Source of the DNA: Robiginitomaculum sp.
Lineage (GTDB): Bacteria > Pseudomonadota > Alphaproteobacteria > Caulobacterales > Maricaulaceae
Length of the DNA stretch: 64,000 bases
Reading direction: 5' to 3'
Assembly: GCA_002733905.1 (NCBI GenBank)
Contig: NVXK01000023.1
Span: 1 to 64,000, forward strand
Position 1 is the stretch's first letter, and the number at the start of each line of letters is the position of its first letter. The position numbers and the translations under genes were made by a program. Below, one piece after another: positions 1-64,000 of the stretch. A model generated the notes under the pieces. That model searched no databases. It had not been told where the DNA came from and was given only the letters and a program-made list of their open reading frames with translations.

Positions 1-1
1 T

Positions 2-112
2 TTCTCATCCTCGTTCGACCACCGCGTTGTCGACGGTATTCACGCCGCAGAGATGATCCAATTTATTAAAGGATTGCTAGAGCATCCTGCTACTTTGTTT
101 ATGGATATATAA
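2..112 (+). CDS. 2-oxoacid dehydrogenase E2 subunit, C-terminal end (partial)
   Basis: Only the last 36 codons are in the window, read in frame 2 from the left edge to a TAA at 110-112. They carry the E2 acyltransferase active-site signature DHRVVDG, followed by the usual short tail ending in FMDI. The gene lies one base before a lipoamide dehydrogenase on the same strand, so it is the E2 of a 2-oxoacid dehydrogenase complex. The E3 sequence type and the other branched-chain catabolic genes in the window favour the branched-chain complex, but the lipoyl and E1-binding domains needed to decide are outside the window. Confidence 0.85.
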   Translation, partial: FSSSFDHRVVDGIHAAEMIQFIKGLLEHPATLFMDI

Positions 113-113
113 A

Positions 114-1529
114 ATGTCAACAACACCCCAATCTGAAAACCTAACATGTGATGTCCTCGTTGTTGGTTCTGGCCCCGGCGGCTATGTCGCTGCTATTCGC
201 GCAGGGCAAGTTGGACTTGATACAATTTTGGTAGAGAAAGACCGCCTTGGCGGCACATGTCTTATTCGCGGCTGCATCCCTTCCAAAGCCTTGATTGAGG
301 CGGCCGAACATTTTGCCAAAGCCAATGAAAATACTACGGATAATAAATTCGGCATTTCGGCCTCCACCCCAACACTCGACTTCAGCAAGACCATTGCGTG
401 GAAAGACGGCATTACCGATCAACTCAGCTCTGGCGTAGCAGGGCTTTTAAAAGCCGCGAATGTACGCGTGGTTGAAGGTTGGGCGAAATTTGAAAACGCA
501 AAATCATGCACAGTCGACGATACACATATTACCGCAAAAAATGTCATTCTTGCCAATGGCAGCGTGGCCGTTGAAATCCCAAGCTTGCCATATGGTGGCC
601 CTGTCATTTCCTCTACCGAAGCGCTTGACCTTGTTGAAGTGCCAAAAACCATGGCCGTAATTGGGGCGGGTTATATTGGCATGGAGCTTGGCATTGCCTA
701 TAGCAAGCTTGGCTGTGACGTGACATTTATTGAAGCGAGCGCAAATATATTACCAGGGTTTGATAAACAGCTTAGCGCCCCGATTGCCAAGACACTTCGT
801 GATTTGGGTATTCATGTCCACAAAAACTGTTTTGCTAAATCTGTCAGCTCTAAAGGCGGCATTCATACACTTCATTTCGAAACCCAAAAAGGTGAGGAGC
901 AAACCCTTACCGTAGAAAAAATTCTTGTCACAGTTGGGCGAAAGCCCTGCACCCAAGGATGGGGGCTTGAGAACATGGCGATTGATATGGATGGTCAGTT
1001 TGTTAAAGTGAATGATAAATGCCAAACGGCCATGTCGGGCGTTTACGCGATTGGTGATTTAGTTGGCGAACCTATGCTGGCCCATAAAGCCACAGCCCAA
1101 GGGGAAATGGTCGCTGAAGTCATTGCGGGGCATAAAACCAGTTTTAACCCCGCCGCTATTCCTGCCATTTGTTTTTCTGATCCTGAAATCATATCGGTTG
1201 GTGTGACACCGCAAGACGTGCTCGACAAGGGCCTCGAGACTATAGAGGGTAAATTCCGCTGGGCGGCAAATGGTCGCGCCCTCACGACAGGTACTGCGGA
1301 TGGTGGCGGTTTCATCCGTATCATTGCCTTGCAAAATACAGGGCGTATCATTGGCATACAGGCCGTTGGGCGTCATATCTCAGAGCTTTCAGGGGAATTT
1401 GTCCTCGCGATTGAAATGTGTTCTACATTGGAAGATGTGGCCTCTACAATTCACGCACATCCAAGCCTGTCGGAAGCCTTTATGGAGGCGGCATTGCACG
1501 CGCTTGGTCGTCCCTTGCATTCCACGTAA
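114..1529 (+). CDS. lpdA: Dihydrolipoamide dehydrogenase (E3)
   Basis: This 471-residue flavoprotein reoxidises the lipoyl groups of a 2-oxoacid dehydrogenase complex with NAD+. Visible features are the FAD-binding GSGPGG at 18-23, the redox disulfide Cys49/Cys54 in GGTCLIRGC, a second nucleotide fold around VIGAGYIGMELG, the late FAD motif YAIGD, and the C-terminal His449/Glu454 pair in HPSLSE. The start codon lies one base after the E2 stop, so the two are cotranscribed and translationally coupled. The active-site segment reads LIRGC instead of the common LNVGC, a variant I associate with the branched-chain complex E3. That assignment is inference; the lipoamide dehydrogenase family call is firm. 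Confidence 0.95.
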   Translation: MSTTPQSENLTCDVLVVGSGPGGYVAAIRAGQVGLDTILVEKDRLGGTCLIRGCIPSKALIEAAEHFAKANENTTDNKFGISASTPTLDFSKTIAWKDGITDQLSSGVAGLLKAANVRVVEGWAKFENAKSCTVDDTHITAKNVILANGSVAVEIPSLPYGGPVISSTEALDLVEVPKTMAVIGAGYIGMELGIAYSKLGCDVTFIEASANILPGFDKQLSAPIAKTLRDLGIHVHKNCFAKSVSSKGGIHTLHFETQKGEEQTLTVEKILVTVGRKPCTQGWGLENMAIDMDGQFVKVNDKCQTAMSGVYAIGDLVGEPMLAHKATAQGEMVAEVIAGHKTSFNPAAIPAICFSDPEIISVGVTPQDVLDKGLETIEGKFRWAANGRALTTGTADGGGFIRIIALQNTGRIIGIQAVGRHISELSGEFVLAIEMCSTLEDVASTIHAHPSLSEAFMEAALHALGRPLHST

Positions 1530-1568
1530 TATTTGCCAATTTTCCACTGCCCAGACGCAAATTTTCGC

Positions 1569-1597
1569 TTGGCAGGGCATTTATTATAGCCTATACG
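1569..1597 (+). promoter_or_regulatory. Possible sigma70-type promoter of the CAT-anticodon tRNA
   Basis: TTGGCA at 1569-1574 and TATACG at 1592-1597 are separated by exactly 17 bases, about 50 bases before the tRNA. This is a sequence match only. Confidence 0.35.
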
Positions 1598-1645
1598 CAC
1601 ACAGCTTACCCTCTGGTTCATTCGATTGGGTAAGCGGATTGGAAT

Positions 1646-1722
1646 GGTGGGGTAGCTCAGCTGGTTAGAGCGCAGGACTCATAATCCTGAGGTCGTGAGT
1701 TCAAGTCTCACTCTCACTACCA
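1646..1722 (+). tRNA. tRNA with CAT anticodon (elongator Met, or Ile2 if lysidine-modified)
   Basis: A full 77-base cloverleaf is visible. The acceptor arms 1646-1652 and 1712-1718 pair with three G-U pairs. The D arm follows GTAGCTCAG, the anticodon stem is CAGGA/TCCTG with loop CTCATAA, and the T arm is GTGAG-TTCAAGT-CTCAC. An encoded CCA ends the gene at 1722. CAT can be elongator Met or lysidine-modified Ile2, and I cannot separate them by eye. The 3' part of the gene is the left end of a 49-bp direct repeat, so this tRNA served as an integration site. Confidence 0.93.
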
Positions 1723-1727
1723 ATTTA
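1679..1727 (+). repeat. Left attachment-type direct repeat within the tRNA
   Basis: These 49 bases, running from the anticodon loop through CCA and five bases beyond, recur at 3245-3293 with one mismatch (G at 1695, A at 3261). A copy of a tRNA 3' end at a distance is the classic footprint of tyrosine-recombinase integration. Confidence 0.85.
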
Positions 1728-1731
1728 CTCC

Positions 1732-1902
1732 TTAAAACTGCTTATCATAATTCACAGCACAAGATAGCTTGTGGTCATTATGAAACGGACAAATGATCTT
1801 GATCTGATCCCCCTGCCTACTCTCTTCAATCCCGTAATGTGCAAGCACACCACGAAAATCTAAGTTCTCACGAACCGTCTTAAAGTCTACCCATTTTGCC
1901 AT
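1732..1902 (-). pseudogene. Truncated CHC2 zinc-finger (DNA primase-type) gene
   Basis: The 56-residue frame begins MAKWVDFKTV after a GGAG ribosome site eight bases upstream of 1902 and reads into CPFH, the first half of a CHC2 zinc finger. This resembles the N-terminus of primases on plasmids and integrative elements. The later Cys-x2-Cys half of the finger and everything after it are missing. The stop codon falls five bases from the tRNA-derived repeat, so the gene was cut by recombination at the island edge. An in-frame ATG at 1917 is possible but lacks a ribosome site. It is unlikely to be functional. Confidence 0.6.
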
Positions 1903-2136
1903 GTTGTAATCTCCCATATGACTGCTGATTAAGGAGACGTAATTGTAACATGTTGAAACGCTGATCTTAGGGTCTTAAATATGACACATTAAATTTGATT
2001 TGAGACTTTATTTTAAACCACCGTTTTCACTTGAAAATCATACCCAAATTCGAAGATTCAATAATAGTCATTTTCGAGCCGCTAATATTGCTTTATGATA
2101 AATGGTCTTGAATGGCTATATTAAGGAGTATTCAGA

Positions 2137-2652
2137 GTGAAACACTTTTCTCTTATTATTTTATCTTCAATTTTGATGTCTTGTCACTCCACGAAAACGA
2201 TCGTAAATAACGATGTATCGACAATTGGCGAGTGCGGTGATGTTCATGTGAAATCTGAAAAAGAGATTAAAGAAATCAAAGATACAATTTTTAAAGATAC
2301 ATTTGATGACAAAATTTTTTTAGAATCATGGTTTGTTTCTGTACCGCCAACATACAAAACTGTCGACGGGGAGGTCATCGGTTCTACGATCACCTATGAT
2401 GTTGTACAAGCCGATTACAAAACAGTCAAAGGTGTAATTACTGTCAAACCTTATTGTTATAAAATGGTTGTAGATGGTGATGGTAGGTTACAAAAAGAAT
2501 TTACTCCCCCTACTTTGATGCGGTATCATCGCATTAAAATGGTGTCCCCCGCTCAAATCGTGAAGCGCGTTGTGCCGTATAAAACCATTGACGGTAAGAC
2601 CCGTGTTGCCATTAGACCCGGTTACGTTGTGGAGAAGTTCTTGTCTTTTTAG
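2137..2652 (+). CDS. Putative lipoprotein of unknown function (island gene)
   Basis: The 171-residue product starts with a short lipoprotein signal, with LMSC as lipobox (Cys16), so it should be anchored to a membrane on the periplasmic side. An AAGGAG ribosome site precedes the ATG. The mature part is rich in Lys, Val and Tyr and has a loose internal repeat: YKTVDG, YKTVKG and YKTIDG recur, each followed by alternating Val/Ile and a Pro. Degenerate tandem segments of this type occur in some envelope proteins, but I do not recognise the family. Codon use is more AT-rich than in the flanking genes, fitting acquisition with the tRNA-flanked element. No partner gene survives beside it. Confidence 0.7.
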   Translation: MKHFSLIILSSILMSCHSTKTIVNNDVSTIGECGDVHVKSEKEIKEIKDTIFKDTFDDKIFLESWFVSVPPTYKTVDGEVIGSTITYDVVQADYKTVKGVITVKPYCYKMVVDGDGRLQKEFTPPTLMRYHRIKMVSPAQIVKRVVPYKTIDGKTRVAIRPGYVVEKFLSF

Positions 2653-2992
2653 TATAACTTAATTCACTGACACAACCGCTCAGCGTAACACGTATAGCTC
2701 CCTTGTTTGCTGTAAGGGATAATGTCAAAATTTCAATACAAAAAAGAAAGATCATATGAAAGCCACGCGTCATTTATATAGGTGTCTTTATGTTTTTATT
2801 TAAAAAACTTAACCCAATCAGAGGATTGTCAAAACGGCAATCAAAACCGCCTTAAAAAATGCTAAAATCATTATCCAAAACACTTTGCAAGCAACGTATG
2901 CTATCTAGGCGTTACAGAACAAAGCAAACTGATTAGCCTCCCCAAGAGCAACTTTATTGCGGCCCTTTAGAACCGTGTGTTGGTTCCAGCGC
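2653..2992. other. Intergenic stretch inside the island, no gene seen
   Basis: This AT-rich sequence has stops in all frames; the longest start-to-stop frames I see are under 30 codons. There is no convincing hairpin terminator or promoter pair. It is probably decayed element sequence. Confidence 0.5.
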
Positions 2993-3220
2993 TTATGTTT
3001 TTTGATCATACACAACTATATATATTGGCACCTTAAAAGCATCCAACAAGAATCTCTGGATTTCATTATCCCAGACTGATCGTAGGCGACCTATGTATGT
3101 GATTGAGCAGACTGGAAAATGAAAGTTTTGATATTGATAATGACATTCCATTTTAGGGGCCAACAACTCCCAACACTTGGCAATTGCCTCTAACGGATTG
3201 GCTAATCGCCTTGCTATCAC
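2993..3220 (-). CDS. Doubtful small ORF next to the right repeat
   Basis: The 75-codon frame has no recognisable motif, no clear ribosome site and lies in degenerate island sequence. It contains none of the tyrosine-recombinase signatures one would expect beside an attachment site. It could be a fragment of an element gene or chance. Its product is moderately charged with no signal peptide or membrane segment. Confidence 0.2.
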   Translation of the reverse strand: MIARRLANPLEAIAKCWELLAPKMECHYQYQNFHFPVCSITYIGRLRSVWDNEIQRFLLDAFKVPIYIVVYDQKT

Positions 3221-3244
3221 GGTATGACAACCGTAGGGGGAAAT

Positions 3245-3293
3245 TCATAATCCTGAGGTCATGAGTTCAAGTCTCACTCTCACTACCAATTTA
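3245..3293 (+). repeat. Right attachment-type direct repeat (tRNA 3' end copy)
   Basis: It matches 1679-1727 at 48 of 49 positions, including the T arm and the CCA. The one change (A at 3261) disrupts a T-stem pair. The sequence upstream has no acceptor, D-arm or anticodon 5' strand, so this is a repeat and not a second tRNA. Confidence 0.85.
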
Positions 3294-3358
3294 TTCGCTA
3301 GGCGATCTAGCTTCGCGTAAATTTTATTTTTATGTAGATTAGACGCAACTCCACTCAA

Positions 3359-4573
3359 CTATGCGACTTTGCGGTTTACGGTGGGGAGTGCGTTCATTAT
3401 GTCTTCGAGGATATCGTACACGTTTTCAAGGCCGACAGAAATACGGATAAGCCCTTCGCTAATGCCATGGTCTGTCAGTTCTTCTGGCGTATAGGTTGAA
3501 TGGGTCATGCTGGCAGGATGTTGAACAAGTGTTTCGCAATCACCAAGGCTTACTGCGCGTTTAATTAAATTCATCCTATTCATAGTTGCGATACCGCCTT
3601 GGCGACCACCGCTAACTTCGAATGCAATCATACCGCCGAAATCAGACATTTGCTGTTTTGCCAACCTGTGTTGTTCAAAACTTTTCAAACCTGGAAAATA
3701 GATTTTTTCGACTGCGCCGTGTACTTCCAGCGCACGGGCTATGGTCATGGCGCTTTCGCAATGACGTTCCATACGAAGTTCGAGCGTTTTCAAACCGCGC
3801 ATAACAAGCATGGCCGTAAACGGCGACATGATAGACCCCGTCATGTCTTTCATGCCTTCAAGACGTACACGCATTATATCTTCTTCGCTACCGACGACAA
3901 GGCCCGCCACGAGGTCGCCGTGTCCGCCCAAATATTTTGTCGCCGAATGCACAACAATATCTGCGCCACGTTCAATGGGGCGTGTCAGCACAGGTGTGGC
4001 ATAAGTATTATCAACGACGGTTCTCGCTCCTGCTGCTTTGGCAATCGCCGAAATTGCGGCAATATCAACAAGGCGCATATTTGGATTTGCAGGGGTTTCA
4101 AAATAAACGAGTTTGGTTTTAACATTAATCGCCTGCGCTAAATTTTGCGGATCCGATAAATCAACATGGGTGATTTTGATTCCAAATTTACTGAGGCCAT
4201 GATGGAGAAAAGAGAAGGTACAGCCATACATGGTTTTGTCGACAATCACCTCGTCGCCGACCTCCAAAAACGTCCAAAACACAGAAGTAATCGCCCCCAT
4301 GCCCGAGGCATTGGCCAAGCCAGCTTCTGCACCTTCAAGATTAGCAATACGCCGTTCCAATATATCCAAAGTCGGGTTTGAAACGCGGGAATAAAAATAT
4401 CCTGCCCGTTCCCCTGCAAAAATCTCACCGCCCTCTTCTGCCGTTTCAAAGGTGAAAGTAGAGGTCATATGTAGAGGCGGGGTGAGCGCACCTTGCTCGT
4501 CTTTTGGGTTATATCCATGATGGATTGCCCGTGTCGCAAAGCTAAGTTTTGATTTTGGATTAAAATTACTCAT
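3359..4573 (-). CDS. mdeA: L-methionine gamma-lyase
   Basis: This PLP enzyme is predicted to split methionine into methanethiol, 2-oxobutanoate and ammonia in the cytoplasm. The 404-residue length fits the Cys/Met-metabolism PLP family. Lys213 in SATKYLGGHGD is the PLP lysine and Asp188 in VVDNT contacts the ring nitrogen. The segment MYGCTFSFLHHG places Cys118 where true methionine gamma-lyases have their characteristic cysteine; cystathionine enzymes usually differ there. The C-terminal run VSLGDCETLVQHPASMTHS is also of this type. The gene is divergent from an Lrp-type regulator, as in known mdeR-mdeA pairs. O-succinylhomoserine sulfhydrylase is the main alternative and less likely because of the cysteine. 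Confidence 0.88.
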   Translation of the reverse strand: MSNFNPKSKLSFATRAIHHGYNPKDEQGALTPPLHMTSTFTFETAEEGGEIFAGERAGYFYSRVSNPTLDILERRIANLEGAEAGLANASGMGAITSVFWTFLEVGDEVIVDKTMYGCTFSFLHHGLSKFGIKITHVDLSDPQNLAQAINVKTKLVYFETPANPNMRLVDIAAISAIAKAAGARTVVDNTYATPVLTRPIERGADIVVHSATKYLGGHGDLVAGLVVGSEEDIMRVRLEGMKDMTGSIMSPFTAMLVMRGLKTLELRMERHCESAMTIARALEVHGAVEKIYFPGLKSFEQHRLAKQQMSDFGGMIAFEVSGGRQGGIATMNRMNLIKRAVSLGDCETLVQHPASMTHSTYTPEELTDHGISEGLIRISVGLENVYDILEDIMNALPTVNRKVA

Positions 4574-4684
4574 AAAGTGCGCCTCAGTTTTTCTTAAACA
4601 TTAGCCCATAATTTATAATTAGTGTTGCCAAACTCACCTTGATATTGCTAAATATTGGCAGATACTATCAAAGGAATAATGGTT
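4574..4684. promoter_or_regulatory. Divergent promoter region between mdeA and the Lrp-type gene
   Basis: The 111-base spacer must hold both promoters. It is AT-rich and contains TGCCAA at 4626-4631 and its inverse TTGGCA at 4655-4660, with ATATT steps between. This is the sort of degenerate dyad Lrp-family proteins wrap around. Confidence 0.4.
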
Positions 4685-5143
4685 ATGGACAAAATAGACC
4701 AACACATCATTCGGGAACTGCAACAAAATGGCCGCCTCACAAACAATGAATTGGCCAGTCGGGTTCATTTGTCCCCTTCCCCATGTTTACGGCGCGTACG
4801 TAACCTTGAACAAGCAGGGATCATTGTCGGCTATGCGGCATTAATCGATCAAAAAGCATATGGCTTGCCCGTCACAGTCTTTATTCGCATCAAACTAGAG
4901 CTACACAATAAAGAAGCCGTGCGTGTGTTTGAAGAACGCCTTGGAGAGATCGACGAGATTTTAGATTGCTATCTTATGGCAGGCGATAGTGATTATTTGC
5001 TGCGCGTCATCATTGCGAATCTCGAAGCTTATGAGACATTTATCCGCGAGAAAATTCATCCGATTCCCGCTATCTCGTCTATTGATACAAGCTTTGCCTA
5101 TGGCACATTAAAACGCAATCGTGCCTTCGCCAAAGTCATCTAA
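4685..5143 (+). CDS. Lrp/AsnC-family transcriptional regulator
   Basis: The product has an N-terminal winged helix-turn-helix (IDQHIIRELQQNGRLTNNEL, then the recognition helix around SPSPCLRRVRNLE). A C-terminal RAM ligand-binding domain ends in SFAYGTLKRNRAF. I chose the ATG at 4685 because AAGGA at 4671-4675 lies nine bases before it; an ATG at 4679 is only three bases away. The gene is divergent from mdeA and convergent with putA, whose stop is eight bases from its own. It could be an MdeR-like regulator of methionine catabolism or a PutR-like activator of putA; both are Lrp-family. The divergent arrangement makes mdeA the more likely target. Confidence 0.9.
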   Translation: MDKIDQHIIRELQQNGRLTNNELASRVHLSPSPCLRRVRNLEQAGIIVGYAALIDQKAYGLPVTVFIRIKLELHNKEAVRVFEERLGEIDEILDCYLMAGDSDYLLRVIIANLEAYETFIREKIHPIPAISSIDTSFAYGTLKRNRAFAKVI

Positions 5144-5150
5144 TTAAGCT

Positions 5151-8100
5151 CTAAAGAGAGGCGAGCAAACTAGCATTGCCGCCTGCCGCCGTTGTGTCGA
5201 TTGTGACTGTGCGTTCTAATGCAAATCGTTCAGGCATGTCTTGGGCACTCAACACAGGCAGTATCTTACCTTCGCGGCATTTCACGCGTGCATTTAATAT
5301 GTGTAGATTTTCCCTATCTGAAATCACGCCATCAATGTCGGAATCTATAAATGTCCATGCTTCGTTTTTCGAGATTGGCATGATTGTATTTTTCGGTGCG
5401 CCTGCTTGATCCAAGGCTTCGACCAATTTCATAATATCGCCGATATTATCGATACCCGTTTCGACAAGCACGCTATTGCCTGCACTCAATGCCGTAAACA
5501 TAGCGCGGTGCATATCCACACCACCATTTGCGATCAAAACACCACGCGGAGCATATCTCAGTGTATTTTTCTCTCCCGTTGGGCCTGGCAATATATTTTC
5601 GACATCAAAAATTTTTGTAGATAGTTTCGCGGCATCTTTACACAAACTTGCCATAGACAATCGTGTTGTTCCCAAATATTGCGCTGCAGTATTTAAGACA
5701 GTCGCGCGATCATAATTCTGCCAAGTATTAAAGGCGTGACGTGAACGCGCCAAAGTTTTCAACATGATATTTTTTTCTTCAAGGCTCAATTTTATATGTT
5801 CAGCCTTTAGGTTCGAAACAGGTTCTGGGTTTTGCGTCTCAAGCAATGTCATTTGATAGAGATAATGTGGCCCACCTGCTTTTGGCCCCGTCCCCGACAA
5901 ACCCTCGCCGCCAAAAGGTTGCACGCCGACAACTGCGCCGATTTGGTTGCGGTTAATATATAAATTCCCAACGCAGGCTTTCGCAATTACATTTTCTACC
6001 CGGCTATCTATTCGCGTATGAAGTCCCATTGTTAATCCGTAACCAAGCGCGTTGATATCAGAGACAACCGCGCCGAATTCACTCGCTTTAAACCTCACCA
6101 CATGCAGAACGGGGCCAAAAATTTCGTGTGTAACATCTGCAATTTTTTTAACTTCGAAAGCAATCGGAGTGACAAAAAGGTCCGATTGTAAATTATGCGG
6201 CAAATTGGTTTTATAGATCGTTTTTGCAGTCTCCATTCCACCTATATATTCTCGCAATGTTTGGGCCGCACCCGTGTCGATTACGGGCCCAACATCTGTC
6301 GCAGGATCGGACGGGTCGCCAATATTTAGCAATGCCATTGCGCCCGAGAGCATCTCGGTGAATGCATCTGCTATATCATCTTGCACACACACGATACGGC
6401 ACGCCGAACATCTCTGACCTGCACTTTGAAAGGCGGACGCGACAACATCGTTTACAGCTTGTTCTAGCAAAGCCGTGGAGTCGATAATCATAGCATTAAT
6501 ACCGCCCGTTTCCGCAATCAACGGCGCTGTTGCACGGCCTGTGTCCACAAGTGTTTTGGCGATTTTCTTTGCCGTTGCTGTGGAGCCTGTAAAGCAAACA
6601 CCCGACACTTTTTCCTCGGCCACCAGTCCTGCGCCAATTTCTCCGCCGCCGCACACAAGATGTAGCGCGTCAGCAGGCACGCCTGCCTCTCTTAAAATAT
6701 CAACACATATAGACGCAATGAGCGGCGTTTGTTCCGCAGGTTTTGCAATGACAGAATTACCAGCGGCAAGCGCCGCCGCAACTTGTCCAATGAAAATCGC
6801 GAGTGGGAAATTCCACGGAGAAATACAGGCCATAACACCAAGTGGTTTTCGCTCTTTGAACGCATCATCTTCACACCTATCAGCGTAATAGCGACAAAAA
6901 TCCACGGCTTCCGCTATTTCTGCTACCGCGTCATTTAATGATTTCCCTGCTTCGCGTACAAGCAATGGCAATAATATTGGCGTTTGATTTTCGAGGCGTA
7001 TTGCAGCGTCACGCAGAATAGATGCGCGTTTATTATGTGGTGTTTGTGACCAGTTGGATGCGTGTGCTTTCGTGACAGCTTTGCTTATTTGTGCAGATGT
7101 GTTTTGGAAAACATGGCCGACACATTCTTGCTGATTGGCGGGGTTATAAATTTCGTGAGCGTGTTTTTTCACGCCTTTGCCGGCAATATAAAACGGTGGG
7201 GCATCAAACCATGTTTGCACGTCTGCGAGCATATGTATTTGCGTAAGATCGAGACCTTTGGCCGCCAGACGTTCTTGATTTAAATAATCACGCGGCATAG
7301 GCAGGGCAGGGTTTTGGGCCTGTATATTTTCACCAATTCGGTCTTGTGGATCGCGTACAATGTCAGAAATTTCAACATCTGGGTCGACCAATTGATTGAC
7401 GAAGGATGAGTTCGCCCCGTTCTCGAGCAGACGCCGCACAAGATAGGGGAGCAAGTCGGCGTGTTGCCCAACTGGCGCGTAGATACGGCTCGACGCACCG
7501 TGTTTTTCGACCAAACAGCGGTGCAAAGCTTCGCCCATGCCGTGCAAACACTGAAATTCATACGCGGCATTATCGGGAGCAAGCTCTAACACCACGGCAG
7601 CCGTGTGGGCATTATGTGTGGCAAATTGCGGAAAGACCACATCCAGATTATCAAACAAATATTTCGCACAGGCTATGTAGGAGACATCTGTATTTTCTTT
7701 GCGCGTAAAGACAGGGTAATCCGACAACCCCATTTCTTGGGCACGTTTAATTTCGCTGTCCCAATACGCGCCTTTGACAAGGCGAATAGCAATTTTACGG
7801 CTTTGCTTTTTTGCCTCATGCACAAGCCATTTTAACGTGGCACTTGCGCGGCGTTGATAGGCTTGCACGACGATACTCAAGCCGTTCCATCCTATGAGTT
7901 CCGGGTCTGCGAGCAAGTTTTTCACAACCATCAACGACACTTCGAGACGTTCGGCTTCTTCTGCGTCAATCGCCAAACCAAAACCGCCCTGTTTACAGAC
8001 GAGGGCAAGTTCTTTTACACGTGCCGTCAGGGCAGGTACACAAGACGCATGTTGTGCCAACTCATATCGCGGGTGAATTGCTGATAGTTTTACAGACAAG

Positions 8101-8795
8101 TCGCCGAATGTTTCGCCGCTCGCGACAAGTGCATTTACGGCACGTAAATATGCTGCGAAATAACGGTCAGCATCCTCTTGCGTAATGGCGGCTTCACCGA
8201 GCATGTCATAGGAAAAATAAAACCCTATTTTGCCTGATTTTGACTTATGTAATTTACGTGATGTTTTGATTGCCGCGTCAATTGTTTTGCCCAAAACAAA
8301 ATGTTCACCCATAATGACCATGGCTTGATTTACGGCGAGCCCTAACACTTTATCACCTAAACGCGCAACGAGAGAACGACCTTCCACGCCGCCGGATTTT
8401 TCAATCCATTTCTTTGCAATACGCAGCCCAGTCGTTGACATATTGACAAGAGCAGAGCTTGCTTTGCCTGCATGGTCACGCCAGTCCCCCGCGATTAAAC
8501 GGTCTCGCATAAGTTGGTTTCGCGTTGCCTTGTCTGGCGTTCGCAAGAGAGCTTCGGCAAGGCGCATCAACACTACGCCTTCAGTCGTAGATAGTCCGTA
8601 CTCAAGTAAAAACCTATCTATCAACGGAATTTTTTGATCGCTATGACGAAGAATTTCGACAATGCCAACAGCGCGGTTTTCAGCGCTTTTGCGTTGCTGT
8701 GCGCTTAGTCCAATTTGCGTCTGTAAAGTCGACAGGATTTCACCCTCCTCAATGAGGTATAAATCACTTAACACTTGATCAAATGGATTTGTCAT
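5151..8795 (-). CDS. putA: Bifunctional proline dehydrogenase / glutamate semialdehyde dehydrogenase PutA
   Basis: PutA oxidises proline to glutamate in two steps, passing electrons from FAD to the membrane quinone pool. About 1214 residues remain when the ATG at 8795 is used; it has AGGAG seven bases upstream, unlike the one at 8828. The N-terminal third is the PRODH arm and barrel ([17 protein letters not shown], then the substrate-site segment [10 protein letters not shown]). The centre is the aldehyde dehydrogenase with Glu in ETGG and the nucleophile Cys in GQRCSACR. The C-terminus is the long type, closing with [10 protein letters not shown]. There is no N-terminal ribbon-helix-helix DNA-binding domain, so this is a non-autoregulatory PutA. 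A small dyad (AACTT-ATAA-AAGTT) lies at 8887-8900 upstream. Confidence 0.97.
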
Positions 8796-9057
8796 GACGA
8801 GGCTCCTACTTATTTCCTCCATCATCACCCATTTTAGTATGTGATTGCGCCCTATTATTTGTAATTTTGGATGATAAATATCCTAGAACTTATAAAAGTT
8901 GGCATTTATTCGTCGAAATACTAAATAAAACTGATTAATCAACCTATGTTTAATTCTTGAAGCTATTTTAAAATATGCAGTTGGAAAGGCTTTCACATTG
9001 TATTTTCCGTGTTATTTTGCTAGTTTCCAGATTACACCGCCACACAGGAAAATCGAC

Positions 9058-9696
9058 ATGTTTGCAAATGAGAATTCGTCGAAACCTGTCGAGAATAAAA
9101 AGTCGCTGCAAACAAAAAAATCAAAGCAGACGATTTGCAATGCTGCGATTTGGTGTCTGGATAAATACGGGTATGCAGAAACATCTATCCTTCGCATCAC
9201 CCAAAAAGCAGGTGTTTCCAGAGGGGCGCTGACCCATCATTTTCCGTCAAAAGAAAACCTGATTGTCGAATCCGTTGAACGACTTTTACAGCGTGCGATG
9301 ACGATTGGTCGTCGTGAACAAAATGAAGAAATGAATATTAGTGATACAATACGGGCGATTTGGGAAAATTTAGATTCACTACAAGGTCGCGCCCTTGTCG
9401 AGGTCTTGATTGCGTCACGTACTGACACAGCTTTGAACGCGCGCATCTCACAGACATTGATAAAGTGGAACCAAACGATCGGTGATAATTTACTACAAGA
9501 CTATAGAACAAGATTTGACAGTAACCGTCCAAGCGACGAGGAAATCGTCCTCTTATTCGAGGTTTGCCGTACATTTTTTAGAGGGCTATTGGTACAAAAA
9601 AGTTTTGTGGAAAATGATCATGATCTTAACAAAATTGCAGAAAAATTTATCATGATTGTCACACCCTATTTCACGTCTCGTCAGCCGCAGCCATAG
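9058..9696 (+). CDS. TetR-family regulator, probably of the Atu-like cluster
   Basis: The N-terminal helix-turn-helix is clear (TSILRITQKAGVSRGALTHHF), followed by a helical ligand domain of no fixed sequence. I use the ATG at 9058 because AGGA precedes it at normal distance; the frame is open back to 8998 without a ribosome site. The gene converges on the Atu-like operon and overlaps the end of its last gene by 26 bases. Pseudomonas atu clusters are controlled by the TetR protein AtuR, so a repressor role for this cluster is a reasonable inference. Candidate operators lie at 18097-18200. Confidence 0.88.
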   Translation: MFANENSSKPVENKKSLQTKKSKQTICNAAIWCLDKYGYAETSILRITQKAGVSRGALTHHFPSKENLIVESVERLLQRAMTIGRREQNEEMNISDTIRAIWENLDSLQGRALVEVLIASRTDTALNARISQTLIKWNQTIGDNLLQDYRTRFDSNRPSDEEIVLLFEVCRTFFRGLLVQKSFVENDHDLNKIAEKFIMIVTPYFTSRQPQP

Positions 9697-10489
9697 TTTG
9701 CAAATACCGCTCGCCTGCCACAGGCGGCGTATGCGGCGGGCCTGCAAAACATTGGGCGATTTCCATCCAGCGTTGGGCAATATCGCCCTTCACCTTTAAC
9801 TTGGAATCAAAAATAGAACGTGTCTGCGTTATTACTTGGCAAAATTCTGTTGCACATCCAAGTATACGGTTATCATTGTCAGGTGTTCCGTATTGCCAGA
9901 TTAAACCCGACGGAGCGGTGAGGCGTATATAGGGCATGTTTTCCGGAACAGTTTCGCCCTGATTTTTAAACGTCCATTCGAATGTATTCGTACCGAGCAC
10001 AACAATATTTTGGAGGCGGTCTTGGTCTATGCGCTCTACACCGAGTACATCATAAATGGCCTGCCCATGCGCCCATGTTTCCATCAAACGCGCCGTAATA
10101 GACGAGCGTACACTCATGGAAGGCCCTGCCCACATGACACGGCGCCTTGGGTCAGCTTTGCCAAAGCTTTTTTGCATATTTTGCGAAAAATCGTACCATT
10201 CCGATACCAAATCGTTGCCTTTTAAATCGCCTAACCATTCAGTTTCAAAACCTTTAAGATTACCTGTTGGCAGAGCTTGCATAACCTGCGTCAGGAAAAC
10301 ATTAAATGCTTTCTCGTCATTGAGCGACATATCAGCCGCCCTGTTCCAGACATGTAAATGGCCGATAATATCTTCGATTGTCCAGAATTTGAACTGTGTC
10401 CCTAAAGACAACTCATAATCGGACTTGTCTTTGATCAATTGATAAAGTGCTTTGCTTTCATCGGCAAAATCTTGGGGTTGTGTGAACAT
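9671..10489 (-). CDS. TIGR03084 family metal-binding protein (DinB/MDMPI-like)
   Basis: The sequence matches TIGR03084 proteins well: FKFWTIEDIIGHLHVWN near the N-terminus, SVRSSITARLMETWAHGQ in the middle and EFCQVITQTR towards the end. This belongs to the DinB / mycothiol-dependent maleylpyruvate isomerase superfamily, whose members bind a metal through His residues such as those in GHLH and WAHGQ. The reaction is unknown. Family alignments favour the start MFTQPQDFADES at 10489; an in-frame ATG at 10513 would add eight residues. It is the last gene of the operon running from atuA, so it probably acts on an intermediate or side product of that pathway. No mycothiol genes are visible here. 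Confidence 0.8.
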   Translation of the reverse strand: MFTQPQDFADESKALYQLIKDKSDYELSLGTQFKFWTIEDIIGHLHVWNRAADMSLNDEKAFNVFLTQVMQALPTGNLKGFETEWLGDLKGNDLVSEWYDFSQNMQKSFGKADPRRRVMWAGPSMSVRSSITARLMETWAHGQAIYDVLGVERIDQDRLQNIVVLGTNTFEWTFKNQGETVPENMPYIRLTAPSGLIWQYGTPDNDNRILGCATEFCQVITQTRSIFDSKLKVKGDIAQRWMEIAQCFAGPPHTPPVAGERYLQTMAAADET

Positions 10490-10544
10490 AGTCGGCTGGC
10501 CTTGTAAATTCATGTGCTAATGATTTCGTGTGCTTGTCACATGA

Positions 10545-11699
10545 TTACTTACGCGGAGCAATACCCATATGCTTACAAATAATGCCGAGCATAACTTCAT
10601 CCGCGCCGCCGCCAATAGACGCCAAGCGTTGGTCACGGAAGCGACGCGAGATCAGAACATCATTCATAAAGCCCATGCCGCCATAAAACTGTAAACATGT
10701 ATCCACAACTTCGCGGTAAAGCCGCCCTGCTTTTAACTTCAACATGGAAACATGTTCCGTGCAATCCTCACCGCGCAAATATCTTTGCACTGTTTTTTCG
10801 AGCATGGCTCTGTACATTTCCACATCGGTTTTCATCTCGGCAATACGGAAATGCACGACTTGGTTATCCAAAACCGATTTGCCAAAAATTTGGCGTTCCC
10901 GCGTATAGTCTATTGTTTCTTGTAGAGTGTTTTCCATAAAGCGGACACAATTTGACGCCACCCAAAGGCGCTCTTCCTGAAATTGTTGCATTTGATACAT
11001 GAAGCCCATATTCTCGACGCCAATAACATTGCTTTTAGGCACACGTACATCTTCGAGATAAATCAACCCCGTATCAGATGAGCACATCCCAAGTTTTTCC
11101 AATTTCTTGGCAATCGTCACGCCTTTGGTTTTCATGGGAATAATGACGAGGCTTTTATTTCTATAGGGCCCCTCATCGCCCGTATTCACAAGTGTCGTCA
11201 TAAAGTCAGCTTGGATCGCATTGGTAATCCACATTTTCGAGCCATTGATAATATAGTCGTCACCATCACTACGCGCCGTTGTTTTGATCGCGCCCACATC
11301 GGAACCAGCACTCGGTTCGGATACACCTATACAGGCGACTTGATCCCCCGCGATTGCTGGGGCTAGAAATTCTTTACGCAAGGCATCCGAACCATGAAGA
11401 GCGAGAATCGGTGTCGCCATATCGGTTTGCACACCGATTGCCATTGGCACGCCGCCACAATTTATTTCTCCGAGTGCTTCGACAAAGGCAACATTATAGC
11501 CGTAATCCAGCCCCATACCGCCATAAGCTTCTGGTTTGCAGATACCTAACAAGCCTGCATTCCCAAGTTTTTTAAACAGCTCATGAGCTGGAAATATTTC
11601 TTCTTTTTCCCACTGATCAACATAAGGGTTGATATCTTTGTCGATGATTTTTCGAGTGGTGCGTTGAATTTCGCGATGTACGTCTGTGTAAAAATCCAT
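10545..11699 (-). CDS. Acyl-CoA dehydrogenase of the Atu-like operon
   Basis: This 384-residue FAD enzyme introduces an alpha,beta double bond into an acyl-CoA. The FAD/substrate motif is CIGVSEPSAGSDV, followed by GSKMWITNA. Near the C-terminus IGGGADEV has Gly where medium-chain enzymes have their catalytic Glu. A Glu in the segment FQEERLW takes the place used by isovaleryl-CoA-type enzymes, which points to methyl-branched substrates. It lies in one direction with atuF, atuE, atuC and atuA, 35 bases after atuF. A citronellyl-CoA dehydrogenase (AtuD-like) role is possible, but a second candidate lies at 18222. Confidence 0.88.
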   Translation of the reverse strand: MDFYTDVHREIQRTTRKIIDKDINPYVDQWEKEEIFPAHELFKKLGNAGLLGICKPEAYGGMGLDYGYNVAFVEALGEINCGGVPMAIGVQTDMATPILALHGSDALRKEFLAPAIAGDQVACIGVSEPSAGSDVGAIKTTARSDGDDYIINGSKMWITNAIQADFMTTLVNTGDEGPYRNKSLVIIPMKTKGVTIAKKLEKLGMCSSDTGLIYLEDVRVPKSNVIGVENMGFMYQMQQFQEERLWVASNCVRFMENTLQETIDYTRERQIFGKSVLDNQVVHFRIAEMKTDVEMYRAMLEKTVQRYLRGEDCTEHVSMLKLKAGRLYREVVDTCLQFYGGMGFMNDVLISRRFRDQRLASIGGGADEVMLGIICKHMGIAPRK

Positions 11700-11734
11700 G
11701 GCCTGACTTCCTCTTTACTGTTTATTTCTTGCGA

Positions 11735-13735
11735 TTACTCTTTTGTAGGTTCGATAATCAGGATGACGTCACCCGCAGGAATTTGATCCCCTTGTGATGC
11801 TTTGACTGCGGTAATATTTCCTGAGACTTCGGCGAGAATATCATGTTGCATTTTCATCGCTTCCAAGACGGCCAATCGGTCGCCCTGTTTAACCTCGTCA
11901 CCTTGTTTGACCAAAATCTCTAGCAATGTGCCGTGCATTGGCGCGACAACACGTCCACCGCCGCCACCCGTTTCATCAAGCAAGCTTTGTGTAATACCGC
12001 ATAGATTTTGCAACTCGAAAATCCGCCCGCCAATATCAATTGTGATTTGGCCATTTTTACCTGCCATATGCCCCACATGCATACGCGTGCCATTTAGGTC
12101 TAAAACCGCAGCATTCGCACTCATGCTTTTTACCGTCACTTCATACAGAGTATCATCAATTTGCGCACTGTAGCAATTACGCCCCGTCGTCGTGAGGACG
12201 AAAGCAATATCATCTTCACCGACTGCGTATTTATATTCACTCATCAACCGCCCTTGCGATCCCCAATTAAGAAGCTCTGAATTCACCCCCAAAGAGTTTT
12301 CACGTGCGGTCTTGGCTTCGTATTCATAATTGAGCACACTTGCGAGTACACATGTTTGGGCCGTTGTTTCCGACCCCTGTAAATCTTGTGCGTTAAACGC
12401 TTCGCCTATGAATGCTGTCGTCGCTTGCCCTGACGCAAAAACAGCATTGTCCAAAATATCGACGAGGAAAGCTTTATTCGTCGTCACCCCAAACAGTCGC
12501 GTATTCACAAGAGCATTGCGTAAACGTGCGGTCGCGATTTCACGCGTCTCGCCCCATGCAATAATTTTTGCAATCATCGGATCATAAAAAGGTGAAATAT
12601 CTGATCCCGTATCAATCCCCGTATCCACGCGAACACCCTCTGATAGAGCAGGTTCCCAAATATCAATATGACCTGTCATTGGCAGAAAATCTTGCGCGAC
12701 ATCTTCGGCGTATAACCGTGCTTCGACCGCGTGACCGTTCAGCTTCACATCATCTTGGGTAAACCCAAGGCCCTCACCATTGGCGACTTTGATTTGCAAA
12801 TCCACAAGGTCAAACCCCGTAATCATTTCTGTGACGGGATGTTCGACTTGTAAACGCGTATTCATTTCAAGAAAGTAAAACGCACCGTCTGTATCCAATA
12901 AAAATTCAACAGTACCTGCGCCGACATATTGAATGCTCTTCGCGGCCTCTACCGCCGCTGTTCCCATTTGCTCACGTTGTGTTTGGGTTAAAATAGGGCA
13001 TGGGGCTTCTTCGATAACTTTTTGATGGCGGCGTTGTACGGAACAATCACGTTCACCCAAATGAACTGTATTGCCTGCTGTGTCGGCAAAGATTTGCACT
13101 TCGACATGACGTGGTTTTTGCACAGCTTTTTCAAGTATCAGATCACCATTTCCAAAAGCATTCAATGCTTCTGAACGGGCTGAAACAATGGCTGTGTCCA
13201 GTTCTTTGGCAGCGTTTACAAGGCGCATACCGCGTCCACCGCCCCCTGCCACGGCTTTGACCATAATAGGGAAGCCAATTTTTTTAGCTTCTGCGATCAA
13301 AACTTCATCGTCTTGGCTTTCGCCTTCATACCCCGGCACACACGGCACCCCTGCCGCCATCATTTTTACTTTGGCATTGCCTTTATGCCCCATTAACGCA
13401 ATGGCTTCGGCACTGGGGCCGATAAAGACAATATTGGCCCTTGCACATGCATTGGCAAAATCTGCATTCTCAGATAAAAAACCATATCCGGGATGCACAG
13501 CTCCTGCATTGGTTTTCTTGGCGGCGTCCAATATTTTCTCGACAACGAGATAGCTTTCATGCGCTGGTGACGCACCAATGCATACAGCTTCATCAGCAAG
13601 TTTTACATGGGGTGCATTTTCGTCGGCGTGGGAATAAACGGCAATTGTACGCATGCCCATGGCTTTGGCAGAACGGATTATCCGTACCGCAATTTCACCG
13701 CGATTTGCAATAAGTATGGAATTAAATTTTGCCAT
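11735..13735 (-). CDS. atuF: Acyl-CoA carboxylase alpha subunit (biotin carboxylase/BCCP), AtuF-like
   Basis: The 666-residue product carries a biotin carboxylase domain ([13 protein letters not shown] at the N-terminus, AVAGGGGRGMR glycine loop, [13 protein letters not shown]). A C-terminal biotinyl domain has the acceptor Lys in EAMKM near residue 628. It charges biotin with CO2 for the partner beta subunit encoded two genes upstream. The start at 13735 has GGGGAG before it and lies two bases after the hydratase stop; the frame stays open to 13771 inside that gene. The operon context with AtuA points to geranyl-CoA carboxylase or a related branched enoyl-CoA carboxylase. A separate MCC alpha subunit is encoded at 57007. 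Confidence 0.85.
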   Translation of the reverse strand: MAKFNSILIANRGEIAVRIIRSAKAMGMRTIAVYSHADENAPHVKLADEAVCIGASPAHESYLVVEKILDAAKKTNAGAVHPGYGFLSENADFANACARANIVFIGPSAEAIALMGHKGNAKVKMMAAGVPCVPGYEGESQDDEVLIAEAKKIGFPIMVKAVAGGGGRGMRLVNAAKELDTAIVSARSEALNAFGNGDLILEKAVQKPRHVEVQIFADTAGNTVHLGERDCSVQRRHQKVIEEAPCPILTQTQREQMGTAAVEAAKSIQYVGAGTVEFLLDTDGAFYFLEMNTRLQVEHPVTEMITGFDLVDLQIKVANGEGLGFTQDDVKLNGHAVEARLYAEDVAQDFLPMTGHIDIWEPALSEGVRVDTGIDTGSDISPFYDPMIAKIIAWGETREIATARLRNALVNTRLFGVTTNKAFLVDILDNAVFASGQATTAFIGEAFNAQDLQGSETTAQTCVLASVLNYEYEAKTARENSLGVNSELLNWGSQGRLMSEYKYAVGEDDIAFVLTTTGRNCYSAQIDDTLYEVTVKSMSANAAVLDLNGTRMHVGHMAGKNGQITIDIGGRIFELQNLCGITQSLLDETGGGGGRVVAPMHGTLLEILVKQGDEVKQGDRLAVLEAMKMQHDILAEVSGNITAVKASQGDQIPAGDVILIIEPTKE

Positions 13736-13737
13736 AT

Positions 13738-14568
13738 TTACACACTCTCCCCTAATGGTGCTAGCGCCCAATCAGGGGCGCGCTTACTCAGAATAGACGT
13801 AATGCCTTCATGCCCCTCTTCACTCATCATGCAATCTACAAAACTATCCGCGGCCGCTTGCATTTGCTCGTCTTCATTGAGATATGGCAGTGAGAGCAAT
13901 AAAGCCTTTGTCGCAGCAATTGCGGCGGGCGCACACTGGCGTATGGTCGCTTGCACGCGTATGATCGCAGCGTCCATTTCACCATCTCCCTCGACGACTT
14001 CATCCGCAAGGCCGAGTGTCACCGCCTCTTTGCCTTTAAAGCTGGCGGCACTCATCATCAAGCGACGACCATTGCGCGTCCCCAAACGTGCCATCACATA
14101 GGGTGTAATTTGCGCGGGATTGAGGCCGATTTTTGTTTCAGTAAGTGAGAAACGCGCCCCTGCCTCAACAATCACCATATCGCCAATACAGGCCATGCCA
14201 AAACCACCTGCCATTGCCGCGCCTTCAATTGCCATAATCGTAAACTGGGGCAAGCGGTTGATGGCCTGAAACATTTTTCCACCAGAAAGACTTAGTGCGG
14301 TTACGGTTTTACGGCGCGTTTCCAGATCGCCTGCAAAGCTTTCCTTGAACGCTTTTAAATCAGCACCAGCGCAAAATATGCCGCCGCGCCCCCGAAACGT
14401 CACACCACGAATATCACGGCGATCTTCTAAGGATTTTGCGAGTAAAACCAATGCGTGGACACGATCAGTTGTCAAAGGATTACGAATTTCAGGTTGGTTG
14501 AACCATACAGTCAGCCAACCGTTTTTCAGTTCTAAATCGAGTGCGTCCGATTGCGGTAAATTTTTCAT
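13738..14568 (-). CDS. atuE: Enoyl-CoA hydratase, AtuE-like
   Basis: This crotonase-fold protein of 276 residues has the oxyanion-hole segment FCAGADLKAF and the second active-site region IEGAAMAGGFGMAC. The catalytic Glu lies in TETKIGLNPAQ. In Atu pathways AtuE hydrates the isohexenylglutaconyl-CoA made by geranyl-CoA carboxylase; in leucine breakdown LiuC does the parallel step. The gene is fused tightly into the carboxylase operon, two bases from atuF and 37 bases from atuC, so its substrate should be the carboxylase product. The specific substrate is inference. Confidence 0.8.
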   Translation of the reverse strand: MKNLPQSDALDLELKNGWLTVWFNQPEIRNPLTTDRVHALVLLAKSLEDRRDIRGVTFRGRGGIFCAGADLKAFKESFAGDLETRRKTVTALSLSGGKMFQAINRLPQFTIMAIEGAAMAGGFGMACIGDMVIVEAGARFSLTETKIGLNPAQITPYVMARLGTRNGRRLMMSAASFKGKEAVTLGLADEVVEGDGEMDAAIIRVQATIRQCAPAAIAATKALLLSLPYLNEDEQMQAAADSFVDCMMSEEGHEGITSILSKRAPDWALAPLGESV

Positions 14569-14605
14569 GTCATATTCTCATCTAAATTATCTGGGTTTTT
14601 TCTGG

Positions 14606-16237
14606 TTAGATTCGCGCAACACCGAAACTATTTGGATGCAGTTTGCGTCGTCGGGATTCCCAACATGTTTCAAGGGCAAAGCCCAAAACTTTGCGACTGT
14701 CCCGTGGATCAATTATGCCGTTATCCAGCAAGCGTCCCGAGGTATAAAATGCGTCTGATTGTGGTTTGAACACGTCCAAAATTTCTTGTTTTTTCATTTG
14801 GAACATTTGCTCCATTTGATCGTTCATCTCGATACCTTTGCGTTTCGCAATTGCGCGACCGACAACGTCCATTGTCGTTGCGGCTTGTTCGCCGCCCATC
14901 ACGCCTGTCTTGGCATTTGGCCATGCAAACAAAAAGTCCGCGTCATAACCATAGCCGCACATGCCGTAATTTCCCGCGCCAAAGCTCGCGCCGATATAAA
15001 GCGAAAGTTTCGGGACACGTATATTTGAGACGGCTTGGATCATTTTTGATCCGTGCTTAATCATGCCTTTTTGTTCGTATTCCGTACCGACCATATAGCC
15101 CGTAATATTGTGCAAAAACACAATGGGTAAATCTTGCTGATCACACAGTTGGAAAAACTGCGTTGCCTTCGCTGCACTGTCTGGATCGAATGGCCCGTTA
15201 TTACCAATAACGCCAACGGCGTGGCCCATTATTTTGGCCTGTACGCAAACAGTAGTTACCCCAAACCCTGATTTAAATTCAAGAAAATCAGAACCATCAA
15301 CCAGACGCGCGATCACTTCACGTGCGTCATATGGCTTTCGGTAATCAACGGGCACAATACCAGCAAGTTCCGCAATGTCATAAAGCGGCGTTTCAACATC
15401 TGGGCTTGGCAGTGTTTCACAATTTTTATTCCAATCCAACCGTGCCACAAGGTCACGGCAAATCTGTAATCCGTGCGCGTCATCTTCGGCAACATATTCA
15501 ACCAGACCCGATATGGTCGCGTGCATTTCCACACCGCCCAGCTCGTCTGGATTGGCGATCTCGCCCGTTGCGGCCTGTACAAGTGCAGCCCCCGCAAGGG
15601 CGGCCATGCCGTTTTTCTTTACCCCGATCACATAATCGCTCATGCCCGGTAAATAAGCGCCACCTGCTGTCGAAGGGCCATGTAGAACCACGAATGTAGG
15701 AATGCCAGCAGCGCTTAAACGACCAAGACGGTTGAACAATCCACCGCCAACGGCCCATTGTTCGACTTGATAGGCCATCAGGTTTGCGCCCGCGCTTTCC
15801 ACCAAATGAATGAGTGGCAATTTATGTTTCAGCGCAAAATCCAAAACCTTGATGGCTTTATCCGCGCTCATGACTGTGGACGCGCCTGCGTTGATACCAC
15901 TATCGCTGACCATAATCGCACACCGAATGCCGCTGACAAAACCAATGCCAGAAATAGAACTTGCCCCCGGCAAGCTTGTGTCTGGATTGGTATCGTCAAC
16001 CAGATAACTCGCCATATTAAAAAGCTCTAGGAATGGCATGCCCGGATCGAGAAGATGCTTGAGACGGTCACGCGGTAAAAGCTGCCCACGTTGTTCAAAA
16101 CGCGGTTTACGTTTAGCAGAAAATTTCTCGGCTCGCTCTTCCAGACCGCGTAATTTATCAATCAGTGCTAACATATCTTCTCGGTTCTTTTTGAACCCGT
16201 CCGCACCCGTCGATATTTTTGAACGAAATATTGTCAT
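14606..16237 (-). CDS. atuC: Acyl-CoA carboxylase beta subunit (carboxyltransferase), AtuC-like
   Basis: The 543-residue carboxyltransferase has both crotonase-like halves: GANLMAYQVEQW with STAGGAYLPGM in the first, and ITGYMVGTEYEQKG with [11 protein letters not shown] in the second. It moves the carboxyl group from biotin to a beta-methyl enoyl-CoA. Where the liuB product of this window reads [10 protein letters not shown], this protein reads GGLFNRLGRLS. That glycine-rich version resembles geranyl-CoA carboxylases, which are thought to need space for a longer acyl chain where MCC has a bulky side chain. It lies three bases after atuA in the same operon. The two carboxylases here are clearly different lineages. 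Confidence 0.82.
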   Translation of the reverse strand: MTIFRSKISTGADGFKKNREDMLALIDKLRGLEERAEKFSAKRKPRFEQRGQLLPRDRLKHLLDPGMPFLELFNMASYLVDDTNPDTSLPGASSISGIGFVSGIRCAIMVSDSGINAGASTVMSADKAIKVLDFALKHKLPLIHLVESAGANLMAYQVEQWAVGGGLFNRLGRLSAAGIPTFVVLHGPSTAGGAYLPGMSDYVIGVKKNGMAALAGAALVQAATGEIANPDELGGVEMHATISGLVEYVAEDDAHGLQICRDLVARLDWNKNCETLPSPDVETPLYDIAELAGIVPVDYRKPYDAREVIARLVDGSDFLEFKSGFGVTTVCVQAKIMGHAVGVIGNNGPFDPDSAAKATQFFQLCDQQDLPIVFLHNITGYMVGTEYEQKGMIKHGSKMIQAVSNIRVPKLSLYIGASFGAGNYGMCGYGYDADFLFAWPNAKTGVMGGEQAATTMDVVGRAIAKRKGIEMNDQMEQMFQMKKQEILDVFKPQSDAFYTSGRLLDNGIIDPRDSRKVLGFALETCWESRRRKLHPNSFGVARI

Positions 16238-16239
16238 TG

Positions 16240-18033
16240 CTAGCTTCTCACTTCATTGGTCAATTCTGGTATAAGGCCTTGGGGAATCTCCACTTTATAG
16301 GAGAGCAAAATTTGTGCATAGGCTTTCGCCTGTGGGTCATTACGCAAGCTTGCCATACCACCGCCGTCAAGAACATCGTGCAATAAAAAATTGATCGCCG
16401 CCACCCCTGGCAAGAAAAACCTCTCGACGCGTGACGGATTAAAATGGGCGAAATATTGCGAGACACTCTCCTCGGTTAGCGCGCGCCATATCCAAGGTAG
16501 GTATTTTACGTCACGCGCAATAATGCCGATATTTGCTTTGTCACCCTTATCGCCACTCCGCCCCCATGCAAGCGCGATGAGAGGGACACTGATCAATGCC
16601 TCGGAAGTTGGCGGTGATTTTGGCGGCGCGTGAGGCGTCGGTGCGACACAAATATCGGCATTTTGCGTATACGTCGTATCTACGCTATCAATTTTTACCA
16701 CCACATTATCTTTCGGCAAGGTGAAGGAAAACAGGCGCACAATCGGCGAAGGTTTTGGGCGACCTGCATTGAAGATTGACAAACCAGCAGGTGTGGCAAG
16801 CGCCATGCCTGTGGTTTCTTTAATCAAGATACCTGCGCCGTTCATGCTTTCGTGACGTACAGCCAATTTCAAAACCACTTCGCGTATCTCAGGATTATCG
16901 GAACCGCCATATTGACTATCTGCGCCAATCACTTCGATACTTGTCTGGGCGAATGGTGGGAACTTGACGCGTTTAAGTAAATTTTCTGCGCGTTCTAGGG
17001 AAGCCTTACCATATGTTTTTGCTTTTTTGGCGGCGTCAAGGCCTGTGAAGCTTATCAACATGCCTGCACGAAACCCGTCAATATAGGTCGCACACACCTT
17101 ATAGTCTTTGGGTGGTGGGCGACCTATAGCGCCCCTAACACTGACACAATCTTCGCTGATCTGTTCTATTTTAACATCTGAGAAATCACAAACTACGTCT
17201 GGTAATATATAAGTCTGTGGATCGCCAATTTCATAGATCATTTGTTCGGATACGGTTGCAACACTTACGAGGCCGCCTGTGTTTTTTGGTTTAGAGACGG
17301 TGAAATTTGCATTTTCTTGTACTTCAACAATGGGGTAGCCTATGTTGACCAGACTATCTTTTACCAATTCCCAATCGGTGAAATTACCCCCGGTCGCCTG
17401 CACACCACATTCAATAATATGACCAGCAAGGCTTGCTTGCGCCAATTTATCATACTCATCCATAGTCCAACCAAAATGAGATATACATGCGCCAAGGGTT
17501 ACGGCGCTATCAACACAACGCCCCGTAATGACAATGTCCGCCCCATCGTTGAGCGCCTGTGCAATTGGCGCTGCCCCGAGATAGGCATTGATACTGGCAA
17601 CTTTTGCTACATCAGGAAAGTTTTTGCCAGAGAACATTTCCTTGATATTTTTATCTTGAAAATCAACAGCGCGTGAAACGAGATCATCACCAGAGATGAC
17701 TGCCACTTTTAAATCCAAGCCTTGCTTTGCGATTAACGCCCGCAATGCTTCACCGCAAGCCATAGGGTTTACACCGCCTGCATTAGATATGACTTTCACA
17801 TTTTGTTTTGCAATTCGCGCAAGATTACGCCCCATAGCGCTCGTGACGAAATCTACCGCGTAACCAAGTGCGGGGTCTTTTGCACGCGCACGTGCAAGGA
17901 TCGACATGGTGACTTCTGCGAGGTAATCATAGACCAGATAATCAATATCGCCGTCACGTAATAATTGCGGCGTCGACATTGCGGCATCGCCCCAATATCC
18001 GCTCGCGCCAGCGATTTTGATAGATGATTTCAT
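16240..18033 (-). CDS. atuA: AtuA-family protein (DUF1446)
   Basis: The 597-residue product has the long DUF1446 domain first (GASGYWGDAAMSTPQLL, NAGGVNPMACGEALRALI, ITGRCVDSAVTLG). An AtuA-like ferredoxin-fold domain with the motif GRSGDKGDKANIGIIARD follows. AtuA is needed for growth on acyclic terpenes in Pseudomonas, but its reaction is not settled. The gene heads a six-gene minus-strand operon, with the next start three bases after its stop. Upstream is a 188-base divergent promoter region with two dyads. This gene is the strongest evidence that the cluster is Atu-like and not a second leucine cluster. Confidence 0.9.
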   Translation of the reverse strand: MKSSIKIAGASGYWGDAAMSTPQLLRDGDIDYLVYDYLAEVTMSILARARAKDPALGYAVDFVTSAMGRNLARIAKQNVKVISNAGGVNPMACGEALRALIAKQGLDLKVAVISGDDLVSRAVDFQDKNIKEMFSGKNFPDVAKVASINAYLGAAPIAQALNDGADIVITGRCVDSAVTLGACISHFGWTMDEYDKLAQASLAGHIIECGVQATGGNFTDWELVKDSLVNIGYPIVEVQENANFTVSKPKNTGGLVSVATVSEQMIYEIGDPQTYILPDVVCDFSDVKIEQISEDCVSVRGAIGRPPPKDYKVCATYIDGFRAGMLISFTGLDAAKKAKTYGKASLERAENLLKRVKFPPFAQTSIEVIGADSQYGGSDNPEIREVVLKLAVRHESMNGAGILIKETTGMALATPAGLSIFNAGRPKPSPIVRLFSFTLPKDNVVVKIDSVDTTYTQNADICVAPTPHAPPKSPPTSEALISVPLIALAWGRSGDKGDKANIGIIARDVKYLPWIWRALTEESVSQYFAHFNPSRVERFFLPGVAAINFLLHDVLDGGGMASLRNDPQAKAYAQILLSYKVEIPQGLIPELTNEVRS

Positions 18034-18096
18034 AATAGTATAGTCACCTCGGCTTGATGAGTTTTTTTCTTGAATTTATGAATATTTTGCGCTAAA

Positions 18097-18118
18097 ACAA
18101 AACGGTCGTTCTGTTTGT
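18097..18118. promoter_or_regulatory. Imperfect palindrome in the atuA/acyl-CoA dehydrogenase divergent region
   Basis: The 22-base element runs from ACAAA at 18097 to TTTGT at 18118 with an AACG-GT-CGTT core. It resembles TetR-family operators and shares CGTTCT with the perfect dyad 65 bases downstream. Confidence 0.4.
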
Positions 18119-18176
18119 AAGTAAAGAAACTCAAAAAAAAAGCAACAGAAAAGGTAAAATTTTAAATCTGTGCTCT

Positions 18177-18200
18177 CGTTCTTACACCTATATAAGAACG
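18177..18200. promoter_or_regulatory. Perfect 8-8-8 inverted repeat, candidate operator
   Basis: CGTTCTTA at 18177-18184 and its exact reverse complement TAAGAACG at 18193-18200 flank an eight-base spacer. The site ends 21 bases before the start codon of the dehydrogenase at 18222, where a bound repressor would block transcription. The likely ligand is the TetR protein encoded at 9058, by analogy with AtuR. Confidence 0.55.
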
Positions 18201-18221
18201 CAAATTTTATATGAGGTCATT

Positions 18222-19364
18222 ATGCGAAGCCCATTCGAAACCGAGGAACGTGCCGCTTTTCGCGAAAGCTTTCGTAAATTTGTCGCCAAAGAAATCACGC
18301 CCTACGCTCAGGAATGGGACGAAGACGGCACATTTCCGTGGCACATTCATGAAAAGGCTGGGGCGCTTGGTTTATATGGTTTTGGGGTTGATGAAAAATA
18401 CGGCGGGCTTGGTTTCGATGATGCCTTTATGCGCCTGATCTGTGCAGAGGAGCTTGCCCAATGCGGTGTGAACGGTATTGCGGCGGCACTTGGTTGTCGA
18501 AATATTTCGATTGGCCCTATCCAAAAATTTGGCGGTGACGCGCTGAAAGCACGGGTATTGCCTGATATATTAAGTGGCCGCAAAGCCTCTTGCCTTGCCA
18601 TTACAGAAGCGTCAGGCGGATCAGATGTCGCCAATATGAAAACTACTGCCACACAGGACGGTGACAGCTATATTCTAAATGGCTCCAAAACCTTTATTAC
18701 GGGCGGTATGAATTCCGACTATTTTGTTGTTGGCGCCCGTACATCTGGCGCGGGACTAAAAGGGATATCATTATTTTTTGTTGATAAAGATTGCGACGGG
18801 TTTTCGCGGATGGCGCTTGAACGGAAAATGGGTTGGTGGTGTTCGGATCAGGCCAGTTTGTTTTTTGATAATTGTAGCATTCCTGCAAACAATATGCTTG
18901 GGAGTGAAGGCACAGGCTTTCTCGCCATTATGAATAATTTCAATTATGAGCGCCTGTCTATAATCGGGCAAGCCATTGGCATGATGAAATTGGCCTTGAA
19001 AGAATGCATCGCCTATGCACAAATACGAGAAACCTTTGGTCAGGCCCTTATCAAGCACCAAGTTATTCGTCATAAAATTGCCGATATGTCTGCCAAGATT
19101 GATGCCTGTGAAGCCTATGCCAATCAAATCTGCTGGTTGATTAATGATGGGGAAATGCCTGTTGCAGAAATTAGCAAAGCAAAGTTCTTTACGACGAAGG
19201 CACTTGAATATGTGGCCAGTGAAGGCATGCAGATTTTTGGTGGGGCGGGTTATTTGCGTGGCAATAATATTGAACGCATTTACCGCGAGGTTAAAGTTTT
19301 GGCCATTGGTGGTGGCTCTGAAGAAATTATGAAAGATTTAGCCGTGCGGCAAATGGGACTTTAA
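18222..19364 (+). CDS. Acyl-CoA dehydrogenase, divergent from atuA
   Basis: This 380-residue acyl-CoA dehydrogenase has the FAD motif CLAITEASGGSDVAN and the substrate segment GSKTFITGG. The Glu in NYERLS sits at the isovaleryl-type catalytic position, while AIGGGSEEI has Gly at the medium-chain position. It shares a promoter region with the atuA operon and is followed 35 bases later by a CoA ligase. It probably oxidises the acyl-CoA that the ligase makes and is a candidate AtuD (citronellyl-CoA dehydrogenase). Two different dehydrogenases in one regulon could serve the initial acyl-CoA and a shortened intermediate. Confidence 0.88.
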   Translation: MRSPFETEERAAFRESFRKFVAKEITPYAQEWDEDGTFPWHIHEKAGALGLYGFGVDEKYGGLGFDDAFMRLICAEELAQCGVNGIAAALGCRNISIGPIQKFGGDALKARVLPDILSGRKASCLAITEASGGSDVANMKTTATQDGDSYILNGSKTFITGGMNSDYFVVGARTSGAGLKGISLFFVDKDCDGFSRMALERKMGWWCSDQASLFFDNCSIPANNMLGSEGTGFLAIMNNFNYERLSIIGQAIGMMKLALKECIAYAQIRETFGQALIKHQVIRHKIADMSAKIDACEAYANQICWLINDGEMPVAEISKAKFFTTKALEYVASEGMQIFGGAGYLRGNNIERIYREVKVLAIGGGSEEIMKDLAVRQMGL

Positions 19365-19399
19365 TTCAAAAATATATCTGAATAAATCAGGGGACAAAA

Positions 19400-20950
19400 A
19401 TGAATATTGCAAATTATGATTGGATCGATTTTTACGCACGTACCCTACCGGGTAAAACGGCGACGATTGATATCGCTAGCAATCGTTCCCAGACCTATGC
19501 ACAAATGGAAAAACGGGTCGGGCATATTGCTGGCTATCTGTTATCACAAGGCATAAAGCCACAAGACAGGGTCGGTGTATTTGCACAAAACTCCACTGAT
19601 ATTTTAGAGATTATGTTCGCGATTTGGCGTGTCGGCGCGGTGCATCTCGCACTTAATTTTCGCCTCACGGCCAAAGAACTTTCAAGCATTTTATCCAATG
19701 CGGAACCCGTCATGGTTTTTGCAGACAGCGACTTTGATGATGTTATCAAAACACTACGTACAGATACCGACGCAGACACAGACACAGACACTATCAAATG
19801 GGTCAGCATGGACGGGCTAGGCAATGATACAGAGTTTGAGCGCATCATGACCCATGCCCCCTATACCAACACAAATGATGTTGAAAAGATTACCACGCCC
19901 GATCAGCAAGCCTTGTTAATGTATTCATCAGGCACGACAGGCACGCCCAAAGGCGTCATGATTAGCCATGAGAATATATTTTATAACGCAACCAGCGGCG
20001 CCTTTACCCTACAGACAAATCGTGAATGTGTAAGTTATGCCGTTATGCCAATTTTTCATATTGGGTCATTAATGGGGTTTTCTCTGCCCGCACTTTACGC
20101 AGGTGGTACGGCGATCATAGACCGTGTATTCACACCACAGGCCATGTTGGCAGCGATTAATAATAAAGAATACGGGATTACCCATTTCCTAGGCTTGCCC
20201 GCAATTTTCAATGCCCTTAGCTTGCATCCAGATTGTAAAACGACAGATTTTTCACGGATCAAAGCCGCAGTTGGCGGCGCAGAATCCATGCCCATTGCCT
20301 TACTGAATTGGTGGAAAGACAATGCCGTACCTGTTTTGGAAGTATATGGATTAACCGAAACGACAGGGCTAGGCTGTATCTTACTCCACGAGGATCTTGA
20401 ACATAAAATCGGGTCAGCAGGACAAGCGCCTCTGTTCTCCCAATTTTGTATTTTGGACGAAGACGGAAAAGAACGCCCCCGTAATACACGCGGTGAAATT
20501 TGTATTAAGGGCGCGAATATCACCTCTGGGTATTGGCGCAACCCAGAAGCGACCAAAGCCGCCTTTATCAATGGATGGTTTCGCACAGGCGATATTGGCC
20601 GCATGGACGATGACGGATATATCTATATCGAAGACCGTTTAAAGGACATGTATATTTCAGGCGGTGAGAATATTTATCCTGCCGAAATTGAAAGCATTCT
20701 TTTTGCAATGCCAGAGATTATGGAGGTTTCTGTCATTGGTGTACCTGATGAAAAATGGGGCGAGACTGGCTGTGCCGTGGTTGTTCTTAACGCGGGACAT
20801 ACGCTTGACATTGAACAGATCAAAAGCTTTTGCGCTGAAAAACTCGCAAGCTATAAACACCCACAGCATTTAGTTTTTAGTGAGGCATTACCGCGAAACG
20901 CCACTGGCAAAGTTCTTAAATTCAAACTTCGCCAGAGCATTAAAATTTAG
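19400..20950 (+). CDS. AMP-forming acyl-CoA synthetase
   Basis: The 516-residue adenylate-forming enzyme activates a carboxylic acid to its CoA thioester. Visible motifs are the P-loop-like YSSGTTGTPKGV, the A5 segment YGLTETTG, the A7/A8 hinge region WFRTGDIGRMD, and the catalytic C-terminal Lys in PRNATGKVLKFKL. AGGGGAC precedes the start. Context suggests the substrate is citronellic, geranic or another methyl-branched acid (AtuH-like role), but ligase specificity cannot be read here. A short Thr-Asp repeat near residues 117-130, encoded by an imperfect GACACA repeat at about 19770-19795, interrupts an otherwise normal N-terminal domain. Confidence 0.9.
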   Translation: MNIANYDWIDFYARTLPGKTATIDIASNRSQTYAQMEKRVGHIAGYLLSQGIKPQDRVGVFAQNSTDILEIMFAIWRVGAVHLALNFRLTAKELSSILSNAEPVMVFADSDFDDVIKTLRTDTDADTDTDTIKWVSMDGLGNDTEFERIMTHAPYTNTNDVEKITTPDQQALLMYSSGTTGTPKGVMISHENIFYNATSGAFTLQTNRECVSYAVMPIFHIGSLMGFSLPALYAGGTAIIDRVFTPQAMLAAINNKEYGITHFLGLPAIFNALSLHPDCKTTDFSRIKAAVGGAESMPIALLNWWKDNAVPVLEVYGLTETTGLGCILLHEDLEHKIGSAGQAPLFSQFCILDEDGKERPRNTRGEICIKGANITSGYWRNPEATKAAFINGWFRTGDIGRMDDDGYIYIEDRLKDMYISGGENIYPAEIESILFAMPEIMEVSVIGVPDEKWGETGCAVVVLNAGHTLDIEQIKSFCAEKLASYKHPQHLVFSEALPRNATGKVLKFKLRQSIKI

Positions 20951-20960
20951 CGCAAAACGA

Positions 20961-22250
20961 TTACTTTAAAATACGCACTTCGTGTTGTGGAAGCGGCATA
21001 GAAATATTGTGTTTTTTAAGCGTGCGCCAAACAATAAAATTCAGATCAGATGTGAATTTATTCTCACCATCATCAATACCATCGGCCCAAAATTCGATGG
21101 CAAATTTAATGCCGCTATCGCCAAATTCGCGCAATTCTAAATCTGGCTCTTCTGGTTCTTGAAGTACTTTTGGATGTTTTGAAACGGCAGGGATAAGAAT
21201 GCCCTCTAGCGTATCAATATCTGTTTCATAACCGACACTGAAATAAACCTCATAGCGCTGGCGCGGGTCTTTGTGTGTCCAGTTTTCATAGGCATCTTCG
21301 GTAAACACAGTATTTGGCACCATGATGTCTTTGCCGTCAGTTGTCTCAATGGTCGCAGACCGCATATTGAGCTTGTCGACATAACCTTCGCGCCCATCTG
21401 GCAATACGATATAATCACCCACACGTAGCGAACGGTCGAGAAGCAAAATCATACCCGACACGAAATTGGCGGCAACCGGCTGTAACCCAAGCCCGATACC
21501 CAACATCAGCGGCGCGCCGAGCAAGACGAGTTTGCTCATCGGGATACCCGCTATGCCCATAAGCGTAATAAATAAAGCCAAGAAGACGAACATTTCAAAT
21601 ATTTTGGAAAACACTTCTTTGGTCGGGCCATCAAGGCTTTCTTGCTTGCGAATAGCCGCTTTACCTTTTGAATTTGAAAGGTTTCCTATCCAGAATAAAA
21701 TACCGCCAAAAATTGCAAGGTTAGCAAGTGTCCACGCAGGGATTTTAATGCTCCCAAGTTCCAGAACTGCCGTTTCCATCATAAATGTCTGGAAAGCCCC
21801 ATACCATCCAAACACCTTTAAAACAGCAATAGGGATAACAATCCAGATGACGAGTTTTTGCACAATTGGATGTGAAATAAATTCTTTGATGATCTTGAAC
21901 AAAAGAAAAACGACAGCGAGGCCTTGTGCTATCCGCACAAGCCAGTCTTGCCCCAATATTTCAACACTTGTCAAAACACTGGCAAATCCTGCTAATACAC
22001 CAACAAGGAAAGCAGGATAAATCAAGTCTTTAAGACGAAAGGCAATTGCTTGCAGTTTGAGGTATTTTCCCTCTGTTGGCTCTTTGCGTAAAAATGTGAC
22101 CCTTTTTTTGAGCATGCCCGCGAAAATTTTTGCCAGCAGAACAGCCCCGATAACCGCGCCCACTTGTGCCAAAAATGGCGGACTTTGCAGCCAAGCCAAT
22201 AATTGTAGCCCCAAAGCCTCTAGCTTTACCTGTATTACACTCATATCCAT
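20961..22250 (-). CDS. MscS-family mechanosensitive channel
   Basis: The predicted 429-residue inner-membrane protein has about five or six hydrophobic segments in its first half. The MscS pore-lining helix and beta domain follow (GLGLQPVAANFVSGMILL, then DRSLRVGDYIVLPDG and the vestibule strand ATIETTDGKDIMVPN). It should open under osmotic downshock. I place the start at 22250, where AGGGG stands upstream; the frame extends to 22307 without a ribosome site. It ends 11 bases from the convergent CoA ligase and is functionally unrelated to it. Confidence 0.9.
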   Translation of the reverse strand: MDMSVIQVKLEALGLQLLAWLQSPPFLAQVGAVIGAVLLAKIFAGMLKKRVTFLRKEPTEGKYLKLQAIAFRLKDLIYPAFLVGVLAGFASVLTSVEILGQDWLVRIAQGLAVVFLLFKIIKEFISHPIVQKLVIWIVIPIAVLKVFGWYGAFQTFMMETAVLELGSIKIPAWTLANLAIFGGILFWIGNLSNSKGKAAIRKQESLDGPTKEVFSKIFEMFVFLALFITLMGIAGIPMSKLVLLGAPLMLGIGLGLQPVAANFVSGMILLLDRSLRVGDYIVLPDGREGYVDKLNMRSATIETTDGKDIMVPNTVFTEDAYENWTHKDPRQRYEVYFSVGYETDIDTLEGILIPAVSKHPKVLQEPEEPDLELREFGDSGIKFAIEFWADGIDDGENKFTSDLNFIVWRTLKKHNISMPLPQHEVRILK

Positions 22251-22393
22251 TGTGTTTCCCCTGCCACGCATTTTGCCCACATGCGCCACTCTTATAAGTT
22301 TCCACAACAGATGTAAATATAGGCCCTGCAGTATCTAATATTGCCCGAGAGGAAAATAGTAATTAAGGTATGGGCGTTCAGAAAGGCTCTCTC

Positions 22394-23398
22394 ATGACCA
22401 ATACAAAACCGCGCCGTTTTTTCAAAATTTCACTCGCGCTCGTCGCTATATTACTGGTCACGGGTTTTACATTACGTACGCCTGATACAGATTTTGACGC
22501 CATGCATGATAAATATGGCGGCGCACTGGCAAAATATAGCCAAGGCACACGGATTGCGACGGACAATACCGTGATGAATATTCATTACCGTGACCAAGGC
22601 AATCCGAACGGCGAACCCATAGTTTTCATTCACGGCTCTAGTGCGTCCCTGCATACATGGGAGGATTTGATTGCCAATATGAGTAAGGGTGCAGAAAACC
22701 GTTACCGTTTTATCTCGCTCGACTTACCTGGACATGGGTTGACGGGGCCACATCCCAAAGATGATTATTCTGCCGACGGCATGATGCAAGGTGTAGACAT
22801 GCTTTTGGATACTCTCAACATCGACTCGGTTTCCCTAGTTGGTAATTCTATGGGGGGATGGATAAGTTGGCGGTATGCACTTGCTAATCCTGAGCGTGTC
22901 AAAGCACTTATCCTTGTGGACGCTGCGGGTGCGCCGACGACAGAACATCCGCCACTGAATCTAGGGTTTCGTTTGATGCGTAATCCAATAACACGTCCGC
23001 TCACCAAAATTTTCACGCCACGTAGCATTATCAAAACGTCTATTGAACAAACTGTGTATGACCCAAGCAGGGTCGATGATAAAACGACCGATCTGTATTG
23101 GGAACTTTTGCGCTATCCCGGCAATCGTCGCGCCACGAGCATTCGCGCTCTTATTGACCGTGAAGACGCTTACGGTAAACGCCTCTCCGAGATACAAATA
23201 CCGACTCTCATACTTTGGGGCGAAGAAGATCAGCTTATCTATGTCGCCTCGGCTCACACTTTTCACGAAGCCCTGCCCAACAGCCAACTCATCACCTACC
23301 CCAATATCGGCCACATCCCCATGGAAGAAACTCCAGAGGAAATGGCGAAAGATGTGTTGATATTTTTGGGTGAAGCGCTCAAAAAAGAAGCGCCCTAA
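22394..23398 (+). CDS. Alpha/beta hydrolase with N-terminal membrane anchor
   Basis: The product starts with a charged stretch and one hydrophobic helix (ISLALVAILLVTGF), so it is anchored to the inner membrane or secreted. The hydrolase fold shows the oxyanion region HGSSASLHTWEDL, the nucleophile elbow GNSMGG and the late catalytic His in NIGHIPMEE, with an Asp in WGEEDQL. The ATG at 22394 has AAAGG upstream at normal distance; 22370 would add eight residues. The substrate is unknown. Its 3' end contains the hairpin that terminates clpA on the other strand. Confidence 0.88.
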   Translation: MTNTKPRRFFKISLALVAILLVTGFTLRTPDTDFDAMHDKYGGALAKYSQGTRIATDNTVMNIHYRDQGNPNGEPIVFIHGSSASLHTWEDLIANMSKGAENRYRFISLDLPGHGLTGPHPKDDYSADGMMQGVDMLLDTLNIDSVSLVGNSMGGWISWRYALANPERVKALILVDAAGAPTTEHPPLNLGFRLMRNPITRPLTKIFTPRSIIKTSIEQTVYDPSRVDDKTTDLYWELLRYPGNRRATSIRALIDREDAYGKRLSEIQIPTLILWGEEDQLIYVASAHTFHEALPNSQLITYPNIGHIPMEETPEEMAKDVLIFLGEALKKEAP

Positions 23399-23404
23399 GG
23401 CGCT
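23380..23404 (-). terminator. Rho-independent terminator of clpA
   Basis: AGCGCC-CTAA-GGCGCT at 23389-23404 forms a six-pair hairpin, and the minus strand then reads a run of T with one interruption (A-run at 23380-23387 on the plus strand). It lies just past the clpA stop and overlaps the last codons and stop of the hydrolase gene. Confidence 0.6.
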
Positions 23405-23419
23405 CCTGAATTTCAATAT

Positions 23420-25765
23420 TTAAGCGTTTTCTTTTGGCTTAGGGGCTGGCAATCCTTTGCCGCCTTTTTTGCCTTCGATTTTGAGTTGTTCGGGTTTTAG
23501 GATTTCGAATTTGAGTTTGTCTTTTTTCTTGTCCACACCGATTTTGACGAGGCCGCCTTTTTTCAATTTACCAAAGAGAATTTCATCGGCTAATGGCTTT
23601 TTGATATATTCTTGAATGGTGCGTGACAACGGACGTGCGCCATAGCGTTTGTCATAGCCTTTGTCTGCAAGCCAAGTATTGGCCGCTTTGGAGACTTCAA
23701 ACAATATTTTACGGTCTGAGAGTTGTGCTTCCAACTGAATGATAAATTTATCAATGACTTTGGTGATCGAGTCTTTGGCCAAAGGTGCGAATTTCACATT
23801 GGCGTCCAGACGGTTTCTGAACTCTGGTGTGAACAGGCGTTTAATGGCCTTGTCGTCTTCGTCATTGCTACCGTCTGCGCGACCAAAGCCAATTTCTACT
23901 TTGGCGGCGTCCGCAGCCCCTGCATTGGTTGTCATGATCAAGATGACATTACGGAAATCCACGGCGCGACCATTCGAGTCGGTTAATGTGCCATTGTCCA
24001 TGACTTGCAACAGAATATTGTACACATCAGGATGCGCTTTTTCGATCTCGTCCAACAGCAAAATAGAATGCGGATGTTGGTTAACTTGGTCAGTCAACAG
24101 ACCACCATTATCATACCCGACATATCCCGGAGGCGCACCGATAAGGCGCGACACTGTGTGGCGTTCCATATATTCGCTCATGTCAAAACGTAACAATTCA
24201 AGCCCAAGTGCTTCGGCGAGCTGGCGTGCCACTTCGGTTTTGCCAACACCCGTAGGGCCAGAAAAAAGATATGAACCAATGGGTTTGTTCGGTTCACGCA
24301 AGCCTGCGCGCGCGAGTTTCACCGCGCTAGACACTTGTTCAATGGCTGCGTCTTGACCAAAGACAACACGTTGTAAATCTTCTGACAGTGATTTCAGCAC
24401 TTTCGTATCATCACGCGAAACAGTTTTTGGTGGTACGCGCGCGATTTTAGAAATCACGGATTCGATCTCTTTCGTGCCGACAATTGTTTTGCGTTTCTTG
24501 CCTTTGACGTCTGGCAGTAATTTAATAAATGCACCAGCCTCGTCAATCACATCGATAGCTTTGTCGGGCAGTTTACGGTCTGTGATATGGCGCACAGCCA
24601 AATCAACAGCGGTTTGAATAGCGGCAGGTGTATATGTCACCCCGTGAAATTCTTCGAAATATGGTTTGAGGCCTTGGAGAATTTTCACAGTATCTGCAGC
24701 CGTTGGCTCGGACACATCCACTTTTAAGAAACGCCGTGCAAGGGCGCGGTCTTTTTCAAAATGTTGACGATATTCTTTATAGGTCGTTGAGCCCATGCAT
24801 GACAATTTACCCGATTGCAAAGCAGGTTTGAGTAAATTCGACGCGTCCATTGCGCCGCCAGATGTTGCACCTGCGCCAATAATTGTATGAATTTCATCAA
24901 TGAATAAAATAGCGCCGTCAATTTCTTGCAAACGTTTCATCACCGCTTTCAGACGTTCTTCGAAATCACCACGATAGCGTGTCCCTGCAAGGAGTGCGCC
25001 CATATCGAGAGAATAAATGGTAGAATCTTTCAACGCGTCAGGGGTGTTCCCATTGACAATTTGACGGGCAATGCCTTCTGCGATTGCCGTTTTACCAACG
25101 CCGGGATCACCGACGAGGAGTGGGTTGTTTTTACGGCGGCGGGCTAGGATTTGAATACAGCGTGCAACCTCGGATTCGCGTCCAATCAACGGATCAATAC
25201 CGCCTTCTTTGGCTTTGGCGTTTAAGTCGACGCAATAGGCGCTTAGCGGATCTTCTTTTTCTTTGGCTTGACCTTCACCCTCTTCGGAACCTGTTCCCAA
25301 GATCGGACGATTTTCAGGAGCGTCACCATTTTTTGATATGCCGTGCGACATATAATTGACCGCGTCATAACGTGTCATATCGCGTTCTTGCAAGAAATAT
25401 ACAGCGTGGCTTTCCCGTTCGGCAAACAAAGCGATCAGTGCATTTGCGCCTGTGACTTCTTCACGGCCAGAGCTTTGTACATGAATAACTGCGCGTTGAA
25501 TCACACGGTGAAAGCCAGCCGTTGGGCGGGCTTCTTCGAAATCTTCGACGATGAGTGACGCTAAGTCCTCATCGAGATAGCGTAACAAGTCTGCACGTAA
25601 AGATTCGCGGTCAACATCACACGCATCCATGACCGCCCCTGCGTCTTTGTCATCGACAAGCGCGAGAAGGAGATGCTCTAGCGTCGCAAGCTCGTGCTTA
25701 CGATCACTGGCAAGTGTAAGTGCGCGGTGTATGGTTTCTTCGAGTATTGGTGAAAATGAAGCCAT
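23420..25765 (-). CDS. clpA: ATP-dependent Clp protease ATP-binding subunit ClpA
   Basis: ClpA is the AAA+ unfoldase that feeds substrates to ClpP. The 781-residue sequence has the N-terminal Clp repeat domain, a first ATPase module with Walker A GDPGVGKTA and Walker B ILFIDEIHT, and a second with GPTGVGKTE and ILLLDEIEKAHPDV. The region after the second module has the IGF-type loop (VEIGFGR) used to dock ClpP. The tail is slightly long and rich in Lys, Gly and Pro. clpS lies 50 bases upstream on the same strand, so adaptor and unfoldase are coexpressed. Confidence 0.97.
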   Translation of the reverse strand: MASFSPILEETIHRALTLASDRKHELATLEHLLLALVDDKDAGAVMDACDVDRESLRADLLRYLDEDLASLIVEDFEEARPTAGFHRVIQRAVIHVQSSGREEVTGANALIALFAERESHAVYFLQERDMTRYDAVNYMSHGISKNGDAPENRPILGTGSEEGEGQAKEKEDPLSAYCVDLNAKAKEGGIDPLIGRESEVARCIQILARRRKNNPLLVGDPGVGKTAIAEGIARQIVNGNTPDALKDSTIYSLDMGALLAGTRYRGDFEERLKAVMKRLQEIDGAILFIDEIHTIIGAGATSGGAMDASNLLKPALQSGKLSCMGSTTYKEYRQHFEKDRALARRFLKVDVSEPTAADTVKILQGLKPYFEEFHGVTYTPAAIQTAVDLAVRHITDRKLPDKAIDVIDEAGAFIKLLPDVKGKKRKTIVGTKEIESVISKIARVPPKTVSRDDTKVLKSLSEDLQRVVFGQDAAIEQVSSAVKLARAGLREPNKPIGSYLFSGPTGVGKTEVARQLAEALGLELLRFDMSEYMERHTVSRLIGAPPGYVGYDNGGLLTDQVNQHPHSILLLDEIEKAHPDVYNILLQVMDNGTLTDSNGRAVDFRNVILIMTTNAGAADAAKVEIGFGRADGSNDEDDKAIKRLFTPEFRNRLDANVKFAPLAKDSITKVIDKFIIQLEAQLSDRKILFEVSKAANTWLADKGYDKRYGARPLSRTIQEYIKKPLADEILFGKLKKGGLVKIGVDKKKDKLKFEILKPEQLKIEGKKGGKGLPAPKPKENA

Positions 25766-25815
25766 TTTTAATTCCTAGTTTCGTTTGACCCCTCATTTAC
25801 AATGTGGGGGTTTAT

Positions 25816-26175
25816 TTACGCCTTTTCAAGTGTACATTTTAACGGGTGTTGCGCACGTTTCGCAGCGTCCATCACTTGACCAACTTTGGTTTCGGCCACT
25901 TCGAACGAATAAATGCCACATACGCCGACACCGTTTTTATGGACGGCGAGCATAATTGTTGTCGCCTCTCCTTCGCTTCGTTTGAAAATGCCTACCAAAA
26001 TGCCAATAACAAAATCCATTGGCGTATAATCATCATTGAGCAAAACCACTCTATATTGAGACGGTTTTTTAGTTTTTGGCCGCGTTTTCACTGCGACACC
26101 GCGCTCGACGTTATTTTCGTCGTCACGTTGATGATCTGCCATAAACAGAGGCGTTATTATCTCTTTTTGTTTCAT
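25816..26175 (-). CDS. clpS: ClpS adaptor protein
   Basis: ClpS binds the ClpA N-domain and delivers N-degron substrates. The 119-residue product has an unstructured charged N-terminus and then the conserved core: [20 protein letters not shown], the [19 protein letters not shown] segment and a final KCTLEKA strand. The Asn-Asp-Asp and Met-Asp residues of the N-degron pocket are present. A second in-frame ATG at 26142 (MADHQRDD) could be the real start; neither has a strong ribosome site. It precedes clpA on the same strand. Confidence 0.95.
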
Positions 26176-26288
26176 TCCTCTAAGATAGGTAATTTTTCCA
26201 AAGATAAAAGGCCGTATTTATACATATTTTGTGTAATTTATTAATCTACGTTAACCATATTGTAAATATCACCCCCTACCCCAAACAT

Positions 26289-27581
26289 ATGCGTTGTTTC
26301 ACAAAATATATATTTGGTATGTTATTCGCCATAAGCTTGCTTGTGGGCCTATTCTGGGCATCATTTGCCTCTGCGAAAACAAGCCAAGCAGAACGTAAAA
26401 GCGCACAAAAATATGCGTCCATCATTATTGACGCAGATAGTCTTGAAATTTTACATGCGCGTAATATTGACCAACACAGATATCCTGCTTCTCTGACCAA
26501 AATGATGACATTATATCTGACTTTTGACGCGCTTGAACGGCGCGAAATCAGTTTGGACGAAGCTCTGCCGATTTCAAAATTTGCAGCGCAAACACCGCCT
26601 ATGCGACTTGGCCTCAAGGCAGGGCAAACGATCACGGTCGAACAGGCTATCCAAGCCCTTATTATTCGTTCCGCAAATGATGTCGCCGTTGTTTTGGCCG
26701 AAAGACTTGGCGGCTCGACCCATGAATTTGCAGAGGCGATGACTGCGAAGGCGCACAGTCTTGGTATGCAGTCCAGCGTATTTCAAAATCCTCACGGCCT
26801 ACCAAATCCGAACCAAGTGACTACGGCGCGTGATATGGCGAAACTTTCTGATGCGCTTTTACGTAACCACCGTAAATATTATCCATATTTTTCGCGTCAG
26901 CATTTCACCTATCACGGCCAGAGATACAAATCCTTTAACCGCTTGCTTGGCAGTGTCAAAGGTGTGGATGGCTTTAAAACGGGTTACACCAATGCGAGCG
27001 GCTATAATCTCGTCATTTCGGCCAAGCGTGATCAACACCGCATTATTGCTATTGTCATGGGGGGGGCCAGTGGCCTGTCACGGGACAAACATATGGCGCA
27101 ATTATTGGAACGTGGGTTTGAGGTTATACAAAACAAAAAAGACACACATGTAAAATTTGCCTTAAAAGCGAATGAGGTCAAAACAATTCGTAAAATATTA
27201 CCCGTGCCAACAAAAACGGGCCGCTTTCAAAATGCCGCCTATAAAATGGCACCTCACAAATCAGTGGCCTTTCCGGCCCACATTCAAGTTCAGGCTCAAG
27301 TTCAGGCTCAAGTTCAGACTCCTATTCAAGCTCATGTGCAAGGTTGGGCCATTCAAATCGGTGCATACGCCGATGCCAGACAAGCACAACACATCGCACA
27401 AATGGTTTTAGCTGATCCGCAATATGCCATTTCGGGTGCTTTCCCTCATATTATCCCCGTGCAGCGCTCAGCAGGGTATATTTACCGTGCCCGCTTGTTA
27501 GGTTTCACACAAGAAAGCGCGACAAAAACATGCAATATGCTTGCAGCGCAAAGAAAATCCTGTTTAGTGGTCGCTCCTTAA
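26289..27581 (+). CDS. D-alanyl-D-alanine carboxypeptidase with SPOR domain
   Basis: This periplasmic penicillin-binding protein trims the terminal D-Ala of peptidoglycan stems. After a signal peptide (FGMLFAISLLVGLFWASFASA) the three active-site motifs are in order: SLTK, SAN in IRSANDV, and KTG in GFKTGYT. The C-terminus has a SPOR-like domain (WAIQIGAYADARQAQ), which binds denuded septal peptidoglycan. A Gln/Val-rich linker of near-identical repeats joins the two parts. I use the ATG at 26289, which leads directly into the signal peptide; the frame is open from 26229. Such fusions are common in alphaproteobacteria. Confidence 0.92.
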   Translation: MRCFTKYIFGMLFAISLLVGLFWASFASAKTSQAERKSAQKYASIIIDADSLEILHARNIDQHRYPASLTKMMTLYLTFDALERREISLDEALPISKFAAQTPPMRLGLKAGQTITVEQAIQALIIRSANDVAVVLAERLGGSTHEFAEAMTAKAHSLGMQSSVFQNPHGLPNPNQVTTARDMAKLSDALLRNHRKYYPYFSRQHFTYHGQRYKSFNRLLGSVKGVDGFKTGYTNASGYNLVISAKRDQHRIIAIVMGGASGLSRDKHMAQLLERGFEVIQNKKDTHVKFALKANEVKTIRKILPVPTKTGRFQNAAYKMAPHKSVAFPAHIQVQAQVQAQVQTPIQAHVQGWAIQIGAYADARQAQHIAQMVLADPQYAISGAFPHIIPVQRSAGYIYRARLLGFTQESATKTCNMLAAQRKSCLVVAP

Positions 27582-27598
27582 TTCTATAAAGAGCCAAT

Positions 27599-28453
27599 AT
27601 GAGTACAGCCCCATTTATCGTAACAACGCAAGACCAGCTTCGGGCGCAAATCCAAGCATGGAAAATGCAAGGGGAGCGCATTGGTTTTGTACCGACTATG
27701 GGCGCACTGCACGCAGGGCATTTGTCGCTCATCCATCAAGCCAAGCAACATGCCGATAAAATCGTCGCCAGTATTTATATCAACCCGACCCAATTTTCCG
27801 AAGGCGAAGACCTTGGTACGTATCCACGTTCTGAAGAAAAAGACGCAAAAATGCTATGCGAAGCAGGGTGTGATCTTATCTATATTCCTACAGGTAGCCT
27901 GTACGGGGAACATCACGCGACGAGCCTGCATGTCGGCGGCGCGGCGCTTGGACTAGAGACAGATTACCGCCCACATTTCTTTGGTGGTGTCGCCCTGATC
28001 GTCACCAAGCTTCTCAACCGTGTACAACCCGATGTCGCTGTATTTGGTGAAAAAGATTACCAACAACTTTTGACCATTCGGCGTATTACTTCTGATTTGG
28101 ATATTCCTGTAGAAATTTTTGGTGCACCGATTGTGCGCGAAAATGACGGCCTTGCCATGTCATCTCGCAATCAATATTTTGATACAAAAGGGCGTGCAAT
28201 TGCGGGGCAACTTAACATCATCATGCGCTCATGCGCGCAAGAGATCTCAGAGACACGCAATATCAAGCACGCTACCGACACGGCCATAGATGCTCTTCTT
28301 GAAGCAGGGTTTACCAGTGTTGATTATGTCAGTGTTGCAGACGCGGTTAGCCTAGAGGTTTTGCCGCATAGCCTTGGCGACAATGAAGCGAGACTCCTCA
28401 TTGCCGCAACATGTAAAGGTGTGCGCCTTATTGATAATTGCGCGATTGACTAA
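27599..28453 (+). CDS. panC: Pantothenate synthetase
   Basis: PanC joins pantoate and beta-alanine using ATP, the last step of pantothenate synthesis. The 284 residues are normal for the family. The nucleotide site is visible as PTMGALHAGHLSLI (HxGH), with SIYINPTQF, the loop FGEKDYQQL and the KMSKS-like segment GLAMSSRNQYF. It follows the carboxypeptidase gene by 17 bases and may share its transcript. panB is not in the window. Confidence 0.96.
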   Translation: MSTAPFIVTTQDQLRAQIQAWKMQGERIGFVPTMGALHAGHLSLIHQAKQHADKIVASIYINPTQFSEGEDLGTYPRSEEKDAKMLCEAGCDLIYIPTGSLYGEHHATSLHVGGAALGLETDYRPHFFGGVALIVTKLLNRVQPDVAVFGEKDYQQLLTIRRITSDLDIPVEIFGAPIVRENDGLAMSSRNQYFDTKGRAIAGQLNIIMRSCAQEISETRNIKHATDTAIDALLEAGFTSVDYVSVADAVSLEVLPHSLGDNEARLLIAATCKGVRLIDNCAID

Positions 28454-28458
28454 ACCTA

Positions 28459-29799
28459 TTATTTTTTTGCTAAAAGCGTCAAAGCCCCAACCACCATTGC
28501 TTCGGTCCCGAGTTTAATAGAGGGTTCTGGATCGATTTTGAAAAACGGGGAATGATGAGACGGGGCTTTTTTCATGTCTTTCTTTGGTGTGCCACCGACT
28601 GAAAAATAAACACCTTTTACGCCTGTCTCTGGCGCCACGAAATACGCAAAATCTTCTGCCCCCATGTCACTACGCGGTACAGTATAGAATATGTCATCAC
28701 CAAAGTTCTGTGCGAATGCAGTGTGGATCGTTTGTGCGGTTTCTCCGTCATTGGCCAATGACGGGGTTGTTTCCGTTTTAGAACGGATAACCTCTGGTAA
28801 TTTATCGTTAGGAACACCCATAGATATCGCGACACCTTTGGCGACACGGTCAATACCGTCCAATAGTTTTTCGCGAACTTCGGGGTTATCAGAACGCACC
28901 GTCAATTGCATTTCGACTTTGTCGCTGATGATATTGTGTTTAAACCCACCATGAAATGCGCCAACCGTAATGACACCTGGTTTAAGAGGTGCGATTGTAC
29001 GCGAAACAATAGACTGTAGTGACACTACGATTTGTGACGCGACAAGAATAGGATCAACACCTTTGTGCGGCGAAGCACCGTGTGCACCGACCCCATGTAC
29101 AATAATATCAACACTGTCAGAACTAGACGACACGACGTCATGGGACAGTTGGATTTTCCCAGTTGGCACACTCGCGCTTATATGAAATGCGAGGGCATAA
29201 TCAGGCTTGGGGAATTTTTTGTACAGGCCGTCTTTAAGCATATCCCGTGCACCAGAAATCCGTTCTTCTGCGGGCTGCCCAATAAGGACAAGTGTGCCCG
29301 ACCACTGGTTTTTAAGCGCCGCCATTTGACGCCCCGTGCCGACAAGGGATGTAATGTGAACATCATGGCCACACGCATGCATGACAGGTTTTTCAATATC
29401 GTCGATATCAACTTGTTTCGCCGTAGAAGAATAGGCAAGACCAGTATCTTCTTTCACAGGAAGGCCGTCCATATCCGCACGCAACATAACCGTTGGGCCT
29501 GCACCATTTTTCATAACAGCAACAACACCCGTACCGCCAATACCTTCGCTAACATTGAAGCCGAGGGCTTTTAATTCTTTGGCAATACGTGCCGCCGTTT
29601 TAAATTCACGGTGAGAAAGTTCAGGGTTTGTATGGAAATGCGTAAAAAGATCTTTGAGGTTGGCGTCATAATCCCTTGCAATTGCGCCCCTGAGATCAGC
29701 TTGGCTACTTGCCTCTAAATCTGATGCATAACTTGATGGTGCACAAAGAATAGTCGCACCGAGCAAAGCGCTCATAAGTGCTTTAGATTGAAATTTCAT
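28459..29799 (-). CDS. Secreted M20-family amidohydrolase
   Basis: The product has a signal peptide (ALMSALLGATILCAPSSYA), placing it in the periplasm. The M20 catalytic domain follows: metal-binding HACGHDVHI, GQPAEERISGA with the catalytic Glu pair, and late PRSDMGAEDFAYF. The lid domain lies between. This arrangement belongs to the M20D amidohydrolases that cleave acyl or hippurate-like amides of amino acids. The start at 29799 has AGGGG upstream; the open frame to 29853 would place a hydrophilic extension before the signal. It ends five bases from convergent panC. The substrate is unknown. Confidence 0.9.
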   Translation of the reverse strand: MKFQSKALMSALLGATILCAPSSYASDLEASSQADLRGAIARDYDANLKDLFTHFHTNPELSHREFKTAARIAKELKALGFNVSEGIGGTGVVAVMKNGAGPTVMLRADMDGLPVKEDTGLAYSSTAKQVDIDDIEKPVMHACGHDVHITSLVGTGRQMAALKNQWSGTLVLIGQPAEERISGARDMLKDGLYKKFPKPDYALAFHISASVPTGKIQLSHDVVSSSSDSVDIIVHGVGAHGASPHKGVDPILVASQIVVSLQSIVSRTIAPLKPGVITVGAFHGGFKHNIISDKVEMQLTVRSDNPEVREKLLDGIDRVAKGVAISMGVPNDKLPEVIRSKTETTPSLANDGETAQTIHTAFAQNFGDDIFYTVPRSDMGAEDFAYFVAPETGVKGVYFSVGGTPKKDMKKAPSHHSPFFKIDPEPSIKLGTEAMVVGALTLLAKK

Positions 29800-29862
29800 G
29801 GTATTTCCCCTTTTGTTTTCACAATAGTAAATAAAAAAGAGGGTATCTGTCAAATGACAGAT

Positions 29863-30309
29863 TTACCACGCACCGATATCAACGAGTTTCGTCCGAAGAT
29901 GCGCGGGTAAATCCGCGGCGCCCTCCAGACTTGAAATATCTTTGGGCGCATCACCATATTTTAAATATCGCCAGCCTTGAAAGGCGCGTTTAGGTGTCGG
30001 TACGACTGCGACCAGTTCGGGGGCAAGTACGATACGGCACGCTTTGCGGCCATCAGATGTAAAAGTTTCTTGTAAATCAATTATGCGGTTACGACACTGA
30101 AGTACCCCTTTAATCACCCAAAAAATTGAACCGCCTGCAAGTATTTCCTCTTTACGCTTTGGGGACATGCGGGTGATGTGATCGGCAAAGGCTGGCAGGC
30201 CTTCTTGCGCGCGCACAATAGCCACATGTTTTTGCCACTCGGCGAGGCTCTCAATCGAGACTGAACCAACAGAAAGTTTTTGCATGTGGATAATCGGCGT
30301 TTCGGGCAT
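29863..30309 (-). CDS. DUF1489 family protein
   Basis: The 148-residue sequence fits DUF1489, a family I know mainly from alphaproteobacteria: HITRMSPKRKEEILAGGSI, then FWVIKGVLQCRNRIIDL and the late FQGWRYLKYGDAPKDI. The product is soluble, basic and has no signal peptide. No function has been established that I can name. It is followed 64 bases later by the amidohydrolase on the same strand. Confidence 0.85.
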   Translation of the reverse strand: MPETPIIHMQKLSVGSVSIESLAEWQKHVAIVRAQEGLPAFADHITRMSPKRKEEILAGGSIFWVIKGVLQCRNRIIDLQETFTSDGRKACRIVLAPELVAVVPTPKRAFQGWRYLKYGDAPKDISSLEGAADLPAHLRTKLVDIGAW

Positions 30310-30361
30310 GGCTCATCATACCCCTACGCCTACAAAACACTATTGTTTTTTATATGAAGTT

Positions 30362-31291
30362 TTAAAAGTCGCGAGCAACAGGTTCAATGTCCGCAATATA
30401 GCCTGGAACATTTTTGTCGACTTTAAATGTTACATAATCAACATTCGTAGTAGGCGTATATAGGCCCGCCTTTTTGATAGCTTTACCAAAAATAGATTTG
30501 ATAACTTTTGAAGGCATGGCTGTCGTGTCCCATGTCGGGTTGCCACCAAATTTTTGACGTTGCAATGATTGCGCGAACATAGCCGCATTTTTGAAGCCGC
30601 TCTTGCGCGTTGAATATTCAGTAGTCACAGAAACACAAAAGGTTTCATTGATCACTTTATGTGGCTGGTTCAATTGCCACGCCGCCATTTCCCCACCCGT
30701 AAGGGTTAAGACTGTCGCGCTCGCATCAAACTCGTTTTTGTACGGCAAATCATCAATGAGTGTGTTCGTCAAAATACGTTCGTAAGATTCGTCTGACATA
30801 AATTCTTGTGTTGTTGGGTACACATAAATCTTTTTCGTACCGCGAATATGCCACAAAAGAACATGGGTTTTGTCCGCATGATATGGTACTTTTGCGACTG
30901 GAGACGAAATCAGAATGCCGCCATTTGCGTTAAATTCTGTCTGCCCTGTTTTTTCGGCCAATGCACCATACATTTCCTTGAGCAGTGCATTATATTCTGG
31001 GTGCAAATTCATCGCGCGGCGTACATTCAACCATAAACGACCATCTTTCACAGCTTGAAGCAGAGTTGCGCTATCGCAATCCCTGAAATCGCCTGTGCGG
31101 AATTGGTTTTGATAAATTTCATGCTCGCCCATTGTACATACATCAAGCATGTTATGTGGATGTTTATCGAGAAGTTCAATCAAAGCTTCGTCTGTAAACA
31201 GGCCCGAACTTTCGATTGTATGATCTACCGTAAAAATACCTTTATCAAACTTTTGTGTATGTTCATCTGTCCAATTTTTAAAGATACTCAT
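30362..31291 (-). CDS. Cupin/JmjC-like protein with HxD...H metal triad
   Basis: The soluble 309-residue product has the layout of a cupin-type Fe(II) oxygenase: His138 and Asp140 in PYHADKTH and a distal His211 in NQPHKV. The strand IRGTKKIYVYP after the first motif is typical of JmjC-like cupins. The start at 31291 follows GGAGAG; the upstream GTG at 31303 is less likely. I do not recognise a named subfamily and cannot tell whether it hydroxylates a protein, a small molecule or nothing. It stands between DUF1489 and spmX on the same strand but with its own 116-base upstream spacer. Confidence 0.65.
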   Translation of the reverse strand: MSIFKNWTDEHTQKFDKGIFTVDHTIESSGLFTDEALIELLDKHPHNMLDVCTMGEHEIYQNQFRTGDFRDCDSATLLQAVKDGRLWLNVRRAMNLHPEYNALLKEMYGALAEKTGQTEFNANGGILISSPVAKVPYHADKTHVLLWHIRGTKKIYVYPTTQEFMSDESYERILTNTLIDDLPYKNEFDASATVLTLTGGEMAAWQLNQPHKVINETFCVSVTTEYSTRKSGFKNAAMFAQSLQRQKFGGNPTWDTTAMPSKVIKSIFGKAIKKAGLYTPTTNVDYVTFKVDKNVPGYIADIEPVARDF

Positions 31292-31407
31292 GTCACTCTC
31301 CACTTAGGCATTCCCAATCAAGTTTTATCATAAAAGAAAATCGTATGAAAACTGGCAAAATTCATAGTAAATATCGCCTTAATTTACATATTCATTTACA
31401 CATTCAC

Positions 31408-32667
31408 TTATGGGCGTTTTGAAAGGTTTTTATATAAATAATAAAGAGAACCCACCATAAGCAAGACGCCAATAATTGTTGCAACGGGTATCATAAAGGC
31501 GCCCATCTGCGTTAATTCTACTTTGGGGGTTAATAATAGTTTCGCAGCACCGCTCGCACACAAGAGTGTACCAAGACACAATACGAACCAATACACGCCA
31601 AAACCTCTTGGTTGTTTCATTGATATTGATTGTTTTTCAGGTTTTTGAATAAAACGATCTGGTGAACGTGAATGCGCCGTATTTTGATTGGCTGGGCGTT
31701 TATAGTCCTCTCGCGTACCTTCGTTCGCCGCCTTAATATCGGCAATGACCTCTGCGATTGTTTTTTCTGATTTCGGGAAATCATCGGCCCTATCAACTTT
31801 TACTTTATCCATTAGGTCAGAAGGTTTTTGAGTGCCTGTTGTTAAATCTGCCGTTAAACCTATTGTATTCGGGTTGTCCGCAATCAAACGATCAAGGCGT
31901 TCGCTCACCTCTTCGGCGGCCAATGCGATTGGTGACAGTTTTTGTTTCGACTGTTGCGGTTCAGCACTCGCATTTTTCAAGGTCATGTTCTCTTGAACGT
32001 TGGATGGTTCAAGGCGCTCATTCGTAACATTTTGCGGGGCACTTTCAACCTCTACAACAGGTGCTGCATTAACAGAAAGTGCCTCATGGTCTTGGCTTGC
32101 AGTGTTCGGTATTTCCACATGCGGTTGGACATAAACTTCATTCTCAATAACACTTGCACTTGTGTCGCGTTTTGGTGGTAGCTCGTGGCGCGGCGCGCTC
32201 ACAAGTCCCTCTTCTTCTGTACGCAAAAATAAAGATTTTTCGGCTGTACGGCGGCGTACAAGTGCGTCGACAACATATGTTTTTCCGTCAATGTCACTCT
32301 TGACCCATTCATCAAATCCACTCGCAGCCGCTAATATTTGCCCCTTGTTGAGACAATGCAAAACGGTAGAAGACAAAAATGCCTTTGGTCCAATATTAAA
32401 ACTTAACGAAACGAGAGCATCAAACTGGCTTTGCACAAGAGGGGCAAAAATATTCTCATTGATCATATTTTCATAGGCTTCAAGGTCTGTGAGCAAGATC
32501 GTTTCTGCCTGTGCACTGGTGATGACAGGTTCATCATTTTCGTGGTATTTATGGCCATACCCAATGATACGCAGGCCCGTCGCCAAAGTCGTTTCAACAG
32601 GTTTAAAGCCTTCATATGCTTTGATCAGTTTAATGCCAAAGCTCGATATTTTAAATGCATGCGCCAT
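31408..32667 (-). CDS. spmX: SpmX-like polarity protein (degenerate lysozyme domain, two C-terminal membrane helices)
   Basis: SpmX localises to a cell pole and recruits the kinase DivJ in Caulobacter. The 419 residues match its architecture: a phage-lysozyme (GH24) domain to about 150, a long acidic/proline-containing middle region, and two membrane helices at the end (VYWFVLCLGTLLCASGAAKL; FMIPVATIIGVLLMVGSLYY). The segment QFDALVSLSFNIG and the later DALVRRRTAEKSLFL are SpmX-like. Glu19 of the lysozyme triad is kept, but the Asp position is Leu28 and the Thr position Ile34, so classic muramidase activity is unlikely. The start at 32667 has AGGA upstream. Confidence 0.85.
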   Translation of the reverse strand: MAHAFKISSFGIKLIKAYEGFKPVETTLATGLRIIGYGHKYHENDEPVITSAQAETILLTDLEAYENMINENIFAPLVQSQFDALVSLSFNIGPKAFLSSTVLHCLNKGQILAAASGFDEWVKSDIDGKTYVVDALVRRRTAEKSLFLRTEEEGLVSAPRHELPPKRDTSASVIENEVYVQPHVEIPNTASQDHEALSVNAAPVVEVESAPQNVTNERLEPSNVQENMTLKNASAEPQQSKQKLSPIALAAEEVSERLDRLIADNPNTIGLTADLTTGTQKPSDLMDKVKVDRADDFPKSEKTIAEVIADIKAANEGTREDYKRPANQNTAHSRSPDRFIQKPEKQSISMKQPRGFGVYWFVLCLGTLLCASGAAKLLLTPKVELTQMGAFMIPVATIIGVLLMVGSLYYLYKNLSKRP

Positions 32668-32746
32668 AAATGTCCTAAAACAATACACAAATTCAGTTAG
32701 AAAGTAGAGTTGCAAAACCAATGCCGTTTTTCACCCTATAGGCGAG

Positions 32747-32773
32747 ATTTACGCGAAATTTACGCGAAATTTT
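32747..32773. repeat. Short direct repeat upstream of spmX
   Basis: ATTTACGCGAA occurs twice in tandem with a 12-base period, about 80 to 105 bases upstream of the spmX start. It could be a regulator site or a slippage product. Confidence 0.5.
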
Positions 32774-32810
32774 ACAAAAAACGTGAATGTAGGCGTTAAA
32801 AGATATGGGT

Positions 32811-34202
32811 TTATAATAGAAAATATGAGGCCAAGCCCAAAAAGGCAAAGAAACCAATCACATCTGTAACCGTCGTCACAAATACCGAAGACGCCACCGC
32901 AGGGTCAGCTCCTACCTTTTTCAAACCCAGAGGGACTAAGATACCTGCAAGGCCTGCACAGAAAAAATTGAAAACGAGCGCAACTGCGATCACCATGGCT
33001 AGTTTCACATCACGGAACCAAAGATAGGTGATTCCTGCCAAAAGTACCGCAAATATAAGGCCGTTTAAAAGAGCTGCCAGTGCTTCGCGCCTCACCACGC
33101 GCCACATATTTGCCGAAGTCAAATCTCTCGTTACAAGCGCACGAATGGCCACAGCCAAAGCTTGGATACCTGTATTGCCGCCAAGAGACGCCACGATTGG
33201 CATGAGGATGGCGAGAGCTACTAATTCGGTAATTTCGTCTTTGAATAATGAGATCACAAAAGAAGCGCAAACCGCTGTGCCCAAATTCACCAACAGCCAA
33301 GGTGCGCGTGCGCGTACAGTTGTAAAGGCTGTATCCGTCAACCCTGCGTCCGATACCCCCGCCATTGCGAGCATGTCTTCTTTATTTTCTTCTTGGATCA
33401 CTTCGACCATGTCATCGACCGTGATCATGCCTGTTAAACGGCCACTTTCATCAATGACAGGCGCGGAAATCAAATCGTATTTTTCAAACAAATAGGCTAC
33501 ATCTTCTTGATCCATACTGGGGTCAATCAATGCAGGTAATGTGTGCATGGCGTCTCTCAGCAAGACATCTCGCCCTGACCGAATAAGCGTCGAGAGCGGT
33601 ACAGAGCCAAGAGGGCGAAAATTTGCATCAATAATATAGAGATCAAAGAATAAATCAGGCAAGGCGTCTCCACCTTTTTCGCCTTGGGTACGCATATGGT
33701 CGATGGCTTGCCCTACGCCCCAAAACTCTGGCGCGGCGACAAATTCGTGTTGCATGAGGCGACCAGCAGTTTCCTCATTAAATGCAAAGCTTGCCTCAAC
33801 CTCTTCACGGTCACGGTCGGGAAGCTTGGCCATAACTTCCGCGCGGCGTTTGTGATCAAGTTCCTCAATAATTTGAATGGCGTCATCACTATTAAGTTCA
33901 GCCACGGCCTCACTAATTTGAGCGGACTCCAATAAGGGTAAAACATTCTCAAGGACTTCGTCTTCCAACTCGGCCAAAACGGAAGGGCTTAACACATCTG
34001 CGGCCAACCCGACCAAAGCTTCACGGTGATCATTTGCCAATTGCTCAAACATATCTGCAATATCCGCAGGATGCTCGCCGTCAGTAAGACCTCGAATCCC
34101 TTTATGGTCTTCAGCCGCAATCGCGTCACGTAGAGCGCCGACATTCCCCATATCCAGATCAACCGCACCAGAAACAGTATCTAATTTTTCATTGTCACTC
34201 AT
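32811..34202 (-). CDS. mgtE: Magnesium transporter MgtE
   Basis: The 463-residue inner-membrane Mg2+ channel has the N-terminal acidic superhelical domain, two CBS domains (LPALIDPSMDQEDVAYLFEK and SAPVIDESGRLTGMITVDD) and five membrane helices at the C-terminus. The pore region is recognisable by VASLGGNTGIQALAV and later VASSVFVTTVTDVIGF, where the conserved Asp lines the ion path. The gene is on the same strand as spmX and upstream of it, with about 140 bases between. Confidence 0.95.
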   Translation of the reverse strand: MSDNEKLDTVSGAVDLDMGNVGALRDAIAAEDHKGIRGLTDGEHPADIADMFEQLANDHREALVGLAADVLSPSVLAELEDEVLENVLPLLESAQISEAVAELNSDDAIQIIEELDHKRRAEVMAKLPDRDREEVEASFAFNEETAGRLMQHEFVAAPEFWGVGQAIDHMRTQGEKGGDALPDLFFDLYIIDANFRPLGSVPLSTLIRSGRDVLLRDAMHTLPALIDPSMDQEDVAYLFEKYDLISAPVIDESGRLTGMITVDDMVEVIQEENKEDMLAMAGVSDAGLTDTAFTTVRARAPWLLVNLGTAVCASFVISLFKDEITELVALAILMPIVASLGGNTGIQALAVAIRALVTRDLTSANMWRVVRREALAALLNGLIFAVLLAGITYLWFRDVKLAMVIAVALVFNFFCAGLAGILVPLGLKKVGADPAVASSVFVTTVTDVIGFFAFLGLASYFLL

Positions 34203-34375
34203 CTCTTAATACATTCCCTGTTGCGCTATGCGCTCCACGCGCCCTGAGCGAAGCGAGGAAGTACCCTTGGGGTGCCTCTTGTTTGAGTTATACTTACATT
34301 CTCTGTACAGACCAGAGCTTATCTTGTTAAATAAAATGGCTTTCTCAACAACATGAAACCCCTTAGCATATCTCT

Positions 34376-35578
34376 ATGGTGCTAAAAATAAAAAATAGAG
34401 ACGCACGGCGTATATGGTTAGACGCGCAAGGCCTGTCCAAGCCTCCGACGGGTGATCTCGACATTATGGGTATTATAAAATCCCTTGGTTTTGTGCAATT
34501 GGATACCATTCGTAACATTAGTCGCGCCCACCATCATATTCTCTGGAGCCGCAACCAGAATTACCGTGAGGACATGCTTAATCCACATCTCGCAAATCAT
34601 CGGACAGTTTTTGAACATTTCACCCATGACGCGTCTATCATTCCCATGGAATTTTATCCGATGTGGGCGCGACAATTTCAAAGGCTCGGAAAACGCACTG
34701 CTAATTACGCACGTTACAAAGCGGCCTTAAAAAATATCAGCCCTCACGACATCAAGGACCGCATTCGAGAAGAAGGCCCGCTGTCCACACATGATTTCAA
34801 AACGGAGCTGATAAAGAAAAAAGGCATGTGGAACCGCCCACCACACAAAATCATTCTTGATCAAATGTGGTATGCAGGTGAGCTTGCCACCTCTCACCGT
34901 GATAAATTTATTAAATACTATGATTTACCTAAACATGTCATTCCCCAACACATCATGAATAAAACCCTATCAGATGTTCAGCAAATAGATTGGCTTTGTA
35001 CCCAAGCCCTCTCACGATTGGCATTTGGTACACTCGGAGAAATACAAAGGTTTTGGGGCGCGATAACCGCCGTCGAAGTACGGGCGTGGGCCAATAAAAA
35101 CCCTGCTAAATTTCACGCTGTCGAGGTCGAGCGTGCCAATGGTGATTGGGGCAAAGCGATGGCCTGCCCAAACATTGTAGAGCGCTTGCATACCTGTCCC
35201 GCGCCAACCAAACGTTTGCGTATTCTCAACCCATTTGACCCCGCCATGCGTGACCGCAAGCGTTTATCCGAACTGTTCGGATTTGAATACCGCATTGAAA
35301 TTTTTGTACCCGCCGCCCAACGCCAATATGGCTATTATGTCTACCCTGTGCTTGAAGGTGATAAAATCATCGCGCGTATAGACGCCAAAGCCGACAGAGC
35401 CTCTGGCCAAATTATTGCCAGAGCATTTTGGTCAGAAAATGGAATGAAGTGGACCAATGCCCGACAGAACAAATTAGACGCCGAACTCAGCCGCATGGCT
35501 AGTTTTATCGGTATGGAAACGGTGGTATGGCAAAGCAATGACCCTATAAATAGCCGCCCCACACGCATCCTTAAATAA
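34376..35578 (+). CDS. YcaQ/AlkX-type winged-helix DNA glycosylase
   Basis: The 400-residue protein belongs to the HTH_42 (AlkZ/YcaQ) family of glycosylases that remove bulky or crosslinked bases. The catalytic motif GFVQLDTIRN gives Gln41-Leu-Asp43, the QxD form of the YcaQ/AlkX branch; AlkZ has QxQ. Other family landmarks are AHHHILWSRN, the tandem winged-helix region and the closing Tyr-rich segment RQYGYYVYPV. It stands alone on the plus strand between minus-strand operons. Repair of interstrand crosslinks is the family expectation, not shown here. Confidence 0.85.
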   Translation: MVLKIKNRDARRIWLDAQGLSKPPTGDLDIMGIIKSLGFVQLDTIRNISRAHHHILWSRNQNYREDMLNPHLANHRTVFEHFTHDASIIPMEFYPMWARQFQRLGKRTANYARYKAALKNISPHDIKDRIREEGPLSTHDFKTELIKKKGMWNRPPHKIILDQMWYAGELATSHRDKFIKYYDLPKHVIPQHIMNKTLSDVQQIDWLCTQALSRLAFGTLGEIQRFWGAITAVEVRAWANKNPAKFHAVEVERANGDWGKAMACPNIVERLHTCPAPTKRLRILNPFDPAMRDRKRLSELFGFEYRIEIFVPAAQRQYGYYVYPVLEGDKIIARIDAKADRASGQIIARAFWSENGMKWTNARQNKLDAELSRMASFIGMETVVWQSNDPINSRPTRILK

Positions 35579-35645
35579 TTCAAAACAGTATTTGTTCAAA
35601 CATCACCCGCCGTGTGCATTATATGTGGTCTCGAAGGGGAAATTA

Positions 35646-36629
35646 TTAGGAAATGAGTTTATTTTCCAAACTTCCTATGCCCTCGATTTCGAGTTTGATC
35701 ACGTCATCAGGCTTGAGGAATGTCCATTGTTCAATCCCGGCCCCATTACTGGCCGCACCCGTACCTATCACTTCGCCTGGAATAATATATTCGCCTTCTG
35801 AGGCCGCACTTATCAGCTCGGACAGAGAATAATACATTTGCGCCGTGTTTGAGCGCCCACGTAATTCATCATTGACGTAAACCTTCATCTCCAAGTTTTG
35901 AGGGTTTCCTATCTCGTCCGCAGTAACAATCCACGGCCCTAAAACATTCCCAGTATGAAAGTCTTTGCTCTTAAGAGGCCCGACTTTCCCCTTAAAGAGC
36001 TCCTGAATTAATCGTCCGCGCGCGGACACGTCGTTATAGATGGTATATCCCCATATATAATCATTTGCCTTTTCTACAGGCACATCAATCCCTTTTTTGC
36101 CGATAATAATACCAAGTTCGAGTTCATAGTCCATTTTATCTTCGGCAAAACTTGGCCACTGCACCGCCTGTCCATGCCCAATAAATGAGGTCGTATTGCC
36201 CTTATAATATACGGGGTTTATATAAAATGAGGGTGGGACTTTCATGAATTTTATAATTTTATTCAGCAATAGGCCGAACCGTCCAAGCTTTGCCTTGATC
36301 ATCGCGTCAATAGACTGACGGATATGTTGTTCATAGACACTAAAACAAATCAGTTTTACGGGCTGTGGCAAAGGGGAGAGGAAAGACAGTCCGTCAAGTT
36401 TCAAACGATCAATTTTAGATGTATTGTTTGTCGCAAACTGCACATGGCCCTGAACCCTCTCCAAAGCTTCGTCCCCACCGTCAATAATAGCCTGCATTGA
36501 AGATAAAGTTTCGCTTGCCCGTCCTGTATGTAAATTTTCAACATCGGCAAGGTCAGCGCCGTAAACGAGGTCGTCAAAAACGAAACCAACGCGCGCACCG
36601 CGCTCAGTTTCATATGTAAACAATTTCAT
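35646..36629 (-). CDS. Fumarylacetoacetate hydrolase family protein
   Basis: The 327-residue product has the FAH C-terminal fold with its metal ligands in DYELELGIIIG (Glu-x-Glu) and IYNDVSARGR (Asp), and the substrate loop around KSKDFHTGNVLGPW. Members hydrolyse or decarboxylate acylpyruvate-type ring-cleavage products. It is the third gene of a compact minus-strand cassette after a flavin hydroxylase and an extradiol-type dioxygenase, nine bases after the latter. It therefore most likely opens the C-C bond of the ring-fission product. The N-terminal domain is of the longer FAH type. Confidence 0.88.
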   Translation of the reverse strand: MKLFTYETERGARVGFVFDDLVYGADLADVENLHTGRASETLSSMQAIIDGGDEALERVQGHVQFATNNTSKIDRLKLDGLSFLSPLPQPVKLICFSVYEQHIRQSIDAMIKAKLGRFGLLLNKIIKFMKVPPSFYINPVYYKGNTTSFIGHGQAVQWPSFAEDKMDYELELGIIIGKKGIDVPVEKANDYIWGYTIYNDVSARGRLIQELFKGKVGPLKSKDFHTGNVLGPWIVTADEIGNPQNLEMKVYVNDELRGRSNTAQMYYSLSELISAASEGEYIIPGEVIGTGAASNGAGIEQWTFLKPDDVIKLEIEGIGSLENKLIS

Positions 36630-36638
36630 ATTTTAATC

Positions 36639-37298
36639 CTATTTTTGTTTTGGACCAAACCAGTAATGGAGCTTAAGCAAGCATTTGTGGACAATGCCCA
36701 AATATGCAGTCGGCATTGAACTTGGATGACGTGTTGTTCCTTGTTCTCGCTCCATGAGTTCTTTTACTGGTGTCCCGCTCTTAAATTTCGCCAACATGTC
36801 GTCAGGGTCAAAATCAACACCAATCGGATTCATTTGGAAATCAGGCGTTTCCGCCCATGCCAGCAGCTTGTCGGGACTATCAAATACATCGACTTGTAAC
36901 TCGAACCAGTTCTTGTCCGGATCGACATAATACATGGAAACCGTAGCGCCATGATGGATGCACCATCCGGGCAATATTCCACACCCTTTTAAGCGTTCAT
37001 AATTTAGAAGCAGTTTTTCCAACGATCCATAGGTAAAGGCAATATGATCAACACCTGCACTCAATTTCCAACGCGGAAAAAGAAGGGGGATATTTGCAAT
37101 GGCAATACGGTGATGCTCATTATCAAATGTTAAAAACGCCGCTGTTTCAAATTCATAAGAGACTTGAGCCTCGAAGACTGTCTTATGCCACACCAACATT
37201 TTTTTAAATCTGGAGGTTTTTAAAACCACATGTGCAAAATAGTCGGGGGCAATTTTACCCCGTTGTTTTGCAGGTATTGGCATTATAAGTTTGTCCAT
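36639..37298 (-). CDS. VOC-family extradiol-type dioxygenase
   Basis: The sequence has a vicinal-oxygen-chelate fold with a full Fe(II) triad: His23 in FAHVVLKTS, His85 in VDHIAF and Glu133 in WFELQVD. The spacing and the segment VSMYYVDPDKNWFE are those of one-domain type I extradiol dioxygenases. The product of 219 residues has a C-terminal extension rich in charged residues. It lies 18 bases after the flavin monooxygenase. With that enzyme and the FAH hydrolase it forms a plausible hydroxylation, meta-cleavage and hydrolysis route for an aromatic acid. The true substrate is unknown. Confidence 0.8.
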   Translation of the reverse strand: MDKLIMPIPAKQRGKIAPDYFAHVVLKTSRFKKMLVWHKTVFEAQVSYEFETAAFLTFDNEHHRIAIANIPLLFPRWKLSAGVDHIAFTYGSLEKLLLNYERLKGCGILPGWCIHHGATVSMYYVDPDKNWFELQVDVFDSPDKLLAWAETPDFQMNPIGVDFDPDDMLAKFKSGTPVKELMEREQGTTRHPSSMPTAYLGIVHKCLLKLHYWFGPKQK

Positions 37299-37316
37299 TT
37301 TGAGCTCCTTTTCCCT

Positions 37317-39128
37317 TTAAAAGAGGTTAAACTGTTTCATGATACCGTGAATATGCACCGCTGGAGATTTCACAGCCTGCACGGCGCGCCACGCAATATG
37401 ACCATCTGGACGCACCAATAATAACCCACCCGTGTCTAGCTCCCAAAACGCGGCCCAAAGGCGCGGATCAATTTCATATTTCTTGTCATGCATAGGAATG
37501 ATATTGAGGCCAAGCGCCCTAGATTTAAATTGCCCCTCCAATTTCGCCATCCATTTTTTGGCGGCTGAATTGACGAATAAAGTATAACAATCATAGCCCA
37601 GCAAATCGTGAGCCGACATGGGGGTTTCCCCTTCTTGAACCCAAATATGCGGCAGTCTTGCGCCTGCTCCTGTTGTTTTCACATATGTCATCACAGAGCT
37701 TTGGGGTGTTTCACACGCGGTGTGATCGATCAAAAGACCCGAAGGATAAATATATCCAATTTCGAGGCCCAGCATATTAAAATGCTCTTCCTGATTATTG
37801 ATCTCCGTCGAAATTCGTGCTTTCAATGCTTGCCCTTTCTGCGTCTTTTGTAACGGCGCATTGATTTTTTGACGCAGCATTTTATACACGGCCCCTAATG
37901 CAAATTTTGAAACGAATGCAGGGCAGGCTTTTAAGACAGCATTGTTGCGAAGGCGCGCAATCATGTCCATCTTGCTTGGGTCCAAATCAAACGCTCGAAT
38001 AACATCATCCATTTTATGGAAATTACGGACACTTACTTCGCAATTTTTTTGCGCGACAGGTTTTCGCTCGGCTTCATACGTTTCTAAAATTTTAGGCGGA
38101 CACGCCCCCTTAATAACAGCAGCAAGTTTCCAAGCCAAATTATGCGCGTCCGCCACCCCCGTATTTAGTCCTAACCCGCCTGTTGGTGGGAAACGATGCG
38201 CGCTATCTCCAACGAGGAATATATTGCCCCTTTGGTATTCTTCTGCGACCTGCGCGGTCATGTGCCAAAGCCCTTTAAACGTTATTTCAAAAGGAATATC
38301 CGTGCCAATAACATTGCGAATAAGATTGCGGCAATATGCCTCGGTATATGTTTCAATATTTTCCCACTGTAAAAAAACAGGCACCATAAACACGGCTACA
38401 CTCTTGGGGTCGTGGACAATCATTGTCCCCATACAGTCAGGATCAAGACACCAATAGAGCAAGTTCTTCTCAATCCCCTCCAACGCGGACAGATCAGCCC
38501 GAATGGTGATATTAAATAAATCCGCAATCGATTCTGGGCCCGTTTTTACAATGTCTAAAGATCGCGCCACAGCACTGTTGGCGCCGTCTGCTCCGATAAG
38601 GTACTGACCAGAAAGCACGTAGTCTTGCCCTGTTTTCGTATTGTTAATTTGGCAGGTCATCACCTGATCACCCTGTTTGTGCGCCAACCAATTATGTCCA
38701 TAACGGATATCCGCAAGTTCGTAAGAACGGGCGTATTCAAGCAAAATGGCCTCAAGGCGGTTTTGCGATATATTCATGATCCTAACACTAGAGGCATTCT
38801 TGCGCCGTGTTTGACTGTCTATATCCCCATTTGCGCGCAACGTACCAATCACAGGGGAAAACATATTTGCGGCCCATATAATTTGATCAACATTCGCATC
38901 ACTCGCGATATCTTCCAACACCTGCATGGGAATGCCTGCCTCGCGTAAAATCTCTATTGTCCGCGTATTTATCACATGGGCTGCTGGCGCCTGCACAATT
39001 GTCGACCGACGTTCAAGAACAACATTAGCAATACCCGAACGCGATAATAAGATGGAGGAGAATAATCCAGCAGGCCCAGCACCAACAATTATAACAGGTG
39101 TATTATTTTCTAGTAATGTTTTGGGCAC
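37317..39128 (-). CDS. FAD-dependent aromatic hydroxylase (MhpA/phenol-hydroxylase-like)
   Basis: This group A flavoprotein monooxygenase of about 603 residues has the three FAD/NAD(P)H signatures: VGAGPAGLFSSILLSRSG near the N-terminus, the DG-type motif YLIGADGANSAVARSL, and GDSAHRFPPTGGLGLNTGVAD. A C-terminal thioredoxin-like domain follows, ending in RPDGHIAWRA, as in 3-hydroxyphenylpropionate and phenol hydroxylases. I use the GTG at 39128, which has GAGAGAGG five bases upstream; the frame is open to a TTG at 39143. It is the first gene of the cassette and lies just behind a perfect dyad at 39146-39169. Confidence 0.88.
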   Translation of the reverse strand: MPKTLLENNTPVIIVGAGPAGLFSSILLSRSGIANVVLERRSTIVQAPAAHVINTRTIEILREAGIPMQVLEDIASDANVDQIIWAANMFSPVIGTLRANGDIDSQTRRKNASSVRIMNISQNRLEAILLEYARSYELADIRYGHNWLAHKQGDQVMTCQINNTKTGQDYVLSGQYLIGADGANSAVARSLDIVKTGPESIADLFNITIRADLSALEGIEKNLLYWCLDPDCMGTMIVHDPKSVAVFMVPVFLQWENIETYTEAYCRNLIRNVIGTDIPFEITFKGLWHMTAQVAEEYQRGNIFLVGDSAHRFPPTGGLGLNTGVADAHNLAWKLAAVIKGACPPKILETYEAERKPVAQKNCEVSVRNFHKMDDVIRAFDLDPSKMDMIARLRNNAVLKACPAFVSKFALGAVYKMLRQKINAPLQKTQKGQALKARISTEINNQEEHFNMLGLEIGYIYPSGLLIDHTACETPQSSVMTYVKTTGAGARLPHIWVQEGETPMSAHDLLGYDCYTLFVNSAAKKWMAKLEGQFKSRALGLNIIPMHDKKYEIDPRLWAAFWELDTGGLLLVRPDGHIAWRAVQAVKSPAVHIHGIMKQFNLF

Positions 39129-39145
39129 CGTCACCTCTCTCAATT

Positions 39146-39169
39146 TAATTATACTTACAAATATAATTA
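39146..39169. promoter_or_regulatory. Perfect 8-8-8 inverted repeat before the aromatic cassette
   Basis: TAATTATA at 39146-39153 and TATAATTA at 39162-39169 are exact reverse complements around an eight-base spacer, 17 bases upstream of the hydroxylase start. The TetR gene 220 bases upstream is the obvious candidate ligand. Confidence 0.5.
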
Positions 39170-39387
39170 TTTATAGTCAAGAATAAAAAATTACAGAAAA
39201 AAACATGCACAAATCTATTTATTTATTGTGATTTTTCATGCGGTTTGAATTTCCGGCGCGAGATATTACAGGCTAGAAAACTCTGAATTTTGTCAAATTT
39301 TAGCTTTGCTGCCAATGCACGGATCACCCATTTAAAGCCGACCATAAGCACTTATGTCGCATCAATGGGAGGCGTTCAGCGCATGTT

Positions 39388-40092
39388 TCAGGTGCGCGAA
39401 GAAGCCTCGTCATCACGGCGCAAAAATCCGTTAAAGAGGATATCTATAATCGCGTCTTCTTGCTTGCGAAGGATTTTATCATCGACATTATCTATCCCGT
39501 ATAAAGGCCCTACCATTTGCAAATTCCCGACAAGCGCCATGACCGCGCCCCCCATCACACTAAAGAATGTAAGCTCGGAATAGGATTTGATCACACCCTT
39601 TTTCCGTAATGTTTTAAAAAGCTTGCGATGCCTGAGATGAAGAGGTTCTAAAAATCTTTCTAAGAGCCACTGGCTCCGATCCGTTTCGCGAAGCCCTTCC
39701 AAAAACACAATACGGGCATGCTCTGGTCTGGTAATCGAAAAACGAATATAGCGCCGAACAATAACGCGAAAAAGAGAATATTCATCCAAATCTTGAAGTG
39801 CGCTGTCTTCGGAAATTTCATTACTGGCGTCTAGCTGATCGAAAGAATACGACATTGCGGCCTTCCACAATTCATCCTTGGTTTTGAAATGATAATGAAC
39901 AGCAGGTGTTACCACTTCGGCACGTTTTGCGATGTCAGAAATCTTTGCGCCGTCATAGCCATGAATAGAAAACTCGCGTAACGCCGATTCCAGAATGATA
40001 ATTTTTTTGGGCTTTTGCGTGGCAGATAAAGGAGGACGGCCTCGGCGTGCGACTTTGACTTCACCTGTTTTCTTTGTACGCGAAGACGCCAT
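39388..40092 (-). CDS. TetR-family regulator of the aromatic cassette
   Basis: The 234-residue protein has a basic N-terminal tail, the TetR helix-turn-helix (DGAKISDIAKRAEVVTPAVHYHF) and a C-terminal domain of the type with IRFSITRPEHARIVFLEGL. It is transcribed in the same direction as the hydroxylase cassette, 259 bases upstream, and probably controls it, with an aromatic acid or its CoA ester as ligand. The intervening 39170-39387 holds no gene. Confidence 0.88.
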   Translation of the reverse strand: MASSRTKKTGEVKVARRGRPPLSATQKPKKIIILESALREFSIHGYDGAKISDIAKRAEVVTPAVHYHFKTKDELWKAAMSYSFDQLDASNEISEDSALQDLDEYSLFRVIVRRYIRFSITRPEHARIVFLEGLRETDRSQWLLERFLEPLHLRHRKLFKTLRKKGVIKSYSELTFFSVMGGAVMALVGNLQMVGPLYGIDNVDDKILRKQEDAIIDILFNGFLRRDDEASSRT

Positions 40093-40440
40093 GACGAATC
40101 CTTATTTAATCAAAAGTCCAATAAACTAATGGTTCGAATATAAATATTTTGATTGTAATGACACACCAAAATGCAGAGGTAAACAACAAAACCCAATGTC
40201 GAAGTTTCTTTGGTGTTCTCCCTGCACACCCTTTAATTTAAAGGCTAATGAACAAGGTACACACTTCACCCCCACTCAACGCAGGGAGTTTTAAGGCGCA
40301 AATTCGGTGTAACCCAAATCTTTGGGTTTTCGCCCCTGTATAAGGATCAACTAGGTATAAGGATCAAAGAGGCTACACCAAATCCATATCACAAGCTCCA
40401 TATCCCGTATCCAAAATGAAAGAACAAGCCAAATTGAAAC
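40093..40440. other. Intergenic region with several dyads and a short direct repeat
   Basis: No coding frame stands out. The stretch holds the 15-base palindrome CCTTTAATTTAAAGG (40230-40244), a hairpin AACCCAA-ATCT-TTGGGTT (40311-40328) and GTATAAGGATCAA twice with a 17-base period (40338-40350, 40355-40367). GGTGTA at 40306-40311 and its inverse TACACC at 40374-40379 enclose the last three elements. It sits upstream of the TetR gene and downstream of the lipoprotein gene. Confidence 0.55.
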
Positions 40441-41133
40441 TTATAATCCACTAGGAACACGAATGCTATCTGGGTCAGCTTGCTTAGGACCACAACGTAA
40501 ATACCCCCATTCCCGATCTTTTGGCTCTACATCACCCTTGCCATAATACGTCCATGTACCTGCGGTTCCGCCGTACTGGTTTCCGCTAGACAGTGACAGC
40601 GCGCCCTCATAAATCATCCTCTTTTTGCCATCCACATTAGAGATTTTATCCCCAAACGTAATTGCGCCAGTAACAAATTGCGCCGCTCCTAGATTATCGC
40701 CCCAAATGGGATCAGGCCATACAAATTGCATTGACAGACCATGTAAATACCATGTGTTTTCTATATCAACCCTAAATTTATTATGCTGTTGCTTAAGCGG
40801 CAAAACAATAAGCGCGTCTTGAAGCCTATAGCGAGAAATGTGCTCTTTAAACCATTCCACATTCGCGGCGTCCATATTATCAGCCTCAATCATATTCTGT
40901 GAAGGCATGTCAATTGTGCGTGTATCATAGGTAAAATATGTACCCGTGGTCGATTGGCCCGTATGATAATTTTTCAGCGTGCAATGAATAACCGTAACAG
41001 GGCCAATCGTTTTAGGTGCGTGTATTTCGGATTGCGGCTCTCGTTTAGCTTCTGGCACAGGGGGCATTTCTTCGGAGTTGCAAGCTGATAAACCTAACCC
41101 CACCACCGTAAATAAAATCATTAGGTTTTTCAT
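40441..41133 (-). CDS. Putative lipoprotein of unknown function
   Basis: The predicted product has a lipoprotein signal ending in LSAC, then a short Pro/Glu-rich linker and a beta-rich domain of about 200 residues with many Tyr, Gly and Thr (GNQYGGTAGTWTYYGKGD near the end). I do not recognise a family. The ATG at 41133 has AGAGGG five bases upstream, so I prefer it to the in-frame ATG at 41148. It should be exported and lipid-anchored. The upstream 12-bp minisatellite begins about 95 bases before the start. Confidence 0.75.
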   Translation of the reverse strand: MKNLMILFTVVGLGLSACNSEEMPPVPEAKREPQSEIHAPKTIGPVTVIHCTLKNYHTGQSTTGTYFTYDTRTIDMPSQNMIEADNMDAANVEWFKEHISRYRLQDALIVLPLKQQHNKFRVDIENTWYLHGLSMQFVWPDPIWGDNLGAAQFVTGAITFGDKISNVDGKKRMIYEGALSLSSGNQYGGTAGTWTYYGKGDVEPKDREWGYLRCGPKQADPDSIRVPSGL

Positions 41134-41226
41134 ACATTCCCTCTTCATGCCGCAGTTAACTTTAACCTTTGCTCACAAGGTGTCAAATGGTGAAGGCCGT
41201 TCATTCTAGGGGATTGGCTTTGGCAC

Positions 41227-41298
41227 GGGCTAGGGTATGGGCTAGGGTATGGGCTAGGGTATGGGCTAGGGTATGGGCTAGGGTATGGGCTAGGGTAT
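41227..41298 (+). repeat. 12-bp minisatellite, six perfect copies
   Basis: GGGCTAGGGTAT is repeated head to tail six times without a mismatch over 72 bases, with partial copies at the edges. It lies between two lipoprotein genes. Both strands stay open through it, giving Tyr-Pro-Ser-Pro or Arg-Val-Trp-Ala peptides, which are a by-product of the repeat. Confidence 0.95.
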
Positions 41299-41461
41299 GG
41301 ATGAGAAAAACTGTAGTCATAAAAAGGCATTTTCAAAACGAAAATTTAAGAGCTTTTTATGAAACGAATGATTACCGAATTTATTTGAAACTTGCAATGA
41401 TTATATCTACACTTACAATTAAAGGCGCTTAAACAGCGCATATTTCACAAAGGACAGGCAC

Positions 41462-41959
41462 ATGAATATTTCAAGACTTTTACTAATAGCGCCAATGGTT
41501 TTGACCCCTGCTTTTTTTGTGGCTTGCACCAAAACGCAACCAGCGGAAACTATTTTTCCAAATACGCTAGAACTGCCTCTCTTGGCAGGCACCACACGCG
41601 AACCCGAATGCAAAGTCGATCATATATTTGAGACGTCTGAACGAAATATTGAATGTGTACTTATTAACTTCCCAGAGGGCATGGAAGATGCGGATGAGAA
41701 AGAACAGCATGCCCTTAACCTTACCCGTCAATATGAAACTGCAATTAAGGCCCAAGGCTGGCTAGCAAATCCTATTGGCGAATACATCGTCAATTTTGAA
41801 AAACCGGTTACGAAAGAGTGTTCAATTTCTCTTCAACTTATGACTTGGGTCGTTGATGAGACCAAGCCTGTGGAAGAGCGCCACTTTCCCAGCATCCGTT
41901 TTACTTTTATCGAAAAGCACGTGCAAGTCTGTGGCACTGATAGATTCAGTACCCGCTAA
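41462..41959 (+). CDS. Putative small lipoprotein
   Basis: The 165-residue product starts with a lipoprotein signal with lipobox FVAC (Cys22) and is otherwise hydrophilic and acidic. Four further cysteines (near ECKVD, IECVL, KECSI and QVCGT) could form two disulfides in the periplasm. An AAGGACAGG ribosome site precedes the ATG. I do not recognise a family. It is divergent from the lipoprotein gene at 40441-41133, with the minisatellite in the shared upstream region. Confidence 0.75.
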   Translation: MNISRLLLIAPMVLTPAFFVACTKTQPAETIFPNTLELPLLAGTTREPECKVDHIFETSERNIECVLINFPEGMEDADEKEQHALNLTRQYETAIKAQGWLANPIGEYIVNFEKPVTKECSISLQLMTWVVDETKPVEERHFPSIRFTFIEKHVQVCGTDRFSTR

Positions 41960-42151
41960 CCACCATTTTTTCAAGTTTTCAAAGACCTAAAAGTGCGGCC
42001 TATGCCACGTATTGGCCGAAGCTTGCTTAAACCGTCATTCGCAGGGCGAGCAAACTGTTACAGCCGCCTTTGACTGAGATAATCAACGGCCTTATCTAAC
42101 GCCTCCTTGAAAAAGAAACATCGGTCAAGAATATAAAATTTAAGAAACCTT

Positions 42152-42235
42152 TGGTACGGGTGGTCGGAATCGAACCGACACTCCATAGGAACGGGATTTT
42201 GAATCCCGCGCGTCTACCAATTCCGCCACACCCGC
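42152..42235 (-). tRNA. tRNA-Leu (CAA)
   Basis: On the minus strand a class II tRNA reads GCGGGTG at the acceptor 5' end, GGCGGAATTGGTAGACGC in the D arm, and an anticodon stem/loop GGGATTCAAAATCCC with CAA. A variable arm and a GTCGG-TTCGATT-CCGAC T arm follow. The acceptor 3' strand CACCCGT and ACCA end at 42152. The long variable arm and the D-arm sequence identify leucine. Confidence 0.95.
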
Positions 42236-42373
42236 ATCAAAGTGGGGGCAACATAGCGTGCATGCGCCTTCCGTCAACATGGTTTTTGCATTCTGCGCAA
42301 GTTTTTTTGCACTAAATTCAACAGTAGTGAGATTTACAACTTGTTCTTAAGAAATTTCAGGTTATTGAGGCTT

Positions 42374-42994
42374 ATGGCAATGAATTTTTCTTTTCTCGAA
42401 CGGTGGTATGAATCCGTCAAACAAATGGCACGGCACAAAAATGCTGTACCATTTTTGGCCTTTATTGCATTTATTGAAAGCATTTTCTTTCCGATCCCAA
42501 CCGCTATTCTTATGCTGCCTATGGCACAAGCCAACCATAAAAAAGTGTGGCGTTATGCCACCATCTGCACGATATTCTCTGTCTTGGGCGGGATTATAGG
42601 CTATTGGTTAGGATGGTTTGCGTATGAGAGTTTCGCGCAACCTCTTCTCGAAAAACTTGGAAAAGCCCATAGTGTAGAGAGCTTTCGTGGCATGACGGAC
42701 GAATACGGCGCTTTGGCTGTATTCGGTGCGGGCCTGACCCCTTTTCCTTATAAAGTCATCACTATTTTAAGCGGTGCGCTTAAGCTTAATTTCTTCGTTT
42801 TTCTCATTGCAAGTGTTTGCGCGCGTGCAGGTCAGTTCTTTTTAATTGCTGCGATTGTGTGGAAATTTGGAGATCAGGCCGAAGCCTTTATCAAAAAACA
42901 TTTTGCAGTTCTGACGATATTGGCGTTCGGTGTTGTTATCGCTGGCTGGGCCGTATGGCACTTTATGTTTTCAGGTGCGGCGTCTTCCCATTAA
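42374..42994 (+). CDS. YqaA/DedA-like membrane protein
   Basis: The product of about 206 residues has four to five membrane segments and the family landmarks FIESIFFPIPTAILMLPMA near the N-terminus and FGAGLTPFPYKVITILSGAL in the middle, with a final hydrophobic helix. This is the SNARE-associated/DedA superfamily, YqaA branch, thought to act in lipid or ion handling at the inner membrane. GAGG lies just before the ATG at 42374; ATG 42380 is an equally good start. Confidence 0.85.
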   Translation: MAMNFSFLERWYESVKQMARHKNAVPFLAFIAFIESIFFPIPTAILMLPMAQANHKKVWRYATICTIFSVLGGIIGYWLGWFAYESFAQPLLEKLGKAHSVESFRGMTDEYGALAVFGAGLTPFPYKVITILSGALKLNFFVFLIASVCARAGQFFLIAAIVWKFGDQAEAFIKKHFAVLTILAFGVVIAGWAVWHFMFSGAASSH

Positions 42995-43003
42995 GCACGC
43001 TCC

Positions 43004-43783
43004 CTAAAGACAGACTGTTTTTTCAAAACCAAATGTCGCGAACATTTTGGCACGTTCCCTATTATAGACGCCTCCCACCAACAAAGCCGTTTGCGGGTAT
43101 GTTGGGCGGCTCTTTATTTCCATTTTTCCCGCAATGGTTTGCGTGCGCTTTGCGATTGCATAACCAGAATCGATCCAGTTGACGGCATACGGCGCGGCCT
43201 GTTTTAATTCATCAAGCAAGAGCGGAAAATGGGTGCAAGCCAAAACAATTGTATCAATATTTACATCACGAAACATAGGCTCGACTTCGGCCTTAAGCGC
43301 AAATGGATTTAATATCTGCCCCGAGAGCTTTTGCTCTGCCAGCTCAACGAGCCCTGTTGAGCCGTGCAAAACCACTTGGCAATCAGAAGCAAAATCACGG
43401 ATGAGCTTACCAACATATTTTCGTCGCACAGTTCCCGGTGTTCCCAAAACGGCAATCGCTTTCGCTTTACTCATTTGCGCGGCAGGCTTGATGGCAGGGA
43501 CAACACCGATCACAGGAATATCAACCGTATTACGAATTTGCTTAAGTGCCGTTGTCGACGCGGTATTGCACGCTATGAGTAATATATCAGGCTGTACCGC
43601 AAAGACTAATGTTTGTAATAATTCAGGTAGGCGCGCTTGCAATTGCGCTTCGGTTTTCGTGCCATAAGGACGGAATTCGTCGTCTGCCACATAGGTGATA
43701 TAGATATCAGGTATGAGCGCACGCAGTTCTTGCACAACACTTAAGCCGCCTACACCAGAATCAAAAACAAGAGCATGTACCAT
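43004..43783 (-). CDS. murI: Glutamate racemase
   Basis: MurI makes D-glutamate for peptidoglycan. The two catalytic cysteines are visible in LLIACNTASTTAL and VLACTHFPLL. The N-terminal VFDSGVGGLSV and the segment ADDEFRPYG bind the substrate; the last is usually D-x-x-x-x-PYG. I use the ATG at 43783, with GAGG upstream at normal distance; the open frame continues to 43810. It converges on the YqaA-like gene with nine bases between. Confidence 0.94.
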   Translation of the reverse strand: MVHALVFDSGVGGLSVVQELRALIPDIYITYVADDEFRPYGTKTEAQLQARLPELLQTLVFAVQPDILLIACNTASTTALKQIRNTVDIPVIGVVPAIKPAAQMSKAKAIAVLGTPGTVRRKYVGKLIRDFASDCQVVLHGSTGLVELAEQKLSGQILNPFALKAEVEPMFRDVNIDTIVLACTHFPLLLDELKQAAPYAVNWIDSGYAIAKRTQTIAGKMEIKSRPTYPQTALLVGGVYNRERAKMFATFGFEKTVCL

Positions 43784-43877
43784 AACCGTCCTCATAATAT
43801 GTTCTGGCAAGATTTCATAGCAAAGTTTAATGCTGAATTTTGTTTATTTTTAGCCCAAAATACGACATAAGTTTGAC

Positions 43878-45479
43878 ATGAGTGACATGATCAACACGAC
43901 ACATAATAATCACGATACATTAGCCAATACGAGGCCCTATCATAAATATATGATCGCCCTCCTGCTGGGTCTAAGCATATTGCGTTTGATCACTTTATAT
44001 TTATCTCCGACAAACCTACATGGAGACGAGGCACAATATTGGGCATGGTCACGTAGTTTTGAGTTTGGGTATTTTTCAAAACCCCCCATGATTGCATGGG
44101 TAATTGCCTTCACCACAGGCTTGTTTGGCAACGCTGAATGGGCTGTACGATTATCATCACCGCTCATCCATCCTCTTACTGCCTATATTATTTTTCGGAC
44201 TGCGCGGTTTCTCTTTGATGCACGCACAGGGTTTTGGGCAGGATGTCTTTACTTTTTGATGCCTGCGGTTTGGTTGTCATCGACGATTGTCAGTACAGAT
44301 GTTGTTTTACTTATCTGGTGGGCACTCGGGTTAAATGCTTGGGCGCATGTTCGCGAAACACCGAATATGAAATGGGCAACGGTGCTAGGTCTCGCTATCG
44401 GTCTGGGCATGTTGTCGAAATATGCCATGTTGTTCTTCCTTATCGCGCTTGTCATCTGTACGATTATTGACGCAAAAACGCGTAAAGCTTTGTTGTCAAA
44501 ATACGGGCTTATCGTTGTTGTGATTGCTGTCATATTCATCACGCCCAATTTATATTGGAATGCGGCGAATGATTTTGCCACGTTAAATCACACAGCGGCG
44601 AACGCGAATTTAAAGGGCGTCCCTATTCACCCGATAGAACTCGTAGAATTTATAATGAGTCAGCTTGTCGTTTTTGGGCCGTTAAGCTTTATCGCTTTGG
44701 TCGCCGCCCTGTTTATCGTTATTCGCAAGCCTGCTGATAAGACTGTTTTTGCACTCTCTGTCTTTGTACTTAGCCCTCTACTTATTATTTGCGGAGAGGC
44801 TTTCTTAAGTCGTGCAAATGCGAATTGGGCCGTAAGTGCCTATATTGGAGGTGCAATATTAACTGCACATATCGGCCTACGGGTTTTTGGAAAGCTCACC
44901 AAAGCAGGTGTGTTCGTAAACACGGGCATCGGCGTGGTGTTTATCATTGCTGTTTTATCCCCATCGCTTGCCAACACTATGGGTATGGGAAATATTCTCA
45001 AACGCGTGCGAGGTTGGCCACAGACGCAATCGCATATCGTAGATGTTGTGAAACGTGGACATGAAGGCAATGCCTACCATGCAGTTGCGACCGATAACCG
45101 TCTCGTATTTTTTGATCTTCTTTATTATAAAATAGAGGCAGATACCCGCCTTCCACTCTATATGTGGATGAACAGTGTTCACCCTGTCCATCACGCCGAA
45201 AAAATTGCGCCGCTTCCTGCAAGTACAATATCAGACGGGCCAATTTTAGTGGTCAATTACTTTAGAAATTGCCAGTTAACCAGCCGCGAAGAAATACGTA
45301 TTTGCCTCGACACAGTACATGCACTTGGCAAACAAACACATTTCGAGAAGATCCGCTCTGACTTTGCCCGTCTTGAACCTTTGCCTCCGCTCGAAATTGA
45401 TTTGGGGGGCGGCAAGATACGGCGTCTTAATTTATGGGCGGGATATGGGTATACGCCAACGCAAGACATACGTGACTAA
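43878..45479 (+). CDS. Glycosyltransferase family 39 (ArnT/PMT-like) membrane protein
   Basis: The 533-residue protein has about ten membrane helices and the GT39 signature NLHGDEAQYWAWS in the first periplasmic loop, where the acidic pair is catalytic. The loop FGYFSKPPMIAW that follows is typical of ArnT-like enzymes using undecaprenyl-phosphate sugars. A periplasmic C-terminal domain of about 150 residues ends the protein. It probably transfers a sugar to lipid A or another envelope acceptor. The gene is divergent from murI. Confidence 0.88.
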   Translation: MSDMINTTHNNHDTLANTRPYHKYMIALLLGLSILRLITLYLSPTNLHGDEAQYWAWSRSFEFGYFSKPPMIAWVIAFTTGLFGNAEWAVRLSSPLIHPLTAYIIFRTARFLFDARTGFWAGCLYFLMPAVWLSSTIVSTDVVLLIWWALGLNAWAHVRETPNMKWATVLGLAIGLGMLSKYAMLFFLIALVICTIIDAKTRKALLSKYGLIVVVIAVIFITPNLYWNAANDFATLNHTAANANLKGVPIHPIELVEFIMSQLVVFGPLSFIALVAALFIVIRKPADKTVFALSVFVLSPLLIICGEAFLSRANANWAVSAYIGGAILTAHIGLRVFGKLTKAGVFVNTGIGVVFIIAVLSPSLANTMGMGNILKRVRGWPQTQSHIVDVVKRGHEGNAYHAVATDNRLVFFDLLYYKIEADTRLPLYMWMNSVHPVHHAEKIAPLPASTISDGPILVVNYFRNCQLTSREEIRICLDTVHALGKQTHFEKIRSDFARLEPLPPLEIDLGGGKIRRLNLWAGYGYTPTQDIRD

Positions 45480-45485
45480 GCCGCC

Positions 45486-46112
45486 TTAATGCGCGCCCCA
45501 AAGTGTCTTCAGCCTTGCATCACGCCGACAACCATTACGGTAATATTTATACCGCCTCGGTTTTTTCTTGTAATAGTCCTGATGGTAGGATTCAGCAGGG
45601 TAGAATGTGACGCTTGGTAAGATAGGGGTTACGACAGGGGAAGGTAACCGCCCTGATTGTTGCAGAATTATTTTAGAAGCGTTTGCGATTTCCAATTGGG
45701 CAGGGTTTGCAAAAATTGCGGTTTTATAAGAATGGCCGCGATCACAAAACTGGCCGCCATCATCGGTTGGATCAACTGTTGTCCAGAAATATTCCACCAA
45801 TTGCGAATAGCTCACGCGGCTTGGGTCATAGATAATTTTTGCGACTTCATAATGCCCAGTGCCGCCACGGCTCACTTGTTTATAGGTTGGGTTTTGCGTA
45901 TGGCCACCAGCATATCCAGAAATAGCTTCTATGACACCCGGGAATTTCTCGAAATCAGATTCAACGCACCAAAAGCAACCGCCTGCAAATACCGCTTCGG
46001 CCCTTTGCGTTGAGACAGAGTTTAATGGAGGCGGTTCTTGACTATTGGCGGCGCTACAGGCCGTCATTGACAAAATAAGAACAGGAAAAATGTTTTTTAC
46101 AAAGTTTATCAT
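45486..46112 (-). CDS. msrA: Peptide methionine sulfoxide reductase MsrA, lipoprotein form
   Basis: MsrA reduces the S-epimer of methionine sulfoxide. The catalytic Cys46 lies in [10 protein letters not shown]; the rest of the family is present ([20 protein letters not shown], and HQDYYKKKP). A signal with lipobox LSMTAC (Cys19) precedes it, so this copy should be a periplasmic lipoprotein repairing envelope proteins, whereas typical MsrA is cytosolic. A late Cys in YRNGCRRD may recycle the active site. The start at 46112 gives a proper signal; upstream codons to 46154 do not. It is divergent from the membrane protein at 46181. Confidence 0.92.
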
Positions 46113-46180
46113 TCTTGCTATATAATATAAAATCACCTCACGCGCACTACACAATATTGCGAGAGTTAAAGGAAACCAGC

Positions 46181-46642
46181 ATGTCAGAAGAAAAAGAATG
46201 GGATATCAAGATTGAAACCCAAGAAGATGCACAACGTATGGCACGTATTGGGGGCAATGCAGGACTTACTTATGCGGTTTTAACGACTTTGCTTATTGGC
46301 TTTGGGCTTTCTGCGGGGCTTTCTCAAATGGTAGAGCTAGATGCAGTCGACCCAGAAACGGTTAGCCAACAAATGATCGCTGTCATGGCAATTGCCGGGC
46401 GTTGTATCTTATATTGTCTTCTGGCATGGCGTACAAAAAGTGGCAAAGGCCTCATCGCTGCACCATTGCTATTAATCTTCATCGTCGCAGAAATTTTGGG
46501 CGCCGTCTTTGTCGGTGTTTCGAATGGTATCGTCCCCGCACTTCTGCTTATCTTGCTCGCGATTGTCGTTGGGTTTGTGTTATTGGCAGGCGTTAAAGGC
46601 AATTGGGCCAATAGAGCCTTTCGCCTAGGCTCACGCGTTTAA
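46181..46642 (+). CDS. Small four-helix membrane protein of unknown function
   Basis: The product of about 153 residues has a charged N-terminus ([12 protein letters not shown]) and four hydrophobic segments. I do not recognise a family. AAAGGAAA precedes the ATG at 46181; the frame continues upstream to 46115 without a ribosome site and would overlap the msrA promoter. Its divergent neighbour msrA does not suggest a function. Confidence 0.75.
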
Positions 46643-46669
46643 TCACGAACTCTACATCAAATCCGCAAC

Positions 46670-47776
46670 CTATTGAGGCGGTTTGGACTTATAGGTATAT
46701 TGGCCCGCATCATTAATACGGCGGGTCATTTGACCCCGTGCGACCAAGCAATTTAAATGGGCAATGCTTTCCCCAACTGCCATCAAACGATTACTATCGG
46801 TAATACGTGTGCGAAACAGTGCGGAGTAAACTTCTGTCGAGAGCTTGGGCGTTTTGCACAAATCATAAAGGCGGTCGAGCGCGCGTTCATGGTGATAGAT
46901 TAATTTATCCAAGCGACGATGTGCGCCTGTAAACGGAATGCCGTGGGCAGGACATATTAATGTATCTTCGTCCAAGACATTGCGTAATTTATGGCAAGAA
47001 TCGATCCAGTCTTGCATGGGGTTTCCCTCGGACTCCGTAGGCCATACACTTACATTTGAGGAAATATTGGGCAATAATTGATCGCCCGTCATACATATTT
47101 TTAACTCGGGACACCACAGACACGCATGTTCAGGTGAATGCCCAGAACCTACAACAATTTTCCATTCGCGACCATCAATCGTAATACTGTCACCGTCTTC
47201 TAGGCGTTCATAGCCATGCGGCATAGGCGTGATGGCTTTGCCAAAACCGCCAAAGCGCGATTTGTAAACTTCGATCTGATCATCCGTAAAGCCAGCCCGT
47301 TCAAAAAATTTAATGCCTTCGCGCGGCGCAGGTTGTCCTGTATCCGCCGCCATAAGTCGACATAAGAAATACTCGCCACGGGTCATTAATAAAGGGGCGT
47401 CAAATTTACGGGTAATCCACCCTGCTAGCCCAGAATGATCAGGATGCAAATGGGTCACAATAACGCGGTTCACGCCGCGCCCCCCCATATGGTTTTCGAA
47501 TACGTTTTCCCATATTTCTTTGCTATCGCGAGAACCGATACCTGTATCAATAACAACCCAGCTATCGCCATCTCTTAAAAACCAGAGATTAATATGGTCG
47601 AGACCTTTCATCGGCAATGACATACGCAGCCAATACACACCATCCATAATTTTAGTCACGTCACCACAAGCAGGGGCCTCATCAACAAAGAAATTCAGCA
47701 AGCGCGATGAATTATCTTTTGCCGTTTTTGAGTTGTCGTCTTCTGGTTGAGAAAGGGATTGGTCCGGACTCGCCAT
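46670..47776 (-). CDS. MBL-fold metallo-hydrolase
   Basis: The 368-residue enzyme has the metallo-beta-lactamase-fold signature THLHPDHSG and the later metal ligands in GSGHSPEHACLW and CMTGD, so a dinuclear metal site is expected. A C-terminal extension follows that lacks obvious motifs. The start at 47776 has AGGAAA upstream; the longer frame to 47830 has none. It lies 126 bases after a TetR gene in the same direction and is probably controlled by it. The substrate is unknown; lactone or thioester hydrolysis is typical. Confidence 0.88.
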   Translation of the reverse strand: MASPDQSLSQPEDDNSKTAKDNSSRLLNFFVDEAPACGDVTKIMDGVYWLRMSLPMKGLDHINLWFLRDGDSWVVIDTGIGSRDSKEIWENVFENHMGGRGVNRVIVTHLHPDHSGLAGWITRKFDAPLLMTRGEYFLCRLMAADTGQPAPREGIKFFERAGFTDDQIEVYKSRFGGFGKAITPMPHGYERLEDGDSITIDGREWKIVVGSGHSPEHACLWCPELKICMTGDQLLPNISSNVSVWPTESEGNPMQDWIDSCHKLRNVLDEDTLICPAHGIPFTGAHRRLDKLIYHHERALDRLYDLCKTPKLSTEVYSALFRTRITDSNRLMAVGESIAHLNCLVARGQMTRRINDAGQYTYKSKPPQ

Positions 47777-47902
47777 ATTGTATTTCCTATCAAAGGTATG
47801 ATGTGCATTTATGATACAGTAAAGCGACATTACCGCAATCCCGTTACCTTTATATTAGCACATCAAATTTGAATGGAAATCAAGGCGAACATCGCGCCAC
47901 GT

Positions 47903-48502
47903 CTATAACGCCGTTATGCCTGCGCTCATTTGCGCGACGAATTGCGTTGCGATTTCATCGCCAGAGATACGGCCATCCGCCTCATACCAGACATTTAGCC
48001 AATTGAGCGCGCCCATCAAGAAGAACACAGTAATTTTGGGGTCAGCCTTTTTAATAGAACCATCACCCATACCGCGCTCAACAATACTCGTCACAGCATG
48101 CTCAATCTTGTTACGACGTGTAAGTACAATCGTTTGAAATTCACCTTTAAGACTGTCTACATCTGCGAGCAAAGCAAGACCATCGCGGATCAACAGATGG
48201 GCAAATGCACCATAAAGTTTTTTTAGCCGTTCCAGCCCGTCATCATCTTTGTTGCGTGTTGATGTAATCAAGGCGTCCATCGCGTCATAAACATTGATAT
48301 GACATTCAAACAAGATTTCCTCTTTAGACTTCACATAATAATAAAGTGCGGCCTTAGACAAACCAAGCGTGCGGGCGATTTCAACCATGGAGGCATTATG
48401 ATAGCCCTTACGACGAAAGGCAGCACCAGCGGCGCGAATAACCGCCACACGTTTCGCCGCATATTGTTCTTCGCGGTTGAAGGGAGATTTTATCTTTGTC
48501 AT
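47903..48502 (-). CDS. TetR-family regulator
   Basis: The product of about 199 residues has an N-terminal TetR helix-turn-helix (ASMVEIARTLGLSKAALYYYV) and a C-terminal domain of the type with FFLMGALNWLNVWYEADGRIS, common in regulators of fatty-acid and CoA metabolism. The ATG at 48502 follows GAGAGGGGG. Upstream, GACT-CGTT-AGTC at 48557-48568 is a candidate autoregulatory site. The MBL hydrolase gene downstream is the likely target. Confidence 0.88.
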   Translation of the reverse strand: MTKIKSPFNREEQYAAKRVAVIRAAGAAFRRKGYHNASMVEIARTLGLSKAALYYYVKSKEEILFECHINVYDAMDALITSTRNKDDDGLERLKKLYGAFAHLLIRDGLALLADVDSLKGEFQTIVLTRRNKIEHAVTSIVERGMGDGSIKKADPKITVFFLMGALNWLNVWYEADGRISGDEIATQFVAQMSAGITAL

Positions 48503-48819
48503 ATTTCCCCCTCTCGCATAAGCAAAATAAGCCACTAACCTTATAGTACAATTTTCGACTCGTTAGTCAAATGGCATAAATTCATATTAGCACGACTAAT
48601 GCCAATAAAGTCTAGATGGCAATCGCACCATTTTTATGCATTAAGCTTAGTAACTCGCTGCATTCTGGGCAAAATTTGCAACTTTGTCACTTTTTTCAAA
48701 AATACACGCTAATCCTGTTTCTATGCGCCCAAAAAATGCTAAACAGGTATTTCCCCTATTTATAGGGAGAAAACATTGCCAAGGCTTGGCAAAGACATAG
48801 ATAATAAGAGGATATGGAT
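48503..48819. promoter_or_regulatory. Divergent control region of the TetR gene and the Entner-Doudoroff operon
   Basis: No gene is seen. Dyads are GACT-CGTT-AGTC (48557-48568), CCTGTTT paired with AAACAGG (48714-48720 and 48741-48747), CCCTAT-TT-ATAGGG (48754-48767) and TTGCCAA-GGC-TTGGCAA (48776-48792). The last two lie 28 to 66 bases before the transaldolase start and are candidate operators or leader hairpins of the sugar operon. The first lies near the TetR promoter. Confidence 0.5.
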
Positions 48820-49473
48820 ATGAAGTTTTTTGTTGATAGTGCTGATCTGGATCAGATCGCCGCCTTAAATGATATTGGTCTTGTCGACGGGGTCACAACC
48901 AATCCATCCATCATCGCAAAATCTGGACGCGATTTCAAAGAAGTCATTGCAGAAATTTGCGCCCTCGTCGAAGGCCCTGTCAGCGCCGAAGTTGTCGCCA
49001 TGCAAGCGGATCAAATGATTGCCGAAGGACGTGAGCTTCGCAAAATTGCGAGCAATATTTGTGTTAAATTACCACTTACTATGGACGGCCTGAAAGCGTG
49101 TAAAACGCTGACAGATGAAGGCGCGTCAACCAATGTGACCCTTTGTTTTTCAGCCAACCAAGCCTTGCTTGCGGCGAAATGTGGCGCGACATTTATTTCG
49201 CCCTTTATTGGCCGCCTTGACGATATTACCCAAGACGGGATCGCGTTGATCGAAGACATTCGGATGATTTATGACAATTACGGGTATGAGACAGAAATTC
49301 TAGCGGCGTCCATTCGCAATGTGAACCATATCAAAGACTGCGCCCTCGTCGGCGCAGATGTCATCACTTCGCCGCCAGACGTCATTCGCAAACTCGCGAG
49401 CCACCCTCTCACAGATGCTGGCCTTGCCGCATTTATGAAAGACTGGGAGACAACGGGGCAATCTATTTTATAG
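48820..49473 (+). CDS. tal: Transaldolase (TalC/FSA-like small type)
   Basis: This 217-residue class I aldolase has the Schiff-base Lys83 in CVKLPLT and the N-terminal [10 protein letters not shown]. True fructose-6-phosphate aldolase has Gln and Tyr at two key positions; here they are Glu57 (SAEV) and Phe129 (SPFIGR), which fits transaldolase activity. It therefore links the pentose phosphates to the glucose pathway genes downstream. The ATG at 48820 has AGAGG at eight bases; the one at 48814 is too close to it. zwf follows 47 bases later. Confidence 0.9.
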
Positions 49474-49520
49474 CCCCTCTCTAAATCTCTTTTGAGCTAG
49501 CAACACATAAAAGGCATATT

Positions 49521-51005
49521 ATGGCAAAGTTTATCCCAGTTGATCCGTTTGATATTATTATCTTTGGCGGCACTGGTGACCTTTCACGGCGGAAACTTCT
49601 CCCCGCTTTGTTTCACCGTTTTTTAGATGGGCAACTTGATAGCTCTAACCGTATTATTGCCGCAGCACGTTCCGACCTTGACCGCACAGCCTTTATCGAA
49701 ATGGCTGAAAATGCGTGCCGTAAGGCCTCTAAGAGTTGGACAGATGAGAACTGGGCCAAATTTGCAAAAATGCTCGACTATATAAAAATAGACGCAACAG
49801 ATGAAGATGCAGACTGGGCACATCTTAAATCACTATTGGGTCATACAGAAATGACAGATCCTAAGCGTCCGCTCATTTACTATCTTGCTACGACCCCGCT
49901 TATCTATGTCGCGATTTGCGAGGCCTTGGGCAAAGCAGAGATGAACACACCCAATGCACGCCTTGTTTTGGAAAAACCAATTGGCAAAGATTTGAAATCC
50001 GCACAGGATATTAACGCAGGTGTTGGTGCGATTTTTCCAGAAAATTCTATTTTCCGTATTGACCATTATCTTGGCAAAGAAACCGTACAAAACCTGCTCG
50101 TCTTACGTTTTGCCAATACTTTGTTTGAACCGATTTGGTCACGTAATTCTATTGACCATGTGCAAATCACAGTGTCCGAAGATATTGGCCTAGAGGGACG
50201 CGCCGATTATTATGACCGCTCTGGCGCGGTACGCGATATGGTACAAAACCATCTGTTACAACTTCTCTGCCTGACAGCAATGGAGCCGCCGAATTCTTTA
50301 GACGGCGACGAAGTGCGTACCGAAAAAATAAAAGTGCTCAATGCGCTTAAACGATTTGACGCAAATACGGTTAGAACCCAAACCGTTCGCGGGCAATATA
50401 TTGCAGGCATGAATGGCACCGCGCCTGTAAAATCATATTTGGATACGCTCTCACCAGAACGGCAAGATAGCCAGACGGAAACGTTTGTGGCGATTAAAAC
50501 CGAAATTCAAAACTGGCGCTGGGCTGGGGTACCGTTTTATCTCCGTACGGGCAAACGTATGGACGCGCGTCGTTCAGAGATTGTCATTCAATTTAAACCC
50601 ACGCCACATCCCCTATTTGGTCAAGCCGCACATCCGCCCAACCGTTTGGTTATCCGCTTGCAACCTGATGAAGGCATGAATTTATTTATGCAAATCAAAG
50701 AACCTGGCCCGGGCGGATTACATATTAAATCCCTGCCTCTGAACTTGTCTTATGCAGATAATTTCACCGTGCGTTATCCTGATGCTTATGAACGTCTACT
50801 GATGGATGTTGTGCGCGGAAATTTGGCTTTATTCATGCGGCGCGACGAAGTCGAATCTGCTTGGAAATGGGTCGATAATCTTTTGGGTGCGTGGAAAGAA
50901 ACGGATCAGCCTTTGGAGACATATGCCGCAGGTACGCAAGGCCCCCTGCAATCGGCCATGTTGCTTGACCGTGATGGCCGCGAATGGTGGGAAGGTGATA
51001 TTTAG
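49521..51005 (+). CDS. zwf: Glucose-6-phosphate 1-dehydrogenase
   Basis: Zwf oxidises glucose 6-phosphate to 6-phosphogluconolactone and reduces NADP+. The 494 residues carry the nucleotide loop FGGTGDLSRRKLLPALF and the active-site segment RIDHYLGKETVQN, which holds the catalytic His and substrate Lys. Its stop overlaps the GTG start of pgl by one base, so the two are translationally coupled. It is the committed enzyme of the operon. Confidence 0.97.
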   Translation: MAKFIPVDPFDIIIFGGTGDLSRRKLLPALFHRFLDGQLDSSNRIIAAARSDLDRTAFIEMAENACRKASKSWTDENWAKFAKMLDYIKIDATDEDADWAHLKSLLGHTEMTDPKRPLIYYLATTPLIYVAICEALGKAEMNTPNARLVLEKPIGKDLKSAQDINAGVGAIFPENSIFRIDHYLGKETVQNLLVLRFANTLFEPIWSRNSIDHVQITVSEDIGLEGRADYYDRSGAVRDMVQNHLLQLLCLTAMEPPNSLDGDEVRTEKIKVLNALKRFDANTVRTQTVRGQYIAGMNGTAPVKSYLDTLSPERQDSQTETFVAIKTEIQNWRWAGVPFYLRTGKRMDARRSEIVIQFKPTPHPLFGQAAHPPNRLVIRLQPDEGMNLFMQIKEPGPGGLHIKSLPLNLSYADNFTVRYPDAYERLLMDVVRGNLALFMRRDEVESAWKWVDNLLGAWKETDQPLETYAAGTQGPLQSAMLLDRDGREWWEGDI

Positions 51006-51709
51006 TGTCCCCTCATATTCAACATTTTTCCGATATTTCCGATTTGCATGAACATGCGACGAACCTAATCATTACCCAGCTTAAATCTGCGCTCGACAAA
51101 AACGGTGTGGCAAGTTTAATGGTGTCGGGTGGCTCGACCCCCGGTCCTGTGTATTCACAAATTTCACATTTCGATCTGCCGTGGAAAGACATCACCATTG
51201 GCTTGGTTGATGAGCGCTGGGTTGATGAAGATGACACTGGTTCCAATGCCCGTCTTGTTCGCAATACCCTGCTGCAAAACAAGGCGAGTTTTGCCAATTT
51301 CATACCAATGAAAACATCAGCGTCAACACCGCAAGATGGACAGCTAGATGTAGAAGCGAACCATAAAAACATACCCTCGCCTTTTAGTGTGGTCGTATTG
51401 GGCATGGGCAGTGACGGACATACGGCGTCATGGTTTCCTAAGGCTGAAGGGCTGGACGCTGCGCTATCACTCGACAATACAAATATGGTTCAAGCAATTA
51501 CCGCGCAACAGACAGGCGTCACGGGCGCGTATTTAAACCGCATGACATTAACCCGTCACGCGCTTGATACCTGCGATTTTGCACTGCTGCTGGTTACTGG
51601 CGCAGAAAAGAAAAAAGTTTTTGAAGCCGCCCTTGCTGGAGACGATTATCCAATACGTAGCGCGATTGACACGCTAGGCGAACGGCTGCATGTTTTTATT
51701 CACATCTAA
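51005..51709 (+). CDS. pgl: 6-phosphogluconolactonase
   Basis: Pgl hydrolyses the lactone made by Zwf. The 234 residues are of the DevB/SOL type: MVSGGSTPGPVYSQI near the N-terminus, GLVDERWVDEDD, and VVLGMGSDGHTASWFP with the catalytic His. The start is a GTG at 51005 overlapping the zwf stop; no ATG candidate lies nearby in frame. edd follows 24 bases later. Confidence 0.94.
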   Translation: MSPHIQHFSDISDLHEHATNLIITQLKSALDKNGVASLMVSGGSTPGPVYSQISHFDLPWKDITIGLVDERWVDEDDTGSNARLVRNTLLQNKASFANFIPMKTSASTPQDGQLDVEANHKNIPSPFSVVVLGMGSDGHTASWFPKAEGLDAALSLDNTNMVQAITAQQTGVTGAYLNRMTLTRHALDTCDFALLLVTGAEKKKVFEAALAGDDYPIRSAIDTLGERLHVFIHI

Positions 51710-51733
51710 TCCAAACATTTTGGAATCTAATCC

Positions 51734-53593
51734 ATGACCAACATACATCCTATTGTACAAGAAATTACCGATAACATCATCAAACGCTCGCAAGACAGCC
51801 GCCGTGCATATCTTGATGACATGCACCGTGCGCGTCCCAAAGGGCTTGCGCGTAAACGTTTGACAGAAGGTAATCAAGCGCACGCATTTGCAGGCTGTGC
51901 TTTGCATGACAAGAAAGCGCTCCTCGGCGCGAGTTGGCCAAGCATTGGCATTGTGACCTCTTATAATGACATGCTTTCGGCCCATCAACCGTTTGAAAAA
52001 TACCCAGACATTATCCGAACAGCCGCCCGTACAGTAGGCGCAACGGCGCAAGTCGCAGGCGGCGTACCCGCCATGTGTGATGGTGTGACACAAGGCCAAA
52101 CGGGGATGGAATTGTCCCTTTTGTCACGCGATGTGATTGCAATGGCAACGGCGATTTCGCTGTCTCATGATACATTCGACACTATTTTATATTTGGGAAT
52201 TTGCGATAAAATCGTACCGGGGCTTTTGATTGGCGCTTTACAATTTGGTCATATGCCCGGTATTTTCGTGCCAGCTGGGCCAATGCCTTCTGGATTGCCA
52301 AACAAAGAGAAAGCGCGCATTCGTCAATTATTTGCCGAGGGTAAGGTTGACCGTGCGGAACTGTTAAAAGCAGAAAGCGAGAGTTATCATTCCCCCGGTA
52401 CATGTACATTTTACGGCACAGCCAATTCCAATCAAATGTTGATGGAAATCATGGGGCTACACATACCCGGTTCGGCCTTTGTCAATCCCGGCACGCCTTT
52501 GCGCGAGGCACTAACGATAGGCGCGACAAAACGATGTGTCGAAATTACATCTGATAAAGACAGCTATATCCCGATTGGTGAAGTGATTAGCGAGAAAACA
52601 ATCGTCAATGCAATCGTCGGTTTGATGGCAACGGGTGGCTCTACGAATTTAACCCTGCATATTCCAGCGATTGCCAAAGCGGCAGGCATTCATGTTGACT
52701 GGGATGATTTTGCACAACTCTCGAAAGTAACGCCGCAACTGACGCGCATTTATCCAAATGGTTATGCCGACGTGAATCATTTCCACGCGGCAGGCGGTAT
52801 GGGGCTTTTGATTTCAGAGCTTTTGAACGCAGGCCTATTGCATGATGATGTTATGACCGTCGCAGGAAAGGGGCTTTCGCATTACGCCAAAGAACCTGGA
52901 CTTGATAATGATAAATTGGTCTGGCGTGACACGCCAAAAACAAGCGGCAATCTCGACATTATTCGCCCAGCCTCTGATCCGTTCAGCGCAGAAGGTGGCC
53001 TAAGCTTACTCGAAGGCCCCCTCGGGCGCGGCGTCATTAAAATTTCTGCGGTCAGTAAAGAGCATAGATATGTGCGTGCACCTGCCAAAGTGTTTGATGA
53101 TCAAAATGATTTAATGGATGCGTTTAATCGCGGTGAATTAAACCAAGACCTTGTGGCCGTTATTCGTTTCCAAGGGCCAAGCGCCAATGGCATGCCAGAG
53201 CTTCATAAGCTGACCCCGCCCCTTGGCGTATTACAAGACAAAGGTTTTAAAGTTGCCTTGGTCACAGATGGGCGTATGTCGGGCGCGTCAGGGAAAATTC
53301 CTGCTGCCATTCATGTTGGCCCCGAAGCCATTAAAGGCGGCGCACTTGCCCGTGTCCAAGACGGCGACATCATTATCCTCGACGCCGAGGCTGGTATATT
53401 GACGATTGATGTAGACGCAGCAGAATTCCTCGCCCGTCCACTCGCACGCCCGACGGCAAATACACACCAAACAGGATTTGGTCGTAATTTATTTTCAAGC
53501 CTGCGTCACAATTCAACATCGGCAGAAACGGGGGCAACCTGTTTTGATGTGCTTTCTACATCCTCTTTGGCTACATCTCCTGAACTAAAATAG
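51734..53593 (+). CDS. edd: 6-phosphogluconate dehydratase
   Basis: Edd dehydrates 6-phosphogluconate to KDPG using an iron-sulfur cluster. The 619 residues are typical of the IlvD/Edd family. Recognisable parts are [31 protein letters not shown] with a cluster Cys, [15 protein letters not shown] and the late [18 protein letters not shown]. The C-terminus is slightly extended with a Thr/Ser-rich tail. It precedes eda by 11 bases, the standard Entner-Doudoroff pair. Confidence 0.96.
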
Positions 53594-53604
53594 GCACCCA
53601 CACT

Positions 53605-54246
53605 ATGACAAATGCAAAACATGATATGGTTTTCGACGCCCTTAAATCTTGTCCAATTGTTCCTGTGATCACCATTGATAATGTTGATGACGCGGCAAAA
53701 CTTGCGACTGCTTTTTGGGACGCAGGTATCAGCACGGCAGAAATCACATTGCGTACACCCAATGCATTGGCCTGTATTACAGCCATGAAAAAATCTGTGC
53801 CTGCTCTTTGTCTCGGGGCGGGTACGATTTTATCTGCGGATGATTTAGATCACGCCATTGCAGCAGGTAGTGATTTCATTGTCACTCCAGCGGTTAGCTC
53901 CACACTCCTCCCTGCCCTTAAATCTTGTACTCTCCCCGTCTTTCCCGGTGCCGCGACACCAAGCGAAGCATTAGAGCTTTATGACCAAGGGTTTGAACAT
54001 GTGAAATTTTTTCCAGCCGAGGCAAATGGCGGTGTCAAAGCCCTTAAGTCCATTGGCTCCCCCATGCCGCATATTAAATTCATGCCGACAGGCGGTATTA
54101 ACGGGGATAGCGCGCCGTCCTATCTGGCCCTGCCCAATGTCGTCGCCGTAGGTGGTTCATGGATGGTCGATAAAGCAGCCATCGCAGAGCAAAACTGGGA
54201 ACAAGTGGAAAAGACTGCTGCACAGGCACGAAAAGCAATTTCTTAA
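53605..54246 (+). CDS. eda: KDPG aldolase (Eda)
   Basis: Eda splits 2-keto-3-deoxy-6-phosphogluconate into pyruvate and glyceraldehyde 3-phosphate. The 213-residue class I aldolase has the Glu in GISTAEITLRT, the segment LGAGTILSADDL and the Schiff-base Lys in HVKFFPAE. The phosphate site GGI and SWM follows at the C-terminus. It closes the five-gene sugar operon. Confidence 0.96.
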   Translation: MTNAKHDMVFDALKSCPIVPVITIDNVDDAAKLATAFWDAGISTAEITLRTPNALACITAMKKSVPALCLGAGTILSADDLDHAIAAGSDFIVTPAVSSTLLPALKSCTLPVFPGAATPSEALELYDQGFEHVKFFPAEANGGVKALKSIGSPMPHIKFMPTGGINGDSAPSYLALPNVVAVGGSWMVDKAAIAEQNWEQVEKTAAQARKAIS

Positions 54247-54263
54247 AATAACGCCCCTGCACA

Positions 54264-54292
54264 TTTACCTTTTACTCCCTATTTGATATACT
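54264..54292 (+). promoter_or_regulatory. Possible promoter of the nuclease-like gene
   Basis: TTTACC at 54264 and a good TATACT at 54287-54292 stand 17 bases apart, about 25 bases before the first possible start codon of the next gene. Confidence 0.35.
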
Positions 54293-54317
54293 CCCTCTAC
54301 ACACAGCAAAATGGGAA

Positions 54318-55187
54318 TTGCAATTGGGGATCGGGGTCGTATCAAAAAGCAAACAGGGTATATGGTTGCGGATCATATGCATAATATGCTTGTGCATTTT
54401 TTATTTCAATATGACTGCTTTTGCGAAGGAAACACTTCGTAAAGGCGAACACGGACAAGTCGTTCGTATTATTGATGGGGATAGTTTTGTCCTCAACACA
54501 GGTGTAGATGCTTCTGATTTAAATGTTTCTTTGGGCGGCATTCAAAGCCCCAAACTTGCCAACACATATAAAAATTTAAAAGAATGGCCTCTCGCGCAAG
54601 AGGCAAAAAATTATCTTAGCGAAGTTTTGAAAGACAAGACTGTACGTCTTTATTATGACGGAGATGAGCGCGACAGATATGGGCGTGCCCTTGCACAAGT
54701 CTGGACCCTGAATGAAAATAATAGACGTGATATTTGGGTGCAAGAAGCCATGGTGCGCGCAGGGTATGCCCGTGTCTATACATGGCCATCCCACAAGGTC
54801 GAAACACAAAAACTCTATAACGCGGAAAAAGATGCACGTCGGAACACACGCGGTATTTGGAACACGGTACACACCCAAGGTTTTTATGATATTCGCAGCC
54901 CTGATCCCACTGCGCTTGCTCTACATGTTGATAGTTTACAGATTGTGGAGGGTGTTATTATCTCCACAGCAGATGTGCGCGGTACTCAATATTTAAATTT
55001 CGGGAGCGATTATAAGACAGACTTTACCATCGCGATTTCTAAAAAAAGCAAAAGGGTTTTCAAGAACGCACACTATAATCCTCTTGCCCTTAAAGGCGCA
55101 CATGTGCGTGTACGCGGTTGGATAGAGCTACAAAATGGGCCAATTATTTGGATTAATGATCCAAGACGACTGGAAGTTTTGGATTAA
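54318..55187 (+). CDS. Secreted staphylococcal-nuclease-like protein
   Basis: The central part is an SNase (OB) fold: VVRIIDGDSFVLNTG, a shortened metal loop, then YYDGDERDRYGRALAQVW and the helix WVQEAMVRAGYARVY. The segment DERDRYGR keeps the acidic and Arg residues of the active site. The N-terminus has a hydrophobic signal (IICIICLCIFYF). About 90 residues at the C-terminus form an extra beta-rich domain (VRVRGWIELQNGPIIWI). No ATG is available in frame before the signal: TTG at 54318 is the longest option, and TTG at 54366, with AGGG upstream, gives a cleaner signal peptide. DNase activity is possible but unproven. Confidence 0.8.
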   Translation: MQLGIGVVSKSKQGIWLRIICIICLCIFYFNMTAFAKETLRKGEHGQVVRIIDGDSFVLNTGVDASDLNVSLGGIQSPKLANTYKNLKEWPLAQEAKNYLSEVLKDKTVRLYYDGDERDRYGRALAQVWTLNENNRRDIWVQEAMVRAGYARVYTWPSHKVETQKLYNAEKDARRNTRGIWNTVHTQGFYDIRSPDPTALALHVDSLQIVEGVIISTADVRGTQYLNFGSDYKTDFTIAISKKSKRVFKNAHYNPLALKGAHVRVRGWIELQNGPIIWINDPRRLEVLD

Positions 55188-55271
55188 ATTTTCGGTTAAA
55201 TTTTCGGTTTAAAACTCCTCTTAGCTAAGAACTCTCATAGTTTCACATCTGTATACCTATAAATAAATCAT

Positions 55272-55304
55272 AAATTTGACTTTGAGGTCGAATTTATGTA
55301 TATG
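55272..55304 (+). promoter_or_regulatory. Promoter with overlapping dyad before liuB
   Basis: TTGACT (55276-55281) and TATATG (55299-55304) are 17 bases apart. AAATTTGAC and GTCGAATTT (one mismatch as inverted arms, 55272-55295) cover the -35 region and could be an operator. The predicted transcript start at about 55311 supports the liuB start codon at 55332. Confidence 0.5.
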
Positions 55305-55331
55305 AAGTTAAATTCAAATATGAGGATGAAT

Positions 55332-56936
55332 ATGCCAAAACTTGCCAGCAAGATAAATGCGGACGCGCAAGAGTTTCGTGACAATGCGGTAGCCATGCAA
55401 ATACTCGTGGATGATTTGCATAAAAAAGTGGGCGTCATTGCTATGGGTGGGCCAGAACGATCTCGCAAACGCCATTTGGACAAAGGAAAATTACTGCCGA
55501 GAGAGCGCGTTGAACGCTTGCTTGATCCGGGCACGCCGTTCCTCGAAATCGGACAATTTGCCGCCTATGAAGTGTATGAGGATGATGTCCCTGCCGCAGG
55601 TGTTATCGCGGGTATTGGCCGTGTATCTGGTCGGGAATGTATGATTGTGTGCAATGACGCGACGGTCAAAGGCGGATCATATTACCCTCTCACTGTCAAA
55701 AAACATTTGCGTGCCCAAGAGATTGCACGTGAAAATAACCTACCTTGTATTTACCTTGTCGATAGTGGCGGTGCGAACCTGCCACGCCAAGACGAAGTCT
55801 TTCCAGACAAAGAACATTTCGGACGCATTTTTTTCAATCAAGCCACAATGAGCGCTCAAGGCATTGCCCAAATCGCGGTTGTGATGGGATCGTGTACTGC
55901 GGGCGGCGCTTATGTACCTGCCATGGCCGATGAAAGTATCATCGTTGCCGATCAGGCGACAATTTTCCTAGCGGGTCCCCCATTGGTCAAAGCGGCAACA
56001 GGCGAAGTCGTCAGCGCCGAAGATTTGGGCGGCGGCATGTTGCACGCAAAAACATCTGGCGTGGTCGATCACCTTGCCAGCAATGACGCGCACGCATTAC
56101 AAATCGCCCGTAATTCTGTCGCCGCGCTTGGCGACGCAGAAACATCATATCTGCCGAGCGTGAGCGAAGCACCTGCCTATGACGAAGATGAACTTCTCGG
56201 CATTATCCCATCTGATACCCGTCAGCCATTTGACGTGCGTGAAATTATCGCGCGTATTGTTGATGGTTCAAAATTTGAAGAATTTAAAAAACTTTACGGC
56301 GAAACTTTGGTCTGTGGGTTTGCGAAAATCCATGGGTATCAAGTTGGCATTGTTGCCAATAATGGTGTGTTGTTTTCAGAGAGTGCGCTTAAAGGTTCCC
56401 ATTTTGTGCAATTGTGTGCCAAGCGTAAAATCCCTCTCGTATTTTTACAAAACATTACTGGATTTATGGTCGGGTCAAAATATGAAGCAGGCGGCATAGC
56501 TAAGGATGGCGCAAAATTTGTCACCGCAGTTGCCTGTGCCCAAGTCCCTAAATTTACCATCGTCATTGGCGGTTCCTACGGTGCAGGGAATTACGGCATG
56601 TGCGGACGCGCCTATTCACCGCGTCTTATGTTTATGTGGCCAAATGCGCGTATCTCTGTCATGGGCGGCGAACAAGCGGCCAGCGTTCTCGCCACCATCA
56701 CACGCGACGGCAAAGAACGTCGCGGCGAGGCATGGAGCGCAAAGGAAGAAGACGATTTCCGCGCACCTATCTTGGAAAAATACGAACGTGAAGGCCATCC
56801 TTATTATGCCAGTGCGCGTCTTTGGGATGACGGCATTATCGCGCCGACTGATACACGCCGCGTACTCGGCCTCGGCCTTGCCATGTCTGCCAACGGCAAA
56901 GTACCAGACACCGAATTTGGTATCTTTAGGATGTAA
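55332..56936 (+). CDS. liuB: 3-methylcrotonyl-CoA carboxylase beta subunit
   Basis: This carboxyltransferase converts 3-methylcrotonyl-CoA to 3-methylglutaconyl-CoA in leucine breakdown. The 534 residues match the MCC beta length. Motifs are [20 protein letters not shown], the bulky [35 protein letters not shown] and [15 protein letters not shown] six bases upstream supports ATG 55332; earlier in-frame ATGs (55296 onwards) fall inside or before the likely promoter. It heads the liu operon. The paralogue at 14606 differs at the acyl pocket. Confidence 0.94.
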
Positions 56937-56967
56937 TTATAAATATGCGAAATTGCATATTTATAAT
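56936..56967 (+). other. Perfect 13-bp hairpin at the liuB stop codon
   Basis: ATTATAAATATGC (56936-56948) and GCATATTTATAAT (56955-56967) pair fully around a six-base loop. The first base belongs to the liuB stop codon. No T-run follows, so it is not a standard terminator; an mRNA-stabilising or processing element between liuB and liuD is more likely. Confidence 0.75.
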
Positions 56968-57006
56968 CATTCAAGCGTAGCGAAGAACTCTTTTAGCGAG
57001 TAAATT

Positions 57007-59028
57007 ATGACCAAGAAAATTACAAAAATCCTGATTGCTAACCGTGGCGAAATTGCGTGTCGTGTGATGAAGACGGCACGAAAAATGGGCATTCAAACTG
57101 TGGCTGTTTATTCAGATGCCGACCGTAAAGCTTTGCATGTGCGTACAGCGGATGAGGCTATTCATATCGGGCCATCACCCGCGATTGAAAGCTATCTTGT
57201 TATCGACAAAATTATTGACGCGTGCAAGCAAAGCGGCGCGGACGCGGTGCATCCGGGTTATGGGTTCCTATCTGAAAATGCTGAATTCGCACGTCGGCTA
57301 AAAAAAGAAGACATCATCTTTATTGGCCCAACGCCTGAGAGCATGGATGCTATGGGCCTTAAGGACGCGGCCAAAAAATTGATGGAAAAAGCGGGTGTAC
57401 CTGTCACCCCTGGCTATCACGGCAAAGATCAAGACCCTCAATTGCTTAAAGCCAAAGCAGGCATGATTGGTTATCCCGTCTTGATCAAAGCGGTGGCTGG
57501 CGGCGGCGGTAAAGGCATGCGTAAGGTTGACGCCGAAGGCGATTTCCTTGACGCACTCGCATCGTGTCAACGTGAAGCACATTCTTCATTTGGTAATGAT
57601 ATTGTCTTGATCGAGAAATATATTCTCTCACCGCGTCATATCGAAGTACAAGTGTTTGGCGATCAACATGGCAATGTGGTACATATGTATGAGCGCGATT
57701 GTTCCCTGCAACGCCGTCACCAAAAGGTGATCGAAGAAGCCCCTGCCCCTGGCATGACCGAAGACGTACGTCACGCCATGACCAAAGCCGCAATAGAGGC
57801 GGCCAAGGCGGTCAATTATGAAGGTGCAGGTACGGTTGAATTTATTGTAGACGGCAGCGGCAAACTCCGCACCGATGGTTTCTGGTTCATGGAAATGAAC
57901 ACACGCTTGCAGGTGGAACACCCTGTGACGGAAATGATTACGGGTCTTGATTTAGTCGAGCTACAAATACGTGTCGCGCAGGGTGAGAAACTGCCCGAGC
58001 AAAAAGATATATCTCTCTACGGACACGCCGTTGAAGCACGGCTTTACGCAGAGGACCCTGCTAATGATTTTTTGCCGAGTATTGGCCGTATATGGTCAAT
58101 GGATGACAGTGAATATAGAGATTCCGAAGGTGGGTTTCGTATTGATACAGGGGTTAGTTCCAAAGATAATATCTCCGTTTATTACGATCCTATGATTGCT
58201 AAAGTTATTGGGTATTCCCATGAGCGCGAAGCCGCAATCTTGCAGGCCGAGCATGGGTTGATTGAAATTCAAGTGAGCGGTTTAACCACCAATATATCGT
58301 TCTTGCTGAATTGTTTGCGTAATTCCGTATTTATAAAAGGTGACATTTCTACTGGCTTTATTGAAGAACAATCCTCGACACTGATGACACCAGACCTGAA
58401 TCAATGTGATGAAATTTTAGCCTTGAGCGCCTTACGCCTCGAAGCAGAAGCACTATCTCATACTCACAATTTACCATTTGATCAGCATGAGGGGTGGCGC
58501 ATGAACCAAGACCGCAATGCCAGCTATTATTTTCAACGGGACGACGAACCAATACGTGTGTGTATTTTGGAAAGTAACGAGAAATATGCCAATGTTCAAA
58601 TTGATGATAATGAACCTCTCCGCATTAGCTTTCTAGAGGCGAGCGAAACATTCACGAATATCACCCAGTCCCTCACATATTATTGTGAGTGGGCATATGC
58701 CATTCGTGATAACCATATTAGCCTGTTTAATGACGGGGTCTTTGCACAAGCTTATTTTTACGACCCATCCACCGAGACACTATCGGTCAACGCAGGCGAT
58801 ACCATCACATCCCCTATGCCTGGGAAAATATTGGCGGTAAATGTGAAAGTTGGAGATACAGTTACCAAAGGTGACAAGCTTATCATTATGGAAGCGATGA
58901 AAATGGAAATGAGTTTAGAGGCGCCGCGTGACGGTGTTGTGAGTGTGGTCAATTGCGAAGTGAATGCACTTGTGACTGACGGCGAATTGCTTCTAGAACT
59001 TGAAACAGAAACAGAGGAAAAATCATGA
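57007..59028 (+). CDS. liuD: 3-methylcrotonyl-CoA carboxylase alpha subunit (biotin carboxylase/BCCP)
   Basis: The 673-residue subunit carboxylates biotin for LiuB. The N-terminal biotin carboxylase shows [28 protein letters not shown]-type glycine loop, and [17 protein letters not shown]. The biotinyl domain at the end has Lys632 in MEAMKMEM. It follows liuB by 70 bases with the hairpin between, and its stop overlaps the liuA start (ATGA at 59025-59028). Confidence 0.93.
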
Positions 59029-60194
59029 GTACGACATACCCAACACTAAGCTTTAATCACGGTGAAACTGCGGATATGATCCGCGAAAGTGTTCATGCAT
59101 TTGCACAGGCCGAGATCGCGCCGATTGCCCAAAAAATTGACGCCGACAATCATTTCCCACGTGAATTATGGAATAAAATGGGGGATCTTGGGCTTCTCGG
59201 TATTACTGTTGAAGAAGAGTTTGGTGGTTTGGGTCTTGGTTATCTTGAGCATACAATTGCGATGGAAGAAATCAGTCGTGCCTCTGCCTCGGTCGGGCTT
59301 TCTTACGGTGCCCATTCAAATCTTTGCATAAATCAATTACGCCGTTGGGGCAGTGATGAGCAAAAACGTAAATACCTGCCTAAACTGATTTCGGGTGAGC
59401 ATGTTGGCTCGCTCGCCATGTCAGAATCAGGTGCTGGTTCCGACGTTGTGTCCATGTCCCTACGCGCCGAAGAAAAATCAGATCATTATGTGCTGAACGG
59501 GACTAAAATGTGGATCACCAATGGGCCGATCGCAGATGTTCTTATTGTCTATTCAAAAACGGGGCCTGACGAAGGCTCACGTGGCATCACCACTTTCATT
59601 ATCGAAAAAGGGTTTAAAGGATTCTCGACCACGCAAAAATTAGACAAACTTGGCATGCGCGGTTCGGATACATGTGAGCTTGTATTCCAAGACTGCATCG
59701 TGCCCAAAGAAAACATTATGGGGCCCAAAGGCGGCGGTGTTGGCATTCTTATGTCTGGCCTTGATTATGAACGCACAGTTCTTTCTGGTGGCCCTATCGG
59801 AATTATGCAGGCCTGCCTTGACGTCGTGCTTCCCTATATTCATGACCGCAAACAATTCGGAAAATCTATTGGTCAATTTCAACTGATCCAAGGAAAAATA
59901 GCCGATATGTATGTAGCGCTTTCCACGTCCCGTGCCTATGTCTATGCCGTTGCACAAGCGTGTGACCGTGGTGAAACGGCGCGTAAAGACGCGGCTGGTG
60001 CCATCCTTTATTCCGCTGAACGGGCAACCCAGTGCGCCCTAGACGCCATTCAGCTATTAGGCGGCAATGGTTATATTAATGAATTTCCCACAGGGCGTTT
60101 ATTACGCGATGCCAAATTATATGAAATTGGCGCAGGTACATCCGAAATTCGCCGTTGGTTGATTGGACGTGAATTGTTTGGCGAAACTGGATAG
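59025..60194 (+). CDS. liuA: Isovaleryl-CoA dehydrogenase
   Basis: This FAD enzyme oxidises isovaleryl-CoA to 3-methylcrotonyl-CoA, the substrate of LiuBD. The 389 residues include [26 protein letters not shown] and, decisively, [17 protein letters not shown], which carries the isovaleryl-type catalytic Glu. The C-terminal [11 protein letters not shown] has Ala in place of the medium-chain Glu, as in this subfamily. The four-base overlap with liuD implies coupled translation. liuC and liuE do not follow. Confidence 0.94.
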
Positions 60195-60243
60195 TTTCAC
60201 CAAACAATATCAACTATTTTCAGACTTGTTGCAGAAAAAAAGA

Positions 60244-60350
60244 GATGCCTTCCCCCGAAAACATCTCCCTCTTCAAGTCCCCGAGCTTATGCAAGGTCCA
60301 CATACGCTTGCGGCTCTAAGGAGACCCTTTTCCCATTGAAAAAGGATCAA
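60244..60350 (+). ncRNA. Candidate structured RNA (rod with central bubble)
   Basis: Successive arms pair by eye: GAT(G)CCTT with AAGGATC, GAAAA with TTTTC, TCTCC with GGAGA, GAGC with GCTC, and GCAAG with CTTGC. The large one-sided bubble contains CAAGTCCCC. The layout and the pyrimidine-rich bubble recall 6S RNA or a trans-acting small RNA, but I cannot confirm a family, a promoter or even the strand. It may merely be the 3' untranslated region of liuA. Confidence 0.3.
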
Positions 60351-60358
60351 AATTTAGT

Positions 60359-60398
60359 GAACCTCACCTTACACGGGGCGCGTGGTAGGGTGAGGTTC
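60359..60398 (+). terminator. Strong hairpin, possible end of the liu transcript
   Basis: GAACCTCACC (60359-60368) and GGTGAGGTTC (60389-60398) pair perfectly, and the stem extends inward with two mismatches around a GGGC-type loop. No T-run follows, so termination would have to be atypical or Rho-assisted. Confidence 0.45.
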
Positions 60399-60464
60399 TA
60401 TATTAAAAGCATGAGCTTCCAACGCCTTCCTGTTTATATCACGGAACCTGAACGCAATCTAAAC

Positions 60465-60492
60465 AAAAAAATTCAATACACCCTATGAGGGT
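60465..60492 (-). terminator. Possible terminator of the nitroreductase gene
   Basis: ACCCT-ATG-AGGGT (60480-60492) is a short hairpin followed, on the minus strand, by eight bases and seven T. It lies just past the nitroreductase stop. Confidence 0.4.
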
Positions 60493-60512
60493 AATTTTGA
60501 AAACTCGTAAAC

Positions 60513-61136
60513 TTATTTTGACCAATATTTTATTATTTTTTCGACCTCTGGGCGTGCCCGTTCTGTAAGTGGTTCTACACAAGATCCTATATAAATAAAG
60601 CCCGCCATGCGTTCAGACGCCGCTAAATCAAGTGCGCGCTCTATTTCTGGATCAAATGCATACCATTCCGTCAGCCATTGCGCCGCAAAACCACTTGCGC
60701 GGGCGGCGAGAAGCATATTCATGCACACAGCCCCTGCCGACAATTCTTGTTCCCATTTCGGTGTCCCTCTTGGGCAATCCACTGGCGAAGAGACCACACC
60801 GACGACCAAAGGTGCGCGTAGAAACCGCTCGCGTTCAAAATCTACACGCGCATCTTCTACATCTGGACAATCACAGGCGAATTTTTTCGCAAGATGTTCA
60901 CCGAAATCAGCACGAGCTTGTCCTTGAAACACAATAAAACGCCAAGGCGAAAGCTTGCGGTGGTCTGGCACACGGGCGCTGAGTCGTAAAATCAGTGCGA
61001 GTTCGTGTTCATTTGGCCCCGGGTTTTGCATAAGTTTTACAAGCGTTGAGCGTCTTTGCGATAGAAAAGACAGAACTTCTGGACTTGCTTGCACAGCGTC
61101 GAGGCAATCATTTTTGAGTGGTGCGTCAGTTTTCAT
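60513..61136 (-). CDS. Nitroreductase family protein
   Basis: The 207-residue flavoprotein has the YdjA-like small nitroreductase layout: FLSQRRSTLVKLM at the N-terminus, ARVPDHRKLSPWRFIVF (FMN phosphate site) and a later GFAAQWLTEW loop. Such enzymes transfer hydride from NAD(P)H to nitro or quinone compounds; the natural substrate is unknown. It is divergent from ridA, with 49 bases between starts. Confidence 0.9.
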   Translation of the reverse strand: MKTDAPLKNDCLDAVQASPEVLSFLSQRRSTLVKLMQNPGPNEHELALILRLSARVPDHRKLSPWRFIVFQGQARADFGEHLAKKFACDCPDVEDARVDFERERFLRAPLVVGVVSSPVDCPRGTPKWEQELSAGAVCMNMLLAARASGFAAQWLTEWYAFDPEIERALDLAASERMAGFIYIGSCVEPLTERARPEVEKIIKYWSK

Positions 61137-61185
61137 ATTTACCCATGTATATTTCTCTAGTAGCTATTAGCAAAAGGAGTCACTT

Positions 61186-61659
61186 ATGAACGCAATTGAA
61201 ACGCGCTTGGCCGCATTAGGTCATGTTTTACCAAAGCCGGTCGCCCCCGTGGCGAATTACCTGCCCTATATTGTCAGCGGTAATTTAGTCTTTATCGCAG
61301 GTCAAGTATCTCTTTCTGCGGACGGTATATTAGCCAAAGGCCGCCTTGGTGAAAACCTTAGTGTGGAACAAGGCCAAGAGGCCGCGCGCTATTGTGCGCT
61401 GAACCTGATTGCCCAAATGAAGTCTGCGTGCGGCGGTGATCTTGGCCGTGTGAAACGTATTGTAAAAGTCGGCGGTTTTGTCTGTGCAGGCGCACAAAAC
61501 ACGGCTGTTGATATCCCGAAAATCATCAATGGGTGTTCGGATTTGCTCGTGGATGTTTTTGGTGACGCAGGCAAGCATGCACGTTTTGCCGTTGGGTCGC
61601 CGTCCCTTCCCCTTGATTGCGCCGTAGAAATCGATGCAATTGTGGAAATCGAGGTCTAA
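61186..61659 (+). CDS. ridA: RidA family reactive-intermediate deaminase
   Basis: RidA-fold proteins hydrolyse reactive enamine/imine intermediates of PLP enzymes. The 157-residue sequence has ALGHVLPKPVAPVANYLPYI, FIAGQVSLSADG and the late HARFAVGSPSLPLDCAVEI. This is the longer YjgF/RidA subgroup common in alphaproteobacteria; the Arg of HARFAVG is the conserved substrate-binding Arg. An AAAAGGAG ribosome site precedes the ATG. The FemAB-like gene follows in the same frame. Confidence 0.92.
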   Translation: MNAIETRLAALGHVLPKPVAPVANYLPYIVSGNLVFIAGQVSLSADGILAKGRLGENLSVEQGQEAARYCALNLIAQMKSACGGDLGRVKRIVKVGGFVCAGAQNTAVDIPKIINGCSDLLVDVFGDAGKHARFAVGSPSLPLDCAVEIDAIVEIEV

Positions 61660-61767
61660 CCCATCCCCCCATTTCACGCACGCATTCTCAACTCTATTGA
61701 TCAAGTCAAAGCAGAGGACTGGAATGCATTATGTGCAAAACGGGACAGCACCGCCTATAATCCATTT

Positions 61768-62826
61768 GTGGATTGGCATTTTCTACAAGCTTTAGAAGCA
61801 AGTGGTTCCGTTGGGCACAATGATGACACCCAGACAGGTTGGCAGGTTTGCCATATCTGGCTCGAAGATATGCAGGGGCACGGCGTTGGCGCGGCGCCGC
61901 TTTATCTTAAATACCATTCCAGAGGTGAGTATGTTTTTGACCAAGGTTGGGCCAACGCAGCCGAAGGCGCAGGGCTTGCCTATTATCCAAAGCTACAATG
62001 CGCAATTCCTTTTACACCTGCGACTGGGCCAAGGCTACTGGCCGCGACGCCCGAAATAAAGAACACCCTTATTAAGACCATGCAAGATTTTTGCCTGCAA
62101 AATCAATTCTCGGGCGTGCATATAAGCTTTTGTGACGAGGACACACAGAGCGCATGTATTGAGCAAGGTTTCCTCGCGCGGACAGATAGGCAATTTCATT
62201 TTATCAATCGGGATTATAAGAACTTTGATGAATTTCTTGCTAGCCTTACCTCTCGCAAGCGTAAAAAGATAAAATCAGAACGTAGGCGTGCCTGTGAAAA
62301 CATCACGATAAAGCGACTACGCGGCGATGATATCAAGACAGCCCATTGGGACGCGTTCTTTGCATTTTATATCGATACGTCAGAGCGGAAATGGGGGCAG
62401 GCCTATCTTACACGTGAGTTTTTCGCCCGCATTCATGACAGCATGCGTGATCAAATTTTATTGATGATCGCCTATGACGGCGAGACGCCGATTGCGGGGG
62501 CGCTTAATTTTATTGGCGGCGACACATTGTTTGGACGGCAATGGGGATGTAACCAGCATATTCCCTTTTTACATTTCGAGCTGTGCTATTATCAAGCCAT
62601 CGAAGCAGGCATTGAACTGGGATTGGCGAAAGTCGAGGCTGGCGCACAAGGTGAACATAAATTGGCACGTGGATACGAACCCACGACGACCTATTCCGCG
62701 CATTTTTTAGCCCATGCAGGACTACGCGACGCCATTGATAATTTCTTGGCACAAGAACGCCGCGCTGTCGCACACGAGATAAGTGTGCTAGACACATATT
62801 CACCTTTTAAGAACGACACTACTTAA
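61768..62826 (+). CDS. FemAB/GNAT-like acyltransferase (DUF482 type), start uncertain
   Basis: The protein belongs to the FemAB-like PF04339 (formerly DUF482) group: FLQALEASGSVG near the N-terminus, PLYLKYHSRGEYVFDQGW, the basic stretch SRKRKKIKSERRRA and GRQWGCNQHIPFLHFELCYY. The first canonical start is GTG 61768, but the frame is open back to the ridA stop at 61659. Those 36 codons encode the family-like ARILNSIDQVKAEDWNALC. A GAGG at 61651-61654 stands eight bases before an ATC at 61663, so a rare ATC/ATT start or a sequencing slip in the C6 run at 61665-61670 is possible. Function is unknown. Confidence 0.8.
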   Translation: MDWHFLQALEASGSVGHNDDTQTGWQVCHIWLEDMQGHGVGAAPLYLKYHSRGEYVFDQGWANAAEGAGLAYYPKLQCAIPFTPATGPRLLAATPEIKNTLIKTMQDFCLQNQFSGVHISFCDEDTQSACIEQGFLARTDRQFHFINRDYKNFDEFLASLTSRKRKKIKSERRRACENITIKRLRGDDIKTAHWDAFFAFYIDTSERKWGQAYLTREFFARIHDSMRDQILLMIAYDGETPIAGALNFIGGDTLFGRQWGCNQHIPFLHFELCYYQAIEAGIELGLAKVEAGAQGEHKLARGYEPTTTYSAHFLAHAGLRDAIDNFLAQERRAVAHEISVLDTYSPFKNDTT

Positions 62827-62838
62827 GAAAGACACAAA

Positions 62839-63273
62839 ATGAGCCTTAACGGAATATATGATACCGATAATATTTTCGCGAAAATTGTACGTGGGGAAAT
62901 GCCATGTGTAAAAGTATTTGAAGATGAGGATACGCTTGCATTTATGGATGTGTTTCCACAGAGCAAAGGCCATATGCTTGTCATTCCTAAAAAAGAAAGC
63001 GCGCGCAATTTACTGGACGTCAATCCCGACGCCCTCGCCCCAATATTGAAAACCGTACAGCGCGTCGCCCACGCCATGAAAACTGCACTTTCACCCGACG
63101 GTATTATCATTACCCAGTTCAACGGTGCCCCTGCGGGTCAGACCGTCTTTCATCTACATTTTCACATCATCCCGCGCTATGACAACACAGGGCTTGGCCA
63201 ACATGCCAGCGGCGGCATGGCGGATATGGATGAGTTAAATGCCATCGCTGCACGTATTCAATCCGCACTTTAG
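62839..63273 (+). CDS. HIT family (histidine triad) protein
   Basis: The 144-residue nucleotide hydrolase/transferase has the HIT signature TVFHLHFHIIPR and the N-terminal DNIFAKIVRGEMPC typical of the Hint branch. It probably hydrolyses AMP-conjugates. It starts 12 bases after the FemAB-like gene on the same strand and overlaps the end of the convergent DsrE-like gene by four bases. Confidence 0.94.
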   Translation: MSLNGIYDTDNIFAKIVRGEMPCVKVFEDEDTLAFMDVFPQSKGHMLVIPKKESARNLLDVNPDALAPILKTVQRVAHAMKTALSPDGIIITQFNGAPAGQTVFHLHFHIIPRYDNTGLGQHASGGMADMDELNAIAARIQSAL

Positions 63274-63830
63274 AACGGGTTGAGCGTATAGCCCTTTTGC
63301 TGAAGTTGTGCATGAACAGTCATTGCAGACAGAGCCATTGTGACACCAGGCAATAAATCTTTATTTTGAACATCATAATATGCGGCGGATTGCCCACAAA
63401 CATAAATGTCTACGCCGTAATCAATGAGAGCTTTGACGAGATCAGCGTTAAGGTTTTCTGACTCGGTTTCGCCTTTGCCTAAGGTGCGCGTATAATAATC
63501 CGCTTGCGTTACATCACGAACCGCGCCGCCATGAATGACGATAGCAAGTTTGATGTTCTTGCGTTTAATACCCACAGCTTCGTGCATATTAATAAATCGC
63601 GCTGCAGTTTCCAAGTTTCTACTAAGCTTACCTGTGTTTGTACGTGTATTCACATCATAAGCAATTTTAAATTTTGTTCGTGTACTTAAAGGATGTTGGG
63701 TCTCTACATGTGCGATTTTTCCATATTGCGGAATTGCTGTTCCAGCTTTGAAATTGTCAATACCTGCAAACGCGTTCACACTCGTTAATACTGTAAGCAT
63801 AGCCGCTAAACTTATTGTTTTAAGTCTCAT
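63270..63830 (-). CDS. Secreted DsrE/DsrF-like protein
   Basis: The product has a signal peptide (TISLAAMLTVLTSVNAFA) and a DsrE-like domain with the conserved Cys in IYVCGQSAAYYDV. The earlier KLAIVIHGGAVRDV strand-loop fits the same fold. The 186 residues are otherwise unremarkable. DsrE-fold proteins often carry sulfur on that Cys; exported versions are known but poorly understood. An AGGAG ribosome site precedes the ATG. No sulfur-oxidation gene is nearby. Confidence 0.82.
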   Translation of the reverse strand: MRLKTISLAAMLTVLTSVNAFAGIDNFKAGTAIPQYGKIAHVETQHPLSTRTKFKIAYDVNTRTNTGKLSRNLETAARFINMHEAVGIKRKNIKLAIVIHGGAVRDVTQADYYTRTLGKGETESENLNADLVKALIDYGVDIYVCGQSAAYYDVQNKDLLPGVTMALSAMTVHAQLQQKGYTLNPF

Positions 63831-64000
63831 ATTATCTCCTCCTGTTTTGTTATAAGTGTATTCCTAAACACGTATTGAACGCAACATCTACGACACCTCT
63901 CTTGGCGTTCTTTTGATTTCCAGAGAGCTTGAGTTGACACGCTCGCCTTAACCATAGGATGTATCTGGGTGGTGTTTTTCAGTGCGAAGCCATTTAATCA

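Follow-up and report, generated by a model that had tools for sequence, protein, structure and literature searches.

Within the window, the 64-kb stretch of DNA analysed here, open reading frames were found where the original prediction had placed an AtuA gene, both subunits of a carboxylase, a hydratase, two acyl-CoA dehydrogenases, a CoA ligase and a TIGR03084 gene, and Pfam and NCBIfam matches mostly bear out the names given to them. The TetR gene that it also listed lies just beyond the region it had delimited, and its 3' end overlaps the stop codon of the TIGR03084 gene by 26 bases. The features are as follows.

8998..9696, plus strand: TetR-family regulator (TetR_N, E 8.7e-12; a homologue occupies the same place in locus L079)
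9671..10513, minus strand: TIGR03084 protein (NCBIfam, 281.7 bits, cut-off 247.95; also MDMPI_N in Pfam)
10545..11699, minus strand: acyl-CoA dehydrogenase A (ACAD_A; Pfam)
11735..13771, minus strand: AtuF-like biotin carboxylase/biotin carrier (alpha) subunit (BC; Pfam/NCBIfam; biotin motif EAMKM at residue 637)
13738..14568, minus strand: AtuE-like enoyl-CoA hydratase, a crotonase (ECH; ECH_1 in Pfam)
14606..16237, minus strand: AtuC-like carboxyltransferase (beta) subunit, predicted GCC type (CT; best PDB match 5ikl; Gly164)
16240..18033, minus strand: AtuA, predicted fused lyase (AtuA 466.6 bits, AtuA_ferredoxin 91.6 bits)
18034..18221, no strand: divergent promoter region of 188 bases between atuA and the ACAD_B gene
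18222..19364, plus strand: acyl-CoA dehydrogenase B (ACAD_B), AtuD-like by position (Pfam; in locus L042 its 68% homologue is flanked by CT and ECH)
19400..20950, plus strand: acyl-CoA ligase (ACS; AMP-binding), putative AtuH-like role (Pfam/NCBIfam)
55296..60194, plus strand: separate Liu-type cluster (LiuB 55296-56936, LiuD 57007-59028, LiuA 59025-60194; names by homology)

All genes from TIGR03084 to AtuA lie on the minus strand, and those of ACAD_B and the ligase diverge from them on the plus strand. The whole block recurs in the same arrangement in a Robiginitomaculum MAG (L079), with identities of 71% for ACS, 84% for ACAD_B, 68% for AtuA, 85% for CT, 66% for ECH, 68% for BC, 82% for ACAD_A, 73% for TIGR03084 and 73% for TetR, and is therefore far beyond chance. 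ACAD_A has the Glu of the EERL motif, and the position of the catalytic Glu, found within IYEGT in most enzymes of this kind, is occupied by Gly; we take these motifs to indicate an isovaleryl-CoA-dehydrogenase-like enzyme. For ECH, the second-best NCBIfam match is gamma-carboxygeranoyl-CoA hydratase, at 136.5 bits, under its cut-off of 426. By eye, the TetR frame, listed from a TTG, has an in-frame ATG at 9058 that may be the true start, and for BC, also listed from a TTG, an ATG 12 codons further in is the likely start.

The gene set resembles the Pseudomonas acyclic terpene utilisation (Atu) cluster, named and ordered atuABCDEFGH in the available text of PMC4847356. AtuA, the alpha and beta subunits of a GCC-type carboxylase, the hydratase, an AtuD-like dehydrogenase, the CoA ligase and a TetR regulator are common to both, and the relative order A-C-E-F given there is kept in the window. 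Unlike the Pseudomonas cluster, that of the window has no AtuB or AtuG and contains TIGR03084 and a second dehydrogenase. It also differs in its regulatory region: no AtuR-type operator (CCAAGCGCTTGG, at most 2 mismatches) was found in 18034-18221. In the whole window this inverted repeat occurs 5 times, against 3.07 expected, and a regulator that has diverged could recognise a different sequence. A search of intergenic repeats returned nothing informative.

The absence of AtuB and AtuG from the cluster had been predicted correctly: a search of the 64-kb window with seven SDRs of the host genome as queries detected none, and none of the 34 PF13561 (SDR-type) matches of the genome lies on the locus contig. 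The proposal drawn from it, that the route starts from an acid, is weakly argued, since those 34 matches lie elsewhere in the genome and a CoA ligase is needed either way. Moreover, 34 of 38 related loci, some of them short stretches, likewise yielded no SDR, so that this absence seems usual in the cluster type and says little about an acid start.

A GCC-like carboxylase and a putative route for branched acids

The best PDB match of CT is the beta subunit of geranyl-CoA carboxylase (GCC; 5ikl, 8.7e-171). According to the available text of PMC4673880, GCC and methylcrotonyl-CoA carboxylase (MCC) are distinguished by a Gly (GCC Gly162) versus a Phe (MCC Phe191) and by a three-residue insertion. 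In the alignment, CT has Gly164 at this site and the insertion is absent. Among 36 related CT rows (32 different sequences), the site is occupied by Gly in 34 and by Ala in 2. Three actinobacterial CTs likewise have neither Phe nor insertion; two carry Ala and one Gly at the site, where the alignment has a gap. They are, however, only 42-44% identical to that of the window, which counts against the reading given below. Given the best PDB match, the diagnostic Gly and the absence of the insertion, we conclude that, as judged from its sequence, the carboxylase is GCC-like and not of the methylcrotonyl-CoA type.

Methyl branches are an obstacle in isoprenoid breakdown, including that of the chlorophyll side chain. 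The operon probably removes such branches from plant- or algae-derived acids in a marine-type alphaproteobacterium. We put at roughly three in four the probability that it serves the catabolism of beta-methyl-branched (isoprenoid) acids, and consider it likely, if slightly less so, that TIGR03084 is a functional part of such a pathway, whatever its reaction. In the substrate and order of steps that we infer, the ligase would convert the branched acid to its CoA ester, from which a branched-type dehydrogenase would form a 3-methyl-2-enoyl-CoA. TIGR03084 might then catalyse E/Z isomerisation of this enoyl-CoA, or of the carboxylated product, making the trans isomer usable by a cis-specific carboxylase. 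The GCC-type carboxylase would place a carboxyl onto the beta-methyl group, the crotonase would add water to give a tertiary alcohol, and AtuA would remove an acetate unit at the alcohol carbon, leaving a 3-oxoacyl-CoA for beta-oxidation.

The same operon could instead act on larger isoprenoid or sterol-side-chain acyl-CoAs, such as phytenoyl-CoA, which derives from phytol, or the C24-branched sterol side chains of the sitosterol-type route, and not on C10 citronellate or geranate. We regard this as quite possible, although short of an even chance. A CT pocket without Phe, with Gly-Gly at the selectivity site in many relatives, is consistent with it, as are the several clusters in marine lineages, the SCP2-like C domain of TIGR03084 and an SCP2 gene about 2 kb from the cluster carboxyltransferase gene in two Rhodococcus plasmids. 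By contrast, no relevant literature on phytenic acid or decarboxymethylation was found in open-licence PMC.

TIGR03084 resembles maleylpyruvate isomerase in fold

TIGR03084 consists of a DinB/MDMPI-type N domain followed by the SCP2-like C domain. Its predicted model (pLDDT 92.6) has as best fold match the mycothiol-dependent maleylpyruvate isomerase (MDMPI; 2nsf), with Z 14.8 over 221 residues (model residues 7-254, both domains) and a Foldseek E of 2.7e-5; the next rows reach Z 11.2 and align 147-154 residues. The two proteins share this two-domain fold and a His/Glu/His set at similar numbers, but are 9-10% identical, and the TIGR03084 family profile gave no match against PDB chain sequences. 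His52, Glu145 and His149 are invariant in 38/38 TIGR03084 sequences and in 6/6 actinobacterial members. From the MDMPI_N match and the numbering, we equate them with His52, Glu144 and His148 of MDMPI, presumably its metal ligands; 2nsg is titled as an H52A mutant. Against the resemblance, a Z of 14.8 lies only a little above the level that helical bundles can reach through a shared arrangement.

From these features we infer metal binding and an isomerase reaction, and tentatively propose that TIGR03084 acts as a metal-dependent E/Z isomerase of the enoyl-CoA or of the carboxylated product. A counter-argument is that mycothiol production is not known from Alphaproteobacteria, so that the thiol cofactor would need to differ from that of MDMPI or be absent. 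Searches of the open-licence PMC literature returned no paper naming TIGR03084, no earlier study of its reaction and, among the papers listed, none bringing maleylpyruvate isomerase together with the Atu pathway. An equally tentative reading places TIGR03084 off the path, as a thiol S-transferase or hydrolase protecting against, or recovering CoA from, reactive or stalled enoyl-CoA. Among its DinB relatives are S-transferases for mycothiol and bacillithiol (Z 8.0 and 7.8), the family is also found without the carboxylase, and in the Streptomyces enediyne-type clusters that also carry it, it adjoins a thioesterase gene (no useful literature on SgcE11 was found in open-licence PMC). However, among the matches listed, only the isomerase covers both domains (Z 14.8 vs 11.2).

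AtuA as the candidate carbon-carbon lyase

Residues 1-451 of AtuA resemble chain A of citramalate lyase (9evf; Z 30.5 over 420 residues), and the AtuA model also matches chain B (Foldseek probability 1.00, E 2e-3; profile match E 2.3e-4), of which the C-terminal ferredoxin-like domain is taken as the counterpart. AtuA thus models as a fused form of the solved two-chain enzyme (9erq/9evf, an ADP - pyruvate complex by its entry title), supporting its role as the C-C lyase of the pathway. The likeness concerns the domain fold, whereas AtuA is a single chain, 15% identical, with a presumably different substrate. According to the authors' unpublished data mentioned in the available text of PMC12016498, the AtuA-like ThnQ/ThnS of anaerobic naphthalene degradation cleave a C-C bond of an acyl-CoA where a tertiary carbon bears a hydroxyl group; unlike AtuA, these are two proteins acting on an alicyclic substrate, and are likened here by description only. 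The lyase role of AtuA, still "speculated" in the available text of a 2022 paper (PMC9973270), is now directly testable. No useful literature joining citramalate lyase with AtuA or acyclic terpenes was found in open-licence PMC.

AtuA might also, or mainly, stand in for HMG-CoA lyase in leucine breakdown, which we consider rather unlikely. A profile search found no classical HMG-CoA lyase in the host genome (best match 58.5 bits vs a cut-off of 246), but this genome is 96.9% complete. We surveyed 289 genomes of the class, defining this carboxylase type by a CT of at least 56% identity and scoring at most 4 candidates per genome. Among the 18 carriers of this carboxylase, 8 lacked the lyase, versus 15 of 138 other CT-positive genomes, and the one-contig genome G121 is among those without it. 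Yet 10 of the 18 possess it, AtuA is only weakly tied to its absence across all CT-positive genomes (14/23 vs 51/133, p 0.065; Fisher values take related genomes as independent), and two CitE-like HpcH/HpaI genes could serve instead. A PF00682 match on contig C2 was discarded as a 4-hydroxy-2-oxovalerate aldolase.

It is very improbable that the operon is a second methylcrotonyl-CoA (leucine) cluster. Its enzyme classes are identical and GCC and MCC are homologous, but Gly164 and the absent insertion speak against it, as does the tree, in which the window CT and related rows cluster with GCC, apart from MCC/LiuB (100/100). A leucine-type carboxylase was rejected on these grounds of site, insertion and tree. 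AtuA is present, and the window also contains a Liu-type cluster of its own, which makes a leucine role for CT less likely. This Liu (leucine/isovalerate) cluster has a homologous carboxylase and dehydrogenase, but is a separate locus and its LiuB carries Phe at the MCC selectivity site. The original prediction of an Atu-like cluster, here GCC-type and distinct from Liu, is thus upheld. As a further difference from Pseudomonas, the window CT falls in a clade beside the Pseudomonas GCC.

TIGR03084 recurs beside AtuA and the carboxylase

In the survey, TIGR03084 was found in 16 of the 18 genomes with this carboxylase versus 22 of 271 others, and within 10 kb of CT in 15 of those 16 (read from tables); G001 and G041 have the carboxylase without it. 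Counted by family code, this type of carboxylase is present in 11 families, and TIGR03084 accompanies it in 9 of them. As predicted, TIGR03084 is a conserved part of the cluster, in these genomes and in the L079 block. A CT of at least 56% identity is absent from 22 of the 38 TIGR03084 genomes, four of which have one at 53-54%.

Among 106 distinct TIGR03084 loci, 38 carry the cluster core, 58 have neither AtuA nor a carboxylase of this type in the fetched stretch, and 10 lie at a contig edge. Duplicates (same record twice or same central protein stretch) had been collapsed from 118 rows to 107 including the window, 44 of 117 rows carrying the core label before this step, and LiuD matches in some Sphingorhabdus loci were not counted as cluster BC. 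The 58 loci argue against a dedicated role. That TIGR03084 is a passenger gene with no functional tie, as its many copies without these neighbours might suggest, is scarcely credible: linked loci are spread across the TIGR03084 tree (L106 left out), whose supported branches require no fewer than 7 gains or losses of the linkage, and it recurs in another phylum, where Rhodococcus, Mycolicibacterium and Tsukamurella plasmids carry most of the same gene set in other orders.

TIGR03084 is thus tied to the carboxylase in Alphaproteobacteria and occurs beside AtuA in Actinomycetota. The cluster apparently represents a widespread, undescribed variant of the Atu pathway, and the new step suggested for TIGR03084 is plausible, though unproven. 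Slightly more doubtful than the isomerase role alone is the full proposal, in which TIGR03084 would be a new MDMPI-like metal-dependent E/Z isomerase opening trans substrates (such as those derived from geraniol- or phytol-type alcohols) to cis-specific carboxylases and, with AtuA as the sole tertiary-carbon lyase of this sort where the genome lacks HMG-CoA lyase, would define a widespread second Atu form in at least two phyla. In databases the family carries no other label than 'metal-binding protein'. Against the main reading, TIGR03084 in L043 and three Pelagibacteraceae loci accompanies AtuA with no CT or BC match in the stretch; the same pairing is seen in L073, where the contig ends right after AtuA.

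Layout and carboxylase type of the operon

The window spans positions 1-64000 of contig C5 in a genome of 3.48 Mb and 43 contigs (96.9% complete), which we take as alphaproteobacterial on the basis of its nearest named relatives. It carries an Atu-type operon of a kind that recurs elsewhere, with the uncharacterised TIGR03084 family as a component. AtuA, both carboxylase subunits, the hydratase, two dehydrogenases, the CoA ligase and the TetR gene of the original prediction are all present, arranged as follows:

Minus strand, first from the divergent promoter region: atuA
Minus strand, second: carboxyltransferase beta
Minus strand, third: hydratase
Minus strand, fourth: biotin carboxylase alpha
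10545-11699, minus strand: acyl-CoA dehydrogenase A
9671-10513, minus strand: TIGR03084 gene
18222-19364, plus strand: acyl-CoA dehydrogenase B
Plus strand: CoA ligase
Far end of the operon, convergent: TetR gene, with a 26-base overlap at the TIGR03084 stop

The identical arrangement was found in a Robiginitomaculum MAG (L079), the closest relative for the block among the matches listed.

The best PDB sequence match of the carboxyltransferase (CT) was the Pseudomonas geranyl-CoA carboxylase (GCC; 5ikl, 8.7e-171), followed by 9tps, named propionyl-CoA carboxylase beta (1.4e-134), and by methylcrotonyl-CoA carboxylase (MCC; 3u9r, 4.1e-130). The GCC structure paper (PMC4673880) distinguishes the two types by Gly162 in GCC versus Phe191 in MCC, and by a 3-residue insertion in MCC. 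The window CT has Gly164 in this column and lacks the insertion; among 36 related CT rows (32 different sequences), the residue is Gly in 34 and Ala in two. The Liu cluster of the window (55296-60194) served as internal control, and its LiuB has Phe. A CT tree rooted at midpoint, with GCC as a long branch (0.95), splits LiuB/MCC at 100/100 from a group made up of GCC, the window CT and the related rows; within this group, the window CT and the 36 rows (37 together) separate from GCC at 100/99.

In the alignment, dehydrogenases A and B both have Glu in the ERL motif and Gly at the usual catalytic-Glu position of acyl-CoA dehydrogenases; LiuA of the window likewise has Glu and no Glu in these columns, a pattern that we take to mark isovaleryl-CoA-type enzymes. 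A 68% homologue of dehydrogenase B lies between CT and hydratase, the place of atuD, in another locus (L042).

AtuA resembles a fused citramalate lyase

By sequence, AtuA matched citramalate lyase subunit A of the PDB weakly (E 0.19 alone, 2.3e-4 with a 24-row profile). Its predicted structure (pLDDT 88) matched chain A of citramalate lyase 9evf with Z 30.5 over 420 residues, the next row scoring Z 9.6. A further match was to chain B, a separate polypeptide of 105 residues (Foldseek probability 1.00, E 2e-3); judging by size, the C-terminal domain would be its counterpart. Since the model matches both chains, AtuA of the window appears to combine the two subunits in one fused protein. A 2025 review (PMC12016498) cites unpublished results on acyl-CoA cleavage at a tertiary hydroxylated carbon by the AtuA-like ThnQ and ThnS; PMC4097962 assigns the same step to LiuE.

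No classical HMG-CoA lyase was found in the genome, where the curated model peaks at 58.5 bits (cut-off 246). Three HMGL-like matches are all other enzymes: the gene on contig C2 was ruled out, being a 4-hydroxy-2-oxovalerate aldolase, and the others were taken, from frame length alone, as isopropylmalate synthase and pyruvate carboxylase. Across our class sample of 289 alphaproteobacterial genomes, 144 have HMG-CoA lyase at E 1e-60 and 142 above cut-off; it is absent from 8 of 18 genomes with the window-type carboxylase versus 15 of 138 other CT-positive genomes (p 0.001, relatedness ignored). AtuA is not proven the sole lyase, because two CitE-like genes of the genome could substitute. A CitE-like CoA ester lyase, named by eye, follows the Liu carboxylase genes in Sphingorhabdus (L144, 17940-18791), possibly standing in for HMG-CoA lyase.

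TIGR03084 recurs with the window-type carboxylase

The proposal that the TIGR03084 gene belongs to the operon is borne out: the family occurs in 16 of 18 genomes with a CT of at least 56% identity versus 22 of 271 others, and the coordinates place it within 10 kb of this CT in 15 of the 16 (exception, G281). Two genomes (G001 and G041) carry the carboxylase without it. Overall, TIGR03084 is above cut-off in 38 of the 289 genomes and in 7 of 299 of an even phylum sample; strong AtuA (E below 1e-100) occurs in 67 of the 289, 28 of them with TIGR03084.

We fetched 37 other class-sample loci and 80 named ones (the best 80 of at least 584 confirmed stretches), giving 106 after duplicate removal. 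Conservation beside atuA or the carboxylase held in part: 38 loci were linked, with AtuA, CT or biotin carboxylase of the window type nearby, 58 had no such neighbours and 10 lay at contig edges. The label clustered on the TIGR03084 tree, yet supported branches force at least seven gains or losses, indicating that the association was not inherited as a single block.

The missing AtuB and AtuG had been read as a sign of a possible acid start. Seven queries for short-chain dehydrogenases (SDRs) indeed found none within the 64-kb window, but none was found either in the fetched stretches, some of them short, of 34 of the 38 linked loci, and 34 SDR-type matches lie elsewhere in the genome; the absence is thus a variant trait and does not point to any one starting compound.

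Flavoproteins of the nitronate monooxygenase family (e.g. L111, 6051-6992; L100, 5863-6999) are possible functional partners: they are encoded no more than 4 kb from TIGR03084 in 11 of the 38 linked loci, 13 of the 58 unlinked ones and 1 of the 10 at contig edges, and in several they take the position of dehydrogenase A. Three loci titled Pelagibacteraceae (L130, L148, L150) have AtuA, hydratase, TIGR03084 and an FAD monooxygenase-like gene (Pfam on L130 only), with no biotin carboxylase or CT match within the fetched stretch; L043 and L073 have AtuA and TIGR03084 with no carboxylase match in the stretch, the L073 contig ending there. Directly after TIGR03084, L117 carries a biotin-synthase-like gene (10849-11880; radical SAM and BATS, Pfam on L117 only), whose sequence cluster was found in six loci and which would suit a biotin-dependent pathway. 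The TIGR03084 gene of L115, from a contig titled Klebsiella pneumoniae MAG, groups with Myxococcota/Binatota rows; the MAG is probably mislabelled.

TIGR03084 matched 49 plasmid records, of which six, all from Actinomycetota, were examined. In four of them, from Rhodococcus oxybenzonivorans, R. opacus, Mycolicibacterium chubuense and Tsukamurella tyrosinosolvens, the gene immediately precedes AtuA (33-36% identical to the window AtuA), the ends overlapping by 4 bases, with biotin carboxylase and acyl-CoA dehydrogenase in all four stretches and CT in view in three. In the two Streptomyces records (S. parvus and S. globisporus C-1027; L193, L194), it adjoins a thioesterase gene and has a GMC oxidoreductase in its vicinity, within an apparent enediyne cluster; AtuA is not listed in either stretch.

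TIGR03084 is a candidate cis-trans isomerase

Both domains of the TIGR03084 model (pLDDT 92.6) are covered by its match to mycothiol-dependent maleylpyruvate isomerase (Foldseek 2.7e-5; Z 14.8, 4.2 A, 221 residues). Next in rank were DinB-type proteins (Z 11.2, about 150 residues), and the C domain matched proteins named SCP2 (Z 4.6-6.0). Because Z below about 13 can reflect mere arrangement in helical bundles, the extent of the match over both domains carries more weight. Three residues, H52, E145 and H149, are shared by 38 of 38 members and by six of six actinobacterial ones; R161, C255 and others, invariant in the 38, are mostly not conserved in the six. TIGR03084 appears to be an undescribed, structurally informative enzyme family.

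According to the structure paper (PMC4673880), the cis isomer is the substrate of GCC, and the trans isomer is unlikely to fit. An acid or alcohol with the trans C2=C3 bond already in place would therefore need isomerisation, and TIGR03084, being related to an enzyme that interconverts the cis and trans forms of a conjugated enoyl compound, may act as this isomerase within the operon. It is a good candidate for the step. Isomerisation leaves unexplained the TIGR03084 genes that lack such neighbours, the loci with AtuA and TIGR03084 but no carboxylase match, and the copies in enediyne clusters, unless unsaturated acyl chains in general are substrates of the enzyme. A thiol transferase or hydrolase is about as likely. 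The operon is of interest chiefly because the isomerase proposal can be tested at little cost.

Other gene blocks

Named by eye from translations, an Entner-Doudoroff block at 48814-54246 comprises transaldolase, glucose-6-phosphate dehydrogenase, 6-phosphogluconolactonase, phosphogluconate dehydratase and KDPG aldolase. At 35646-40092, a TetR gene accompanies FAD monooxygenase-like, VOC dioxygenase-like and fumarylacetoacetate-hydrolase-like genes (named by eye), a possible aromatic ring-cleavage block; contig C2 carries a 4-hydroxy-2-oxovalerate aldolase/acetaldehyde dehydrogenase pair.
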